Source: Myxococcota bacterium | GTDB taxonomy: Bacteria > Myxococcota_A > Bradymonadia > UBA7976 > UBA1532 | Assembly (NCBI GenBank): GCA_963169045.1 | Contig: CAUJDF010000039.1 | Span: 124,001 to 188,000, forward strand | Direction of reading: 5' to 3' | Length of the DNA stretch: 64,000 nucleotides | Shown here: positions 1 to 64,000 of the stretch, in pieces | Layout of the letters: each line of letters begins with the position of its first letter | Position numbering within the stretch: the stretch's first letter is position 1 | Translations under genes and position numbers: made by a program | Notes under the pieces: generated by a model | Told to the model about the DNA's origin: nothing | Seen by the model: only the letters and a program-made list of their open reading frames with translations | Database searches by the model: none

Positions 1-1565
1 AGCTGGCTGGCGAGCCGGATGCGCTGGCTCTCGCCGCCGCTGAGGCTCGGGCCGGGCCGGTCCAGCGTCAGGTAGTCGAGGCCGACGTTGTTGAGGAAGC
101 GCAGGCGACCGACGATCTCGCGCACGAGGTCCTGCGCGATGACGCCGCGGTTGCCCGACAGCCGCAGACTCCCGAAGAACTCATGGGCTCTCTGAATCGT
201 CCAGCCGCCGACCTCGACGATCGTTACGCCCTCGACCCGCACCGCCGCCGACTCGGCGCGCAGGCGGTGCCCCTTGCAGGTCTTGCACGGCCGGCTGCTG
301 AAGTAACCGGCGAGGTGCGCCCGGGCGTCCTCGCTCTGGCTCTCGCGCCACCGCCGCATCATGTACGGGATGACGCCCTCCCACGCGCTCGAGAAGCCGC
401 GCGAGCCGCCGCCGTGCTTGAACCGGACCTGGACCTCGGTCTCGCCCGATCCGAGCAGCATCGCGTCCTGCTGCGCCTTCGTGAGCTTCACGAACGGAGT
501 GTCGAGGTCGAAGCCGTAGTGCTCGCCGACGGCCTCGCCCATGCGGCGCAGCCATGCGCCCGAGGGGTGGTTCATGAGCCAGCGCCACGGCTTGATGGCG
601 CCGTCGTTGATCGAGAGGGCCGGGTCAGGGACGACGCGCTCCGCGTCGATCTCGAGCGCCGTCCCGAGGCCGTTGCAGTCGCGGCACATGCCGAGCGGCC
701 CGTTGAACGAGAAGGCCGCCGGCGTGAGCTCGGGGAACCCGATCTTGCAGTGCGAGCACCAGCGGTCCTCGCTGAAGAGCCGGTCCGCCTCCTCGCCGAC
801 CACCGACACCACCAGCTTGCCGCTGCCGCGCTTGAGCGCCGTCTCCACCGAGTCGGTGACGCGCGGCCGCGCGTCGGGGCGCGCGACGAGCCGGTCGATG
901 ACCACGTCGAGGTCGTGCTTGCGCTTCTTGTCGAGCGTGAGCTTCTCGTCGAGCTCGACGACCTCGCCGTTCAGGCGGATGCGCGCGAATCCCTGCGTGC
1001 GCAGCTCGTCGAGCAGCTCCTTGTACTCGCCCTTGCGGTTCTCGACGACCGGCGCCAGCAGCACGTACTTCGTGCCCTCGGGCAGCCGCTGCAGCTCGTC
1101 GACGATCTCCTGGGCGCTCTGGGCGGTCACCGGCCGCTGACACTGATGGCAGTGCTGGACACCGGCGCGGGCGAACAGCACGCGGAGGTAGTCGTAGATC
1201 TCGGTGATGGTGCCGACGGTCGAGCGTGGATTGCGGCTGGCCGCCTTCTGCTCGATGGAGATCGTCGGCGACAGCCCGCGAATGCTGTCGTACTTGGGCT
1301 TCTCCATCTGACCGAGGAACTGGCGCGCGTAGGCCGAGAGGCTCTCGACGTAGCGCCGCTGGCCCTCGGCGAACAGCGTGTCGAACGCCAGCGACGACTT
1401 GCCGCTGCCGGAGACGCCGGTGAAGACGACCAGCTTTTTTTTCGGGATGGCGAGGTCGACGCCCTTGAGGTTGTGCTCGCGCGCACCGCGCACGATGAGA
1501 TGGTCGAGCTCGCGGACGGGCTCGTCGGCGGGCGTGCCGGCCGCAGAGGACGCGTCGTCAGACAT
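1..1565 (-). CDS. uvrA: UvrA, excinuclease ABC subunit A (5' part, truncated by window edge)
   Basis: This is the DNA-damage recognition ATPase of UvrABC nucleotide excision repair. Reading the minus strand gives one open frame with no stop from 1565 to base 1, about 521 of the usual ~940 residues. Visible are a Walker A (GVSGSGKS, residues ~50-57), the first zinc-binding module (CSHC followed by FSFNGP and CRDC), and the first ABC signature LSGGES near base 40. An in-frame ATG three codons upstream (1574) is an alternative start; neither has a strong Shine-Dalgarno. The gene is divergent from mpl. A run of eight A on the coding strand encodes PKKKL and does not break the frame. The family call is certain; only the start is open. 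Confidence 0.96.
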   Translation of the reverse strand, partial: MSDDASSAAGTPADEPVRELDHLIVRGAREHNLKGVDLAIPKKKLVVFTGVSGSGKSSLAFDTLFAEGQRRYVESLSAYARQFLGQMEKPKYDSIRGLSPTISIEQKAASRNPRSTVGTITEIYDYLRVLFARAGVQHCHQCQRPVTAQSAQEIVDELQRLPEGTKYVLLAPVVENRKGEYKELLDELRTQGFARIRLNGEVVELDEKLTLDKKRKHDLDVVIDRLVARPDARPRVTDSVETALKRGSGKLVVSVVGEEADRLFSEDRWCSHCKIGFPELTPAAFSFNGPLGMCRDCNGLGTALEIDAERVVPDPALSINDGAIKPWRWLMNHPSGAWLRRMGEAVGEHYGFDLDTPFVKLTKAQQDAMLLGSGETEVQVRFKHGGGSRGFSSAWEGVIPYMMRRWRESQSEDARAHLAGYFSSRPCKTCKGHRLRAESAAVRVEGVTIVEVGGWTIQRAHEFFGSLRLSGNRGVIAQDLVREIVGRLRFLNNVGLDYLTLDRPGPSLSGGESQRIRLASQ

Positions 1566-1665
1566 TCTGGACATCGGTTCAGTGTTCCGAGGTTCGCGGG
1601 AAAGATGCCCACCGCCCCCGCGCCTTGCAAGTCATCGGGAAAAAAGTCGTGTTAAAAGGCCCTCC

Positions 1666-3141
1666 ATGACCAAGCCCCATCAGCCGTGGTTCGTCCGGCG
1701 TCCGATGCCGACGACGGTGAAGAAGGTCCACCTCATCGGCATCGCCGGCGCCGGCATGGGCGCGTTCGCCACCATGCTGCAGGAGGCCGGCTTCGAGGTC
1801 CGCGGGTCCGACCGCGGCGTCTACCCGCCCATGAGCGACGTGCTCACCCGCGCCGGGATCCGGTGGATGGAGGGCTGGGCGCCCGAGCACCTCGACTGGA
1901 ATCCCGACCTCGTCGTCGTCGGCAACGTCTGCAGGCGGGACAACCCCGAGGCCGTCGCCGCCGAGCAACGCGGCATCGCGGCGGTGTCGTTCCCGCAGGC
2001 GTTCAGCGACCTGTTCCTTGCCACCCGTCACCCCGTCGTCGTGGCCGGCACGCACGGCAAGACGACCACGACCGCGCTCACCACCTGGCTGCTCCACAGC
2101 GCCGGCGGCCTCGACCCGGGCATGCTCGTGGGCGGCGTCGCGCGCAACTTCGACTCGACCTATCGCATCGGGAGCGGCGCGCCCTTCGTCGTCGAAGGCG
2201 ACGAATACGACACCGCATACTTCGATAAGGGTCCGAAATTTTTGCACTATCGGCCGCGGACGGTCGTCCTCAACAACATCGAGTTCGACCATGCCGACAT
2301 CTACGACAGCCTCGAAGAGATCATCGAGAACTTCGACCGGCTGATGGACCTGCTCGGACCGGACACGCTCCTCGTCGCGAACCACGACGACGCCCGGGTG
2401 ATGGAGCGCGCGCGGCGGGCGAAGGGCAGGGTCGTCACCTACGGCTTCGGGGAGGGCGCAGACCTGCAGGCGATCGACGTCGTGCCCGGGCCGCACGGCT
2501 GCACGTTCACGCTGGTCCACCGCGGCCGGGTGCTCGGCTGCGCGGTCTCGCCGCTGCCCGGCCGCTACAACCTCTGGAACGTCCTGGCCGGCTTCGCCGT
2601 CGGCTTCGAGCTCGGCGTGCCCTTCGAGAGGCTGGCGCCCGCGCTGCAGGCCTACGCGGGCGTCAAGAAGCGACAGGAGGAGCGCGGCGAGGTGGGCGGC
2701 ATCCTCGTGGTCGACGACTACGCGCACCACCCGACCGCCGTCGACGAGACCCTGCGGGCGCTGCGCGCGAAGTACCCCGGGCGGCGCCTATGGGCGGTGT
2801 ACGAGCCCAAGAGCAACACCGCGCGCCGCAACATCCATCAGCACGAGTACGCCCGCGCCTTCGACGCCGCGGATCGGGTCGTGCTCGCGCAGCCCTACGC
2901 GAAGGACGACGGCCTCGGCCGTGAGCGAATGCTCGACGTCGACGCCCTCGTCGCGCGCATCGCGGAGGGCGGCCCGGTCGCGACGTACCTTCCGGGCGTC
3001 GAGGAGATCCGCGACCACCTCGCGGCGCAAACGGCGCCGGGCGACGTCGTCGTCGTCATGGCGAACAGCGGCTTCGGCGGCCTGATCGAGAAGCTCTTGA
3101 CCGCCCTGCAGGCCCGCTTCAGCGGCGTCGCGGGCGGTTGA
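1666..3141 (+). CDS. mpl: Mpl, UDP-N-acetylmuramate:L-Ala-gamma-D-Glu-meso-DAP ligase
   Basis: This cytoplasmic Mur-ligase-family enzyme of peptidoglycan recycling re-attaches the salvaged tripeptide to UDP-MurNAc using ATP. The 491-residue product has an N-terminal Rossmann motif (GIAGAGMG), the Mpl-type GSDRGVYPPMS segment that separates it from MurC, a P-loop GTHGKTTTT at residues 128-136, then EGDEYDTAYFDK and NNIEFDHADIYD in the central domain, and DDYAHHPTA in the C-terminal domain. The start at ATG 1666 is preceded by AAAAGG at a good distance; ATG 1705 is an alternative. The 3' end overlaps the convergent methyltransferase gene by 23 bases. MurC is the only serious alternative and the YPPMS motif argues against it. 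Confidence 0.93.
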   Translation: MTKPHQPWFVRRPMPTTVKKVHLIGIAGAGMGAFATMLQEAGFEVRGSDRGVYPPMSDVLTRAGIRWMEGWAPEHLDWNPDLVVVGNVCRRDNPEAVAAEQRGIAAVSFPQAFSDLFLATRHPVVVAGTHGKTTTTALTTWLLHSAGGLDPGMLVGGVARNFDSTYRIGSGAPFVVEGDEYDTAYFDKGPKFLHYRPRTVVLNNIEFDHADIYDSLEEIIENFDRLMDLLGPDTLLVANHDDARVMERARRAKGRVVTYGFGEGADLQAIDVVPGPHGCTFTLVHRGRVLGCAVSPLPGRYNLWNVLAGFAVGFELGVPFERLAPALQAYAGVKKRQEERGEVGGILVVDDYAHHPTAVDETLRALRAKYPGRRLWAVYEPKSNTARRNIHQHEYARAFDAADRVVLAQPYAKDDGLGRERMLDVDALVARIAEGGPVATYLPGVEEIRDHLAAQTAPGDVVVVMANSGFGGLIEKLLTALQARFSGVAGG

Positions 3142-4219
3142 GCCGTCGACGGAGCGCCGCCGCCTCGCGCTTCACCTCGGGCTCGACGTTCGCCAGCGCC
3201 GCGACCGCCTTCAGCGCCAGGTTCGCGCCGGCGACGTCGTCGAGCAGCGCGCACATCTGCGCCTGATACAGCCATGCCGGCGCGCAGGTCGGCACCTGTT
3301 CGGTGGCCGCCTGGAAGAGGGTGCGGGCGCCCTTCACGTCGTCGCGGTCGAGTCGGTGCGCCGCCCACTGGATGTAGGCCTCGGGCCGCTTCGGATCCAC
3401 GCCGACCGCCTCTTCGAGCACCCGCTCGGCCTCGGCAGTCGCGCCGTGCTCCGCGTGTTGGATGGCGAGGTAGAGCAGCAGGTCGTACTCGAGCGTGCGC
3501 CCGCTCGTGTCGTCGGCATCCGCCGCCTCGCGCGGCCCTTCTCCTGCGGCGACCGGATCGCCGACCTTCTGCGCGTTCACCCACACCGGCTTGAGCTGCA
3601 GGATGGGATCCTCGTAGTCGATCTCCTCGATCTCGTGCAGCGAGAAGCCGGCATCTCGGTTCAATTGCTGAAAGGTTTCAGGTGAGTACACCCGAATACT
3701 GATGGTGTCGCTCGAACCTGAGAACTGGTCGCGCCCGACCCAGAACTGATAGCGGAACCAGCCGCCCGGCCGGAGCACGCGGCTGACCTCGCGGAAGTAG
3801 GCGCGCGCCACCTCCGGCGGTACGTGCGACAGCACGGCGTAGCTGAAGACGAGGTCGTACGCGGCGTCGGGAAAGCCGGCGAGGTCCGCCCCCGAGTTGA
3901 CGTGGAAGGCGACGCCGGGCCGCGCGCCGTGCTCCCGGCGGGCGACCTCGATCATCTCCGGGGAGATGTCGACGCCGTCCACGTGGCCGAAGCGTTCGGC
4001 GGCGCGCACCGTCAGGCGGCCCATGCCGCAGCCGAGGTCGAGCACATTGGCCTCGGGACCGACGCGACCGCGCAGCCCGGCGACGAGCATGGCCGCGTCG
4101 CGATCGCCCGACGCCTCGTAGCTCTCCACCGTGGCGTCCTGGGTGGCCGCGACCCAGTAGCGCGGGTCGATGCGGGCCCGGCGATCCCAGTCGCGACGCA
4201 TTTTCTCGCGGATGTCCAT
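3119..4219 (-). CDS. Class I SAM-dependent methyltransferase with C-terminal TPR-like repeats
   Basis: The product has 366 residues. Its N-terminal half is a Rossmann methyltransferase: motif I VLDLGCGMG around residues 70-80, the acidic VDGVDIS loop after it, and post-motif segments FSYAVLSHVPP and VLRPGGW. The C-terminal ~130 residues are Ala-rich helical repeats that resemble tetratricopeptide repeats (LEEAVGVDPKRPEAY, TLFQAATEQVPTCAPAW). The substrate cannot be read from the sequence. I chose ATG 4219, giving MDIREKMRRDWD, because an upstream start would add only 12 residues of poor quality. The gene converges on and overlaps mpl, and is divergent from the DUF2723 gene with 62 bases between them. 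Confidence 0.8.
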   Translation of the reverse strand: MDIREKMRRDWDRRARIDPRYWVAATQDATVESYEASGDRDAAMLVAGLRGRVGPEANVLDLGCGMGRLTVRAAERFGHVDGVDISPEMIEVARREHGARPGVAFHVNSGADLAGFPDAAYDLVFSYAVLSHVPPEVARAYFREVSRVLRPGGWFRYQFWVGRDQFSGSSDTISIRVYSPETFQQLNRDAGFSLHEIEEIDYEDPILQLKPVWVNAQKVGDPVAAGEGPREAADADDTSGRTLEYDLLLYLAIQHAEHGATAEAERVLEEAVGVDPKRPEAYIQWAAHRLDRDDVKGARTLFQAATEQVPTCAPAWLYQAQMCALLDDVAGANLALKAVAALANVEPEVKREAAALRRRLNRPRRR

Positions 4220-4281
4220 GCCGGCGGTATACGCCAGTCGGACCAGCCGCGCCACCGCGGGCTGTGCTAGATCGGGAGCCG

Positions 4282-6015
4282 ATGTCCCGCTCCTCCGACG
4301 CGCCCCTCACCGCCGCCGTCTTCGCCGTCGCGGGCGCGTTCGCGGGGCTGACCGCGCTGCCCGGCCCGCACTGGCACGACACCGCCGAGTTCGCCGCCGT
4401 CGGCGCGCGGCTCTCGCTTTCGCACCCCCCCGGCCACCCGGTGCATGCGGTGACCACGCACGCGGCGCAGCTCGTACCGCTGGGGGACGCCGCCTTCCGC
4501 GCCAACCTCGCCAGCGCCTTCGCGCTCGCGGCCGCCCTCGCGCTGTTCTTCCGCCTTCTCCGGCGCCTGGCGCCGGGGGCTCCCGCCGTCGGGGTCGCCG
4601 CCGCCGCGCTCCTGCCCGTCGTCATGCCCGTCGTCTGGTTGCAGGGCGCGCGCGCCGAGGTCTACGCGCTCCAGCTCGTCTTCAGCGTCATCGCCGCCGA
4701 CCTCTGCCGCCGCGCCGCCGCCGGCGACGACGCGCGCGCGCCGGCGGCGCTGGCCCTCGCCGTCGCGCTCGCCGGCGCCAACCACAGCCTGGTCGCCGCC
4801 ACCTGGATCCCGCTCGGCGTCGTCGCGCTCGCTCTCGGCGTCCGCCGCGCCCGTCCGCTCCTCCTCGCGGTGCCTGCCGGGCTGCTCGGGCTCGCGGCCT
4901 ACGCCTACCTCCCGCTGCGCGCTCACGCCGGCGCGGAGGTCGGCTGGGGGGTTCCCGACACGGTCGCGCGGGTCGTCGAGACGATCACCGCCCGCGAATG
5001 GCAGCGCGCCGCGGCGCCCGACGTGCCCCCGGTCGATCTCGCCGACAACCTCGCGAGCCTCACCGCCTACGGCATCGACCAGGTCGGCCCGGTCGTCGCG
5101 CTGGCGCTGCTGGCGATCGTCCTCGCGGGCACGCCGCGGCTGGTCCGCGAGCGACGCTGGATGGCGCTCGGCGCCCTCGCGGTCGTGGCGCTCGCCTTCG
5201 CGACCCGCGTCGTCTTTCCGCTCGATCTGTTGAACCCGGACCTGGGTGGCTACGTGCTGTCCGGCCTGCTGGGCGGCGTGGCGCTGGCCGTGGCCGCGGC
5301 CGATGCCGCCTGGCGCCCGGCCGCATGGATCTTCGTGCCGCTCCTCGCGTTCGTGGCGCCGCGCTTCGACCCAGGCGAGCGCATGGGGAGTCGCGCCGCC
5401 GAGATCGCCGCCCGGCGAATGCTGGCCGAGGTCCCCCCCGGCGGCACGATCGTCTTCGCCGACTACGCCTCGTGGTTCCTCGGCGCGGCCCTGCGGGCGA
5501 TCGAAGGCGCGCGCCCCGACGCCGCGCTGTTGTTCCGCGGCCAGATCCACCGCGACTGGTTCCGGGAGCGGCTGTCGTGGCACCGGCGGGACGCCGCGGC
5601 CCGCGCCGCGGCCTTCCCGGCGGGGTACGGTGCGCCCGGCGATCGCTTCGAGCCCGGCGTCCACGCCGAGCAGCTCGCGGGCCTCGCCTCGCGCCTCCGG
5701 CCCGTGGGGCTCACGCTGGCCGCGGATGGGCCGTGGCCCAGCGTGAGCGCCGCTGCCGCCGCCTTCGCCGGGCTCGCCCCCGAGGACCTCGACACGAGGC
5801 GCGGCCTCGCCTTCGTTCACCTCCAGCACGCCGAGCACGTGGCGAGGGCGCTCGCGGGCGGCGGCGAGCGGTCGGCTGAGGCGCGCGCGCTGCTCGAATG
5901 GCACCTGGCGCGTGCCGACGCGCTGGCGCCCGGCGACCCGTTCGTGGCGGACGCCCGGGCGCGCGCCGGGGGGCCCGACTCGCCGAAGCCTCTGGACGCT
6001 GTCGGGGGCCGGTGA
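4282..6015 (+). CDS. DUF2723 family multi-pass membrane protein (probable glycosyltransferase-like)
   Basis: This 577-residue protein has an N-terminal half of many hydrophobic segments and a soluble C-terminal part. The start of the family domain is clear: D33 and E36 in WHDTAEF, then HPPGHPVH, the D..E/HPPG arrangement shared by DUF2723 proteins, which resemble membrane protein O-mannosyltransferases of the GT-C fold. The pattern suggests use of a lipid-linked sugar at the membrane; acceptor and sugar are unknown. The ATG at 4282 has GGGAG five bases upstream; a GTG six codons earlier (4264) is possible but lies beyond that site. The gene precedes the PP2C phosphatase in the same direction with a 42-base gap. 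Confidence 0.72.
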   Translation: MSRSSDAPLTAAVFAVAGAFAGLTALPGPHWHDTAEFAAVGARLSLSHPPGHPVHAVTTHAAQLVPLGDAAFRANLASAFALAAALALFFRLLRRLAPGAPAVGVAAAALLPVVMPVVWLQGARAEVYALQLVFSVIAADLCRRAAAGDDARAPAALALAVALAGANHSLVAATWIPLGVVALALGVRRARPLLLAVPAGLLGLAAYAYLPLRAHAGAEVGWGVPDTVARVVETITAREWQRAAAPDVPPVDLADNLASLTAYGIDQVGPVVALALLAIVLAGTPRLVRERRWMALGALAVVALAFATRVVFPLDLLNPDLGGYVLSGLLGGVALAVAAADAAWRPAAWIFVPLLAFVAPRFDPGERMGSRAAEIAARRMLAEVPPGGTIVFADYASWFLGAALRAIEGARPDAALLFRGQIHRDWFRERLSWHRRDAAARAAAFPAGYGAPGDRFEPGVHAEQLAGLASRLRPVGLTLAADGPWPSVSAAAAAFAGLAPEDLDTRRGLAFVHLQHAEHVARALAGGGERSAEARALLEWHLARADALAPGDPFVADARARAGGPDSPKPLDAVGGR

Positions 6016-6057
6016 TAAACCCCCCCGAAGGGACGAGCCCCGGACAGGCGCAAATAC

Positions 6058-7929
6058 ATGGAGGTCCGCTTCTGGGCCGCGACCGACGTCGGCCGCGCCC
6101 GCGACCACAACGAGGACAACTTCCTGGTCGACAAGAAGTTGAACCTCTTCATCGTCGCCGACGGCATGGGCGGTCACGCCGCCGGTGAGGTCGCTTCGTC
6201 GGTGGCGGTTCGCGAGGTCCGGCGCATCGTCGCCGAGAACCGCAAGATCGTCGCCAGCTACGCCCGGGACGAGTCGCCCGAGGGCCGTCACGCCGTGCTG
6301 CGGCTCATCGAGCAGGCCGCCCAGGCCGCGTGCGCGCGCATCTTCGAGCTCGCGCAGCAGTCGGCCGATCGGCGCGGCATGGGCACGACGCTCTCGTTGC
6401 TCCTCATCGCCGGCCGCCGGGGCTTCATCGGCCACGTGGGCGACAGCCGCATCTACCTCTTGCGCAGCGAGCAGGTCCACCAGCTCACCGAAGACCACTC
6501 GCTGATCAACGAGCTGATCAAGCGCGGCCGGCTGAAGCCCGGCGACGTCTTCGACAGCCCTTACAAGAACGCGGTCACGCGCGCCGTCGGGGTCTACGAG
6601 TCGGTCCAGGTCGACACTCTCGACTTCGACATCCTGCCCGGCGACGAGTTCCTGCTGTGCAGCGACGGCCTCAGCTGCTACCTCGAGACCGAGAGCACGC
6701 GCCGCATCCTCGCCAACGAGAACATCCGCGAGGTGCCCGAGCGCTTCATCGCCTTGGCGAACGAGGCTGGCGGCAAGGACAACATCACCGCGATCGTCGT
6801 GCGCATCCTCGACGAGGCCGACGAGGCCCGCAGCGAGCGCATGACCGAGGTCCGCCTCAAGCTCGACACGCTGCGCGCGATCCCGCTCTTCAAGTACCTG
6901 AGCTACAAGGGCCTGGTAAAGGTGATGAACATCACCGAGACCCGGCGCTTCCGTACCGGCACGCGCATCTTCGAAGAGGGCACGCGAGGGGACGAGTTCT
7001 ACATCGTCCTGTCGGGCACCGTCCGCATCACCAAGGCGGGCGTGCATCTCGCCGAGCTGGGCCCCGGTGGCCACTTCGGCGAGATGGCGATGGTCGACAA
7101 GGCCGCGCGCTCTGCCACGGCCACCGCCGTCGACGACGTGAAGGCGCTCGTCATCCAGCGGCGACAGTTCTACGACGTGATGCGCCGCGATCCCGTGATG
7201 TCCGTGAAGCTCATGTGGAGCTTCATCCAGGTGTTGAGCACGCGCCTCCGCCTGACGAACCGGGAGCTGCTCTCCGCCCGGGAGACGATCGACATCCTGC
7301 GTCGGCACCAGGTCGGCGGCATCATCGCCGAGATGCCCTCCATCGATCCGGCGGCGGCTGCGGTCGCCGCCTTGCCGATCGAGGTCACCGACGAGCTGAT
7401 CCCCGGCTTCCTGTTCGCGGACAGCGAGGCGTCGCGCACCGATCCGCTCATGCGGGTCGAGGAGCGCACTTCTCCGCTGGACCACGCCGATCTCGACGCC
7501 CGCCCGGGCCTCGAGGACGGGGCCTCGGGGCGCATGAGCGACGTCGACGACCTGGACGACACCGAGGTCCGGGCCGTCGACGACGACGAGCTCGATAGCC
7601 TCCTGCACGACGAGACGGAAGGGGGAGCGACGACCCTCCCTCGATCGCGCGCGCCGGCGGGCATCCAAAGCCCCGCCGTCGACGAAGCCGCCGCCGAGGT
7701 CCCGACACCGACGTCTCCGGGCTCGGGCGAGCCCGACGGAGACGACGACGACGACGATCTCGAGGCGGACGACGCCGCCGGCGTTCCCGCGGACGTCCCG
7801 ACGACGACCGACATGCCCGCCCTCATCGTCCCCGAGGGCCGCACGACCCTCGACCTCGGCCGCCGCTCGCGCCCGCCCGTATCCCTCTTCGCCGACGACG
7901 AAGACGACCCCTCCGACGACGACCGCTAG
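6058..7929 (+). CDS. PP2C-type Ser/Thr phosphatase fused to a cyclic-nucleotide-binding domain
   Basis: The product has 623 residues. Residues ~1-255 are a PP2C/PPM phosphatase with the metal-binding motifs in order: RDHNED, ADGMGGH, GDSR, SDGL and GGKDNIT. Residues ~262-400 are a cNMP-binding domain with its phosphate-binding cassette (GGHFGEMAMVDKAARSATA); the Glu and Arg that contact the cyclic phosphate are both kept. The remaining ~220 residues are acidic and low-complexity (runs of Asp near the end) and look disordered. It probably removes phosphates from targets of Hanks-type kinases under control of cAMP or cGMP; that control is inferred from the fusion. An anchored lectin-like protein follows 14 bases downstream. 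Confidence 0.87.
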   Translation: MEVRFWAATDVGRARDHNEDNFLVDKKLNLFIVADGMGGHAAGEVASSVAVREVRRIVAENRKIVASYARDESPEGRHAVLRLIEQAAQAACARIFELAQQSADRRGMGTTLSLLLIAGRRGFIGHVGDSRIYLLRSEQVHQLTEDHSLINELIKRGRLKPGDVFDSPYKNAVTRAVGVYESVQVDTLDFDILPGDEFLLCSDGLSCYLETESTRRILANENIREVPERFIALANEAGGKDNITAIVVRILDEADEARSERMTEVRLKLDTLRAIPLFKYLSYKGLVKVMNITETRRFRTGTRIFEEGTRGDEFYIVLSGTVRITKAGVHLAELGPGGHFGEMAMVDKAARSATATAVDDVKALVIQRRQFYDVMRRDPVMSVKLMWSFIQVLSTRLRLTNRELLSARETIDILRRHQVGGIIAEMPSIDPAAAAVAALPIEVTDELIPGFLFADSEASRTDPLMRVEERTSPLDHADLDARPGLEDGASGRMSDVDDLDDTEVRAVDDDELDSLLHDETEGGATTLPRSRAPAGIQSPAVDEAAAEVPTPTSPGSGEPDGDDDDDDLEADDAAGVPADVPTTTDMPALIVPEGRTTLDLGRRSRPPVSLFADDEDDPSDDDR

Positions 7930-7943
7930 AGAGATACCAGCCC

Positions 7944-8699
7944 GTGGAATCGCCGATGCCCGTGAAAGCGCCGGAGCCCACCGATAACGGCGGACCTGCG
8001 GCGTCCCGATTCCGGTCCGTCAGGCGCGGCCGCCTCTTCGTCGCCGTCGCCGCGCTCGCGTTCCTCGCCGTCTCGATCGCGACGATGGGATGGGCCTTCC
8101 GTCCGCGGACGCTGCCGGCGCCGAACGGGCGCCTGATCTACAGCGACGACTTCGAGGGCTCCGCGCTCCGCGACGACTGGCGGCAGTCCGAGGCCGATCC
8201 GGGTTGGACGGCGGGCCGCTGGCAGGTCGTGGGCGGACGCCTGCGCGGCGAGAAGATCCACAACGCCGCGCTCTGGCTGAGAGTGCCGCTGCCCGAGAAG
8301 GTCCGGATCGAGTTCGACGCGCGGGCGGAGACGCCCGACGGCGACGTGAAGGCGGAGGTCTTCGGCGACGGACGCACGCACCAGAGCGGCTACATCGCGA
8401 TTCACGGCGGTTGGCGCAACACCGTGCGCGCCATCGCCCGCCGTGACGAGCACGCCGAGGAGCGCAAAGAGGACAACCGTTGCGACGTCGTCGGGCGACG
8501 GACACGCTGCGTCGAGCCCGACGTCGACTATCATTGGGCCCTCGTCCGCACGGGCGACACGCTCGAGTGGTACCTCAACGGTACCCTGCTGCTGACGTAT
8601 CCCGACACGCACCCGGTGCGCGGGCGACACTTCGCCTTCAATGGCTGGGAGGCGGTCACCTCCTTCGACAACCTGCGCATCTACGATCTCTCCGACTAG
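7944..8699 (+). CDS. Membrane-anchored protein with concanavalin A-like (lectin/glucanase) domain
   Basis: This 251-residue protein has a short cytoplasmic N-terminus and one hydrophobic segment at about residues 33-50 (FVAVAALAFLAVSIATM). The extracytoplasmic domain is predicted to be all-beta. Its opening IYSDDFEG, the central WQVVGGRLRGE and the end SFDNLRIYDL are typical of the LamG/DUF1080-like sandwich. No catalytic residues could be assigned, so a carbohydrate-binding or structural role is more likely than hydrolysis. I use GTG 7944; ATG 7956 is in frame and equally possible. It sits 14 bases after the phosphatase gene and may be cotranscribed with it. Confidence 0.6.
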   Translation: MESPMPVKAPEPTDNGGPAASRFRSVRRGRLFVAVAALAFLAVSIATMGWAFRPRTLPAPNGRLIYSDDFEGSALRDDWRQSEADPGWTAGRWQVVGGRLRGEKIHNAALWLRVPLPEKVRIEFDARAETPDGDVKAEVFGDGRTHQSGYIAIHGGWRNTVRAIARRDEHAEERKEDNRCDVVGRRTRCVEPDVDYHWALVRTGDTLEWYLNGTLLLTYPDTHPVRGRHFAFNGWEAVTSFDNLRIYDLSD

Positions 8700-8787
8700 C
8701 GATCTCGTCGGCCGTCCCGGACGCTGCGGAACGGTCGCGACGACGCGCGCAAGCGCCCGCGGGGCGGCCCTCCGCGCCGATTCTCCC

Positions 8788-8816
8788 TTGTCACCTGGGG
8801 CCCCCCGTGGTATCTC
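8788..8816 (+). promoter_or_regulatory. Candidate sigma70 promoter for rimP-nusA operon
   Basis: TTGTCA (8788-8793, 5/6 to consensus) is followed after exactly 17 bases by TATCTC (8811-8816, 3/6). It lies upstream of the intrinsic terminator at 8848-8871, so a transcript starting near 8823 would carry that terminator in its leader. The weak -10 keeps confidence low. Confidence 0.33.
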
Positions 8817-8847
8817 CGCCACCGACTTCGCCGTACGCTCCGGTCGA

Positions 8848-8871
8848 GGGCTCGCAGAGCCCTTTTTTTTT
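8848..8871 (+). terminator. Intrinsic terminator in front of rimP (possible attenuator)
   Basis: GGGCTC (8848-8853), a GCA loop and GAGCCC (8857-8862) form a perfect 6-bp stem followed directly by nine T (8863-8871). This is the only textbook Rho-independent terminator I found in the window. It is 149 bases after the preceding gene and only 36 bases before the rimP start. It may end the upstream transcript, or attenuate the rimP-nusA-infB operon. Confidence 0.75.
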
Positions 8872-8907
8872 GGCCGGGGCCACGGCGGCACCTGTGGAGG
8901 CGCGTTC

Positions 8908-9441
8908 GTGTCCGAAGAACGTCGCGAAAACGACCGGCTCGTCATCGGGGGCGCTCGCCGCCCGGTGATCGAACGGGCGTGGGCGGCGGTCGCGCCCATC
9001 GTCGAGGACGTCGGCCTCGACCTCGTGGGCCTCGAGCTCGGTCGCGAGGGCCACCGGCCCGTCCTCTGGGTCTTCATCGATCGCCCCGAAGGCGGCGTGA
9101 CCATCGACGACTGCGCGCGGGTCCATCCCGAGATCTCCGCTGCGCTCGACGTCGAAGATCCCATCACCGAACCCTACGAGCTGCGCGTCTCGTCGCCTGG
9201 CCTCGACCGGCCGCTCGTCCGGGCGACCGACTTCGAGCGCTTCGCCGGGCGCGAAGCCGTGGTGCAGCTTTCCGAGCCGCTCGGCGGGCGACGCAAGTTC
9301 ACCGGTGTGATCCTGGGCCTGCGGACGGACGCCGTCGCGCTGCAATGCAGCGATGGCGAACACGAGGTGCCGCTCGAGCTCATCCACCGCGCACATCTGA
9401 AGTACGACGTGGGGCCGAAGCCGACGAAGCCCAAGTCCTGA
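8908..9441 (+). CDS. rimP: RimP, 30S ribosome maturation factor
   Basis: RimP assists late assembly of the 30S subunit and binds near S12. The 177-residue product has the family core: LGLELV-type segment DLVGLELGREG, VFIDRPEGGVTIDDC, the conserved YELRVSSPGLDRPL, and a C-terminal SH3-like domain (KFTGVILGL, VPLELIHRAHL). It is slightly longer than the usual 150-160 residues because of an N-terminal extension of about 20. The start is GTG 8908 with GTGGAGG seven bases upstream. It is the first gene of the rimP-nusA-infB operon, and nusA follows 72 bases later. Confidence 0.93.
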   Translation: MSEERRENDRLVIGGARRPVIERAWAAVAPIVEDVGLDLVGLELGREGHRPVLWVFIDRPEGGVTIDDCARVHPEISAALDVEDPITEPYELRVSSPGLDRPLVRATDFERFAGREAVVQLSEPLGGRRKFTGVILGLRTDAVALQCSDGEHEVPLELIHRAHLKYDVGPKPTKPKS

Positions 9442-9513
9442 AGGACGCTTCCGAAGCGACGATCCGACGGCGAGCGAGCGAGGCCATGACGTACACGAAG
9501 AGGAGGGGCTGAG

Positions 9514-11214
<1,701 letters not shown>

Positions 11215-11217
11215 AAG

Positions 11218-11868
11218 ATGGCGCGGCGCGGGCGCGGTCGCCGTGCCCCGCGCACGGCGACCCCAAGACCCGAAATCCCCACCCGAACCTGCCTCGGTTG
11301 CCGCGGCCGGTTCCCGCGGGATGAGTTGGTGCGCTGGGTCGTCGGACCCGGTGGTCAGCTGTTCGTCGATAGAAACCTGAAACTGCCGGGTCGTGGCGCC
11401 CACCTGTGCCACGACGCGGCGTGCCTCGAAAAAGCCATACGCCGCAAGGCCTTCGGTCGAGCGTTCCGACAGCCGGTCGGTGCGATCGACGGCGAGGCCC
11501 TCCGCGGCCGAATCCTCGAAGCCGTCGAGGCACGCGTGGTCGACCTTCTCGGCATCGCACGCCGCGCCGGTTGGTCCGTCTTCGGTGCCGATGTCCTCGA
11601 CCGGGCACTGCAGGCGGGCCAGGTACGGCTGGTGGTGACCGCCACTGACGCCGCCGCCCACTCGTTGAAGCGTCTGATGGGGCGCAGCGAGACGGAGAGG
11701 ATCCCGGTCGCCGAGGGGTTCCTCGATCGAGAGGCGCTGGGCCGCACCCAGGGGCGAGAGGCGCTGGTGGCCGTGGGCATCACTCACGGGCCGGTCGCCG
11801 AGAAGCTGCAGTCCGAGTTGCAGCGTCGTAACCGGGTTTTGGTTGCGGCCGCAGCGCAAAGTCTATAG
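11218..11868 (+). CDS. YlxR (DUF448)-L7Ae-like fusion protein
   Basis: This 216-residue protein joins two small RNA-binding domains that are separate neighbouring genes in Firmicutes (ylxR and ylxQ). Residues ~22-95 are the YlxR domain with RTCLGC, FPRDELVRWV and GRGAHLC. Residues ~110-200 are an L7Ae/L30e/Gadd45-like fold (DLLGIARRAGWSVFGADVLDRAL, RLVVTATDAA). YlxR of Bacillus binds the RNase P RNA and is called RnpM; that role is only a guess here. The N-terminus is Arg-rich. It starts four bases after nusA and is followed by infB, the standard location. Assignment of both domains is good; function is open. Confidence 0.86.
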   Translation: MARRGRGRRAPRTATPRPEIPTRTCLGCRGRFPRDELVRWVVGPGGQLFVDRNLKLPGRGAHLCHDAACLEKAIRRKAFGRAFRQPVGAIDGEALRGRILEAVEARVVDLLGIARRAGWSVFGADVLDRALQAGQVRLVVTATDAAAHSLKRLMGRSETERIPVAEGFLDREALGRTQGREALVAVGITHGPVAEKLQSELQRRNRVLVAAAAQSL

Positions 11869-11919
11869 AAGTGGCCCGCTCGGCGGCCCCCCAAGGGGCC
11901 ACCGGTGGCTGGAGAGCAA

Positions 11920-14900
11920 ATGGGCAAGAGAGTCTTCGAGGTCGCCAAGGAACTGGGGATGGATCACCGCCAGCTCATGGACCGGTGCGACCAGTTCCAG
12001 ATTGAGGTCAAGAACTACATGTCGGTGATCAGCGACGCCGACGCGCAGCGCCTCAAGACTGCCATCGAGGCCGAGCGGCGGCCCGCCTCCGTCGAGCAGA
12101 AGGCGCCCGGTGTGCGCCGTCGCGTCGGCGAGGCCGCCGCGCGTCCGGCTCCTGCGCCTGCTCCGGTCGCCACGCCGGCGGCTCGGGCTGCGGCTGCGAA
12201 GCCGGCGGCTCCGACCGCGCCGCCGCCCGTGCGACGCGCGACGTCGACCGCGGCGCAGCCGACGCCGACGCCCGCAGAGGCGGCCAAGCCGGCCGAGGCG
12301 GAGGTGGCGACCGAGCGATCCGCGCCGATCCCGGAGCCGCCCGCCGAGCGTCCCGCGCCCGTGACGCCGCCAGCCGCCGAGGCGCCCGCGCCGCCGTCCT
12401 CGCAGGTGGAGGCGCCCAGGCCCGTCGCGCCTCCCGAGAAGCAGCCCGAGCCGTCGTCGGCCGAGCCCGAGCGTCCCGCGGCCCCGGCCGAGCCGGCTGC
12501 TCGCGTCGTTCGTCCGGCGGAGCCGCCGGTCGACGAGGTCGAACGACCCGCTGCCCGCGTCACCGCGCCGCCACCTGCCGAGCGCCGCGCCCCCGAGCGT
12601 TCCACCGAGCGCGCCCCGGCCGAGCGCCCGACCGAACGCCCCGCTGTTCGCGGCGCCGAGCGTCCGATGACCGAGCGCCCGGCCCTGCGTCCGGGCGATC
12701 GGCCCTCCGGCGATCGGCCCGCGGTGCGTCCGGGCGAGCGTCCGTCCGCCGGTGACCGGCCCGGTGTCCGTCCTGCCGAGCGACCCGCGCAGCGCGGTCC
12801 GGCGGGCGACGGCCAGCCGATGCGCACCGGTCCGACGCGGGGACCGATGGTGCGACCGGGAGATGCCGGTCCCGCCTCGGCGCGTCGTCCCGACGACCGT
12901 GGCGAACGCCCCGGCGCCGACCTGCGTCGTCCGACCGCCGCGCAGCAGCAGGCGCCGGGCGCCCGCTCCCGTCCGGGGGCGCCCGAAGGTGGCGCCGGCG
13001 CGGCCGAGAGCCCGGTTCGCGCCAAGGTCCTCGGGACGATCCCGCTCGACCAGCTCCGCAGCCGGACGGCGCCGCGCATGCCGCCGCGCGGCGCGCCGCC
13101 TCGACGCGACGGCATGGGGCCTGGCCCCGGCGGTCCGCGTGGCCCCGGCGGTCCGCGTGGCCCCGGCGGTCCGCGTGGCCCCGGCGGCATGCTGCAGCAG
13201 CCGATCGTGCCGAGCGCGTTCCCGCCTGGCCGTCCGGTCGAGGGGCGCCGCCGTCGCGAAGGGCCCGCGCGGCCCGGAGGAGGCGGCGAGACTGCCGAAG
13301 CCGACAAGCCGAAGACCGGCGGCGGCAAGGGTGGAGCGAAGAAGCGTCAGGTCTTCAGCCGCGAGGATCTGTACTCGCCGGCTGGCTCGAAGAGCCGTGC
13401 GCGCAAGCGCAAGGCGCCGACCCGCAAGGGCGGCAAGACGATGGTGACCACGCCGGCGGCCCACAAGCGCATCGTCAAGATCGATGAGACGATCAGTGTC
13501 GGCGAGCTCGGTCGCGAGCTGGGTGTCAAGGCCAACGAGCTGATCGCCAAGCTCATCCAGATGGGCTCGATGGCCACGATCAACAGCCAGATCGATCGCG
13601 ACACCGCGGGCATCCTCGCGGCCGAGTACGAGTACGAGGTCCGCGACGTCTCGTTCGACGAGGACGAAGTGCTGTCGGGTCCCCTCGAGGAGGAAGAGCT
13701 CGCCGAGGATCCCGACGCCGAACCGCGTGCGCCCGTGGTTACCATCATGGGTCACGTCGACCACGGCAAGACGACCCTGCTCGACCGCATCCGCAAGGCC
13801 AAGGTGGCCCAGGGCGAGGCGGGCGGCATCACGCAACACATTGGCGCGTACCGCGTGCCGGTAGGCGACAACTTCGTCGTGTTCCTCGACACCCCGGGTC
13901 ACCAGGCCTTCACGGCCATGCGTGCGCGCGGTGCCCAGGTCACCGACGTCGTTGTGCTGGTGGTCGCCGCCGACGACGGCGCCATGCCGCAGACGGTCGA
14001 GGCGATCAACCACGCCAAGGCCGCCGGGGTGCCGATCGTCGTGGCGATCAACAAGATCGACAAGGCCGGCGCCGACACGGACCGTGTCAAGCACGAGCTG
14101 ACGAAGTACAGCCTGATCCCCGAGGAGTGGGGCGGCGATACTCTCTTCGTCCCTGTGAGCGCGCTGACGGGGAAGGGCGTTGACTCGTTGCTCGAGAGCC
14201 TGGCGCTTCAGACGGAGATCCTCGAGCTCAAGGCGAATCCGAAGAAGCCCGGCTTCGGTCACGTCGTCGAGTCGCGCATCGACAAGGGGCGCGGCCCGGT
14301 GGCAACGGTTCTCGTCGAAGAGGGCACCCTTCGGCGCGGTGACTTCGTCGTGGCAGGCGCCAGCTTCGGCCGTGTGCGCGCCATGCTCGACGAGCACGGC
14401 AAGCAGCTGAAGGAGGCGGGACCCTCGACTCCGGTCGAGGTGCTCGGTCTCGACGGTGTGCCGCCGGCGGGCGAGGGCTTCCACGTCGTCGCCAATGAGA
14501 AGGACGCGAAGCGCGTCGTCGAGATGCGCACCCAGAAGGAGAAGGAGAAGGAGGCCAAGGCTGGCGCGCGCCAGGCTCCGGCCGACCTTCTCGCGGCGAT
14601 GGGTGCGAAGGCCACAGAGACGCTGCACGTCATTCTCAAGACGGACGTCCATGGCTCGCTCGAAGCGGTGAGGACGGCGGTGGAGCAGCTCGGCACCGCG
14701 GAGGTGTCGGTCAGGGTGATCCACTCTGGAGTCGGCGCCATCACCGAGTCCGACGTCATGCTGGCCGAGGCTTCCTCGGCGCGCGTCGTCGGCTTCAACG
14801 TGGGACCCGACAACAACGCGAAGCGCCTCGCGACGCAGAGCGGCATCGACATTCGCAGCTACACCGTCATCTATGAGCTCATTGATGCAGTGAAGGGCAT

Positions 14901-15231
14901 GATGGGCGGGCTGCTGGCCCCGGAGCTGGTCGAGAACGCACTGGGCCGCGCCGAGGTGCGGGCCGTGTTCCGGGTCAGCAAATCCGGGACGATCGCCGGC
15001 TCCTACGTGCTCGACGGCAAGGTGGCCCGCAATGCCCAGGCGCGCATCATGCGCGAGGGCAAGCTGGTCCACCGCGGCAAGCTCGTCGGCCTCAAGCGCT
15101 TCAAGGACGACGTGCGCGAGGTTGCGAGCGGATACGAGTGCGGTATCTCCGTCGAGGGCTATGACGACGTCGCCGTCGGCGACATCGTCGAAGTCTTCGA
15201 AATCAAGGAGGTCCAGCGGAGCATCGGCTGA
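11920..15231 (+). CDS. infB: Translation initiation factor IF-2
   Basis: This GTPase brings initiator fMet-tRNA to the 30S subunit and promotes subunit joining. The 1103 residues comprise an IF2_N module (residues 1-50), a Pro/Ala/Arg/Glu-rich disordered linker of about 450 residues with ERP and GGPRGP repeats, a second IF2_N module (~515-565), the G domain (G1 GHVDHGKT at ~610, then DTPGH and NKID), domain II, and the C-terminal fMet-tRNA-binding domains. I chose ATG 11920, which has GGAG five bases upstream, over GTG 11905. A small hairpin, GGCCCC/GGGGCC, lies at 11885-11900 in the leader. The stop overlaps the rbfA start by one base. Confidence 0.97.
13123..13188 (+). repeat. In-frame 18-bp tandem repeat inside infB
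   Basis: Three exact copies of an 18-base unit (13123-13140, 13141-13158, 13159-13176) plus 12 bases of a fourth encode the hexapeptide GPGGPR repeated. The repeat lies in the disordered linker of IF-2. It keeps the frame, so copy-number change would only lengthen or shorten the linker. Confidence 0.9.
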
Positions 15232-15636
15232 TGGCCGCACCATCCAACCGCACCCAGCGGGTGGCGACGCTCGTCCGCGAGGTGCTCTCCGAGCTGATCC
15301 GCTTCGAGGTGAAGGATCCCCGGGTCGCCGCCATCACGCTGACAGACGTCGAGGTGACCGGCGACCTGCGGGAAGCCCGCGTCTATTACACTGCGCCCGA
15401 GGACGACAAGACCCGTCAGGCGATCGCCGAAGCGTTGCGACGGGCGAGCGGCTTCCTGCGGCGCGAGCTCGGGCAGCGTATCCGGCTCCGCGTGACGCCC
15501 TCGCTCGAGTTTCGGCTCGATCCGTCGCTCGAGTACGGCGCGCGCATCGAGCGCGCGCTCCACGAGTTGGGGCTCGGGGAGGCCGCCGCCAAGGAGCGGT
15601 CCGAGGGCGGCGACGATGAGCGCGCAGAGGACGACG

Positions 15637-15647
<11 letters not shown>
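15231..15647 (+). CDS. rbfA: RbfA, 30S ribosome-binding factor A
   Basis: RbfA is a KH-fold factor for late 16S rRNA maturation and cold adaptation. The 138 residues show the family start (RTQRVATLVREVLSELI), the DPR segment (VKDPRVAAITLTDVEV), LREARVYYT, and RIRLRVTPSLEFRLDPS. The last ~25 residues are acidic (DDERAEDDDE). The ATG overlaps the infB stop codon by one base, so it is probably translationally coupled. The truB start lies inside its last codons. Confidence 0.95.
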
Positions 15648-16541
<894 letters not shown>

Positions 16542-16545
<4 letters not shown>

Positions 16546-16570
16546 CGGACGCTCCACGTTGGCGTAGAAG
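16542..16570 (+). promoter_or_regulatory. Candidate sigma70 promoter for rpsO
   Basis: TTGACG (16542-16547, 5/6) and TAGAAG (16565-16570, 4/6) are separated by exactly 17 bases. The -35 overlaps the truB stop codon. Transcription would start near 16577, leaving a leader of about 70 bases before the rpsO ATG, which includes the palindrome at 16621-16634. Confidence 0.5.
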
Positions 16571-16646
16571 GCGCGCGATAACGGCGCTGGCTGCTCGACG
16601 GCGCGGCCAGTCGCGACACGCTCCCCGAGGGGAGCCGGAGGAACAC

Positions 16647-16916
16647 ATGCCGCTCGCTCGTGAGACGAAGGCCGAAATCATCGAGAAGTTCAAGCGAGGC
16701 GAGAACGACACCGGTTCGCCCGAGGTCCAGGTGGCGCTCATGACCCAGCGCATCAACGACCTCACCGAGCACTTCAAGACCCACAAGCACGACCACCACT
16801 CGCGCCGCGGCCTGTTTCTCCTGGCCGGCCAGCGTCGTCGCCTGCTCAACTGGCTCAAGAAGACCGACGTCGAGCGCTACCGTGCGCTGATCGCCCAGCT
16901 CGGCATCCGCAAGTAA
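16647..16916 (+). CDS. rpsO: 30S ribosomal protein S15
   Basis: S15 is a primary 16S rRNA-binding protein of the 30S platform. The 89-residue length is exactly that of the family. Characteristic segments are [27 protein letters not shown] and [10 protein letters not shown]. The ATG at 16647 has a strong GGAGG (16637-16641). Just upstream, CTCCCC-GA-GGGGAG (16621-16634) is a 14-base inverted repeat next to the Shine-Dalgarno. S15 represses its own mRNA in several bacteria, so this could be a control element; that is inference. pnp follows after 243 bases, as in enterobacteria. Confidence 0.97.
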
Positions 16917-16932
16917 GGTCAGGTTCGAAGCC

Positions 16933-16959
16933 GGGGAGGGGGCCCCCGGCGCCCTCCCC
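16933..16959 (+). terminator. GC-rich hairpin after rpsO
   Basis: GGGGAGGG (16933-16940) and CCCTCCCC (16952-16959) form an 8-bp stem 16 bases after the rpsO stop. There is no U-tract, so it is either a weak terminator or a processing and stability structure between rpsO and pnp. Confidence 0.4.
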
Positions 16960-16974
16960 TCCGTACATTCAACC

Positions 16975-17072
16975 CGGAGCGCGCATATCGCGCTCCGCCC
17001 CGGAAACCGGTCGCAGCCTCAGTAACTGACCAGAGCCGCCCACTCGCCGTGGACGTACCTGGTCAGCGACCG
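16975..17072 (+). promoter_or_regulatory. Two stem-loops in the pnp leader (possible PNPase/RNase III autoregulation site)
   Basis: The first stem pairs CGGAGCGCG (16975-16983) with CGCGCTCCG (16989-16997) over a 5-base loop. The second pairs CGGTCGC (17008-17014) plus TGACCAG (17027-17033) with one continuous 3' arm, CTGGTCAGCGACCG (17059-17072), leaving a 12-base bulge. Escherichia coli pnp is autoregulated through RNase III cleavage of a long leader hairpin; the position here, 88 bases before the start, suits that role. Confidence 0.42.
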
Positions 17073-17159
17073 AGGCGAGCGAAAGCAATCGCGTCCGGCG
17101 TCCAGGGGCGCACTGCGGGCTCGGGTGGCAAGGGCCGCCTTCCGCAGAAAGGACGCTGC

Positions 17160-19262
17160 ATGGGTGTCACCACCCTGTCCGCTCAGTTCGGCACCACCGC
17201 CATCACGCTCGAAACCGGCCGACTCGCGAAGCTCGCGGGCGGCTCGGTCCTCGTCACGATGGGGGAGACGGTGGTGCTCGTCACCTGCGTCGGCGCGAAA
17301 TCCGGCCGTCCGGGCCAGAACTTCCTGCCGCTGACGTGCGAGTACGTCGAGAAGATGTACGCCGCGGGGCGCATCCCCGGCGGTTACTTCAAGCGCGAGG
17401 GTCGCCTCGGACCTTGGGAGATCCTGGCTTCGCGCCTGATGGATCGTCCCATGCGCCCGCTCTTCCCCGATCACTGGCGCAACGAGATCCAGGTCATCGC
17501 GACCGTCCTCTCCGCCGACAACATCAACGACCCGGTCATCTGCGCGATGGTCGGCGCGTCGGCGGCCACCACGATCAGCGACGTGCCCTTCGACGGCCCC
17601 ATCGGCGGTTGCCGCGTGGCGCTCATCGATGGCGAGTACGTCGTCAACCCGACGTTCCAGCAGCAGGAGCAGGCGAAGCTCTCGCTGATCGTCGCCGCCG
17701 GCCGCGACGCCGTGGTGATGGTCGAGGGCGAGTGCCACGAGGCGTCCGAGGCCGAGGTCATCGATGCCATCATGACCGCCCACGAGGCGATCAAGCCGAT
17801 CATCGCGCTGCAGGAGCAGCTGCAGCGAAAGGTCGGTCGTGCGAAGATGAAGGTCGAGGCGCCCGAGACCGATCGCGATCTCTTCGGTCGCGTCATCGAT
17901 CTCTCGCTCGACCGCCTGGCCGACGCCGTGGCGATCCCCCAGAAGGAACTCCGCTACGACGCCGTCTCCAAGGTCGCCAAGGACGTCATGGAGACGCTGG
18001 TGGCCGAGGACGCCTCGCTCGCCGAGCGTGCCGAGGAGATCAAGGGCTACCTCAAGGCGATCCAGAAGGACATCGTCCGTACGCAGATCGTCGAAGAGGG
18101 CGTCCGCATCGACGGTCGTGGGCCGAAGGACATCCGCAAGATCACCTGCGAGGTGGGCGTGTTGCCGCGCACGCATGGCTCGGCGCTCTTCACGCGCGGC
18201 GAGACGCAGGCGCTCGGCACGGTGACCCTCGGGACGCGCCGTGACGAGCAGCGCATCGACAACCTGCGAGGCGACCAGTTCGTCCGCTACATGCTGCACT
18301 ACAACTTCCCCCCGTTCTGCACGGGCGAGGCGAAGATGTTGCGCGGCTCGAGCCGACGCGAGATCGGCCATGGCGCCCTCGCGCAGCGTGGCGTTGAACC
18401 GATCCTGCCGTCCCGCGACGACTTCAACTACGTGCTCCGCATCGTCAGCGAGGTGCTCGAGTCGAATGGCTCGTCCTCGATGGCGACGGTGTGCGCGTCG
18501 TCGATGGCGCTCATGGATGCCGGCGTCCCGGTGAAGAAAGCCGTGGCTGGCATCGCGATGGGCCTCATTCAGGAGGAGGACCGCATCGAGGTCCTGTCCG
18601 ACATCCTCGGTGACGAGGATCACCTCGGCGACATGGACTTCAAGGTCGTCGGGACGAAGGAAGGCATCACCGCCATCCAGATGGACATCAAGGTCTCGGG
18701 GCTCAGCCGCGAGATCCTCGAGCGCGCGCTCAAGCAGGCGAAGGACGGCCGGCTCCACATCCTTCGCGAGATGGCCAAGGCGATCAAGGCGCCCCGCGAG
18801 GATCTGTCGCAGTACGCGCCGCGGATCCTCACGTACTACGTCAAGCCCGACAAGATCCGCGACGTCATCGGCCCGGGGGGCAAGACGATCCGCGGGATCA
18901 TCGAGCAGACGGGCGTCGCCATCGACGTCGACGATACCGGTCGGGTGTCGATCGCCAGCCCGAACCTGGAAGCGGCGCAGTCGGCGCTCGACATCATCAA
19001 GGGCCTCACCCAGGAGCCCGAGATCGGCCGCGTCTACCGCGGAACGGTGCGCAAGATCATGGACTTCGGCGCCTTCGTCGAGATCCTTCCGGGCACCGAC
19101 GGCCTCGTGCACATCTCCGAGCTGGCCGATCACCGCGTGGCGCGCGTCGAGGACGTGCTCTCCGAGGGCGACGAGGTCATGGTGAAGTGCATTGGGGTCG
19201 ATCGGCAGGGCAAGATCCGCCTCTCCCGCAAGGAAGCCATCGCCGAGCAGACCGCGCACTGA
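17160..19262 (+). CDS. pnp: Polynucleotide phosphorylase (PNPase)
   Basis: PNPase is the phosphorolytic 3'-5' exoribonuclease of the degradosome. The 700-residue length is standard. It has two RNase PH-type domains joined by a helical linker; the second includes [15 protein letters not shown] and the catalytic-region IAMGLI. A KH domain follows ([11 protein letters not shown] at ~570), then an S1 domain ([17 protein letters not shown] at ~623). I chose ATG 17160, which gives the family N-terminus and has AAGGA upstream; the frame stays open for 37 more codons upstream but that stretch holds the leader hairpins. dut follows after seven bases. Confidence 0.97.
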
Positions 19263-19269
19263 CCTGCCC

Positions 19270-19719
19270 TTGATCGTTCTGTTCCAGCGCCTGCCCGCGG
19301 CGTCGGCGCCCGACGCGTTGCCGCTGCCGACCTTCGCGACACCCGGTGCGGCGGGGATGGACCTCGCCGCCGCCGTTCGCGAGCCGCTGACGCTTGCGCC
19401 CGGTGAGCGGGGCCTCGTGCCGACGGGGTTCGCCATCGCGATCCCGGATGGCTACGAAGGACAGGTCCGGCCGCGTTCCGGCCGCGCGCTCGCCGAAGGG
19501 CTGACCGTCCTCAATGCGCCGGGCACGATCGACGCCGACTACCGCGGCGAGCTTCGCGTGCTGCTGGTCAATCTCGGCTCGGCGCCCATCGTCGTGCGCC
19601 GCGGCGAGCGCGTCGCGCAGCTCGTGGTGGCGCCTGTCGTTCGTCCGACGGTCCACGAAGCCGAGGCGTTGCCCCCTGCCGCCCGCGGGGCCGGCGGCTT
19701 CGGCCACACGGGGCGCTGA
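19270..19719 (+). CDS. dut: dUTP diphosphatase (dUTPase)
   Basis: This trimeric enzyme hydrolyses dUTP to dUMP and pyrophosphate, keeping uracil out of DNA and feeding dTMP synthesis. The 149 residues carry all five motifs: [23 protein letters not shown] (catalytic Asp and Tyr), [10 protein letters not shown], and the C-terminal GAGGFGHTG. The start is probably TTG 19270, since the pnp stop is at 19262 and no ATG lies before motif I at a sensible place. The neighbours pnp and the kinase gene do not suggest a further role. Confidence 0.93.
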
Positions 19720-19731
19720 CCCTCTCGCCCC

Positions 19732-19760
19732 TTGATGGGGCGCCTTACCTCTGCTAAAAG
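19732..19760 (+). promoter_or_regulatory. Candidate promoter for the kinase-FGE gene
   Basis: TTGATG (19732-19737, 4/6) and TAAAAG (19755-19760, 4/6) are 17 bases apart. Transcription would start near 19767, which supports the TTG start at 19792 (preceded by GGGGGAG) over the ATG at 19735 that lies within the promoter. Confidence 0.42.
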
Positions 19761-19791
19761 ACTGCGCTTCCTGGCCGAGGGGGAGTTCGCG

Positions 19792-22293
19792 TTGATCTGC
19801 TTCCGCTGTGGTAGCGACGTCCCCGAAGCTGCGCCGCAATGCCCGAACTGCGGCCAGCGTTTCGCCGGGGCCCGGCGCACCTTCACGACCACCACCACCT
19901 CGTTTCGTGCTCTCGAGAAGCGCCGCCTGCGGGCCGCCAAGGTCGCGGAGACGTTGCCCTTCGCCATCGGCGACGTCGTCCGTTCGCGCTACGAGGTGCG
20001 CGACCTGGTCGGGCGTGGTCCGCTCGGCGTCGTCTATCGCGTGCACGATCAGGAGATCGAGGTCGACGTCGCGCTGAAGGTCTTCGACGCGTCGCTGATC
20101 GACTCCGACGAGTCCCGCGAGGCCTTCCGCCGCACGATCCGGAAGGTCCGCAAGCTCTCGCAGCAGAACATCGTCCGCATCTACGACGAGGACCAGGACG
20201 GCGACCGGCTCTTCTACACGATGCAGCTCCTCGAGGGGCTCACGCTGCGCAAGGTCATCGGCCTGCGTCAGGAGAAGGGCAGTCGGTTCACCGCGCGCGA
20301 GATCGAGCCCATCTTGGGCCAGATCTGCATGGCCCTTTCGCACGCGCACCGGCATACGGCGCACGGCGACCTCAAGCCCGAGAACGTGCTGATCCTGCCC
20401 GACGTGCTGAAGCTCACCGACTTCGGCATGTTCGAGGCGGTCCCGCGCGACCGCTTCGTCGCGGCCCAGGAAGACGCGGGCACAGCGCGCTACCTGGCGC
20501 CCGAGCTGAGGGACGAAGGGCCGATCGATGCCCGCGCCGACGTCTTCAGCCTCGGCGCGCTGTTCTACGAGCTGCTCACCGGTAAGCCGTTCGCGGAGGG
20601 CGCGCCGCCGCCGAGCGTGGTCCTCGAGATGCCCGAGGAGGCCGGCGCCGATGGGGTGGACGGCATCGTCGCCCGCGCGACCGCCACGCGTCCCGAGGAC
20701 CGGTACGAGAGCGCCGAGGCGTTCTCCGAAGCCCTCTCGACCTATGTCGACGCTCAGGAGCTCGGCTCGGTCGACGTCAGCATGGTCGGCGCGCCGTCGC
20801 TCCTCCCCGAAGACGTCACCCGCAAGGTGAAGGTGCCCGCCGGCCTCCAGGACGAGCCCGGCGAGGATCTCCCGACCACCGAGCGGCCCAAGCTGCCCCC
20901 GGCCGCCACGCTGCCGGCCGCGACCCCGTTCTCAGAGCTGACGAGCGAGCCGCCGGCGGAGCGCTCGTACATCGAGGAGCTCGACGCCGACGACCTCGAC
21001 GCGGTGATCGACGAGGCGGGCGAGTCCGTCGACATCCCGGCGGTGCCCGCCTCGCGGGTGGGTCCGCCGTCGGATCTCGGGCCCCGGTCGGCGACGCCGC
21101 CGCCGGTGCGCGAGACGACGCCCATCGGCCCCCCGCCGCCCGCGGTTCGGGCGCGCAGCGAGCCCTGGTTCCTGCGTTCGAACCTGGGCTTCGTGCTCGC
21201 CGTCGTCGTGCTCGTGGGTGGGGTGCTTGCCGGCACCCTCTACCTCATCGACGTGCTGCGCAGCGATCGCGACGCGAAGGACGGCCCGCTGGTCGTGCAG
21301 GTCGAGGGGGGCGGCGTGAGCGCGCCGCCGAGCGAGCCGCAGGTCCTGGTGGTCGCCGCCGAGCCGGTGAAGGCGGTGCCCGACGCGGCCACCGTCGCGG
21401 CGCCGACGACGGAGGCGGCGCCTTCGACGGAGGCGGCGCCTCCGCCGACCAGCGTGGCGGCGGTGAGGTCCGAGCCCGAGGCCGTGAAGCCGGCGCCGGC
21501 GACCGAAGCCCGCGCCGTCAGGACCCCCGCGCCCGCCACCGAGGCGAAGGCGCTCGTCGCCGAGAGGCCGCCGGTTCCGACGCCCGCCGCCACGGAGTCC
21601 GCGGCTTCGCGTCCCGAGCCAAAGGCGGTCGCCGAGGTCAAGGCGCCCGCCGACAAGCCGGTCGCCGGCGTCGTCCGCGCCACCGAGCCCGAGCCGATCG
21701 AGCCCCCGGTCGTCGCGGCGGCGGGCGGCAGCGACAGCCTCGCGTGCCTTGGCGGCATGCTGTTGATCACCAAGGCCGCCTTCCCCAAGGGCTCCGTCAA
21801 GGGCGGCAAGGTGTCCGGGGCCGAGGGCGTCGCGCTGGCGAAGGCCGGCAAGGCGTACTGCCTCGACGCCTACGAGTTCCCCGGTCGCGGGAGCAAGCCG
21901 CGCGCGAACGTCACCTTCACGGCGGCGGAGGGTCTGTGCAAGCAGGCCGGCAAGCGGCTCTGCTCCGACGACGAGTGGCGCCGCGCCTGTCGCGGCCCCG
22001 GCGGCGCCGACTTTCCTTACGGGGGCGAGTTCGACGCCGGCCGCTGCAATACCGAGGACGAATCGGGCAGCGAGCGCAGCATCGAGGCGGGCGGCAAGTT
22101 CTCGAGGTGCCGCAGCGCCGTCGGCGCCTACGACATGAGCGGCAACGTGGCCGAGTGGACGGCGGACCAGACCGTGCGCGGCGGCGACGCCGCCTCCGCC
22201 GACGAGGACGCCGCCTGCTCCGCCGGCGGTCGGCGCGCACCCGGAAGCGCGCGGCCCTCCATCGGCTTCCGCTGCTGCGCCGACCTCCGCTAG
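19792..22293 (+). CDS. Zinc ribbon-Ser/Thr protein kinase-TM-FGE/sulfatase-modifying-like fusion
   Basis: The product has 833 residues. An N-terminal zinc ribbon (C3, C6, C17, C20) precedes a Hanks-type kinase (~60-330): glycine loop GRGPLG, Lys96 in VALK, catalytic Asp193 in HGDLKPEN, and DFG at 210-212. The residue before the catalytic Asp is Gly, so it is a non-RD kinase and should not need activation-loop phosphorylation in the usual way. An acidic Pro/Ala linker leads to a TM segment (~463-487). A long Ala/Pro/Glu-rich stretch then connects to a C-terminal FGE/SUMF1-like domain (~650-833; GKRLCSDDEWRRACRG, GNVAEWT). The extracytoplasmic domain probably senses or binds a ligand. The next gene is a diguanylate cyclase. 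Confidence 0.85.
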   Translation: MICFRCGSDVPEAAPQCPNCGQRFAGARRTFTTTTTSFRALEKRRLRAAKVAETLPFAIGDVVRSRYEVRDLVGRGPLGVVYRVHDQEIEVDVALKVFDASLIDSDESREAFRRTIRKVRKLSQQNIVRIYDEDQDGDRLFYTMQLLEGLTLRKVIGLRQEKGSRFTAREIEPILGQICMALSHAHRHTAHGDLKPENVLILPDVLKLTDFGMFEAVPRDRFVAAQEDAGTARYLAPELRDEGPIDARADVFSLGALFYELLTGKPFAEGAPPPSVVLEMPEEAGADGVDGIVARATATRPEDRYESAEAFSEALSTYVDAQELGSVDVSMVGAPSLLPEDVTRKVKVPAGLQDEPGEDLPTTERPKLPPAATLPAATPFSELTSEPPAERSYIEELDADDLDAVIDEAGESVDIPAVPASRVGPPSDLGPRSATPPPVRETTPIGPPPPAVRARSEPWFLRSNLGFVLAVVVLVGGVLAGTLYLIDVLRSDRDAKDGPLVVQVEGGGVSAPPSEPQVLVVAAEPVKAVPDAATVAAPTTEAAPSTEAAPPPTSVAAVRSEPEAVKPAPATEARAVRTPAPATEAKALVAERPPVPTPAATESAASRPEPKAVAEVKAPADKPVAGVVRATEPEPIEPPVVAAAGGSDSLACLGGMLLITKAAFPKGSVKGGKVSGAEGVALAKAGKAYCLDAYEFPGRGSKPRANVTFTAAEGLCKQAGKRLCSDDEWRRACRGPGGADFPYGGEFDAGRCNTEDESGSERSIEAGGKFSRCRSAVGAYDMSGNVAEWTADQTVRGGDAASADEDAACSAGGRRAPGSARPSIGFRCCADLR

Positions 22294-22302
22294 AACTCGC
22301 CC

Positions 22303-23274
22303 ATGGCTGCAACGAACGACGCCCCGCCGCCCCCGGAGGGGCGCCGTCTGCTCCTGGTCGGGCGCGAGCCCGACGAGCGGCTGTTCCTCAAGGACGCCCT
22401 CGAGGCGCGCGGCTACCGCGTGGTCGCCACCGCGCCGGGCGAGGGCGTGTGGCAGGCGCTGCACGGCCTGAAGCCGGAGATCGTCCTCATGGACCTGCAG
22501 CCGGGCCTCATCGACCCGCTCGAGGACCTGGTCCGCATCAAGGAGATGGTCTCCGCCGAGGCCTTCGTGCCGGTGCTGGCGATCTTCTCCGACAAGGAGC
22601 GCGCGACCATCGTGCGCGCGTTCCAGTCGGGCATCGACGACTTCCTCGTGCGTCCGTTCGAGCACTTCGAGCTCGTCCTGCGCCTCGAGGTGCTGTGGCG
22701 CATGCGCTCGCTCCAGGAGGCGCTCCTCGTCTCCAATCGACGCCTGCACGCGCTTTCGATCACCGACGACCTGACGGGTCTGTGCAACCAGGGCGAGTTC
22801 AAGCGCCGCATGGAGCTCGAGCTGCGCCGAGTGAACCGCTTCGGCATCCCGCTGGCCTGCATCTTCTTCGACTGCGACCGGTTCAAGTCGGTGAACGACA
22901 CGCACGGCCACGTCATGGGCAGCCACGTCATCAAGGAGGTCGCCCGCATCCTCGTGGCGAACCTGCGCGAGACGGACGTGCTCTGTCGCTACGGCGGCGA
23001 CGAGTTCGTGATCGGGCTGCCCGGATGTGATCTCGCCGCCGGCGTGCAGACGGCCGAACGCTTGCGGGCGCTCGTCGAGATGTCGACGTTCCGCCTCGGC
23101 GACGCCGAGGTGCGCTGCACGCTCAGCATGGGCGTGACCGCCGCGCACGTGGGCGAGGTGGTCGACCTCGGAACGCTCCTCGAGCGGGCCGACGAGGCGC
23201 TGTACGACGCAAAGGAAGGCGGCCGCAATCGCGTCTGCGCCCGCGGGGCGGTCGCCGTGAAAGAGTCAACGTGA
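22303..23274 (+). CDS. Diguanylate cyclase with degenerate receiver domain
   Basis: This 323-residue protein has a receiver-like domain (~14-135) and a GGDEF domain (~160-320). The GGDEF site is intact at 231-235, with metal-binding FFDCDRFK and an RXXD inhibitory site RETD at 222-225, so it should make c-di-GMP and be feedback-inhibited. The receiver keeps Asp64 (LMDLQP), but the acidic pair that binds magnesium is replaced by G20-R21 (LLVGREP) and the conserved Lys is Arg117 (FLVRPF). Phosphorylation as in a standard response regulator is therefore doubtful. It starts nine bases after the kinase gene, and its stop overlaps purB by four bases. Confidence 0.88.
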
Positions 23275-24566
23275 TCGAGCGCTACACGCGACCGGAGATG
23301 GCCCGCCTGTGGTCGCCGCAGGCACGCTACGAGGCCTGGCTCGCCGTGGAGCTGGCCGCCTGCGAGGCGATGGAGGATGAGGGCCTCGTGCCGCGGGGGG
23401 TTGCCTCCCGCGTGCGTGCGCGCGCTCGCGTGGACGCCGACCGCATCGCCGAGATCGAAGAGGTCACCAAGCACGACGTCATCGCGTTCCTGAGCCAGAT
23501 CGAGGAGCAGGTGGGCGAGGATGCGCGCTGGCTGCACCTCGGGCTGACGAGCTCCGACGTCCTCGACACCAGCTTCGCGATCCTGTTGACGCAGGCGACC
23601 GACCTCGTCCTCGAGCAGCTGGACGCGCTCCTCGCCGCGACGAAGCGGCGCGCTCTCGAACACAAGCACACGCCGATGGTGGGTCGCAGCCACGGCATGC
23701 ATGCGGAGCCGACGACGTTCGGTCTGGCGCTCGCCAGCTTCCACGCCGAACTGCAGCGCGACCGCGAACGCCTCGAGCGCGCCCGCGAGCGCATCGCCCA
23801 TGGCAAGATCAGCGGCGCCGTCGGCACCTTCGCCAACGTGCCGCCGAGCATCGAGGCCGCGGTGTGCGCCGAGCTGGGCCTCGAACCCGAGCCGGTCAGC
23901 ACCCAGGTGGTCCCGCGCGACCGCCATGCCGAGCTCTTTTCGACCTTCGCGATCGTCGGCGCCACGATCGAGCGCATCGCCGTCCAGGTCCGCCACTGGC
24001 AGCGCACGGAGGTGGGCGAGGCCGCCGAGCCCTTCGCGCCGGGCCAGAAGGGCAGCTCGGCCATGACGCACAAGCGCAACCCCATCCTCTCGGAGAACCT
24101 CACCGGATTGGCAAGGATGTTGCGGGGTTACGCGAGCGCGGCCCTCGAGGACGTCGCCCTGTGGCACGAGCGCGACATCAGCCATTCCAGCGTCGAGCGG
24201 ATGATCGGTCCCGACGCGACGGCCACTCTACACTTCATGATCTTCCGCTGTGCGCGCCTGATCGACGGCCTCGACGTCTACCCCGAGCGCCTCCGGCGGA
24301 ACCTCGAGCTCAGCGGCGGCATCATCTACAGCCAACGGTTGTTGCTGGACCTCGTGCGCGCGGGCGTGCCCCGTCAGCGGGCCTACGAGTGGGTGCAGCG
24401 CAATGCCCTACGGGGCGACGCGGACTTCGCGTCGCTCGTCCTGGCAGACGCCGACATCGGGCGGCACCTCGACGCCGCCGCCGTGAAGCGGGTCTTCGAC
24501 CCCGCCTACCATCTCCGCCACGTCGACGACATCTTCCGCCGCGTGTTCGGCGAAGAGGGCACCTGA
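23271..24566 (+). CDS. purB: Adenylosuccinate lyase
   Basis: PurB cleaves SAICAR to AICAR in IMP synthesis and adenylosuccinate to AMP. The 431-residue length matches the short bacterial type. Motifs are [11 protein letters not shown], the catalytic-His region [12 protein letters not shown], and the fumarase-superfamily signature [11 protein letters not shown] around 261-271. The start is GTG 23271 inside the stop of the cyclase gene (GTGA overlap). It opens the purine cluster, and purC follows after one base. Confidence 0.96.
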
Positions 24567-24567
24567 A

Positions 24568-25467
24568 GTGAACGCCGAGCTGCTCTACACGGGCTCCGTC
24601 AAGAAGGTCTGGACCGTCCCGGGACGCCCCGACCTCGTGCGCTTCGAGTTCACCGACCGCATCAGCGTCTTCGACAAGTGGATCCCGAACGAGGTGCCGC
24701 GCAAAGGCGAGGTCCTGTGCGGCGTCGCATCGTTCTGGTTCCAGCGGCTCGTGTCGCTGGGCGTCCGCTCGCACTTCGTCGAGCAGACCGGCCCGCGCGA
24801 GATGCTCGTCAAGCGCATCGAGGTCGAGCACGACTACGCGAAGATCACGCGCGACCGCCGGCGGGTGCTCGTCCCGCTGGAGTTCATCCAGCGGCACTAT
24901 GTCGCCGGATCGCTCTACGACCGCATGAAGGCGGGCACGCTGCCCGGTGTTCGCCACGACCTGTGGGCGTACGGGCAGAAGCTCGTCGAGCCGTGGTTCG
25001 AGATGAGCACCAAGGTCGAGCGCACCGACCGGCTCCTGGCGCTCGACGAGGCCCTCGCGATCAGCAAGCTCGACGGCTCCGAGCTTGGCTGGATCGAGGA
25101 CGCCTGCAAGCGCATCGACCTGCTCATCGACGCCCAGGTCGAACCGCGGGGGCTGCTCCACGTGGACGGCAAGAAGGAGTTCGGCCGCGACGAGGACGGG
25201 GCGCTGATGGTCGTCGACGTCTTCGGCACGCCCGACGAGGACCGCTGGTGGGACGCCGCCGCGTACGCGCGCGGCGAGATCGTCCAGTTCTCGAAGGAAT
25301 TCGTGCGCCAGCACTACCGCGACACCGGCTACAAGGACGCGCTGTACGCCGCCCGGGCCGAGGGCCGGGCGGAGCCCGACATCCCGCCGATGCCGGCCGC
25401 GCTCGTCGAGCGCACCGCCGACCTCTACGTCTCGCTCTACGAGCGCATCACCGGGGAGAAGCTGTGA
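24568..25467 (+). CDS. purC: SAICAR synthetase (phosphoribosylaminoimidazole-succinocarboxamide synthase)
   Basis: PurC joins CAIR and aspartate with ATP to form SAICAR. The product has 299 residues, somewhat longer than the ~240 of the short bacterial type. It shows KVWTVPGRPDLVRFEFTD near the N-terminus, VPLEFIQRHYVAGS, and the C-terminal signature DEDRWWDAAAYARG with QFSKEFVRQHY. The start is GTG 24568; the stop overlaps the purS ATG by one base. Confidence 0.95.
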   Translation: MNAELLYTGSVKKVWTVPGRPDLVRFEFTDRISVFDKWIPNEVPRKGEVLCGVASFWFQRLVSLGVRSHFVEQTGPREMLVKRIEVEHDYAKITRDRRRVLVPLEFIQRHYVAGSLYDRMKAGTLPGVRHDLWAYGQKLVEPWFEMSTKVERTDRLLALDEALAISKLDGSELGWIEDACKRIDLLIDAQVEPRGLLHVDGKKEFGRDEDGALMVVDVFGTPDEDRWWDAAAYARGEIVQFSKEFVRQHYRDTGYKDALYAARAEGRAEPDIPPMPAALVERTADLYVSLYERITGEKL

Positions 25468-25706
25468 TGAAGGGCCGCGTGACGGTCCGCCTGAAGCCCG
25501 ACGTCCTCGACGTCGAGGGCAAGGCCGTGTCCGGGGCGCTCGCGCGCCTCGGCTTCGACGACGCGCACGGCGTGCGCGTGGGCAAGGTCTTCGAGGTGGA
25601 GCTCGGCGACGTCGATCCCGCGGTCGCCCGCGAGCGCCTCGAGGCGATGGCGCGCAAGCTCCTGGCCAATCCGGTGATGGAGACGTTCTCGGTCGAGGTC
25701 GAGTGA
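25467..25706 (+). CDS. purS: PurS, FGAM synthase small subunit
   Basis: PurS is the ~80-residue subunit that bridges PurL and PurQ in the three-protein FGAM synthase. The 79-residue product begins [18 protein letters not shown] and continues with [22 protein letters not shown], typical of the family. Its presence with separate purQ and short purL shows that the organism uses the multi-subunit complex, not the large single-chain PurL of gammaproteobacteria. It overlaps purC by one base, and purQ starts at its stop codon. Confidence 0.93.
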
Positions 25707-26394
25707 TGCGGTTCGCCGTCGTCTCCTTCCCCGGCAGCAACTGCGACGACGACTGCGTGCGCGTCGCGACCGAGGTCCTCGGCGAGACGGCCTGGAAGGT
25801 CCGCCACGACGAGCGCGACCTGCGGCGGCCCGACGTGGTGCTCCTGCCCGGCGGCTTCAGCTATGGCGACTACCTACGCTGCGGGGCCATCGCGTCGCTG
25901 AGCCCGGTGATGGAGGCGGTCGCCGCGTTCGCTCGCGCCGGCGGTCCCGTGCTCGGGATCTGCAATGGTTTCCAGGTGTTGACCGAGTCGCACCTGCTGC
26001 CGGGGGCGCTGTTGCGCAACGCCGGTCTGAAGTTCATCTGCGAGGATGCCCACGTTCGCGTCGACGGTCGGCCCACGCCGTTCACCGCCGGCGTACAGGG
26101 CGTGCTCCGGCTGCCGATCGCGCACAACGAGGGGCGCTACCACGCCGACGCCGACACGCTGGCGCGCCTGGAGGGAGAGGGCAGGGTGGTCTTCCGCTAC
26201 TGCGGTCCCGACGGGACGGTGAGCGACGCGTTCAATCCGAACGGCGCGTCGGCGAACATCGCCGGCATCTGCAACGAGGGCGGGAACGTGGTCGGCATGA
26301 TGCCGCACCCCGAGCGCAACGCAGAGCCGCTGCTCGGCAACGGCCAGGGCCGGGCGCTCTTCGACGCTGCGCTCCGGTTGGTGGGAGGCGCGCG

Positions 26395-26398
<4 letters not shown>
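25706..26398 (+). CDS. purQ: PurQ, FGAM synthase glutaminase subunit
   Basis: PurQ is a class I glutamine amidotransferase that supplies ammonia to PurL. The 230 residues contain [15 protein letters not shown], the nucleophile Cys86 in GICNGFQ, and the His201/Glu203 pair in PHPERNAEP. The ATG at 25706 overlaps the purS stop by one base; a GTG three bases earlier is also in frame. The stop overlaps purL by four bases. Confidence 0.96.
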
Positions 26399-28583
<2,185 letters not shown>

Positions 28584-28587
<4 letters not shown>

Positions 28588-29972
28588 AAGAAGACTGGGA
28601 CGACCATTTCCGCGACGAGTGCGGCGTCTTCGGGGTCTTCGGACACCGGGAGGCCGCCAATATCGCCTACCTCGGTTTGCACGCGCTGCAGCACCGCGGG
28701 CAGGAGAGCGCGGGCATCGCGTCGTCCGACGGCCACACCCTGCATGCCCATCTCGGCGAGGGCCTCGTCGCCGATGTCTTCGGCGCCGCACAGCTCGCGC
28801 GTGTGCCCGGTGACCGCGCCATCGGGCACGTCCGATACTCGACGGCGGGCGGCGCGGGGCTGTGCAACGCCCAGCCGATCACCGTCCGCTACGGCGGCGG
28901 CATGATCGCCGTCGCGCACAACGGCAACCTCACCAACGCCGGGACGCTGCGCCGCCGCCTCGAGGCCGAGGGCAGCATCTTCAGCGGCACCGCCGACACC
29001 GAGGTCATCGTCCACCTCTTCGCGCGTTCGCGCGCCGACAGCGTCGAGGGCCGTCTGCTCGACGCGTTGCGGGCCGTCGAGGGCGCATGGTCGCTCGTCG
29101 CCCTCACCGAGGACACGCTCATCGGCGGCCGTGATCCCTACGGCGTGCGTCCCCTCGTCATCGGCGACCTCGACGGCGCCCCGGTCCTCGCTTCGGAGAC
29201 GTGCTCCCTCCACCTCATCGACGCGAAGTTCGTGCGCGAAGTGGAGCCCGGCGAGCTCGTCTTCGTCACCAGGGACGGCGTCCGCTCGTTGAAACCGTTC
29301 GCGCCCGTACGGCGCCGCGCGTGCGTGTTCGAGCAGGTCTACTTCGCGCGCCCCGACTCGCGCATCTTCGACGCCAGCGTCTACAAGGTCCGCCGCGAGA
29401 TGGGACGCCAGCTCGCCCGCGAGGCGCCCGCCGAGGCCGACATCGTCGTCCCGGTGCCCGACAGCGGGACGGCCGCCGCGATGGGCTTCGCCGACGTCTC
29501 CGGCATCCCGTACGGCATGGGGCTCGTGCGCTCGCACTACGTCGGGCGCACGTTCATCGAGCCGGCGCAGTCGATCCGTCACTTCGGCGTGAAGCTCAAG
29601 CTCTCACCGGTCGAGGAGGCCATCCGCGGCCAGCGCGTGGTGGTCGTCGACGACTCGCTCGTGCGCGGGACGACGAGTGCGAAGATCATCGCGCTGCTGC
29701 GCGGGGCGGGCGCGCGAGAGGTGCACCTCCGCATCTCGTCGCCGCCGATCACCCACCCATGCTTCTACGGCATCGACACGCCCGATCGCCGCGATCTGGT
29801 GGCCGCGAACCTGAGCGTCGAGGCCATCCGCGAACGGCTGGGCTGCGACAGCCTCGGTTACCTCAGCCGCGAAGGGCTGCTGACCGCCGCCGGCGGCGAG
29901 GGCCTCGGCTTCTGTGATGCCTGCTTCACCGGCGACTATCCGATCGTCGTCACGGATCCGCCCGACCGGTGA
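28584..29972 (+). CDS. purF: Amidophosphoribosyltransferase
   Basis: PurF makes phosphoribosylamine from PRPP and glutamine, the first committed step of purine synthesis. The 462 residues start with a 12-residue propeptide before the N-terminal nucleophile Cys13 (DECGVFG). The PRPP loop is [14 protein letters not shown]. Cys247, Cys393, Cys444 and Cys447 correspond in order and spacing to the four cysteines that bind the [4Fe-4S] cluster in the Bacillus subtilis enzyme, so this is the cluster-containing class. The start is TTG 28584 in a TTGA overlap with purL. The stop overlaps the start of a multiheme cytochrome gene. Confidence 0.96.
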
Positions 29973-31699
29973 TCGCGGCCCCCGCGCTGCTGTGGTCGCT
30001 GCTCGCCGGGGGCTTCGCGTCGCCGGGGTCGGGGTTCGACGTCCGCTGCGCGCCCTGTCACGGCGCTGGCGGGCGGGGGGACGGGCCCGCGGCGCACCTC
30101 TACCGGCCACCCCCGCGGGACCTCGTGGCCGCGCCTTTCACCCACGGCGACGACCGAGGCGCGATCGAGCGCACGATTCGCCAGGGTCGGCCCGCCACCG
30201 GCATGCCTGCGTTCGGCACGCTGCCCGAGGCGGAGATCGCGGCGCTCGTCGACGAGGTCGTCCGCCTGCGTGTCGCGCGACCCGCCGGCGCCAACCCCAC
30301 GGTCCCCGCGGATCTCGACGCCCACGCCGTCCGAGGCGAGGCAGTCTGGGGCGCGGCGGGCTGCACGACGTGCCATGGCCCCGAGGGCGCCGGCGACGGA
30401 CCGGCGGCGCCGCCGGGTACCGCCGATCTTCGCGCGGCCGCCGCGAAGTCGCCCGTCGACCTCTTCGCCACGGTCACCCACGGACGCAAGGCCATGCCCG
30501 CCTTTGGCGCGGTGCTGCCGGTCGCCGATCGCTGGGCCGTCGTCGCCGCGCTGCGAGCACGCGGGGCGGCGCCGGCGTCCGACGCCCACGGCGCGCTCCC
30601 TCCGCCGGCGCAGCGGCGCGCCGGGATCGCCGACCGCCTCTGGCCTTCCCGGCCGTTGCCCGCCCAGGGGACGCCGCCGACGGGCCTCGTGCCCGCGCGC
30701 CGGACGCTCGACGCCCGCGCTTGCGGCCGCTGCCACCCCGCGGAGCACGCGGCGTGGCGCGTGAGCCGGCACGCGCTCGCCGCCGGCCCCGGCGTCCGCG
30801 CCCAGCTCGTCGACCTGCCGCCAGAGCAGCGCGCCGCCTGCAATGCCTGCCACGCGCCGTTGGCCGAGCAGCAGGACGCCGCCGCCGAGGCGGTCGAGGG
30901 TCGGGAGACGCTGGGCGGCGAAGGCGTCAACTGCGCTGGGTGCCACGTCCGCGGTCACGAGAAGCTCGGGCCGACGACGCCCGTCCGGCGTCGCCTCCCG
31001 GCCGCCCGGATGCGCGCCACCCCGGAGCCGCGCTTGACCCGCGCCGACGCGTGCCTGCCGTGCCACAATCTGCCGCTCGACGTCGCGGTCGCGGGCCGCC
31101 CGCTGCTCGACACCTGGCGCGAGTGGGCCGCGAGCCCGTATCTGCCCGCGGGCGTCCAGTGTCAGCACTGCCACCTGGCCGACGGCGATCACGGCTTCAG
31201 CGGCGCCCACGATCCCGATGCCGTCCGGAAGGCGGTGCGCCTCTCGACGGTCCTGGAAGCGGATGAACTTCAAGTAGAGAGTGAGATCTCGATCTACAAC
31301 ATCGCGGCAGGACACCACTTCCCGACGACATCAACCCCTCGGGGCGTGCTGCGTGCGCGCCAGCTCGATGGCACCGGCGCGCCCATCGCGGACACGGAGG
31401 CGCTCTGGGCCATCGGCCGCACGGTGACCTGGGACGGTCGCCGCTGGACGGAGGTCGCCGACACCCGCATCCCCGCCGGAGGCGTCGGGCGCTGGACGTA
31501 CCGCCGGCCACGGGCCTCGGCGGCGTCGCGCCTCGAGGTGAGCCTGCACTTCTTCCCGGACTGGTACTACGCGGGCCTGTACCGCGACCGCCTGCGGCGT
31601 GCGCCCGCAGAGCCGGCGCGCGCCCAATACGCGCGAGCGCTGAAGGACGCGGAGGGCAGCGGCTTCCTCGTCGCCTGGGAGCGCCTGCCGCTACCGTGA
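29969..31699 (+). CDS. Heptaheme c-type cytochrome, periplasmic
   Basis: The 576-residue protein has a short signal peptide (hydrophobic to ~residue 18) and seven CXXCH heme sites at C27, C132, C252, C291, C322, C362 and C398. The first two hemes sit in class I cytochrome c domains of about 100 residues each (GMPAFG and AMPAFG supply the distal Met). The next five are more closely packed, as in cytochrome c554-like multiheme modules. Residues after ~420 carry no heme motif and look beta-rich. It probably carries electrons in the periplasm; partner and substrate are unknown. The start is GTG 29969 overlapping the purF stop by four bases. It ends one base from a convergent gene. Confidence 0.85.
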
Positions 31700-31700
31700 C

Positions 31701-32276
31701 TCAGGGCGTGAGCGACGCGGTGCGCCGCTGGGTGATCTCGGCAGCGACCGCTTCGGCGGCGCGCGTGTCGCCGAGGGCGAGGTGGGCGGCGCGCAGGGTG
31801 GCGAGGTCCTCGAGTGAGGGGCCCTCGACGGCGACGGCGGCGCGCAGGTGGCGGATCTGCCCACGACGGTCGCCGAGGCGAGCGCAGGCGGCGGCGAGGT
31901 CGCGCTGGATCGCCGGCCGGAAGTGGACGACGTCGTCGTGCAGCACGAGCAACGGCGCGCGGCCGCCGAGCAAGCCGTGCAGCAGGTTGCGGACCGAGGC
32001 CGCCGCCGGCCGCGCTTGCGGCTGACGCAGGTTCGGCGCGTGGAAGTAGGCGTCGACCGCCTGCTCGACGCGGGCCATGGCGCTGACGGCGCGCTGGATC
32101 GCGTCTGCGCCTCCGCCCGCCTCGAGCGCCGCGAGCGCCGCGCGCAGCTCGTCCGCGGCATTGGTCGCGGTCGTCGCCAGCCGGTCGTCGAGGCGAGGCG
32201 CCGCCATCGCCTGGGAGGTCGCGAGCGCCATGCCGAGCAGCCCCACCGCGACGCCTCGTCGAGCCGGAAACCCCAT
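31701..32276 (-). CDS. Exported protein of unknown function
   Basis: I do not recognise this 191-residue protein. ATG 32276 gives a clean signal peptide (MGFPARRGVAVGLLGMALA, cleavage after the AMA triplet); in-frame codons upstream add a further 11 Arg-rich residues. The mature part is Ala-rich and predicted helical (NAADELRAALAALEAG, LRAAHLALGDTRAAEAVAAE), resembling degenerate TPR helices. The gene converges with the cytochrome gene (one-base gap) and is divergent from the PEGA gene. No function can be assigned. Confidence 0.6.
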   Translation of the reverse strand: MGFPARRGVAVGLLGMALATSQAMAAPRLDDRLATTATNAADELRAALAALEAGGGADAIQRAVSAMARVEQAVDAYFHAPNLRQPQARPAAASVRNLLHGLLGGRAPLLVLHDDVVHFRPAIQRDLAAACARLGDRRGQIRHLRAAVAVEGPSLEDLATLRAAHLALGDTRAAEAVAAEITQRRTASLTP

Positions 32277-32297
32277 GCGCACCCTCCGCGGCGCCCT

Positions 32298-32326
32298 TCG
32301 ACAGGGCACATCTTTCGGATGATAAT
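32298..32326 (+). promoter_or_regulatory. Strong-looking sigma70 promoter for the PEGA protein gene
   Basis: TCGACA (32298-32303, 5/6) and GATAAT (32321-32326, 5/6) are exactly 17 bases apart, the best match to consensus I found in the window. The predicted start of transcription, near 32333, coincides with the GTG used as start for the downstream gene, which would make the mRNA leaderless or nearly so. Confidence 0.55.
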
Positions 32327-32332
32327 CGGAAC

Positions 32333-33043
32333 GTGAACGATTTGCGACGAGGGGCCGCGGCCCCGGGGCGGATGCTCTTCACGCTGCTCCTGCTGTTGCC
32401 GTGGACGTCGAGGGCGGCCGAAGGCGACGGCGTGCGCGTGGTGCTCACGGGCCCGGCGACGCCGTACGCCGCGGTCCGCTACGCCGTCGAGGAGCGGCGT
32501 GGCACCATCGCCGCCAGCGTAAGCAAGACGTTCGCCGACGACTTCGGCCTCCGCGAGGAGGTCGGCCTGCTCACCGCCGGCGACTTCGCGGCCCTGCTCG
32601 CCGAGCTCGAGGGGCTCGGCGCGTTCACGCTGCCCTCGACGACGGCGAGGGCGGCCCGAGCGCGCTACGAGGTCGAGGTGCGGCGCGCCGGTCGACGTCA
32701 CGCCTTCACGGTCCACGATCCGGCGCTGCTCCCCGACGCACGCTACCGCCAGCTCATCGCGCGCGTTCGCGGCGCCGTCGAGGCCACCGCCGGCGCCATC
32801 GCCTTTCGCGATCCGCTGCTGCTGCCCGGCGAAGCCGGACTCCTGACGCTCCAGAGCCGCCCGAGGGCGCGCGTCGAAATCAATGGCGTGGCCCACGGCG
32901 AGACGACGCCGCTCGACGCCTTGCCCCTGCCGGTGGGGACGCATACCGTGCGGCTGGTCGCGCTCGACGAACCGCTCGAGCGCACCTACGAGGTCAAGGT
33001 CGAGGCGGGCAAGACGACCCGGCTCGTCGTCGACCTGCGCTAG
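32333..33043 (+). CDS. Exported PEGA-domain protein
   Basis: The product has 236 residues. The N-terminus has an Arg-containing n-region and a Leu-rich core (MLFTLLLLLPW), a Sec-type signal ending near SRAA. The C-terminal ~68 residues are a PEGA domain (LTLQSRPRARVEINGV, then GTHTVRL), a beta module common in surface and kinase-associated proteins. The middle ~110 residues are not recognised. GTG 32333 is used because the positively charged n-region favours it, but ATG 32372 is possible and would fit a 39-base leader. Confidence 0.65.
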   Translation: MNDLRRGAAAPGRMLFTLLLLLPWTSRAAEGDGVRVVLTGPATPYAAVRYAVEERRGTIAASVSKTFADDFGLREEVGLLTAGDFAALLAELEGLGAFTLPSTTARAARARYEVEVRRAGRRHAFTVHDPALLPDARYRQLIARVRGAVEATAGAIAFRDPLLLPGEAGLLTLQSRPRARVEINGVAHGETTPLDALPLPVGTHTVRLVALDEPLERTYEVKVEAGKTTRLVVDLR

Positions 33044-33073
33044 ACGAGGCAGAGGCCCCCGGAGGACGCCCGC

Positions 33074-34309
33074 ATGGCCGAAGGTCCCGACCCGCTCGCG
33101 GAGGCGCGCCGCGCGTCCGACCCCGCCCACGCCGATCGGCTCGCCGTGCGTGCGCTCGCGGCCGCGCCCGACCGAGCGGAGACCTACGCGTTCCGCGGCG
33201 AGCTGGCCGTTCGCCGCGGCGACGCGGTCTCCGCCGCCCACCACTTCCGGGCGGCCTATGCCCGCGGGGACCGTACGCCGCTCGTGCGCGTCGGCCTCTC
33301 GATGTGCCTCGCGGCGGCCGGCCAGGCGGAGCTCGCGACGCGCGTGCGCGAGGGCGACGCGACGCCGCGGGTGCTCGAGGACTTCGACGAGACGGTCCGG
33401 GCGCAGTCGAGCGGCGTCCGCATGGTGCTCGCGGGACCGCTGCCGCCGCGGGGAGCGCCGGCGCTGCTGCCGGGGGAGCGCCTGCCGCCGGACGCCGCGT
33501 GGTCAGCGCCGAGCGCACCTCCGGACCCGCCGACGACGCGCCCGGTGGACGACGGGGCGGTCCTCAGCCGGCCCACGTCGTCGCCGACCCCCCCGGCGCA
33601 AGCGGCGGAGGCCCTCGCCAGCGGTCCGCGGACACGGCGCCTCGGCGGTCCCGCCCCGGAGTGGCTCGAGCCGACCTCGTCATCGCCGCTCTCCGCGCCC
33701 GACACCGGCGGCGCGCCCGACTGGCTCCTCTCGACCGGGGCGCATGCCGACGAGCTGAACCAGGCCCGCGGCGCGAGCGGGCCGTCCCTCACGGTCGAGC
33801 GGGTCGAGCTGGTGGTCGATCCGGGCGTGCCGGAGGTGGCCATCCGCTCGCCGGTCACCGGCCGGCTGGTCTCACCCGACGAGATGGCGCGCCAGCGGCA
33901 GGGCGCGCAGATGCCGGAGCTCGTGCTCGAGGATCCGCTCGAGGCCGAAGGCCTGTTCCGCGGGACGCTGGCGTCGGGGGTCGCGGTGAGAGTGGCCGTC
34001 TTCTTGCCCGGTCCGGTCACCACCGCTCCGGGCCAGGCGCCGCGGACGCTCTGCAAGCGGGTGGCGCTCGGCGTGACGCGCGCCGAGATCCTGCTGCGGG
34101 ACCCGGATCGTGGACCGGAGGCCACGGTCCGCCTGCCCGTGAGCGGTGTTCGTCGGCTCGACGTGGTCGGCGATGGCCAGCAGCTGTCGCTTCTGCTCGC
34201 CGACGGTCGCCAGATCCACCTCGACCTGCGCGCGCTCAAGCGGCGGACGCCACGCATGGCGAACGCGGTGATCGACGCGCTCGCGGACGCGCTCGAGGCA
34301 CCCGCCTGA
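33074..34309 (+). CDS. TPR-containing protein of unknown function
   Basis: This 411-residue cytoplasmic protein has no signal peptide. Residues ~1-95 are helical and TPR-like (ADRLAVRALAAAPDRAETYAF, SAAHHFRAAYARG). A Pro/Ser/Thr-rich linker follows (~140-230). The C-terminal ~170 residues form a separate domain predicted beta-rich then helical (LFRGTLASGVAVRVAVFL, GRQIHLDLRALKRR); I do not recognise it. The start at ATG 33074 has GGAGG nine bases upstream. It lies between the PEGA gene and a lipoprotein gene. Confidence 0.6.
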   Translation: MAEGPDPLAEARRASDPAHADRLAVRALAAAPDRAETYAFRGELAVRRGDAVSAAHHFRAAYARGDRTPLVRVGLSMCLAAAGQAELATRVREGDATPRVLEDFDETVRAQSSGVRMVLAGPLPPRGAPALLPGERLPPDAAWSAPSAPPDPPTTRPVDDGAVLSRPTSSPTPPAQAAEALASGPRTRRLGGPAPEWLEPTSSSPLSAPDTGGAPDWLLSTGAHADELNQARGASGPSLTVERVELVVDPGVPEVAIRSPVTGRLVSPDEMARQRQGAQMPELVLEDPLEAEGLFRGTLASGVAVRVAVFLPGPVTTAPGQAPRTLCKRVALGVTRAEILLRDPDRGPEATVRLPVSGVRRLDVVGDGQQLSLLLADGRQIHLDLRALKRRTPRMANAVIDALADALEAPA

Positions 34310-34315
34310 GGGTGG

Positions 34316-34344
34316 TTGCGGGCCGGATCGCGCTGTCCTAGAAT
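34316..34344 (+). promoter_or_regulatory. Candidate promoter for the NPC-repeat lipoprotein gene
   Basis: TTGCGG (34316-34321, 3/6) and TAGAAT (34339-34344, 5/6) are 17 bases apart, seven bases after the previous stop. The inferred start near 34351 rules out the GTG at 34345 as the initiation codon of the following gene. Confidence 0.42.
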
Positions 34345-34395
34345 GTGCGCTTCGCCGATTCCTTCGTCGAATCCATGACTTGTGGGGGCTTTCGC

Positions 34396-34653
34396 GTGCG
34401 TGCCTTCATTCCGCTCCTCGCGACCGTGACGCTCCTCGGCTGCGGCGGCGCACCGGCGCAGGTCGAGGCGCCGCCGAGCGCCGCGCAGCTCCCCGAGGTC
34501 CCGAACCCGTGCGCGGCCAATCCGTGCGGCGCGACATCGATCGATCCGGCGGCCAACCCGTGCGCCGAAGCGCCGGCGGCGGCAGCCCCGGCGAACCCGT
34601 GTGCCGACGCGCCCGCCGCGCCGGCCGAGGACGCGCCGCAGGGCGACCGCTGA
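34396..34653 (+). CDS. Small lipoprotein with NPC repeats
   Basis: The predicted 85-residue product begins MRAFIPLLATVTLLGCGG, a lipoprotein signal with lipobox LLGC. The mature part is Pro/Ala-rich and holds four NPC tripeptides, giving regularly spaced cysteines. The start is GTG 34396, with GGGGG eight bases upstream; ATG 34375 is in frame but puts a Cys-Gly-Gly before the signal. NPC-rich small proteins occur in other deltaproteobacterial-type genomes; a metal-binding or disulfide role is only a guess. It precedes the long TPR gene by 37 bases. Confidence 0.6.
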   Translation: MRAFIPLLATVTLLGCGGAPAQVEAPPSAAQLPEVPNPCAANPCGATSIDPAANPCAEAPAAAAPANPCADAPAAPAEDAPQGDR

Positions 34654-34690
34654 CGCCGAGGGGCCGCGACCCCGGGGGGCACTGACCAAG

Positions 34691-37600
34691 ATGACGGTGG
34701 CGGAGCAGACCCGCCGATCCGGTTTCTCCCTCCGGCTCGAGCAGGGTCAGGGTCGGCTGGTCCTCGCGCAGCGGCGCATCGCCGACCTGTTCACCGTCGA
34801 GCAGCTCCAGCTCACCTTGCACGAGGTCCCCGCGCGCCTCGACCTCACGCGCGGCGTCGAGCGCTTCCGCCACGCCCACGGCCGCGTCGAGCAGCTCACC
34901 GTCGCCGCCGAGGACCACGACGTCACGCGGGCCCTCGCGCTGGCCATGCGCGACGCGCCGCTCGCCGATCTCGAGGTGCGGGCCGTCGACGGCGATCTCG
35001 TCGTCGCCGGCGAGGTCCGCGGCGAACCGCCGGCGCCGTTCGTGGCCCGCGCCCGCGTGGAGACCGCCGGCATCGGTGACGAGCGGTCGCTGCTCGTCAG
35101 CTTCTTCGAGGTGCGCGTCCTCGGGGTGGCGCGCCTGTGCGCGCCGCAGGTGGCGGCGGCGCTGCTCGCCGGGTTCGGCCTCGACGGCTTCGCCGTGGGA
35201 CCGACGGCGGCCCGCTTCGACCCCATCGACGGCCTGCTGCTCGAGGCGTTCGCCGAGATCGGCTGGAAGCTGCCGGACCGGCGCGGACTGCGGCTGACCC
35301 ACGTCCGGCTCGACGGCGGGCGGCTGCGCCTGACCGCCGAGCGGCCGGCGGGGGAGCGGCCGGCGCTGCGTGCCGTGACGCCGCAGGCCGGCCCGGATGG
35401 CGGCGTGCGCTATCGCCGCTTCCTCGCCGACTACGAGGCCAAGACGCTCTACGCCGACACCGAGGCGCTGATCGCCGACGGTCGACTCGACCGCGCGATC
35501 GCCGCGTACGAGCGACAGATCGAGGTCCACCCCGATCACCCGTTCCTCATCGCGCGACTGCTGCAGCTCCTCGTGGCCCGGCCCGAGTCGCGGTCCGAGG
35601 CGGCGGCCCTGGCCTCGACGTACCTTCAGCGGTACCCCGACGACCTCGACGCGCTGACGGCGCTGGCCGTGGCGCGACAGGCCGAGGGGCGCGCGCGCGA
35701 GGCCGCCGAGGCCTACGAGCGCCTCGGCGCCGTGGCGGAGGCGCGGGGCGACGTGCTCGAGGCGGCGCAGGCGCGGTGCGCGGTGGCGGCGGCCCTGGCC
35801 GAGGCCGAGCCGCGGGCGGCGATCGTGGCGCTCGAGAAGGCGCTGGGGCTGCGGCGGCGATTGCCGGCGGCGCTGCGGTTCCTGGCGGAGCTCCACGCGC
35901 GGACCGGCGACTGGCCGGCGGCGCTGCGGGCGCGCGAGCGGCTGCTCTCTGCCGAGGCAGAGCCGGCCCGGCGACGCGCGCTGCTGCACGAGCTCGGCAC
36001 GTTGGCGCTCGACGCCGCAGGCGACGTCGAGGCGGCAGCTGCTTACTACGAACGCGCGCTCGAGCTGGACGCCGACGACGTGGAGGCCCTGCTCGGACTG
36101 GCCGCCGCCCAGGAGCGCGCCGGGCGCACGCTCCCCGCGGTCCGGGCGCTCGACCGCGCGGCCGACCTGCTGCAGCAGCGGGGGGATGCGGCGGGGGCGG
36201 CGGCGGCGATGGTGCGCCTCGGCGACCTGTGGCGCCGATTGCCCGAAGGCGCCCAGTCGGCGGCCCTGCGGTACCGTCGGGCGCTCATGCTCGATCCGCG
36301 GCGCGCCGGCGCCCTGCTGGGCCTCGCCGAGACGGCCGTGGAGCAGGGGAGCGCCCACCAGGCGCGCGCCCACCTCGAGGAGCTGCTGCGCCTGCCGCAG
36401 AACGCGCTGCTCGAGCCGGTGGACCGTGCCGACGTCCACCTGCGGCTCGGCCGTCTCCTGGCGCAGTCCCTCGAGGACCGCCCGCTCGCCGTCGCGCACT
36501 ACCAGAAGGTGCTCGAGGGCCGGCCCGAGCAGGCGGCGGCGGCGCTGGCGGAGCTGGAAGGGCTCTACGCGTCCGAGGCGCGCTGGGACGACCTCGCTCG
36601 GGTCCTCCGCGTGGCCGCCGACCGGGCGTCCGACGCCGCCGAGCGCGGCGCGCGACTCGTCCGCCTGGCCCTCGTCGCGCGCGACCACCTCGGCGACGCC
36701 GGTCACGCGCGCAAGCTGCTGGAGGAGGCCGCGGCGCTCCGGCCCTCCGATCCGGCGGTGCTCGAGGCACTCGCCGATCTGCACCGGGCGCGGCGCGACC
36801 ACGCGGCGCTCGCCGACGTGCTCGCCGAGCTGGCCGAACGCGTCGACGCGCCTTCGCGCCTCGCGGCGGCCTACACCGAGCGCGCCGACCTGCTGCGCAC
36901 CCATCTGAACCGCGCCGACGAGGCCATGCAGGTCTATACGCTGGCGCTCGGCTGCGTCCCGACCTGGCGCGAAGCGCTCGACGGCCTCGCCGACCTCTAC
37001 CGTGAACGGGAGCGCTTCGGCGAGCTGGCGCCGCTGCTGGGGCGGCGGGCGGAGATCGAGCGCGACCCGCGGGCGGCGGCGAACCTGTGGCTCGAGTTGG
37101 CGCGCCTTCAGACGGGGCCGTTGCACCGGGCGCGGGACGCGGCGCGCAGCCTCGAGCACGCGGTGCGCCTGGTGCCGGACGACGCCGAAGCCCTGCGACG
37201 GCTGGGCGACGTCCACTTCGACGCGGGCCGCCTGGACGCGGCCGCCGAGATCTACCGGCGCCTGCACGCGCTGTACGCGCGTGACGGCTACGACGAGCCA
37301 GCCGTGCCGTTCCTGCTGCGGCTCGCCGAGGTGCTGGCCGGCACCGACGCCGCCGATGACGCCCTGGGGATCCTGGCCGAGGCCGCGGATCTCGCGCCGG
37401 ACGACACGGCGATTTTCGAACAGATTCAGGATCTTCTGCTGAGGCGCGGCGACGTCGAGGCTATCGTCGCCGCGTTCCGATCGGGCCTGGCGCAGGCGCG
37501 TGCGGCCGACGCGCGGGCCTTCCTGGCACGCCGCGCGGGCCGCCTCCTCTGGCGCGAGCTGCGGCGGCCCGGCGACGCGGCGGCGCTCCTGGACGAAGCG

Positions 37601-39625
37601 CTGCGTCTCCGGCCCGAGGACGACGATCTCCGGCGCGTCCGCCTCGAGGTGGCCACGGCACTGGGCGACTGGCCGCGGGTCGCGGGGCTCCTGCGCGCGC
37701 AGCTGGAGCGGGCGCCGGCGCCGGAGCGTCCGTCGTTGCTGACCCGCCTCGCCGAGCTGGCGTTCGGCGCGCTGGAGCGGCCGGAGGAGGGCTGGCAGCT
37801 GGCCTACGCCGCGCTCGACGAGGATCCGCGCTACCTGCCCGCGCTGACGCTCGTGGCGGAGCGGGCGCACGAGGCGGGCGACTGGGCGCGGGCAAGCGAC
37901 GCGTGGCGCCGCGTCGTCGCGATCGAAGGGGACCACGCGAGCCCCGAGGACGTCCTGCGCCTCGCGAGCGCCGAGCTCAACGCCGGCGACGCCGCCGCCG
38001 CCCTGCCGAGGCTGCGCGGACTCCATGCCGCCGGGCTGCGCCTGGCGGGGCAGGGGGCGGCGCTCGCCGAGGCGGCGCTGCGGCTGGGCGACGCCGTCGC
38101 CCTCGAGACCGTGCTCGACGAGCGGCTCGCGGCGTTGCGCGCCGAAGCCGCCGCCGTCCGCGAGCGGTTCCTCCGGCGGGCCGCCGGACTGTTCGGCGCG
38201 GCCCCCGAGCATCGCGAGCGCGCGGTCGCACTGTGGACGACGCTCGTCGAAGAACTTCCCGGCGACTCGGAGGCCACGCAGGCCCTCGCCACGCTGAAGC
38301 CTTCGGAGGCGCCGGCCGCCGTCGCCGAGGCGGACGCCTGCGTGCCCCCCGTCGCCGCCTCCGAGCCGACCGCCGCGCTCGAGTCGGCGCCGCCGCCCGA
38401 CGCGGACGCCGTCCGGGCGCTCGATACGCCCCTCGACGCCGCGCCCACCGACGTGGACTTCACTGCGTTCGACGCGCCGCCGGCCACGGCCCGGGCGGCC
38501 GGCCTGCCGGTCGAGAGTGACGACGTCGCCGCTGCGCTCGAGCGCCTCGAGGCGGACGTCGCGGGCGCGGCCGACGACGCCGCGTGCGCCGCCGCGTGGC
38601 TCGCGCTCGGCGAGTTCCGGCGCGACGCGCTCCACGACCCGGACGAGGCGGTGCCGGCGCTCCGCGAGGCGCTGCGCCTCGCAGAGCCTGGTGGCGAGGT
38701 GTGGGGGGAGGCGCGCGAGGCGCTCGAGGACGTCTTCGCCGTCCGCGGCGACTGGGAGGCGCTCCTCGAGCTCTACGACGAGCGGCTCGCGCGGGGCCTG
38801 GAGCCCGCCGGCGCGCTCTTCGCGCTGAAGGCGTCCATCCTGCGCGCGGCCGAGCGCTTCGACGAGGCGATCGAGGCCGCCGAAGCGGCGGTGGCAGCGG
38901 GAGACGAGCGCGCCCGGGAGCTGCTCGTCGATCTGCTGATGGCCGAGGAGCGCGCTTCCGAGGCCGCGGACCGGCTCACGGAGGACGCCGACGCGCTCGC
39001 GCCCGCCGACGCGGCCCGGCGCCGGCGGACCGCCGCCGAGCTGGTCGCCGACGAGGACCCCGCCCGGGCGCTGGGGCTCTACCGTCAGGCCGCCGCGGTC
39101 CTCAAGGACGCGGTGCTGTGCGAGGAGTGGCTCGCGCTGGCTCGGCGGGCGGGGGCGCCGGTGGATCGCCTGGACGCCCTCGTCGCCCGCGCCCAGCTCT
39201 TCCGGACGAACGGCCCCGAGGGCATGCGCCGTGGCCGGCTGCTTCAGGAGGCGGGCGCGGTCGCCGACAGCGAGATCGGCGACTCGCCGCGGGCGCGCGC
39301 CCTCTTCGAGGCCAGCATCGCCGCCTGGCCGGACAACGTCGAGGTGCTCGAGGCGCTGACGGCGGTGCTCGAGCGCCTCGGCGACGCGGAGGCACTCGAG
39401 GGCGCGCTCTCCCGACAGATCGAGCTCGCACTGCCCGGCGCCTGGCGTGGTCGACTCGCCCTGCGCCTCGCCGCGCTGCGGCACGAGGTGCTGGGACGCG
39501 ACGCCGAGGCCGTCAGCGCGGCGCGCATGGCCGCCGAGGACCTCGGTGGCACACCCGACGCCGAAGATGCCGCGCTGTTGCTCGCCCTCCTCGGTGCCAC
39601 CGACGAGGACCCCGACGCCGGCTGA
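34691..39625 (+). CDS. Giant tetratricopeptide-repeat protein (1644 residues)
   Basis: Residues ~1-240 form a domain that I do not recognise, predicted mixed alpha/beta (LQLTLHEVPARLDLTRGVERF, LRLTHVRLDGGRLRLTAERP). From ~245 to ~1195 there are roughly 25 helical repeats of TPR type, Ala/Leu/Arg-rich with A..Y/F spacing (AAAYYERALELDADDVEALL, ALRYRRALMLDPRRAGALLG). An acidic Pro/Ala linker (~1200-1275) separates a second repeat block to the end. There is no signal peptide or TM segment, so it is probably a cytoplasmic scaffold. The start is ATG 34691. The downstream gene is a TatT lipoprotein behind its own promoter. Confidence 0.75.
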   Translation: MTVAEQTRRSGFSLRLEQGQGRLVLAQRRIADLFTVEQLQLTLHEVPARLDLTRGVERFRHAHGRVEQLTVAAEDHDVTRALALAMRDAPLADLEVRAVDGDLVVAGEVRGEPPAPFVARARVETAGIGDERSLLVSFFEVRVLGVARLCAPQVAAALLAGFGLDGFAVGPTAARFDPIDGLLLEAFAEIGWKLPDRRGLRLTHVRLDGGRLRLTAERPAGERPALRAVTPQAGPDGGVRYRRFLADYEAKTLYADTEALIADGRLDRAIAAYERQIEVHPDHPFLIARLLQLLVARPESRSEAAALASTYLQRYPDDLDALTALAVARQAEGRAREAAEAYERLGAVAEARGDVLEAAQARCAVAAALAEAEPRAAIVALEKALGLRRRLPAALRFLAELHARTGDWPAALRARERLLSAEAEPARRRALLHELGTLALDAAGDVEAAAAYYERALELDADDVEALLGLAAAQERAGRTLPAVRALDRAADLLQQRGDAAGAAAAMVRLGDLWRRLPEGAQSAALRYRRALMLDPRRAGALLGLAETAVEQGSAHQARAHLEELLRLPQNALLEPVDRADVHLRLGRLLAQSLEDRPLAVAHYQKVLEGRPEQAAAALAELEGLYASEARWDDLARVLRVAADRASDAAERGARLVRLALVARDHLGDAGHARKLLEEAAALRPSDPAVLEALADLHRARRDHAALADVLAELAERVDAPSRLAAAYTERADLLRTHLNRADEAMQVYTLALGCVPTWREALDGLADLYRERERFGELAPLLGRRAEIERDPRAAANLWLELARLQTGPLHRARDAARSLEHAVRLVPDDAEALRRLGDVHFDAGRLDAAAEIYRRLHALYARDGYDEPAVPFLLRLAEVLAGTDAADDALGILAEAADLAPDDTAIFEQIQDLLLRRGDVEAIVAAFRSGLAQARAADARAFLARRAGRLLWRELRRPGDAAALLDEALRLRPEDDDLRRVRLEVATALGDWPRVAGLLRAQLERAPAPERPSLLTRLAELAFGALERPEEGWQLAYAALDEDPRYLPALTLVAERAHEAGDWARASDAWRRVVAIEGDHASPEDVLRLASAELNAGDAAAALPRLRGLHAAGLRLAGQGAALAEAALRLGDAVALETVLDERLAALRAEAAAVRERFLRRAAGLFGAAPEHRERAVALWTTLVEELPGDSEATQALATLKPSEAPAAVAEADACVPPVAASEPTAALESAPPPDADAVRALDTPLDAAPTDVDFTAFDAPPATARAAGLPVESDDVAAALERLEADVAGAADDAACAAAWLALGEFRRDALHDPDEAVPALREALRLAEPGGEVWGEAREALEDVFAVRGDWEALLELYDERLARGLEPAGALFALKASILRAAERFDEAIEAAEAAVAAGDERARELLVDLLMAEERASEAADRLTEDADALAPADAARRRRTAAELVADEDPARALGLYRQAAAVLKDAVLCEEWLALARRAGAPVDRLDALVARAQLFRTNGPEGMRRGRLLQEAGAVADSEIGDSPRARALFEASIAAWPDNVEVLEALTAVLERLGDAEALEGALSRQIELALPGAWRGRLALRLAALRHEVLGRDAEAVSAARMAAEDLGGTPDAEDAALLLALLGATDEDPDAG

Positions 39626-39643
39626 GCCCGTCAGCCAGCTTCG

Positions 39644-39672
39644 TTGACGCTCCCCCGGCCCCGTGTTAATGC
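39644..39672 (+). promoter_or_regulatory. Candidate extended -10 promoter for the TatT gene
   Basis: TTGACG (39644-39649, 5/6) and TAATGC (39667-39672) are 17 bases apart, with TG at 39664-39665 forming an extended -10 element. Transcription from about 39679 leaves room for the GGGGAGG site and the ATG at 39703. Confidence 0.48.
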
Positions 39673-39702
39673 AGCTTGGTTTCGGCGGACGGGGAGGTCG
39701 GT

Positions 39703-40587
39703 ATGCGCGGCGTCAGCCGTTGGTTGGTCCTGTTCCTGGCCCTCGGGGCTTCGGCCTGCGGCGGGAGCCGGCAGAGCGTCCTCGAGGACGGCGGTCAGTC
39801 GCTCGAGAAGAAGGGCGACGCGACGCCCGCGGTCGCGAAGGGCGACGCGCTCTGGGCGGAACGTGAAGATCGCGCGAAGCTCGACGGGGCGATCGCCGCC
39901 TGGGAAGAAGCGGCGGTCCTCGATCCCACGCGCGCCGACGTCCAGCTGAAGCTGGCGTATGCCTACTACTTCCTCGCCGACGCCCACCTGCGCTGGGCCG
40001 AAGACGACGCCGGCATGCTCGCTTCCTACGACAAGGGCACCAACGCCGGCGAGCGCGCGATTCGTTTGCTGAGCCCCGCCTTCGCCGAGCAGATCAAGAA
40101 CGGCAAGAGCTGGGAGGAGGCCATCCCGTCGGTCGGCAAGGAAGGCCTGCCGGCGATGTACTGGTATGCCACCAACCTGGGCCGCTGGGCGCTGCTCGAC
40201 GGGTTCACGACGGTGCTGTCCTACAAGGACCGCGTCTTCGCGATCATGTCGCACTGCGCGAAGCTCGACGAGGGCTTCTGGCACGGCGGACCGCACCGCT
40301 ACTTCGGCGTCTACTACACCAAGATCCCGTTCCCGAGCGGCGATCTCCCCAAGTCGAAGGAGCACTTCGAGAAGGCGGTGGGCCTCGCGCCCGGGTACCT
40401 CGAGACGAAGGTGCTCTTCGCCGAGAACTACGCGCTCAAGGCGTCCGACAAGGCGCTCTTCCAGAAGCTCCTGACGGAGGTCTCGGCGACCGCCGACGAC
40501 GCCAATCCCGAGCTCGTGCCCGAGACGAAGAACTCCAAGCGCAAGGCCAAGAAGCTCCTCGACGAGATGGCCGACTACTTCGACTGA
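39703..40587 (+). CDS. TatT-family lipoprotein (TRAP transporter T-component)
   Basis: The product has 294 residues. The signal peptide ends in a possible lipobox, ASAC (MRGVSRWLVLFLALGASAC). The mature part is helical with TPR-like repeats and the family features WEEAAVLDP, LKLAYAYYFLADAHL, GLPAMYWYATNLGRWA and the C-terminal FEKAVGLAPGYLETKVLFAE. TatT of Treponema pallidum is a trimeric lipoprotein that partners the TRAP substrate-binding protein. No TRAP genes (dctP, dctQ, dctM) are near, so this copy is an orphan here. The start at ATG 39703 has GGGGAGG six bases upstream. Confidence 0.78.
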   Translation: MRGVSRWLVLFLALGASACGGSRQSVLEDGGQSLEKKGDATPAVAKGDALWAEREDRAKLDGAIAAWEEAAVLDPTRADVQLKLAYAYYFLADAHLRWAEDDAGMLASYDKGTNAGERAIRLLSPAFAEQIKNGKSWEEAIPSVGKEGLPAMYWYATNLGRWALLDGFTTVLSYKDRVFAIMSHCAKLDEGFWHGGPHRYFGVYYTKIPFPSGDLPKSKEHFEKAVGLAPGYLETKVLFAENYALKASDKALFQKLLTEVSATADDANPELVPETKNSKRKAKKLLDEMADYFD

Positions 40588-40600
40588 AGCTGGGGGCGCG

Positions 40601-40656
40601 CGGGCGGCGCCACGGCCGCCCGGTCCGACCTCGGGTCGCCCGGCCGGGCGACCCGA
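40601..40656. terminator. Two tandem GC-rich hairpins between convergent genes
   Basis: CGGGCGGC and GCCGCCCG (40601-40608 and 40615-40622) form an 8-bp stem. It is followed by a perfect 26-base palindrome (40631-40656, TCGGGTCGCCC / GGGCGACCCGA around GGCC). They lie between the ends of convergent genes and could act as terminators in both directions, but neither strand has a U-tract. Confidence 0.45.
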
Positions 40657-40677
40657 ATCCCGAGAGAAAACGGAAGG

Positions 40678-41154
40678 TTACTCGGCGGGGGTCGCCTTGC
40701 TCTTCGGCCGGCTGCCAGCGGCCTTCGCCGGGCGCTTCGCCTTGTCGGCGACGGGCTTCGCGGCGGGCTTCTCGTCGCCGCCGGAGGGCTTCGCGTAGTT
40801 GGACGCCGCCGAGAAGAGGCGGGCCTGGTCGGCGGCCTTGGCGGCGGACTTCGCCTTGTCCTCGGCGTCGGCCGCGCGCGCGGCGGCCTCGTCGACGCGG
40901 GACTGCAGGTCGCCGAGCTCGCGCTCGAGCCGCTCGACCGCGCGCTGCAGCCCCTTCACCTCGTCGCGCGTGACGAGGTTGAACGTCTTGATCATCTGCG
41001 AGATCTGGCCGTCGATGAGGGTTCGCGCCTCGTTCGACACGGAGAAGGCCTTCATCACCGCCTTCATCACGGCCTCGTTCTGCAGGACCTTCATCGCCTG
41101 CTCGCTCTGCATGAGCTTGCCGAGGTTCTCCAACACCGTGTCCTTGAGCGCCAT
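40678..41154 (-). CDS. Coiled-coil protein with Lys/Ala-rich tail (phasin-like)
   Basis: The product has 158 residues. The N-terminal ~60 are helical (MALKDTVLENLGKLMQSEQA, then VMKAVMKAFSV). A coiled coil follows at ~75-115 (LQRAVERLERELGDLQSRVDE), and the tail is rich in Lys, Ala and Pro, like histone H1-type tails of bacterial phasins and DNA-binding proteins. The exact family is not recognised. ATG 41154 has GGAGGG upstream. A consensus TTGACA lies on the minus strand at 41218-41213, but no good -10 follows it. Confidence 0.6.
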   Translation of the reverse strand: MALKDTVLENLGKLMQSEQAMKVLQNEAVMKAVMKAFSVSNEARTLIDGQISQMIKTFNLVTRDEVKGLQRAVERLERELGDLQSRVDEAAARAADAEDKAKSAAKAADQARLFSAASNYAKPSGGDEKPAAKPVADKAKRPAKAAGSRPKSKATPAE

Positions 41155-41233
41155 GATCCCTCCGGGAGACAGTCCGCGAGACGGGCGGGAAGCTGTCATG
41201 ACGGCCCGGCGCTGTCAACGCGCGCGGTGGCCG

Positions 41234-41262
41234 TTGTCCGGGCGCACCTCGGCTGTTACCGT
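41234..41262 (+). promoter_or_regulatory. Candidate promoter for moaA and the ccm cluster
   Basis: TTGTCC (41234-41239) and TACCGT (41257-41262) are 17 bases apart, and TG at 41254-41255 gives an extended -10. The hexamers are individually weak. Confidence 0.28.
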
Positions 41263-41324
41263 CGCGCCACGCGACCGAACCCGGCCCCGGAGCATCGATC
41301 CGGCGCCTCGCTTCCAGGGGACAT

Positions 41325-42359
41325 ATGCCCGCCGACGCGCTCCCGGTCCTGAACGAGCCGCTCACCGACCGCTTTCGGCGGCGCATCCGCTATCTCCGCG
41401 TGTCGGTCACGGACCGCTGCAACTACCGCTGCCAGTACTGCATGCCGCTCGAGCACTGGGAGCGCGTGCCGCGTCACGACGTCCTCACGCTCGAGGAACT
41501 GGCCTTCGTGGTGGGCGTCTTCGCAGAGCTCGGGGTGGAGCGCGTGCGCCTCACGGGCGGCGAGCCGCTCGTTCGCCGCGACCTCGACCGTCTCGTGGCG
41601 GCGATCGCCGAGCTGCCGGGGGTTCGCGAGGTGGCGCTGACGACGAACGGCCACCTGCTCGACCGCCAGGCCGCGGCGCTCTATGCGGCGGGGCTGCGCG
41701 GGCTCAACGTCAGCATCGACACCGTGCGGCCCGAGCGCTTCGCCGCGATCACCCGCGGTGGCGATCTCGGGCGGGTGCGCGCCGGCCTCGACGCCGCGCG
41801 CGCCGCCGGCTTCACCGATGTGAAGGTGAACGCCGTCGCCATCCGGGGATTCAACGACGACGAGCTGGCCGATCTCGCCGCCTTCTGCTGGTCCGAGGAT
41901 CTCGTTCCGCGCTTCATCGAGCTCATGCCGATCGGTGATCTGGACTTTCAGGGTCCCGAGCACGTGTTGACGACGGGCGAAATCCTGGCGCGGCTGGGCG
42001 AACGCTTTCCGCTGGCTCCCGACGGGCCGCCGTCGGGCGTCACCATCCGCGGGCCGGCGCGTTACCACCGCGTGACTGCGGGGCCCTTCGCCGGGCGGAA
42101 GGTGGGCGTGATCAGCCCGATGACGGACGACGGCTTCTGCGAGACCTGCAATCGGGCGCGCCTGACCGCGCGCGGCGGACTGCGCGCCTGCCTGGCGAAC
42201 GATGACGAGGTCTCGGTCTTGCAGACGGTGCGGGGCGACGCGCCCCGCGAGGCGCTGATTCGACTCATCGGCGAGGCGGTGCAGGGCAAGCTGCCCGCCC
42301 ACCGGATGCGCGATCCGGCCACGGTGCCGGCGAGCGTCATGACCGGCATCGGCGGCTGA
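41325..42359 (+). CDS. moaA: MoaA, GTP 3',8-cyclase
   Basis: MoaA is the radical SAM enzyme that starts molybdenum cofactor synthesis, making 3',8-cyclo-GTP with MoaC acting next. The 344 residues have the radical SAM cluster C32, C36, C39 (CNYRCQYC), RLTGGEPLVRRD, the second-cluster pattern CETCNRARL followed by LRAC, and the C-terminal Gly-Gly (GIGG) required for activity. The start at ATG 41325 has AGGGGA close upstream. No other moa gene is nearby. ccmE begins 60 bases downstream, so it could be cotranscribed with the ccm cluster. Confidence 0.96.
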   Translation: MPADALPVLNEPLTDRFRRRIRYLRVSVTDRCNYRCQYCMPLEHWERVPRHDVLTLEELAFVVGVFAELGVERVRLTGGEPLVRRDLDRLVAAIAELPGVREVALTTNGHLLDRQAAALYAAGLRGLNVSIDTVRPERFAAITRGGDLGRVRAGLDAARAAGFTDVKVNAVAIRGFNDDELADLAAFCWSEDLVPRFIELMPIGDLDFQGPEHVLTTGEILARLGERFPLAPDGPPSGVTIRGPARYHRVTAGPFAGRKVGVISPMTDDGFCETCNRARLTARGGLRACLANDDEVSVLQTVRGDAPREALIRLIGEAVQGKLPAHRMRDPATVPASVMTGIGG

Positions 42360-42419
42360 AGCGCGGTGCGTGGTCGGTTATACTTGCGCGCGCGAGACTC
42401 GCGACGGGAGAGACGAGCG

Positions 42420-42884
42420 ATGGACACGACGCAGGCGGTCGCGACGAACCGGAAGCCCAGGCGCTTCCCGGGATTGCTCCTCGGCGTGCTGGTGCTGGCG
42501 GGCGGCTTCTGGGCGCTCGTCGGCAGCTCCGCCGGCGAGCCCTACTTCCTCACGGTGGACGAGGCGAACGCTGCGTCCCGCGGGCTCGGCGACCGCCCCG
42601 TCCGCATCAAGGGCGACGCCGTCGTCGGCAGCTACCGGCAGGAGGGGAAGAGCCACCTCTTCCAGATCAAGGGCGCAAGCTCCGTCATCCCCGTGCGGTA
42701 CGACGACAACAAGCTGCCCGATACCTTCCAGATGGCGATGACCGGCGGCCGCGAGATCGTGGCCGAGGGCCGCATGGCTGCCGACGGCACGCTCGTCGCC
42801 ACCGAGATCGTCGCCAAGTGCCCGTCGAAGTACGAAGCCGGCAAGGTGCCGGAGCACCTCAAGACCGCCTCTCCGAACGGTTGA
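42420..42884 (+). CDS. ccmE: CcmE, heme chaperone, Cys-type (CXXXY)
   Basis: CcmE carries heme in the periplasm from CcmC/ABCD to the CcmF ligation step. The 154-residue protein has an N-terminal membrane anchor (~17-34) and the OB-fold domain (VRIKGDAVVGSY, LPDTFQ, IVAEGRM). The residue that binds heme covalently in most bacteria is His in an HXXXY motif; here it is Cys134 with Tyr138 (CPSKY). Cys-type CcmE is known from archaea and Desulfovibrio (System I*). The ATG at 42420 has GGGAGAG upstream. ccmF follows after seven bases. Confidence 0.93.
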   Translation: MDTTQAVATNRKPRRFPGLLLGVLVLAGGFWALVGSSAGEPYFLTVDEANAASRGLGDRPVRIKGDAVVGSYRQEGKSHLFQIKGASSVIPVRYDDNKLPDTFQMAMTGGREIVAEGRMAADGTLVATEIVAKCPSKYEAGKVPEHLKTASPNG

Positions 42885-42891
42885 CCTCCTC

Positions 42892-45066
42892 ATGCTTTCG
42901 CTCGACGCCAACCTCCTCGGGAACGCGCTCGTCCACGGCGCGATCGTCCTGGCCTTCTTCGCGGGCCTGGCCAGCGTCGTGGGCCTCCGTCGTCGGGACG
43001 GCCGGCTCATGCTCGCCGGCGAGCGCGCGGCCTTCGCCGTCACCCCGGTGTTGCTCACGGCGGGGTTGGTGCTCGTGCACCAGTTCGTCACGCACGACTA
43101 CACCAACAAGTACGTCGCGCATTACTCCGACAACAACATGCCCTGGTACTACCTGGTGGCGGCCTTCTGGGGCGGGCAGGCGGGCTCGCTGATGTTCTGG
43201 TGCGTCACGCTGGCGGTCGTGACGGGCTTCGTCGTCTGGCAGAACCGCGACCAGAACCGTGACATCCTGCCCACGGTGATCGCCACGTTGATGGTGATCC
43301 AGCTCTTCTTTCTCGTGCTCATGGTGTACGAGGCCAACCCGTTCGCGGCGTTCCGCATCAACGAGCCGCCCGTGAACGGCCGCGGCCTCGAGCCGCTGCT
43401 GCAGAACCCCGCGATGACGTTCCACCCTCCCAGCATCCTCAGTGGATACGTCTGGTTCACGGCGCCCTTCGCGTTCGCCATCGCCGCGCTGGTCCACAAG
43501 CGCACCGACGACGCGTGGATTCGAACGACGCGCCGCTACGCCATCGTCTCCTGGGCCTTGCTGTCGGTGGGCAACCTGTTCGGCGGCATGTGGGCCTACC
43601 AGGAGCTCGGCTGGGGCGGTTTCTGGGGCTGGGACCCGGTCGAGAACGCGGCGCTCATGCCGTGGATCCTGGCCTCGGCCTACATCCACTCGGTGATGAT
43701 CCAGGAACGCCGGGGCATGTTGAAGGTCTGGAACATGTCCCTGGTGCTGATCACGTACTTCATGACCGTGTTCGGCACCTTCCTCACGCGCTCCGGCCTC
43801 ATCGAGTCCGTGCACACGTTCGCCCAGAGCGACGTCGGCACCTGGTTCGCGTGGATGCTCGCCGCCATCGCCCTCGTGAGCCTCGGGCTGCTGGTCTGGC
43901 GCGTCTCCGACGGCACGCTGGCGTCCGAGAGCAGCCTCGACAGCATGTTCAGTCGCGAGGGCGCCTTTCTGCTCAACAACTGGGTGCTCGTGGGCTGCAC
44001 CGCCGTCGTCCTCTTCGGCACGCTCGGCGAGAAGATCAGCGAGTACTTCTGGCAGCAGACCAAGTACACCTCCACCTGGTTCAACACGTGGATGGCCCCG
44101 CTGGGGCTGCTCCTCCTCTTGTTGATGGGCATGGGGCCGCTGCTGCCCTGGCGGCGCGCGACGCTGTCGAACCTCCGCAAGAACTTCGTGGTCCCGACGC
44201 TCGTGGCCGCCGTGGGCACCGGCGCGCTGGTCGCCATCGACGCCTTCCACGTGCGGCAGCTGCTCGCAGAGACCTCGGTGCCGGTCGGCGAGGTGCCGCT
44301 GGCGCTCCTGCTGCGCTCCTCACACCTGACCGGCGTCTACGCGACGATCGGCTTCTTCGGGGTCCTCTTCGTGGTCTACACGATGGGGCTCGAGTTCGTG
44401 CGTGGCGCCATCGTCCGCGCCCGTTCGACGGGGGAGGCGCTGCCGACGGCGCTCGCGCGCCTCGTGGCCAAGAACCAGCGGCGCTACGGCGGCTACATCA
44501 CGCACGTGGGCTTTGCGCTGCTCTTCCTCGGTTTCATCGGCACGGGCCTGAAGACCGAGCTCGACCTTCACTTCACGCAGAAGGGCGCCACGCACACGAT
44601 CGAAGGGCATCAGCTGACGTTCGACGGGTTCCAGCGCACCGACAATCGCGAGTTCGAAGAGTGGTTCGCGAAGTTCCGCGTCCACCAGCTCGACGAAGCC
44701 GGGCAGCCGGGCGCCGAGATCGGCCTGCTGCACCCCTCGCGCCGCATGTACCACGGCGCCAACGTACGGATGTCGCGCACGACGACGGAGAAGGACGAGA
44801 TCCACGGCTGGAAGGGCAACCTGTACCTGTCGCTGGTCTCGTTCGCGCCGCAGATGGGCACGGTCGACGTCGTCGCGCACTACAACCCGATGATCATCTG
44901 GATGTGGATCGGCGGCGCGTTCTTGTTGGTCGGCGTGGCCTTCGCGATCTGGCCCGAGGCGTCGAAGTACCCCGTGTTCGCTGCCGCCCGGCGGCGCGCC
45001 CGCGATGCGACCCCCGATGCGGTGCCCGACGCCGCGAACCTCGCCCGACAGCAGATGGACGGTTGA
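42892..45066 (+). CDS. ccmF: CcmF, cytochrome c heme lyase subunit
   Basis: CcmF transfers heme from CcmE to apocytochrome c CXXCH sites. It is a polytopic inner-membrane protein of 724 residues, with more than ten hydrophobic segments. The tryptophan-rich WWD segment is at about 237-252 (WAYQELGWGGFWGWDPVEN). A large periplasmic loop lies between ~555 and ~665. A TM segment comes near the end, followed by a ~30-residue tail. Length is normal for the family (~650-720). It lies between ccmE and the CcmI-like gene. In this cluster it would have to work without CcmH unless that is encoded elsewhere. Confidence 0.96.
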   Translation: MLSLDANLLGNALVHGAIVLAFFAGLASVVGLRRRDGRLMLAGERAAFAVTPVLLTAGLVLVHQFVTHDYTNKYVAHYSDNNMPWYYLVAAFWGGQAGSLMFWCVTLAVVTGFVVWQNRDQNRDILPTVIATLMVIQLFFLVLMVYEANPFAAFRINEPPVNGRGLEPLLQNPAMTFHPPSILSGYVWFTAPFAFAIAALVHKRTDDAWIRTTRRYAIVSWALLSVGNLFGGMWAYQELGWGGFWGWDPVENAALMPWILASAYIHSVMIQERRGMLKVWNMSLVLITYFMTVFGTFLTRSGLIESVHTFAQSDVGTWFAWMLAAIALVSLGLLVWRVSDGTLASESSLDSMFSREGAFLLNNWVLVGCTAVVLFGTLGEKISEYFWQQTKYTSTWFNTWMAPLGLLLLLLMGMGPLLPWRRATLSNLRKNFVVPTLVAAVGTGALVAIDAFHVRQLLAETSVPVGEVPLALLLRSSHLTGVYATIGFFGVLFVVYTMGLEFVRGAIVRARSTGEALPTALARLVAKNQRRYGGYITHVGFALLFLGFIGTGLKTELDLHFTQKGATHTIEGHQLTFDGFQRTDNREFEEWFAKFRVHQLDEAGQPGAEIGLLHPSRRMYHGANVRMSRTTTEKDEIHGWKGNLYLSLVSFAPQMGTVDVVAHYNPMIIWMWIGGAFLLVGVAFAIWPEASKYPVFAAARRRARDATPDAVPDAANLARQQMDG

Positions 45067-45070
45067 TCGG

Positions 45071-45664
45071 ATGCTCCTGTTCCTCGCCCTCGTCGGCGTC
45101 CTCGTCGCCGGCTACTTCGTCTACCTCGCCCTCAAGCCCCTGGTTCAGTCCGGCGTCGTGACCGACGCCGACTGGCGGCGCATGGAGGACGAGTCGAGCG
45201 AGCTGCTGTCGCGGCGTGACCGGCTCGTCGAGGAGCTGCGCGACCTCGAGTTCGAAGCGGCGCTGCACAAGCTGAGCGACGGCGACCTGGCCGAGCTGCG
45301 CGCGCGCTACGAGGCCGAGGCGGTCGACGTCGTCCGCCGGCTGGACGAGGGGGCCGAGCAGTATCAACAGCGCATCGACCAGGCCGTCGACAAGGCGCGC
45401 GCCACCGAGAACGCGCCCGCGGTCGCGGCTGAACCGACGCTCGCGGACGGAGCCGAGCCTGCCGCCAACACGGTCGAGGGTGCCACCCCACCGACGACGT
45501 CGTGCCGCGCCTGCGCGACGGCGCTGCCGGCCGACGCCGCGTTCTGCGATGCGTGCGGCGCGGTCCAGGCGGCGGCGACGTGCGAAGCCTGCGGCGCCAC
45601 GAACCGCCTCGGCGCGCGTTTCTGCAAGGCGTGTGGCGGCAACCTCGTGCGGGAGAGCGCGTGA
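45071..45664 (+). CDS. CcmI-like anchored protein with double zinc ribbon
   Basis: This 197-residue protein has one N-terminal TM segment (~2-20), then a helical segment (~35-100; LLSRRDRLVEELRDLEFEAAL, LSDGDLAELRARY) that resembles the first cytoplasmic part of CcmI/CycH. After a linker come two treble-clef zinc ribbons with eight cysteines in CXXC pairs (CRAC, CDAC, CEAC, CKAC). The TPR domain of true CcmI is missing. The zinc ribbons are presumably cytoplasmic, opposite the side where cytochromes mature. It starts four bases after ccmF and its stop overlaps the next start, so it belongs to the ccm operon. The CcmI relation is inferred. Confidence 0.7.
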   Translation: MLLFLALVGVLVAGYFVYLALKPLVQSGVVTDADWRRMEDESSELLSRRDRLVEELRDLEFEAALHKLSDGDLAELRARYEAEAVDVVRRLDEGAEQYQQRIDQAVDKARATENAPAVAAEPTLADGAEPAANTVEGATPPTTSCRACATALPADAAFCDACGAVQAAATCEACGATNRLGARFCKACGGNLVRESA

Positions 45665-46977
45665 TGCGGCGCCTGATCGCTCTGCTCGTCCTCGCGCCGC
45701 TGGCGGCCTTCGCCCAGTACGCGGCGCCCGGGTCCCAGGGGGCCGAGCCGCCCCCCGCCGCCCCGCAGCCGCCGGCGCCCGCGCTCGCCCCCGAGGCCGC
45801 TGCGGCCAGCCCGGCGCCGGCGCAGCCCGGCCTGCCCCCGTTCCTCGCCCAAATGCAGCGCCACGACGTCGAGGTCCGCGTCGTGCGCGAAGGCGGCGGT
45901 CCGCTCGTTGACGCCCCCGTGATGTTCCACATCACCGCCGGCGGCGCCCGCGTCCGCGAGTATCCGGGCAAGACCGACGCGCAGGGCGTCGCCCGGTTCG
46001 TCGGCATCCCGACGAACCCCGAGGTGCAGAACCAGATCGGGTACGTCGTCGACGTGCAGAGCGACGGCGTCGTCTTCCCGTTCGCGGTCGACCGCATCCC
46101 GACCGACGGCGGCCGCCTCGAGCTGAGCGTGCCCGCCGTCGGCGTCGACACGTCCGTGCTCCGGGTCGAGCACGGCATGATCGAGCTCTTCCCCGACGAG
46201 GAGTCGCTGGTCGCCCGCCACGAGATGCGCCTCTTCAACGACAGCGCGAGCGCGGTGAACGTCGCGACGCTGCCCGGCGGCGGCCTCGCGCTGCCGCTCC
46301 CCGAGGGCGCCAAGCACCCGGAGCTGCATGGCGGCACCGACGGCGATCTCGTCGAGGTGCGTGGCACCGACCTGATCTACAAGGGCCTGGTGCTGCCGGC
46401 GGGCAGCCCGCCGGCGATGATCCGCGTGATCTACACCATCCCGTATGGTCCCCGGACGTTCGCGTGGCGGCAGACGCTGCCGGTGCGCGCCTCGGGCGGC
46501 ATGGTGATCGTCAGCCGCGACAAGCAGCCGCAACAGCAGACGGCGGTGCCGCTCGAGCTCGTCGCCGGCGATCCGGGGATGACGGTCGAGGACTCCGCGC
46601 TCGACGGAGGGCGCCGCTTCCAGGTGCTGCGCGGCGACGGATTGAAGCTGGGCGCGGGGCAGGCGATGCAGTTCGCCGTGAAGGGTCTGCCCTCGGCCCG
46701 CGGACCGGGCATCTACGTGCTCCTCGTGGCCGTCGCGCTGGTGCTGCTCGTGGTGCTCTTCGGCTTCCGCCGTTCGCCCGCCGAGGCGGGGTCGGAGCGC
46801 CTCTCGCGCGCGCACCTCGAGATCGAGCGGGACCGCCTCGTCACCGCGCTGCGTCGCATGCGAAAGGCCGTCCAGCGCGGCCAGATGAGCCAGACCCGGT
46901 TCGAGCGCGAGCAGGAGGCGATCAACGCCCGCCTCGTCTCGATCTTCCGCGCCCTCGATCGGCTGGATGCCCGTTGA
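45664..46977 (+). CDS. Uncharacterised ccm-locus protein: secreted domain, C-terminal TM and cytoplasmic coiled coil
   Basis: The product has 437 residues. A signal peptide (MRRLIALLVLAPLAAFAQ) is followed by a Pro/Ala linker, then a beta-rich region (~58-345) that begins like a carboxypeptidase-regulatory or Ig-like domain (VRVVREGGGPLVDAPVMF, KTDAQGVARFVGIP). One TM segment (~352-372, [18 protein letters not shown]) leads to a cytoplasmic tail with a helical hairpin (ERDRLVTALRRMRKAVQRG, ARLVSIFRALDRLD) similar in pattern to the CcmI N-terminal helices. There is no CXXC thioredoxin or CcmH motif. It overlaps the previous gene by one base and ccmA by four. I do not know its function; its place in the operon argues for a role in cytochrome c maturation. 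Confidence 0.65.
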   Translation: MRRLIALLVLAPLAAFAQYAAPGSQGAEPPPAAPQPPAPALAPEAAAASPAPAQPGLPPFLAQMQRHDVEVRVVREGGGPLVDAPVMFHITAGGARVREYPGKTDAQGVARFVGIPTNPEVQNQIGYVVDVQSDGVVFPFAVDRIPTDGGRLELSVPAVGVDTSVLRVEHGMIELFPDEESLVARHEMRLFNDSASAVNVATLPGGGLALPLPEGAKHPELHGGTDGDLVEVRGTDLIYKGLVLPAGSPPAMIRVIYTIPYGPRTFAWRQTLPVRASGGMVIVSRDKQPQQQTAVPLELVAGDPGMTVEDSALDGGRRFQVLRGDGLKLGAGQAMQFAVKGLPSARGPGIYVLLVAVALVLLVVLFGFRRSPAEAGSERLSRAHLEIERDRLVTALRRMRKAVQRGQMSQTRFEREQEAINARLVSIFRALDRLDAR

Positions 46978-47702
46978 AGTCCGCCGCTCGTCGGCCGCCC
47001 TTCGACGCGGTGCGGGTGAAGGGCGCCTCCCGCCTTTACGACGACCATTACGCGCTGGTGAACCTCACGACCGCCTTCCCGGCGGGCTCCGTGACCGCGC
47101 TGCTCGGGCCGAACGGGGCGGGGAAGTCGACGCTGCTCTCCCTGCTGTCGACGGTGGTGCGTCCGACGGAGGGCGAGGTGTGCTTCGGTGACCTGTCCGC
47201 GGTCGATGCGCCGGCGCACTTGCGGCGCCTCATCGGCTTCGTCGGACACCGGACGATGCTTTACGGCGCGCTGACGGCGCGCGAAAACCTCAGGTTTTAC
47301 GGGCGGTTGTATGGCGTCTCCGATCTCGAGGCGCGCGTCGACGCGATGGTCGAGGCGGTGGGCCTCGGCTTCGACCGGGACCGGCCCGTCGAGGGGTTCA
47401 GCCGCGGTATGGCGCAGCGCCTCACGCTCGCGCGGGCGCTGCTCCCGGATCCGGCGGTGCTGCTGCTGGACGAACCACTCACCGGTCTCGACCGGGAAGG
47501 CATCCGGACGGCGGTCCGCCTCGTGGCCGCCCAGCGCGACGCCGGGGCCGTCGTCGTGATGGCGACCCACGACCTCGGGGCCGTGAGCGACCTGTGCGAC
47601 CGCGCCCTGGTGCTGCGCCGCGGGCGCCGCGCCTACGACGGTCCCGTCGACGGCGATCTCACCGGGCTCTACGAGTCGCATGTGGCGGGGGCGGCGCGGT
47701 GA
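46974..47702 (+). CDS. ccmA: CcmA, heme-handling ABC transporter ATPase
   Basis: CcmA is the ATPase of the CcmAB(CD) complex that releases heme-loaded CcmE. The 242-residue product has Walker A GPNGAGKST (~45-53), the signature region FSRGMAQRLTLARAL (~142-156), Walker B VLLLDEP and the switch His in MATHDLG. The start is TTG 46974 in a TTGA overlap with the preceding gene; later in-frame GTG codons near 47010 are possible. Order ccmA-B-C-D is standard. Confidence 0.92.
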   Translation: MKSAARRPPFDAVRVKGASRLYDDHYALVNLTTAFPAGSVTALLGPNGAGKSTLLSLLSTVVRPTEGEVCFGDLSAVDAPAHLRRLIGFVGHRTMLYGALTARENLRFYGRLYGVSDLEARVDAMVEAVGLGFDRDRPVEGFSRGMAQRLTLARALLPDPAVLLLDEPLTGLDREGIRTAVRLVAAQRDAGAVVVMATHDLGAVSDLCDRALVLRRGRRAYDGPVDGDLTGLYESHVAGAAR

Positions 47703-48382
47703 GCGGCGGTTACCTCGACATCGTCCTCACGATGCTCGTGAAGGACCTGCGCATCGAGCTGCGATCCAAAGAGGTCCTGCTCACGCTGCTCCTCTTCGGC
47801 CTCGTGATGGTGCTGGTCTTCGCGTTCGGCTTCGCCACCGACCCGGCGGTGAGCCGCGCCGTGATGCCGGGCATTCTGTGGACGACGCTCCTCTTCAGCG
47901 GCACGCTCGCCATCGGCCGGACGTTCGCTCGCGAGTCCAAGGACGGCGCCTTCACCGCGCTCGTGCTGTCGCCCGCCGCCCGCAGCGCGGTGCTCCTCGC
48001 CAAAATCATCGCGAACATCGGGCTGATGGCGCTGGTCATGGTGCTGCTCGTGCCGGTGCTCGCCGTGATGCTGCGAGTGGATCTGTCGCCGCACGCGGGT
48101 ATCATCGCGCTCCAGATCGGCCTGGGGGCGGTGGGGTTCACGGTCGTCGGCACGCCGCTGGCGGTGATGGCGGTCAACGCCCGCTTCGCCGAGGTCCTGC
48201 TGCCGCTGGTGGTCTTCCCGCTGGCGTCGCCGGTGCTGATCGCGGGCGTCAACGCCACCGGGGCGGTCCTGGGCACGGTGGTCGACCCCGATCCGGCCCC
48301 GTGGATGAAGCTGATGACGGCCTTCGACGCCATCTACGCCGTCGGCGGCCTGTTCCTGTTCGAACGGATGGTGACCGAGTGA
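47699..48382 (+). CDS. ccmB: CcmB, heme-handling ABC transporter permease
   Basis: CcmB is the membrane subunit paired with CcmA. The 227 residues give six hydrophobic segments. Family features include LVKDLRIELRSKEVLLTLLLFGL at the start (conserved in the first cytoplasmic helix), LWTTLLFSGTLAIGRTFARE, and FPLASPVLIAGVNATGAVL. The start is GTG 47699 and overlaps ccmA by four bases; the stop overlaps ccmC by four. Confidence 0.94.
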   Translation: MSGGYLDIVLTMLVKDLRIELRSKEVLLTLLLFGLVMVLVFAFGFATDPAVSRAVMPGILWTTLLFSGTLAIGRTFARESKDGAFTALVLSPAARSAVLLAKIIANIGLMALVMVLLVPVLAVMLRVDLSPHAGIIALQIGLGAVGFTVVGTPLAVMAVNARFAEVLLPLVVFPLASPVLIAGVNATGAVLGTVVDPDPAPWMKLMTAFDAIYAVGGLFLFERMVTE

Positions 48383-49056
48383 AGGTCTTCCCCGCGCTGA
48401 CGGCCGTGGCGACGGCCGGCGTTCTCGCCGCGCTGTACATGGTGTTCGAGTACGCGCCCCTCGAGGCCGACATGGGCGTCGTGCAGAAGATCTTCTACTT
48501 CCACCTGCCGAGCGCGTGGCTCTGTTACCTCGGCTTCCTCATCGGGGCCGGCGCGAGCGCTGGTTACCTGTGGGGGAAGGGACCGAAGTGGGACCTGTTC
48601 GCGCTGAGCGCCGTCGAGGTGGGTCTGTTGTTCGGCGCAATCGTCCTCGTCACCGGGCCGTTGTGGGCGAGGCCGGTGTGGGGCGTGTGGTGGAAGTGGG
48701 AGCCCCGGCTCACCACGATGTTGCTGCTCATCATCTTCTACGCGGCCTACTGGGTGCTGCGCGTCTATGGCGGCGAGAGCGAGGGCGTGCGTCGCTTCGC
48801 CGCCGCGCTCGGTGTGTTCGGCGCGCCGAACATCTACTTCGTGAACCAGGCGGTGAAGATGTGGCGCGGGGTCCATCCCGACGTCATTCGCGGCGGTGGC
48901 CTCGCGCCGTCGATGTGGACGGCGGTGTGGGTGTCGCTCGCGGCGCTGTTGCTCGTCTTCGCGCTGCTGTTGACGTTGCGCTATCGCGCCCGCCGGGATG
49001 AGCGCGCCGCTCGTCTGCTGCGTCGCCGCCTCGGTCGCATCGGAGGACTCTCATGA
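48379..49056 (+). CDS. ccmC: CcmC, heme delivery to CcmE
   Basis: CcmC binds heme with its periplasmic WWD domain and two flanking His and loads it onto CcmE. The 225 residues form six TM segments. The WWD motif is WGVWWKWEPRLTT, with Glu where most homologs have Asp. The flanking His residues are in FHLPSAW and RGVHPDV. The start is GTG 48379 (GTGA overlap with ccmB). Pairing with a Cys-type CcmE means the heme-transfer chemistry should follow the System I* variant. Confidence 0.94.
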   Translation: MKVFPALTAVATAGVLAALYMVFEYAPLEADMGVVQKIFYFHLPSAWLCYLGFLIGAGASAGYLWGKGPKWDLFALSAVEVGLLFGAIVLVTGPLWARPVWGVWWKWEPRLTTMLLLIIFYAAYWVLRVYGGESEGVRRFAAALGVFGAPNIYFVNQAVKMWRGVHPDVIRGGGLAPSMWTAVWVSLAALLLVFALLLTLRYRARRDERAARLLRRRLGRIGGLS

Positions 49057-49352
49057 GACGCATCCTCGCCGCCGCCTTGCTCGCCGGCGGCCTGTGGGCG
49101 GCGCCGGCCGCCGCCCAGGAGACCCCGGCCTCTGCGCCGTCGGGCGCCGTGGAGCAGGTCACGAGCTTCGCGGCGGGCAGCAACGAAGGCATGAAGTACC
49201 GGCACCTGTGGCTCGCCTACGGTGCCATCTGGCTGCTGGTCTTCGGCTTCGTGTGGCGCACCTGGCGGCGCCAGCGCGACACCGACACGGAGCTCGAGGA
49301 CCTGCGTCGCCGCCTCGTCGCCCTGGAGGGACGCGATGGACCCGGCGACTGA
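49053..49352 (+). CDS. ccmD: CcmD-like protein
   Basis: CcmD is a small membrane protein that holds CcmC and CcmAB with CcmE. This 99-residue version is longer than the usual ~50-70 because it begins with a signal-like segment (MRRILAAALLAGGLWAAPA) and a short Ala/Ser/Glu-rich stretch before the CcmD-type TM helix (HLWLAYGAIWLLVFGFVW) and its basic tail (RTWRRQR, then ELEDLRRRL). It overlaps the ccmC stop by four bases. The call rests on position, topology and the charged helix after the TM. Confidence 0.78.
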   Translation: MRRILAAALLAGGLWAAPAAAQETPASAPSGAVEQVTSFAAGSNEGMKYRHLWLAYGAIWLLVFGFVWRTWRRQRDTDTELEDLRRRLVALEGRDGPGD

Positions 49353-49506
49353 CCTCCTCGCCGTCCCGCCGGCGACCCACGTCCTCTACATTCCGTTCGT
49401 GCTGCTCGTCGGTCTGATCATCGGCTTCATCCTCGGCCGCAAGGCTGGCATCAAGGAAGGCAAGGCCCAGTTCCTGGGCGCCGGCCCCGACGACGAAGAG
49501 GACTGA
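49336..49506 (+). CDS. Small single-pass membrane protein ending the ccm operon
   Basis: The predicted product has 56 residues, with one TM helix (~20-37, IPFVLLVGLIIGFILGR), a short basic stretch (KAGIKEGK) and an acidic end (PDDEED). Its ATG (49336) lies inside the ccmD-like gene, a 17-base overlap, so translation is probably coupled. I do not recognise a family. As the last gene of the operon it may be a further Ccm subunit. Confidence 0.6.
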   Translation: MDPATDLLAVPPATHVLYIPFVLLVGLIIGFILGRKAGIKEGKAQFLGAGPDDEED

Positions 49507-49527
49507 TTCGGGAGCGGGGGCGGATCG

Positions 49528-49551
49528 ACGGGCCGTCCGTTGACGGCCCGT
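49528..49551 (+). terminator. Hairpin after the ccm operon
   Basis: ACGGGCCGTC (49528-49537), a CGTT loop and GACGGCCCGT (49542-49551) form a perfect 10-bp stem, extendable by one G-C pair, 21 bases after the last ccm stop. No U-tract follows. Confidence 0.5.
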
Positions 49552-49638
49552 CCCGTGGCGGACGCGGCTTGGACTCGAGTTTCGCCATCTTCGGCTGTCG
49601 GCGGCCGGCCCCGATCGGCCGCCGCTGTGTTGCTCACC

Positions 49639-49747
49639 GAATCTCGGTCTCGACGTGCCACGAGCACGCCTTCGACCGAGATTCGCCTCGCTCCTTGCGG
49701 CGACTCGGTCGTTGCTCGGCCTCGTCGACGCCGAAGTGGCGAATCTC
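49639..49747. repeat. Overlapping inverted repeats between convergent genes
   Basis: GAATCTCGGTC (49639-49649) pairs with GACCGAGATTC (49674-49684). GAGATTCGCC (49678-49687) can instead pair with GGCGAATCTC (49738-49747). CGACCGAG (49673-49680) also pairs with CTCGGTCG (49704-49711). The three pairings are mutually exclusive. The region is the shared 3' space of the ccm operon and the minus-strand repeat-protein gene. Confidence 0.6.
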
Positions 49748-49751
49748 GAGC

Positions 49752-52745
49752 TTAGAGGTCGTCGCCGTAGCGACAGGCGGGCGGCACGCGGTTCTCGGCC
49801 GAGGCGGGGTTCATCGCCCACTCACCCGGCTGTAGCAGGTCGTCCCAGCAGACGCTGTCGGCCGGCAAGGGGTAGGGCTCGTCGTCGTCGTCGCGCGCTT
49901 CGTCGGTCAGGTAGTAGCAGTGGTAGACGCCGACGATGAGACAGGTCGTCTCCGGCGCGCCGTAGAACTGCACCGCCTCCTCGACGCGGCGCGGCGGGAG
50001 CAGCAGCTCCACACCCTCGTCGATGCGTCCGATGGCCTCCTCGAAGAGCTGCCAGTTGAACACATCGGGGCCGATGAAGAACTGCGCGTTGACCGTAGAG
50101 GCGTGAGTCATCCAGCGGACGACCTGCATGATCGCGAACTGGTAGTTGCGCATCCACACGCCCTGCCCGTTGGCGAGCACGCTGGCGTTGCCGATGTTGC
50201 GCACCTCGAAGAGCAGGTTGACGTACTCCTCGTCCGTGGTGCCGCCCTCGACGTCGAAGCCGACGCGGACGATGCGATCGAGGCCCTCGATGACCTGCGT
50301 CAGGCGGTCGCGGATGTCCTCGACGTTGTCCGCGCCGTGCCGCGACTCGAGGCGCAGGTACAGGTTCAGCTCGTCGCGGATGCCGGTGAGGATGTTGCGC
50401 CCGCGCCGGTACTCCTCGGTGAAGTTGAAGCCGGGGAAGGGCTGCGCGCGGACGTTCATGTTCCAGAGCGTGTACGCGATCTTGTGCGAGAAGAAGGCGT
50501 CGAGGCCGTACTGGGCCGAGTCCGTCCAGCGCTGCGCCTCGACGGCCGCAAGCATGAGGTCGAGCGCGCGGCCGCCGGTGTCCATGTCCGCCTGGTAGTC
50601 GTCCGGCGCCCAGCCCTGATCGTCGACGGGGATGCGGGCGAGGACGTTCGAGTCTTCGATGAACTCGCGGAACAGCATCGAGTCGGACCACGCGATGCGG
50701 TGCAGCAGGCCCAACAGGTCGCGCAGCTCGGGCTTCTGCGCGGCGTCGGCGTCGGTGATCGCCGTGTCGAAGTTGATGGTCGCCTGCTGCACCGCCTTCA
50801 GCGCGCCGCCGAGGAAGAGCGGCGTGTCGTACGGCGAGCCCTGGATCTTCATGCTCGCCATGTCGCGGCCGGGGGTCAGCTTGTTGACGCCGCGCTGGAG
50901 CTGCTGGGCCACCCCGGCCGCCAGGTCGCCCTGCTGGATGCGCGCGACGACGCGGCCGGCCACGATGTCGGCGCCGAACTCGAGGTTCGCGTTGGTGAAC
51001 TTGGAGTCCTGCGTCGCGGTGTTGCCGGCGAAGTCGGTGAGGATCAGCCGCAGCGTGTGGAAGCCGACCCGCACCTTGCGCAGGTCGAGATCGCCGTCGC
51101 GATTGCAGTAGGCGTCCGCGGCGCGGTTGTCGGAACAGCGCAGGTTCCCGGCGACGCGGTTGCCGCGCTGCGGGTTCCCCTGGCCGGGCAGCGTCGTGTC
51201 GACGAGCGTACGGCCGTTGCCCTGGGCATCGGGATCGAGGATGACCTGCACCCGACGGATGCCCGACTGGATGCCGTCGCCCGGCTCGTTGCCGCCGACG
51301 TTGAGCGGCATCAGCTCGGCCTGCGCGTAGACCGGGAAGGTGAGCTGCTGCGCGGGGTTGACGCCGACCTGCGCCGGCACGACGACGGCGGGCACGGGCG
51401 GCGAGCTGTCGATGCCGAAGCCGATCGAGTTGTCGCTGGCCTGGTTGCCGGCGCTGTCCTCGACGGACACCTGCAGGTTGTAAAGGCCGTCGCCCGCGTA
51501 GGTGAGCTCGAGCGTGTTGGCGTCGACCTGGCGCGTGGCCTGCGGTGGCGGCTGGACGTTGACCTCGATGCCGCCCGCGAGCTGACTGCAACCGTCGGTG
51601 ATGCGCAGCCGCACGTTCGCCGCCTGGCGGTACCAGCCGAGCTGCGGCGCGTCGACGACCTCGATGCGCGGGGCCTGGCGGTCGGCGACCGTGACGATCA
51701 TCTCCTGCGTCCGCTGATTGCCGGCGGGGTCGCGGGCGATGAAGCGCATCACGTGGCGACCGCCCGTCAGCTGGATCTGGTCGGGAATCGGGTTGAACTG
51801 CCGGTTCGCGCCGTCGGGATCGACCACCAGACTGAGGATGAGCTGGTTGGCATTGTAGGCGTTGTCCTGCCAGACGAGCGCGGGCACGGCCACCGTCGAG
51901 CCGGCGGGGTTGTTGCACTCGCGGAAGACATCGGCGGGTGCGTCGCCGGCCAGCGTCGGGGCGGTGCGGTCGCGCACGCGCACCACCACGTCGGCCTGCG
52001 CCTGGTTGCCCGAGGCGTCGCTGCACGTGATCCGGACGTTGGTGTCGCCGAGCGGATAGCGGGCGCGCTCGTCGCTCGCGAGCACCGGCTGCGGGTCGCA
52101 GACGTCGCGGCACGCGTAGGCGCCGAGCGCGACCGGCGTGCCGATCGGCGAGGCGGCCTCACGCTCCTGGCCCACCGGCGTGGGGTTCGGCACGGGCGCG
52201 ATGACGGGCCGCGTCTGGTCGCGCACGTCGATGCGGAAGGTCGCCTGTGCCTGGTTGCCGCGACGGTCGGCCGCGGTCACCACCACGTCGTAGGAGCCGA
52301 CGCCGAGCTCCACCTCGTCGCCCGCCGGATCGAGGTTCTGGGGCGGATCGGTGCGCAGCTGAACGGTGACCTGGGGGTTGGCGTCGCGATTGTCGCGGAC
52401 GCGGATGGCCGGAATCTGGACGGTCGTCAGGCAGCGCTGCGCCCCCGCCATGATCGCCACCGAGATGTTCTGCGGCGGCGGATCGAACACGGGCGGATCG
52501 CGATCGCGGGCGGCGACGGCGCGGGCCAGGAAGCCGTTGTAGACGGTGATGCCACCCCCCTCGGTCTTGCCGACGGCCATCCCGAGGCCGACGGCGGAGA
52601 AGTGACGGATGCCGCCGCCGGTCGACTCGCCACCGCCGCCGGTGACGGCCTGTGCGCCGAGGTTCTGCGCACGCGCCATCCCGCCGATGCCCAGGCCCCC
52701 GACCAGGCACATGGCGATGGCGTAGCGGATTCGCAGGCTCACCAT
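49752..52745 (-). CDS. Large secreted hyalin-repeat (HYR/Ig-like) protein
   Basis: The 997-residue product has a signal peptide (MVSLRIRYAIAMCLVGGLGI, then MARAQ). Residues ~80-480 hold about four to five HYR/Ig-like beta repeats, each ending in a pattern such as ADRRGNQAQATFRIDVRD, CSDASGNQAQADVVVRVRD or ARDPAGNQRTQEMIVTVAD. Several Cys pairs (RCL, ACRDVC) suggest disulfides. The C-terminal ~430 residues are a separate, largely helical part with no family that I recognise. There is no TM anchor or sortase signal. It is likely exported and surface-associated, and the T2SS operon nearby could be its route. It is divergent from the lytic transglycosylase gene and converges on the ccm operon. 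Confidence 0.72.
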   Translation of the reverse strand: MVSLRIRYAIAMCLVGGLGIGGMARAQNLGAQAVTGGGGESTGGGIRHFSAVGLGMAVGKTEGGGITVYNGFLARAVAARDRDPPVFDPPPQNISVAIMAGAQRCLTTVQIPAIRVRDNRDANPQVTVQLRTDPPQNLDPAGDEVELGVGSYDVVVTAADRRGNQAQATFRIDVRDQTRPVIAPVPNPTPVGQEREAASPIGTPVALGAYACRDVCDPQPVLASDERARYPLGDTNVRITCSDASGNQAQADVVVRVRDRTAPTLAGDAPADVFRECNNPAGSTVAVPALVWQDNAYNANQLILSLVVDPDGANRQFNPIPDQIQLTGGRHVMRFIARDPAGNQRTQEMIVTVADRQAPRIEVVDAPQLGWYRQAANVRLRITDGCSQLAGGIEVNVQPPPQATRQVDANTLELTYAGDGLYNLQVSVEDSAGNQASDNSIGFGIDSSPPVPAVVVPAQVGVNPAQQLTFPVYAQAELMPLNVGGNEPGDGIQSGIRRVQVILDPDAQGNGRTLVDTTLPGQGNPQRGNRVAGNLRCSDNRAADAYCNRDGDLDLRKVRVGFHTLRLILTDFAGNTATQDSKFTNANLEFGADIVAGRVVARIQQGDLAAGVAQQLQRGVNKLTPGRDMASMKIQGSPYDTPLFLGGALKAVQQATINFDTAITDADAAQKPELRDLLGLLHRIAWSDSMLFREFIEDSNVLARIPVDDQGWAPDDYQADMDTGGRALDLMLAAVEAQRWTDSAQYGLDAFFSHKIAYTLWNMNVRAQPFPGFNFTEEYRRGRNILTGIRDELNLYLRLESRHGADNVEDIRDRLTQVIEGLDRIVRVGFDVEGGTTDEEYVNLLFEVRNIGNASVLANGQGVWMRNYQFAIMQVVRWMTHASTVNAQFFIGPDVFNWQLFEEAIGRIDEGVELLLPPRRVEEAVQFYGAPETTCLIVGVYHCYYLTDEARDDDDEPYPLPADSVCWDDLLQPGEWAMNPASAENRVPPACRYGDDL

Positions 52746-52906
52746 GGTTCCCCCCCAACAACGGACGGCGCAGAGCCGCCAGTCGTAGGGACTGTATCAC
52801 CCGATTCCGAACGCCGGCAACCGATACTGTAATTGCCGCAGCCGGGACGTAATTCGGGTCGATTCGTGAAACCTGCTATCCTTTCGGGCGTTTCCCAAAC
52901 AGAGTG

Positions 52907-55639
52907 ATGCGTATGCGCCGTGCCGCCACGTTCGCCCTGCCAGCGCTGCTGGCGTGCTCCCTCGTGTGCGTCCCCGAGGGCGCCGTCGCGAAGGCGAAGC
53001 CTCGCGGCGCCGCGAGCGAGAAGGGGGTCGCACGCAAGGCGAAGCGGCCCGCTTCCACGGCCAAGGTCGCGACGGCGGCCCTGCCCGAGGCGTGGCCCGG
53101 CGTCGCCGGCTACGAAGCGCTCCCCGCGGCGCTCGCGGGCGGCGTGCCGCGCGACCCGGCGCGCGCGCTGGCGCTCGCCGACGAGGTCCTGAAGTCGGCG
53201 ACGGGACGACCGGCGGCGCTGGCGCAGGCCGCGCGCGGCCTGGCCCTGTACCGGCGGGGCCGCTACCGCGAGGCGGCTGTCGCGTTCGCTGCCATCGACC
53301 GCCGCCGCCTCGCGGTCGCGGATCTCGTGTCGTTCTACGAGGCCGAGGCGCGGTTCCATGCCGGCGAGTACGCCGCCGCCGAGAAGCTCTTGCGAGGCTT
53401 CGGGGAGGCATGGCCCGAGTCACCGTGGCGGCACCGCGCCGCCTTCCGCCTCGCCGACTGCGAGCTGGCTCGGGACTTCCATGCCTCCGGGATCGCGACC
53501 CTGAAGCGCCTCCTGGCGGAGTACCCCGAGTTTCCGCACCGCGCCGCGATGCACGTGGCGCTCGCGCACGCAGAGGTCAAGCGCGGCCGGCTGAACGCCG
53601 CCGCGGGCGAGCTGCGCCGCGTCTTGCGCGAGTGGCCCGGCGATCCGCTGGCGATCGCCGCCCGACGCGTGCTCGAGGGCCTCGAAGCCCAGGGCGCGAA
53701 GGCCGAGGAGCCGGACGCCGAGGCGCGCTTCGCGCAAGCCGTGGATCTGCGGCGCCGCAAGTACTACGGGCCGGCGCTGACGGGCTTCCAGGCCATGCTG
53801 ACCGACGCGTCCGTCAGCGGCGCGTTGCGCCGCCGCGTTCGTCGGCAGATCGCACGCACGCTCTTCGACATGGAGCGCTTCGAGGAGTCGCTGACGTCGT
53901 TCACGGCGCTCGTGAAGGATGCGCCCGACGCCGGTGAGCGGCGCCACGCGCTGCGCTGGAAGGCCCACTGCCTCGAGCGGCTGGGCCGCCTCGCCGACGC
54001 CACCGAAGCGCTGCGGGCTTCGTGGGGTGGGGAAGCGACGCCACAGCGCTTGTCGGAGCTCGCATGGCTCCATCTGAACGGCGCGTCGTACGAGAAGGCC
54101 GCCGAGCTGTTCGCGCAGGTGGCGAAGTCCGGTGGCCGCTGGGAGCTGAACACACGCTGGTGGCGGGCCTGGCTGGCGTACCGTCTCGGTGACTACGACA
54201 CGGCGATCGAGGCGTTCAAGCGGCTCCAGGCGGCCTCGAAGAAGAGCCCGGACCAGTACGCGTACTGGCTCGCGCGCGCGCTGGCGCGCAAGGGCGAGAT
54301 CGAGGCCGCCGTCGACACCTACCGCGGGCTCATCGCCTCGATGCCCCTGAGCTACTACGCGCTCCAAGCACGCGAGCGGCTGCGGGAGATCGGCCGTCCG
54401 CTCGAAGACGCCGCGACGCTGTCGGCGACGGCGTCATCGGCGGAGTCCGCGCCCGACGAGGAGAGCGAGGGCACGGCCTGCGAGGCGGACGACGAGGAGC
54501 GGGCGGGCTGCGAGGCGCGGGCCACGAGCACCGCCGCAGAGTCCGCGGCTTCGACGCCCGTGGACGCGACGACCACGGCGCCGGAGACACTCGCGCGCGC
54601 GCCGGATGCCGCTCCGGCGTCGCCGGAGGCGGAGGCGCCGAAGGCCTCGCCGCCGGCGCCGAAGCCGGAGACCCCCGGCGCCGACGCGCTCGACGCGATG
54701 GCGCGTCAGTGGGGGGCCCTGTTCCCGGGGCTCGTGGCCGCCCAGGAGCTGCACGCCCTCGGTGAGGACGCGCTGGCGGCCACGCGCCTGCGCGCGGTCA
54801 GCGACGAGCTTTCGGCCTTCCGCAACGCGGGCCGGCCCCGCCATTGGCGCTTCCGCCCGCGCCCCTACCTCGACAACCGCAAGGGGCCGCCGCGCGGCGA
54901 GTGGGGGCGCGAGCTCGACGACTCCGCCCCGGACGCCGATCCGCGCCGCGCGTCGACCATGGCCCGCGGCCTGCCGACCGAGTTCTGGCGCGGCCTGGGC
55001 GCGAGCCTGCTCGCCGTCGGTGACCACCACTACGCGCGGCGCCATCGGCTGGACCGGTCGCCCCTGCGCGGCGCCCCCGAAGACGAGGACGAGAACGACC
55101 GCTGGGCGGCGCGCTACCCGCGGGCGTACCGCGAGGTCGTCGAGGCGCAGGCGGCCCACTACGGCCTTGAGCCCTACTTCCTGTGGGCGTTGATGACGCA
55201 GGAGTCGATTTACAACCCGCTCGCCGTCAGCCACGCCGACGCGCGCGGCCTGATGCAGGTGATGCCCTACACGGGCACGCTGATTGCCGACCGCATGGCG
55301 TGGCGCAACTTCGGCCCGGCGCTCCTGTTCGAGCCGCGCGTCGTGGTCGAGATGTCCGCCTGGTACTTCCACCAGCTGCTGACCAAGTTCAACGGTCAGC
55401 TCCCGCTCGCGATCGCCGGGTACAATGCCGGCCCGCACCGCGTGGCCGCGTGGCTGAAGCGCAAGGGCCACCTGCCGATGGACGAGTTCATCGAGGAGAT
55501 CCCGTACACCGAGGCGCGCGGCTACACGAAGAAGGTGCTGCACTACCTCGCGCTCTACCGCCGCATCTACGAGCGCGAGCCCGGCCTCAGCGTGTCGCAG
55601 GTCATCGACCCCGCCTTCCAGGACAACATCAACTTCTGA
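52907..55639 (+). CDS. Slt70-type lytic murein transglycosylase with TPR region
   Basis: This 910-residue periplasmic enzyme cleaves glycan strands of peptidoglycan to 1,6-anhydro-MurNAc ends. The N-terminus is a signal peptide (RRAATFALPALLAC); LLAC could be a lipobox. Residues ~55-490 are TPR-like superhelical repeats as in Slt. An acidic, low-complexity linker follows (~500-600), and the SLT domain is at ~745-910, with catalytic Glu766 in MTQESIYNPLAVS, then GLMQVMP and AIAGYNAGPHRV. I use ATG 52907; GTG 52904 and ATG 52913 are alternatives. It is divergent from the repeat-protein gene and converges on gspN. Confidence 0.9.
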   Translation: MRMRRAATFALPALLACSLVCVPEGAVAKAKPRGAASEKGVARKAKRPASTAKVATAALPEAWPGVAGYEALPAALAGGVPRDPARALALADEVLKSATGRPAALAQAARGLALYRRGRYREAAVAFAAIDRRRLAVADLVSFYEAEARFHAGEYAAAEKLLRGFGEAWPESPWRHRAAFRLADCELARDFHASGIATLKRLLAEYPEFPHRAAMHVALAHAEVKRGRLNAAAGELRRVLREWPGDPLAIAARRVLEGLEAQGAKAEEPDAEARFAQAVDLRRRKYYGPALTGFQAMLTDASVSGALRRRVRRQIARTLFDMERFEESLTSFTALVKDAPDAGERRHALRWKAHCLERLGRLADATEALRASWGGEATPQRLSELAWLHLNGASYEKAAELFAQVAKSGGRWELNTRWWRAWLAYRLGDYDTAIEAFKRLQAASKKSPDQYAYWLARALARKGEIEAAVDTYRGLIASMPLSYYALQARERLREIGRPLEDAATLSATASSAESAPDEESEGTACEADDEERAGCEARATSTAAESAASTPVDATTTAPETLARAPDAAPASPEAEAPKASPPAPKPETPGADALDAMARQWGALFPGLVAAQELHALGEDALAATRLRAVSDELSAFRNAGRPRHWRFRPRPYLDNRKGPPRGEWGRELDDSAPDADPRRASTMARGLPTEFWRGLGASLLAVGDHHYARRHRLDRSPLRGAPEDEDENDRWAARYPRAYREVVEAQAAHYGLEPYFLWALMTQESIYNPLAVSHADARGLMQVMPYTGTLIADRMAWRNFGPALLFEPRVVVEMSAWYFHQLLTKFNGQLPLAIAGYNAGPHRVAAWLKRKGHLPMDEFIEEIPYTEARGYTKKVLHYLALYRRIYEREPGLSVSQVIDPAFQDNINF

Positions 55640-55669
55640 GGGACAGGCGGGGGGCGGCGCGCGCGACCG

Positions 55670-57313
55670 TCACTCGGTCGGCTCGCCCTCCTCGGTGGGC
55701 TCTTCGCCGGTGGGGTCGGTGCCGTCGGTGCCGGCGCCTTCGAGGGTGGGCGGCTCGACCAGCTCGCCGGCGGCGGAGTCGATCTCGACGGGCGGCGGCG
55801 GATCGGCGGGCGGGGGCACCTCGACGGGCTCGGGATCGAACACCGGCGTCGGGGGCGGCGCGGGCTCTTCGGCGGCGGGCTCCGGCGGAGGTGCCACCGT
55901 CGGCGGTCCGAGGGACGAGCGCCCCGAGCGCAGGCGGATGGCGTCGGCGCTGTCTTCGTCGCGGTGCGACGGCATCGGCGGGCGGGGGCGGCGCTCCGGA
56001 TCGCCGACGGCCGCGGCGGTGTCTTCGTGGCCCGCCTCACCGGCGGTCGCCCGCTCGCGGGCCTGGCGCGCGCTGCCGGTGCGGCGCCCCTTCGTGCCCT
56101 CTGGCTTCTCCTCGTCGTCGCCGGCGGCGGCGGCCACGGGCCGGCCGCTCTCGGTGACGTACGGGCTCTTCTTCCGTGGCTGGAACTGGGGCTTCTGGAA
56201 CGTGCCGGTGACCGAGAAGCCCGTATAGCCCTCGGACTGACCGCGCTTGAGATAGCCCACGCTGGTCATCATCACCTTGACGTCCTTGTTCTTCTCGAGG
56301 AACTCGTCGCTGAACTTGAAGCGCAGGTGGGCGCGCGGCGCCCAGCGGTCGAACTTGTCGGCCAGCTGGATGTAGCCCGTCAGCTCGCCCTCCATGTCCC
56401 TGCCGGACATCTTGAAGTTCTCGAACGTGGCGCGGCGCTTCTCGATGGCGAGGCGGCCGCCCAGCTCGTCGACGCGGGCCTTCGGGACGTCGAAGTAAGG
56501 GAACGCCCCCAACTTGTCGCTCTCGATACGTCCGGGGCCGATGGCGCCGTGGTGGACCTTCACGTCGACGTGGCCGGTGGCGGCGGTGAGGCGCAGGCCA
56601 CCCTGGTCGCCCACCGGCACCTCGACGTCGACCTCGCCGTTGAAGGCGCCGGTCAGCGGCAGCGGCAGCACGCTCTTGAGCGCCGCCAGCTGGCGCAGGT
56701 CGAGCTCGGACCACTTCGCGTCGACGTCCAGCTTCTCGCGATCGCGGCGGTACGCGGCGTCCAGCGTGCCGCCGAACATCTTCGCCTCGAGCACGCCGCT
56801 CTGATTGCCCGTCAGCAGGTCCCAGAGGCCCATCTTGAAGCGGAGCTCGTCGACGTGCAGGGGCTGAGGTCCGTCGGGCAGCGGCGGCGGCTGCTCGTCC
56901 GCGGCCGGCGCGGAGGCCGGCGCCACCGCCGTCTCCGCGAGCGCGTCGGCGGCCTCGGCCGGCATGCCCTCCTCGGTGGCCGGCGCGGGCGGCGGCGCCG
57001 CGGGCTTGTCCGCGCGCGACTTGCGGCTCTTCTCCCACGCCTCGCGGGCCTTGCGCGCCTCCTCCATCGCCACGCGCTCCTCCGGCGTCGGCCGCGGCGT
57101 CACGACGACGTTCGTCGCCTCGAGGCCGGTCAGGCCCCACGTCGACAGGTCGCCGATGGAGACGTCGAGGTTCTGCTCGTCCGCCGCCTTGCGGACGATC
57201 AGGTCCTTCGCCGCGTCGAGGGGCAGCGTCAGCCACACGAACACGACCAGCGCCGCCACGAAGAACAGGGTGTAGCCGGCGTACCGCGCGGCGTTCTTCA
57301 AGAAGGCCGACAT
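55670..57313 (-). CDS. gspN: GspN-type protein of type II secretion
   Basis: The product has 547 residues with an N-terminal TM segment (~12-32, AGYTLFFVAALVVFVWLTL). An insertion rich in Lys, Ala, Pro and Glu (~80-145) interrupts the region after it. The AsmA-like beta-domain (~150-400) includes LRFKMGLWDLLTG, LTGAFNGEVDVEVPVG and GRIESDKLGAFPYFDV, as in GspN of Myxococcota and leptospires. The last ~130 residues are charged, Pro/Glu-rich and probably disordered. GspN is a pseudopilus-accessory inner-membrane protein whose exact role is unclear. Its ATG overlaps the gspM stop by one base, and it is the last gene of the operon. Confidence 0.82.
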   Translation of the reverse strand: MSAFLKNAARYAGYTLFFVAALVVFVWLTLPLDAAKDLIVRKAADEQNLDVSIGDLSTWGLTGLEATNVVVTPRPTPEERVAMEEARKAREAWEKSRKSRADKPAAPPPAPATEEGMPAEAADALAETAVAPASAPAADEQPPPLPDGPQPLHVDELRFKMGLWDLLTGNQSGVLEAKMFGGTLDAAYRRDREKLDVDAKWSELDLRQLAALKSVLPLPLTGAFNGEVDVEVPVGDQGGLRLTAATGHVDVKVHHGAIGPGRIESDKLGAFPYFDVPKARVDELGGRLAIEKRRATFENFKMSGRDMEGELTGYIQLADKFDRWAPRAHLRFKFSDEFLEKNKDVKVMMTSVGYLKRGQSEGYTGFSVTGTFQKPQFQPRKKSPYVTESGRPVAAAAGDDEEKPEGTKGRRTGSARQARERATAGEAGHEDTAAAVGDPERRPRPPMPSHRDEDSADAIRLRSGRSSLGPPTVAPPPEPAAEEPAPPPTPVFDPEPVEVPPPADPPPPVEIDSAAGELVEPPTLEGAGTDGTDPTGEEPTEEGEPTE

Positions 57314-57945
57314 CAGGGGGTGAACTCCTCTTTGCGGTACGTGGCGACGGTCATGCGCACCTCGCGCAGCAGCTGGCGGTCGCTCTGCAGCGTGTTGATG
57401 TTGAGCTGCGTGACCTTGATCGGCTCCGGCCGGCCCTCGAGCGCCGCCATGAAGTTCGCGAGCTGATCGAGGCTCACCTTGCGGATGGTCACCGTCTGCG
57501 CCTCTTCGACGAGATCCTTCTGCACGTTGGCGGGCCGGGCGGCGGCCCCCTCGTCGTCGCCGCGCTTCTTCACCTTGCGCCAGTTCTCGGTGAGCGCGCG
57601 CCGGTGCTCCTTGAAGTCCTCGATGGTGATCCCGAGCTCACCGGCCTTCTCCTCCATGACCTGGACGAGCTTGACCGTGTTGTTCTCGAGGCGCTTCTTC
57701 TCGGCCTCGAGGCGGCTCTTGTCGCGCAGGTACTTGTCCTTGCGCGCGTGGATCTGCTCGAGGGTGTCGCGCACGCTCTGGTTGCGCTGCTCGAGGTCGC
57801 TGATCTGACCGCCGATCACGATCCATACGACGGCGACGATCGTGACCACGAGCGCGCCCGCGAGGCCCCCGACCATGACGCGCTCGCGCGTCGACAGTCG
57901 GTCCCAGAAGGCGAAGAGGTTCGCCACGCGTCCTTGTCCGGCCAT
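57313..57945 (-). CDS. gspM: GspM, type II secretion inner-membrane platform protein
   Basis: GspM forms the T2SS platform with GspL, GspF and GspC. The 210 residues have one TM segment (~24-46, VMVGGLAGALVVTIVAVVWIV), a long coiled coil (~50-100; LEQRNQSVRDTLEQIHARKD, DKSRLEAEKKRLEN) and a small periplasmic ferredoxin-like domain. The topology and place between gspL and gspN support the call. It starts 10 bases after gspL. Confidence 0.85.
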   Translation of the reverse strand: MAGQGRVANLFAFWDRLSTRERVMVGGLAGALVVTIVAVVWIVIGGQISDLEQRNQSVRDTLEQIHARKDKYLRDKSRLEAEKKRLENNTVKLVQVMEEKAGELGITIEDFKEHRRALTENWRKVKKRGDDEGAAARPANVQKDLVEEAQTVTIRKVSLDQLANFMAALEGRPEPIKVTQLNINTLQSDRQLLREVRMTVATYRKEEFTP

Positions 57946-57955
57946 CTCGGGCTCC

Positions 57956-59581
57956 TCAGCCGCAGGTCGAGGTCCCGGTGATCCGGAACTTGGTCTGTTC
58001 GTTCATGGTCTTCTCGACCCGGTCCTTCTGGATCTGGCGCGCGAAGCACTTGGTCTGCTGCAGGGCCTCGACCAGGCGCTCCACGTCACCGCCCGACGCC
58101 GTGCGGCCGGCCAGTTCCAGCTTCTTGTGCTCCAGATCCAACTCGAATCGATCCAGATCGACCTTCAGGCTCGGGTCGACCTTGCCCGACATCTCCGCCA
58201 GGATCTCGAAGGCGCTCATCTCGGGGATGAAGCGGGCGTCGTTCTGCTCCGCCTCCATCATCACGCGGAAGACGCGGTCCACGTCGTCGGTCTCGTCGTT
58301 CAGGATCACCTTGCCGACGGAGCGCACCTGCGCCTGCAGCGTCTCGTACTCGGCCTCGAGCACGCGCTTGCGCGACACGGCGACCATCGCGCCCAGCACG
58401 ATCATGAGCGTGGCCGCGACGCCGAGCGCGATGAAGCGCCCGCGCAGGAAGCCGAAGTCGCCGGTGTAAGCGAACGGGCCCTTGCGGAAGTTGATCTGGC
58501 TCTGCCGCTGCTGCTTGAAGGCGCGCGTCGACACCGCGAGCGCCTTCGCCACATACGGACGCAGGCGATCGCCCTCAGCGGCCAGCTTGTTGAACGGCAC
58601 CGAGAGCGGCTCGAGCGCCGCCACCGGCGTGCCGACGAGGCTCTCGAGCCACTCGGCGAAGCCCGAGAGCAGGCTGCCGCCGCCGGTGAGGTAGATGCGG
58701 GTGACCTCGTGGTTCGAAGCCGAGAAATGCGCCGCCAGCGAGCGCTTGACCTCGCGCGCGAGCGGCAGCAGCGCGTCGCGGCAGGCGCCGCCGATGACCT
58801 CGCGGCGCGAGCCGCCGCCGGCGCCGTCGAAGTCCAGCCCGTGATCGGCGTCCGGGCCGTGGCCGACGAAGCCTTCGGCGTGCTTGCCGCGCTCGGCCTG
58901 TTCCATCTCGACGCCGAAGACCTCGGCGAGCGACTGGGTCACGTCGAGGCCGCCGCCGGGGATGTTGCGCACGAGTACCGGCGCGCCGCCGTCGAGGACG
59001 ACGAGCTCCGAGTGGACGTGGCCGACGTCGAGCACCGCCACCGGCCCCAGCTCGCCGTGGGCCGACAGCAGGTGGTCGTAGAGGTTGTAGTGGGCCAGCG
59101 CGCCCATGCCGACGATCTTCGGGTCGACGCCCTCGGCCTTCAGCGTCACCAGGAACGCCTCGAGCAGCTCGCGCCGGACGTAGGCCACCAGCACGTCGGA
59201 GCCGCCGTCGGCGGTCTTGGCGAGCACCTGGTAGTCGTAGACCACGTCCTCGACGTCGAACGGGATCGCGTCCTCGAGCTGGAAGGGCAGGGCCTGCTCG
59301 ATCTTGCGCGGCTGCTCGAACGGGAAGGTGAGGCGCACCGTCGACACGTAGTCGGCGGGCAGCGCGCACATGATCTGCTCGCCGAGGAGGCCGCGGCGCT
59401 CGAGCAGCCGGTGCGCCGCCGCGGCGATCGCCTCGAGCGTGGGCCGTCCGGCGACGCCGCCCGTCGGGTCGACGGGCTCGCTGCCGAACCCGACCAGCTC
59501 GAAGTTGCGGAACGTCGTGACCAGCTCGCACACCTTGACCGTGTGCGTGCCCAGGTCGAGGCCGACGACCTTCGTGCTCAT
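57956..59581 (-). CDS. gspL: GspL, type II secretion protein with PilM-like ATPase-fold domain
   Basis: The product has 541 residues. The cytoplasmic ~370 residues are an actin/PilM-like fold with VGLDLGTHTVKV, the phosphate-2 region VLDVGHVHSELVVL and IYLTGGGSLLSGF. One TM helix (~378-400, FIALGVAATLMIVLGAMVAV) leads to a periplasmic ferredoxin-like domain. In T2SS, GspL links the GspE ATPase to the pseudopilus. The nucleotide-binding motifs are unusually well kept for a GspL and bring it close to PilM. Its ATG overlaps the gspK stop by one base. Confidence 0.87.
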   Translation of the reverse strand: MSTKVVGLDLGTHTVKVCELVTTFRNFELVGFGSEPVDPTGGVAGRPTLEAIAAAAHRLLERRGLLGEQIMCALPADYVSTVRLTFPFEQPRKIEQALPFQLEDAIPFDVEDVVYDYQVLAKTADGGSDVLVAYVRRELLEAFLVTLKAEGVDPKIVGMGALAHYNLYDHLLSAHGELGPVAVLDVGHVHSELVVLDGGAPVLVRNIPGGGLDVTQSLAEVFGVEMEQAERGKHAEGFVGHGPDADHGLDFDGAGGGSRREVIGGACRDALLPLAREVKRSLAAHFSASNHEVTRIYLTGGGSLLSGFAEWLESLVGTPVAALEPLSVPFNKLAAEGDRLRPYVAKALAVSTRAFKQQRQSQINFRKGPFAYTGDFGFLRGRFIALGVAATLMIVLGAMVAVSRKRVLEAEYETLQAQVRSVGKVILNDETDDVDRVFRVMMEAEQNDARFIPEMSAFEILAEMSGKVDPSLKVDLDRFELDLEHKKLELAGRTASGGDVERLVEALQQTKCFARQIQKDRVEKTMNEQTKFRITGTSTCG

Positions 59582-60975
59582 CAATCCTCCCGGTAGTAGA
59601 GAGTCCGCACGTACTGCGGCTCTCGCTTCAGGATCGCGAAGACCTTGCGCGTCATGTTGCCGACCCGGCCGGCGGCTTCCAGCCGGAAGAGCGACGAGTC
59701 GACGCGGCTGCGGCGCTCGACGTCGTCCCAACGCATCTGGGCGTTGGCCATCCACTGCAGGAAGGCGGCCTCGTTGCCGGCGAAGCCGGCCTGCTGGAGA
59801 CGCGCCATCTTGGCCTGCTGCTCGTCCATGCCCGTGAGCCGGAACGCCATGAACGAGCCGTTGACCGCCTGATACCAGCACTGGAGCGGGTTCTCGGCGC
59901 ATGCGCGGAAGTCCTTGGCGTTCTTGAACGGCCGCGCGAAGAGACGGTTGCCGCTCGACTCGAGCTGGCGGTACTGGCGCGCCTCGGCGACCAGCTGGGC
60001 GCACATGGTGAAGAAGCGGTCGGCGGTGTCGAGCCCGCCGCCGGCGTTCTCGACCTCCTTGCCGCAGAACGCCGTCTCGGCGACGAGGCCCGCGATCGAC
60101 GCGGCCCGCAGGTGGGACGCGAGCACCTCGGCGGAGGCGGCGTTCACGTTCACCTTGCCCGCGGAGTGGATGCTGACCTTGTCCTTGAGGAAGGCGTAGA
60201 GCTCGTCGTCGACGCCGCGCACGAGGCGCAGCTCCTCGATGCTGTCGAAGGGCTCGTCCTTTACGCGGTAGCGATCGTCCTGGCGCGCGTAGTAGGCGTC
60301 TTCGCCCTCGCCGGTGCTGTCGACGAGGTTGCCGGTCACGTCGAACGCGGTGCGCGTGTCGTCGGGATCGACCCAGTCGATCAGGTTGGCGATGACCTCC
60401 TCGCGCGTGTAGCGCTGCCCGTCGGACCGCTCGGTCTCGAACACGGGGGCGATGGCGGGGTCGCAGAGGATGGCGCGCAGCTGGTTGACGGTGGCGAGCT
60501 GGCTCGCGCAGTGGGAGGGCGCCGCGGCGCCGCCCCGCGGTGTGCCGCAGTGCAGGCCCGCGAGGCCGATGCGGCCCTCCTCGGGCATCAGCTTGATGTC
60601 TTCGATCTCACCCGACGCGATCCCGACGCCCTGGATGCCATCGAGCTCCACCGACAGACCGCCGAGCGGCAGGTCGATGCGCCCGCGCACGAAGATGCCG
60701 AGCAACATGTTGCAGAGCTTCTCCATGTCGAGCTTGCTCTGCATCTGGCCGAAGGGCCCCCACGCCTGGTGGTCGAGACAGGCGCGGGCCATGACCAGCG
60801 AGGTGTCCGCGAGCGTGCTGGCGCGGGACTGGTCGCGCAGGTTCACGCCCTGGTTGAGGTGCGTGCGCGCCGTCGACGAGAATTCGACGACGACGATGCC
60901 GAGGATGGCCACCGTGGTGATGACCATCAGCAGGGCCACGCCCGCCTGGGAGCCGCGCGTCCGTCGTTTCTTCAT
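59581..60975 (-). CDS. gspK: GspK, minor pseudopilin
   Basis: GspK caps the tip of the pseudopilus with GspI and GspJ. The 464-residue product is long, with the large alpha-helical insertion typical of GspK. The prepilin segment is QAGVALLMVITTVAILGI, with cleavage expected after Gly; as in other GspK proteins, Glu5 is absent. Later there are SAM-like domain features, NLIDWVDPDDT and KVNVNAASAEVL. The ATG 60975 overlaps the gspJ stop. It should interact with the minor pseudopilins encoded just upstream. Confidence 0.9.
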   Translation of the reverse strand: MKKRRTRGSQAGVALLMVITTVAILGIVVVEFSSTARTHLNQGVNLRDQSRASTLADTSLVMARACLDHQAWGPFGQMQSKLDMEKLCNMLLGIFVRGRIDLPLGGLSVELDGIQGVGIASGEIEDIKLMPEEGRIGLAGLHCGTPRGGAAAPSHCASQLATVNQLRAILCDPAIAPVFETERSDGQRYTREEVIANLIDWVDPDDTRTAFDVTGNLVDSTGEGEDAYYARQDDRYRVKDEPFDSIEELRLVRGVDDELYAFLKDKVSIHSAGKVNVNAASAEVLASHLRAASIAGLVAETAFCGKEVENAGGGLDTADRFFTMCAQLVAEARQYRQLESSGNRLFARPFKNAKDFRACAENPLQCWYQAVNGSFMAFRLTGMDEQQAKMARLQQAGFAGNEAAFLQWMANAQMRWDDVERRSRVDSSLFRLEAAGRVGNMTRKVFAILKREPQYVRTLYYRED

Positions 60976-61676
60976 TGCGCCGCCACCGGGCTGATCGGCC
61001 GCCGGATCTTCGGCGCGGCCTCGGTCACGAATCGCAGGGGCTGCAACTCGCGGTCGCCATTGAGGTTTTCGAGCACGAGCGTGATGCGCACGCGCGAGGG
61101 CAGGACCGGGTTGGCCGGGTCGTCGTCGGAGTCCCAGCTGCGCGTCCAGGCGCGCTCGCCGATCTCCTTGCGGTCGTCCCAGTACTCGATCTTGAACTCC
61201 TTGATGCCTTCGATCACCGGCCACACCGTGCCGCCGCGCTCCGGCTTGTCGTCGAGCCGCTTGCTCTCGCGCCGGTACAGCGTCTTGCCGCGGTACTTCC
61301 GGCTGTCGCCGCTCTTGAGGAAGTAGGCGACCTCGGCCTGGTCCGACTCCTTGGCGTCGGCGTGCAGGCGCAGGTGCGCGGTGGTCGCGAAGTGGAGCTC
61401 GTCTCCTTCGCCCTTGAAGTGCGTGATGACGTTGGGCTCGGTCTGCTCGCGCATGTTCTGCGGAACCGGCTGACGCAGGAAGGCCATTCGGACCTCGCGC
61501 GCGAGGCGGTTCATGACCTGCCGGCCCTCCTGGTAGCGGTCATTGATGGCGCCGACGCGCTCCCGCGTCTCGAAGGAGAGCGCCATCGTGCGCCAGACGG
61601 CCACCGACACCACCATGAGGATGGCGATGCTGACCATCACCTCGATCAGCGTAAAGCCGCTGCTTCGGCGCGGCAT
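60972..61676 (-). CDS. gspJ: GspJ, minor pseudopilin
   Basis: The product has 234 residues. The prepilin signal MPRRSSGFTLIEVMVSIAIL has the peptidase site Gly|Phe and Glu at +5. The C-terminal domain is beta-rich (VRITLVLENLNGDRELQPL). GspJ forms the tip complex with GspI and GspK. The ATG 61676 overlaps the gspI stop by one base; GTG 61679 is also in frame. Confidence 0.9.
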   Translation of the reverse strand: MPRRSSGFTLIEVMVSIAILMVVSVAVWRTMALSFETRERVGAINDRYQEGRQVMNRLAREVRMAFLRQPVPQNMREQTEPNVITHFKGEGDELHFATTAHLRLHADAKESDQAEVAYFLKSGDSRKYRGKTLYRRESKRLDDKPERGGTVWPVIEGIKEFKIEYWDDRKEIGERAWTRSWDSDDDPANPVLPSRVRITLVLENLNGDRELQPLRFVTEAAPKIRRPISPVAAQ

Positions 61677-62473
61677 CACTTGATGCCTCCCGCGCCCGGC
61701 AACTTAAGGCCGTTCAGCGGGTTGTTGCCGCGGGGGTTGAAGCCGCGGACGCCGCCCTCCTCGTCGCCGGTGTTGGCGACGCCGTCATCGCCGAGCGGGT
61801 TCGGCGGCGGCTCGTCGCCGCTGTTGGGGATGCCGTCGGGGCCGTCGGGATCGGGCGGGGGCGGGGGCGCCCCGCCGCGGCGGTCCTGGCCGAGCACGGT
61901 CACGAACCGCTCGAGCACCACCGTGCGCTCGCCAACCACGTCCTTCCACGCCACCTCGAGGCGGACCTTGCGGATCTTGTCCTCGAGCTGCTGCAGGAAC
62001 ATGGGGATGGCGCCCACGGCCATGCCCACGTTGCCCGCCAGCGCGCCGCCGGCGAGGCCCTCGGCCTGCGCCGGGTCGATGCCGAGCGCGCCCGTGTCGA
62101 GCCCGGTCATCATGCTCATGAACCGCTCGCCAATGGCGTCGGTGGCGCCCTCGGGCACCTCGAGCTTGTAGGCGCAGGCCTTCCACTTGAACTTGTCGAA
62201 GCCCTCTTCGTCGAACGAGCCCTCGTCGCAGCTGTCGAGGTCGTCCATCGTGCTCTCGTCCTCGAGCAGCTTGTGCTCGAGGTCGAGCAGCTTCCCCTCG
62301 GCGAGCAGCGTGGCCTGGCTGAGGCGGTTCGAGTAATCGCTCATCTGGATGGCGATGCCCTCGTGCCCCACCAGCGCGGCAAGGCCGAGGACCAGGATCG
62401 CCATCGCGACGACGACCTCGAGGAGGGTGAAGCCGGCGACTCGGCGACGACGAAGCGGAGAGGAGCGCCTCAA
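61676..62473 (-). CDS. gspI: GspI, minor pseudopilin with long Gly/Pro/Asp-rich tail
   Basis: The 265 residues are about twice the usual GspI length (~120-130). The prepilin signal is VAGFTLLEVVVAMAIL with Glu at +5. The globular part ends near residue 195 (FVTVLGQDRR). After it comes a tail of ~70 residues with DGIPNSGDE and DGVANTGDE, which resemble calcium-binding thrombospondin type 3 repeats. The start is TTG 62473 in a TTGA overlap with gspH. Confidence 0.86.
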   Translation of the reverse strand: MRRSSPLRRRRVAGFTLLEVVVAMAILVLGLAALVGHEGIAIQMSDYSNRLSQATLLAEGKLLDLEHKLLEDESTMDDLDSCDEGSFDEEGFDKFKWKACAYKLEVPEGATDAIGERFMSMMTGLDTGALGIDPAQAEGLAGGALAGNVGMAVGAIPMFLQQLEDKIRKVRLEVAWKDVVGERTVVLERFVTVLGQDRRGGAPPPPPDPDGPDGIPNSGDEPPPNPLGDDGVANTGDEEGGVRGFNPRGNNPLNGLKLPGAGGIK

Positions 62474-63132
62474 AACGACTCCTCCTCTTCGTGGTCCGGC
62501 TCGCCGAAGTCGCGCGGCGGGTCGATCTTGCCCGGCGAGCGCTGCACGCGGCCCGTGAAGGGCTGGACCTGCAGCGTGTACCAGGTCTCGTCCTGGTCGT
62601 GGGTGTAGATGATCGCCGGTTCGACGCGACCGTCGGGGAAGAAGTAGAGGTACGCCTTGCCCGTGCGGAACATGTCGGTCTGGCCGGTGGTGAGCACGCC
62701 CGCGATGTCCATGCCGCCGGCCAGCTGCTTGCGCGGAATGACGCCGTCCTCCTGGAACCGCTGGCGCCGCTCGACGAGCACGCCGTCGGTGTCCTCGCCG
62801 CTCGCCTCATCCACGTTGCCGGCCTCCGCGCCCTCGGCGACCTTCTTCTTCGAGAGGAAGACGGGCTGGTCGGACGCCTCGACCCAGTACGCCTCGGCGT
62901 CGAGGTCGAAGACCATGCGCATGTAGAGGCCGTGGGCCGCCGCACGGTTGAACGTGTGGCGGATGGCCGCCGCGATCTTGTTCGTCTCGGTCCGCAGCTT
63001 GATGGCGTCGACCCGGGAGAAGCCGCCGATGGCGACGCCGATGGCGAGCACGAGGATGGCGAGGACGACGATGACCTCGAGCAGGGTCAGGCCGCGGGCG
63101 GACCGCCGTCGTCGTGGGGAGAGGCTCGCCAT
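62470..63132 (-). CDS. gspH: GspH, minor pseudopilin
   Basis: The product has 220 residues. The prepilin signal follows a basic leader: RRRRSARGLTLLEVIVVLAI, cleaved before Leu, with Glu at +5. The globular domain has NKIAAAIRHTFNRAAAHG, YMRMVFDLDAEAYW and the late FFPDGRVEPAIIYT, as in the GspH/FimT family. ATG 63132 is preferred over GTG 63138. It lies between gspG and gspI, as usual. Confidence 0.88.
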   Translation of the reverse strand: MASLSPRRRRSARGLTLLEVIVVLAILVLAIGVAIGGFSRVDAIKLRTETNKIAAAIRHTFNRAAAHGLYMRMVFDLDAEAYWVEASDQPVFLSKKKVAEGAEAGNVDEASGEDTDGVLVERRQRFQEDGVIPRKQLAGGMDIAGVLTTGQTDMFRTGKAYLYFFPDGRVEPAIIYTHDQDETWYTLQVQPFTGRVQRSPGKIDPPRDFGEPDHEEEESF

Positions 63133-63146
63133 CCGCACCGCACCTG

Positions 63147-63602
63147 TCAGCTCTTGCCGCCTTCGCCGCCGGCCTTGACGTCGTCCTCGGTGCCCTCCTG
63201 CTTGTCGGGCCCCTTCGAGATCACCTCGACGCCGCTGCCGCCGTTGCGCGACGGGTTGTAGTAGACGAACGGCTGGTTCCAGGGGTCCTTGGGCTCCGTC
63301 TTCTCCTTCATGTAGGCGGGGCCGCCGCCGGGGGGAGAGATGAGCGCGCGCAGGCCCTCGGACTGCGAGGGGTAGTCGCCGGCGTCGACCTTGTAGAGGT
63401 CGAGCGCCTTCTGGATCTCGTTGATCTTCAGGCGAGCGGTGTTGACCTTCGCCTTGTCGAGCTGCCCCATGACGGCGACGACCACGACCGACGCGATCAG
63501 CGCCAGGATCGCAATGACGATCATGATCTCGAGCAGGGTCATGCCGCGCTGCGCCTTGCGCGCGGCCAGCCGGGCCTTCCTACGGGCGGCGGATGCGTTC
63601 AT
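63147..63602 (-). CDS. gspG: GspG, major pseudopilin
   Basis: GspG builds the periplasmic piston filament of the T2SS. The 151 residues have a long basic leader, the cleavage site QRGMTLLEIMIVIAILALIA (cut before Met, Glu at +5), and the conserved DAGDYPSQSEGLRAL and KDPWNQPFVYYNP. The C-terminus has GPDKQEGTEDD, a version of the calcium site of GspG. The start at ATG 63602 has GGAGG upstream. This is the best-defined gene of the operon. Confidence 0.95.
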   Translation of the reverse strand: MNASAARRKARLAARKAQRGMTLLEIMIVIAILALIASVVVVAVMGQLDKAKVNTARLKINEIQKALDLYKVDAGDYPSQSEGLRALISPPGGGPAYMKEKTEPKDPWNQPFVYYNPSRNGGSGVEVISKGPDKQEGTEDDVKAGGEGGKS

Positions 63603-63616
63603 GCGCGTCCTCCTGG

Positions 63617-64000
63617 TCACTGGATGAATTCGTTGAGCTGAAGGATGGGCAACAGCACGGCGAACACGATGATGCCGATCGCCACGCCCATGCCGACGAT
63701 CATGAGCGGCTCGAGCAGGCTCGTGAGCGTGGCCACGCGTGTCTCGACCTGCGTCTCGTAGGCCTCGGACACGACGGTCAGCATCTCTTCGAGCTCGCCC
63801 GATCGCTCACCGATGGCGATCATGTGCGTCACGATGGGCGGGAACTTGCCCGAGCGCTTCAACGGGTCGGCCAGGGTCGCGCCTTCCTTGACGGCGAGGC
63901 GCGCCTCTTCGACCACCTCGGCCAGCACCCGGTTGTTGAGCACGTTCTTGGTGATGTCGAGCGCCGTGAGCAGGGGCACGCCCGAGCGCAGCAGCGTCGC
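63617..64000 (-). CDS. gspF: GspF, inner-membrane platform protein (C-terminal part, cut by window edge)
   Basis: Only the last ~127 of about 400 residues are in the window; the frame is open to base 64000. The end is typical: LLRSGVPLLTALDI, MIAIGERSGELEEML, then a TM helix (EPLMIVGMGVAIGIIVFAVL) and the closing PILQLNEFIQ. GspF/PilC is the polytopic platform around which the ATPase assembles the pseudopilus. It is upstream of gspG on the same strand. Confidence 0.94.
   Translation of the reverse strand, partial: ATLLRSGVPLLTALDITKNVLNNRVLAEVVEEARLAVKEGATLADPLKRSGKFPPIVTHMIAIGERSGELEEMLTVVSEAYETQVETRVATLTSLLEPLMIVGMGVAIGIIVFAVLLPILQLNEFIQ

Follow-up and report, generated by a model that had tools for sequence, protein, structure and literature searches.

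A conserved promoter-terminator arrangement before rimP suggests attenuation of the nusA operon in a Myxococcota bacterium

Introduction

In the Myxococcota bacterium considered here, an intrinsic terminator lies between a promoter candidate and rimP, the first gene of an operon that also encodes the transcription factor NusA. This raises the question of whether the terminator attenuates transcription of the operon, potentially in response to NusA itself, or whether it belongs to another transcript, such as that of the gene upstream. The region was analysed within a window of 64,000 nucleotides, which is the whole stretch of DNA under study, and compared with the rimP loci of relatives.

Results and discussion

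Organization of the rimP upstream region

A preliminary description of the window proposed that a TTGTCA-N17-TATCTC promoter candidate, a hairpin with a U-tract and the rimP start located 36 bases further downstream constitute an attenuation system for the nusA operon. The coordinates of this arrangement were confirmed by direct reading, and its parts are as follows:

8788 to 8816, forward strand: promoter candidate, with TTGTCA at 8788-8793, a 17-nt spacer at 8794-8810 and TATCTC at 8811-8816, preceded by TGG (read directly)
8821 to 8845, forward strand: short leader of 21-25 nt from the expected transcription start to the terminator (read directly, start predicted)
8846 to 8864, forward strand: terminator hairpin GAGGGCTC GCA GAGCCCTT, with the 5' arm at 8846-8853, the GCA loop at 8854-8856 and the 3' arm at 8857-8864 as read directly (supported by sequence, folding and homologues in 14/14 loci of the order)
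8863 to 8871, forward strand: U-tract of nine T, the first two of which are paired within the stem
8896 to 8899, forward strand: GGAG, likely ribosome-binding site of rimP (read directly)

The gap of 36 nt between terminator and rimP spans positions 8872-8907. Downstream, the Pfam order RimP, NusA, YlxR, IF-2, RbfA, TruB, S15 and PNPase agrees with the gene identities originally assigned:

8908 to 9441, forward strand: rimP, with a GTG start at 8908 (PF02576, PF17384)
9514 to 11214, forward strand: nusA, the proposed feedback regulator (NusA_N, S1, KH_5, KH_1, HHH_5)
11218 to 11868, forward strand: ylxR (PF04296)
11905 to 15231, forward strand: infB, encoding IF-2 (IF2_N, GTP_EFTU, IF-2)
15231 to 15647, forward strand: rbfA (PF02033)
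15616 to 16545, forward strand: truB (PF01509, PF16198)
16647 to 16916, forward strand: rpsO, encoding S15, start picked by eye (PF00312)
17049 to 19262, forward strand: pnp, encoding PNPase, longest open reading frame with an uncertain start (RNase_PH, PNPase, KH_1, S1)

Upstream of the element, an open reading frame of 251 amino acids (7944-8699) is located on the same strand as rimP, with 146 nt separating its end from the hairpin, and a Pfam search of its product yielded no match at 1e-5. Relatives of this reading frame are found upstream of rimP in twelve of the fourteen loci of the order, itself counted. The reading frame at 6058-7929 combines a PP2C phosphatase domain and a cyclic-nucleotide-binding domain in one frame.

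The promoter candidate

By our own count, 8/12 positions of the promoter candidate agree with the consensus, while the built-in promoter scan, which needs 9/12, listed none in positions 1-20000. When the 90 nt preceding the hairpin were shuffled 200 times, no shuffle attained the score of the candidate on a weighting of our own that combines the -35, the -10 and the TG (p 0.005). Transcription is expected to start at approximately 8821-8825, 21-25 nt upstream of the hairpin, and the sequence ACTTCGCCG at 8825 is similar to the start of the leader in relatives, where the consensus of our alignment is CGACTTCGCCGG; apart from this start the leader is poorly conserved in the alignment. The contention that too little room remains for a promoter between terminator and gene was borne out, as positions 8872-8907 contain no TA and hence no -10 fits there, and a promoter downstream of the terminator was rejected on this basis. 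As far as sequence can tell, the locus shares with a NusA-stimulated attenuator of the B. subtilis kind a promoter upstream of the leader terminator and none between the terminator and the gene. The promoter spacer also contains a perfect palindrome, GGGGCCCC, at 8798-8805.

Relatives show a similar, if uneven, picture. Twelve loci of the order, L001-L012 (group f1; eleven from genomes of the family of the window, and L011 from a sister family), have a TTG and a TGnTA in every case, the end of the -10 lying 21-42 nt upstream of the hairpin. Compared with shuffles, the promoter score gave p<=0.05 in 8/14 loci of the order and p<0.2 in 13/14, with a value of 0.77 for L014. In a wider set, p<=0.05 was obtained for 45 of the 130 loci, with the -10 end mostly 18-39 nt before the hairpin.

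Strength and uniqueness of the terminator

The hairpin at 8846-8864 has a predicted folding energy of -12.0 kcal/mol, equalled by none of 200 shuffles. It had been described as the only canonical terminator in the 64 kb, and this holds: in a scan of both strands, fourteen hairpins (eight plus, six minus) are followed by 5 or more T among 8 bases, and a single one of them reaches at least 6 T. A loose terminator scan of the first 20 kb found six sites where 6.6 were expected from shuffling, and the absence of an excess indicates that it is the T-run, rather than the hairpin alone, that stands out. Within a genome sample of 337,659 of 9,004,260 bases, searched on both strands, four sites have a dG of -9 or lower and 6 or more T among 8 bases. 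The sole other run of at least seven T in the window, at 1435-1442, presumably represents lysine codons on the minus strand, in a reading frame resembling uvrA.

Conservation among relatives

The rimP locus was obtained from fourteen of the sixteen genomes of the order, and a hairpin followed by a U-tract (at least 6 T of 8) precedes rimP in all fourteen. In five of these (L002, L003, L004, L005 and L007) the upstream neighbour is divergent, and the element is retained in each; there the hairpin, which faces rimP, ends no upstream gene. A scan of two of the five divergently encoded proteins identified them as carbon-nitrogen hydrolases, the other three being alike by eye, while the neighbour of L009, judged from its reading frame alone, is possibly divergent too. 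The succession of promoter-like site, hairpin and U-tract ahead of rimP is accordingly conserved regardless of which gene lies upstream. Attenuation predicts that the order is kept in relatives irrespective of the upstream gene, which a terminator of that gene does not, and as such the proposed attenuation of the nusA operon is supported.

The wider occurrence of the element was assessed in 102 loci, the window included, which remained from 110 after the removal of three duplicates (L031, L032 and L093) and five loci without a rimP match. They are titled Myxococcales, Deltaproteobacteria, Bdellovibrio, Desulfobulbaceae, Acidobacteria and others, representing several phyla. A terminator, defined by a dG of -9 or lower, 6 or more T among 8 bases and a position at most 260 nt before the rimP match, was found in 86/102 loci, many of which are related, so that these counts are not independent. 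The same definition was satisfied on the other strand in 2/102 loci, in 4/510 shuffles, before nusA in 0/102 loci, and in random stretches of the same loci in 4/510 (plus strand) and 10/510 (minus strand) cases. Eleven of the sixteen loci that miss have a hairpin with dG <= -9 followed by 5 T or located beyond 260 nt. Three (L016, L018 and L069) have a weak hairpin only, and a hairpin of the terminator kind is absent from two (L058 and L067).

A tRNA gene immediately precedes rimP and shares its strand in 5/32 loci scanned (L025:321-406, L030:1211-1296, L068:2215-2287, L097:2196-2271 and L098:2219-2294). These comprise Leu-CAG twice, Gln-CTG, and Gly-CCC twice; their position resembles that of metY in E. 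coli, with other tRNAs, and some of the hairpins that follow them may end the tRNA. A tRNA scan found no tRNA gene between promoter and rimP in the window or in the other thirteen loci of the order.

Stem sequence and pairing

The stem of the window is GAGGGCUC/GAGCCCUU, whereas most other loci have a stem like GAAAGUGGGC/GCCCGCUUUU. As RNA, the former reads GGGCUC GCA GAGCCC and so conforms to the GGGc(...)gCCC pattern of the published rimP-leader class. Among the 86 loci having a terminator, 66 contain GGGC..GCCC; it is lacking in three members of the order (L006, L013 and L014). The pattern AGGGCTC-N2-6-GAGCCCTTTT occurs a single time in this genome, at rimP. It is found once each in 6/18 genomes, five times at rimP and in the sixth (G015, contig 13) elsewhere.

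Across the fourteen loci of the order, seven stem pairs give 98 cells, all of which (98/98) hold standard pairs, and six of the seven pairs are changed on both sides. The changes at pairs 2, 5, 6 and 7 rest solely on L013 and L014, in a register that we chose. The arms too were author-chosen for this count, and L003, L009 and L011, still readable, failed a script check on loop length or following bases. A covariance model had 4 pairs only and was left unused, with L011, L013 and L014 misplaced by the aligner.

Relation to known rimP and nusA leaders

An element of this kind, the rimP-leader, with NusA as the best regulator candidate, was published by Naville and Gautheret in 2010 (PMC2965389). 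As in their description, the window has an intrinsic terminator before the rimP that heads rimP-nusA-infB, with a G-rich 5' arm containing GGGC and a C-rich 3' arm containing GCCC followed by a T-stretch. The spacing of 36 nt lies within the published range of 4-130 nt, and, as in the published class, no larger conserved element of the riboswitch or T-box type was found by Rfam searches or in our alignment. The window differs in that its GGGC adjoins the U-tract side of the stem, while in most other loci it adjoins the loop side.

Termination in the B. subtilis nusA operon leader is stimulated by NusA, according to a 2025 review (PMC12288461). The operon of the window likewise encodes NusA and has an intrinsic terminator within its 5' leader; the B. 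subtilis nusA (ylxS) leader is, however, approximately 180 nt long (PMC2965389), whereas the start in the window is expected 21-25 nt before the hairpin. In the E. coli metY-rimP-nusA-infB operon, metY and the terminators t1 and t2 precede rimP (PMC6511841), and repression by NusA has been reported, as cited in PMC2965389. The window shares with it a terminator between the promoter candidate and rimP, but has no tRNA gene and one terminator instead of two. B. subtilis is the nearer precedent for the termination mechanism; the E. coli operon also has metY and two terminators before rimP.

The Rfam rimP leader family, RF01770, is listed for Gammaproteobacteria (PMC5471319) and shares its gene context with the window. 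It had no match in the window at the gathering score and none in 8600-9100 at E<=10. More generally, no Rfam family reached its gathering score in the whole window, 8600-9100 gave two unrelated sub-threshold matches only at E<=10, and the fourteen loci gave at E<=5 only rRNA, tRNA and one sub-threshold match, with no rimP family among them. The terms 'Deltaproteobacteria' and 'Myxococc' are absent from the main text of PMC2965389, and a search of the literature accessible to us found no paper on a rimP attenuator in Myxococc. Most likely, the element belongs to the published class, of which many bacteria already provide examples, and differs in a local variant of the stem.

Probable attenuation and competing explanations

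We suggest that the element is probably a rimP-leader attenuator, at which NusA would most likely raise termination. RNA polymerase would start at the promoter at 8788-8816 and, approximately 50 nt later, meet the intrinsic terminator at 8846-8871, where part of the polymerases would stop and release an RNA of 45-51 nt. The remaining polymerases would continue into rimP-nusA-ylxR-infB, and possibly beyond. NusA, the product of the second gene, would most likely raise termination, so that an excess of NusA would lower expression of its own operon. As so short a leader could not accommodate a large sensor, a polymerase-bound factor would be the natural effector, and NusA has precedent in this role. 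We infer that NusA acts at the leader of the window and that a fraction of the polymerases reads through. Several observations weigh against attenuation: the promoter has just 8/12 consensus matches, six of the fourteen order loci have a promoter score of p>0.05, 16/102 loci miss the terminator definition, and a tRNA gene precedes the hairpin in some loci. The apparent strength of the hairpin and its nine-T tract also counts against the model, which requires that enough polymerases pass them.

The hairpin could instead terminate the 251 amino acid gene, with rimP transcription starting elsewhere, a role consistent with the co-directional orientation of that gene and its end 146 nt away. We consider this quite improbable because the loci with a divergent neighbour retain the element; furthermore, 8872-8907 lacks a TA and the promoter-like site is found before the hairpin, not after it. 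Promoter and terminator would also yield an RNA of 45-51 nt that might act in trans as a separate small RNA, to which rimP is incidental, and a rimP leader is named among the ProQ-associated sRNAs derived from attenuators (PMC5391140). This carries very little weight for us against the location of the element directly before rimP in all fourteen order loci, the poor conservation of the leader beyond its start and the lack of any Rfam family at gathering score in the window. An unregulated terminator, imposing a fixed low read-through ratio, would fit the failure of Rfam to reveal a sensor or aptamer in the window or in 8600-9100 and a leader too short for a large one, but appears unlikely, given that feedback by NusA has precedent for the operon (PMC2965389, PMC12288461).

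Attenuation at this locus would extend a published attenuator to a high-GC lineage, in which it is kept while the neighbouring gene is exchanged. The leader of approximately 50 nt, together with the GGGC-less stems of relatives, would furthermore offer a small template on which to ask if NusA recognizes the sequence of the stem or its structure only.

A possible alternative helix

Some leaders (L050, L131 and L133) begin with ACAUUUU and have a complement beside the foot of the hairpin, which prompted tests for an alternative helix. In such a helix, the first bases of the transcript would pair with the terminator 5' arm at its foot, favouring read-through until displaced; in the window, CUUCGCCG would pair with CGGUCGAGG. 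When the window leader is folded as it would be before the 3' arm exists, the foot is masked at -9.4 kcal/mol. The foot is likewise masked in eleven of the twelve leaders L001-L012, compared with 8.7 +- 1.3 in shuffles and 8.7 +- 1.1 in swaps, and in 73/118 other loci (57.3 +- 4.4 and 62.2 +- 4.2, respectively). The swap test drew on 130 of 155 loci with a rimP match, after sixteen duplicates or cut loci and nine without a usable hairpin had been dropped. Leader-foot pairing reached p<=0.05 in 20/91 loci (median 0.34). Among 91 dereplicated loci, true leader-foot pairs beat swapped ones (z -3.9), and helices of at least 8 pairs were found in 22/91, compared with 13.2 +- 3.0 in 40 swaps; long complements occur in L050, L131 and L133. 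Helices of at least 7 pairs are found in 9/12 of the L001-L012 leaders (5.7 +- 1.3 in swaps), but those of at least 8 pairs number 2 against 2.9 +- 1.2. Pairing in the window leader itself is no better than in shuffles (z -0.30; p 0.23). In the swap test, true and swapped pairs do not differ significantly for L001-L012 (p 0.36-0.69) or group f6 (p 0.25-0.75), and decoys made by shuffling or reversal, or taken from upstream or downstream, attain z -1.1 to -3.1. The general form of the rimP-leader was, moreover, described as having no visible antiterminator (PMC2965389).

The masking of the terminator foot by an alternative helix is as such suggestive without being established, and we regard a switch of this kind as having a low probability here. 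A broader and tentative proposal, also of low probability, is that the rimP-leader of Myxococcota and relatives is a two-state switch of approximately 50 nt, in which the bases that begin the transcript (ACAUUUU-X in some lineages, ACUUC-X here) would bind the foot of the terminator. If true, the choice between stop and go would be set within the first 50 nt, providing an RNA basis for a leader described without an antiterminator. Transcripts are expected to begin with ACATTTT(T) in L034, which holds the homologous leader of Myxococcus, and in L037, L049, L050, L131 and L133; in these loci part of the bases downstream is complementary to the hairpin foot.
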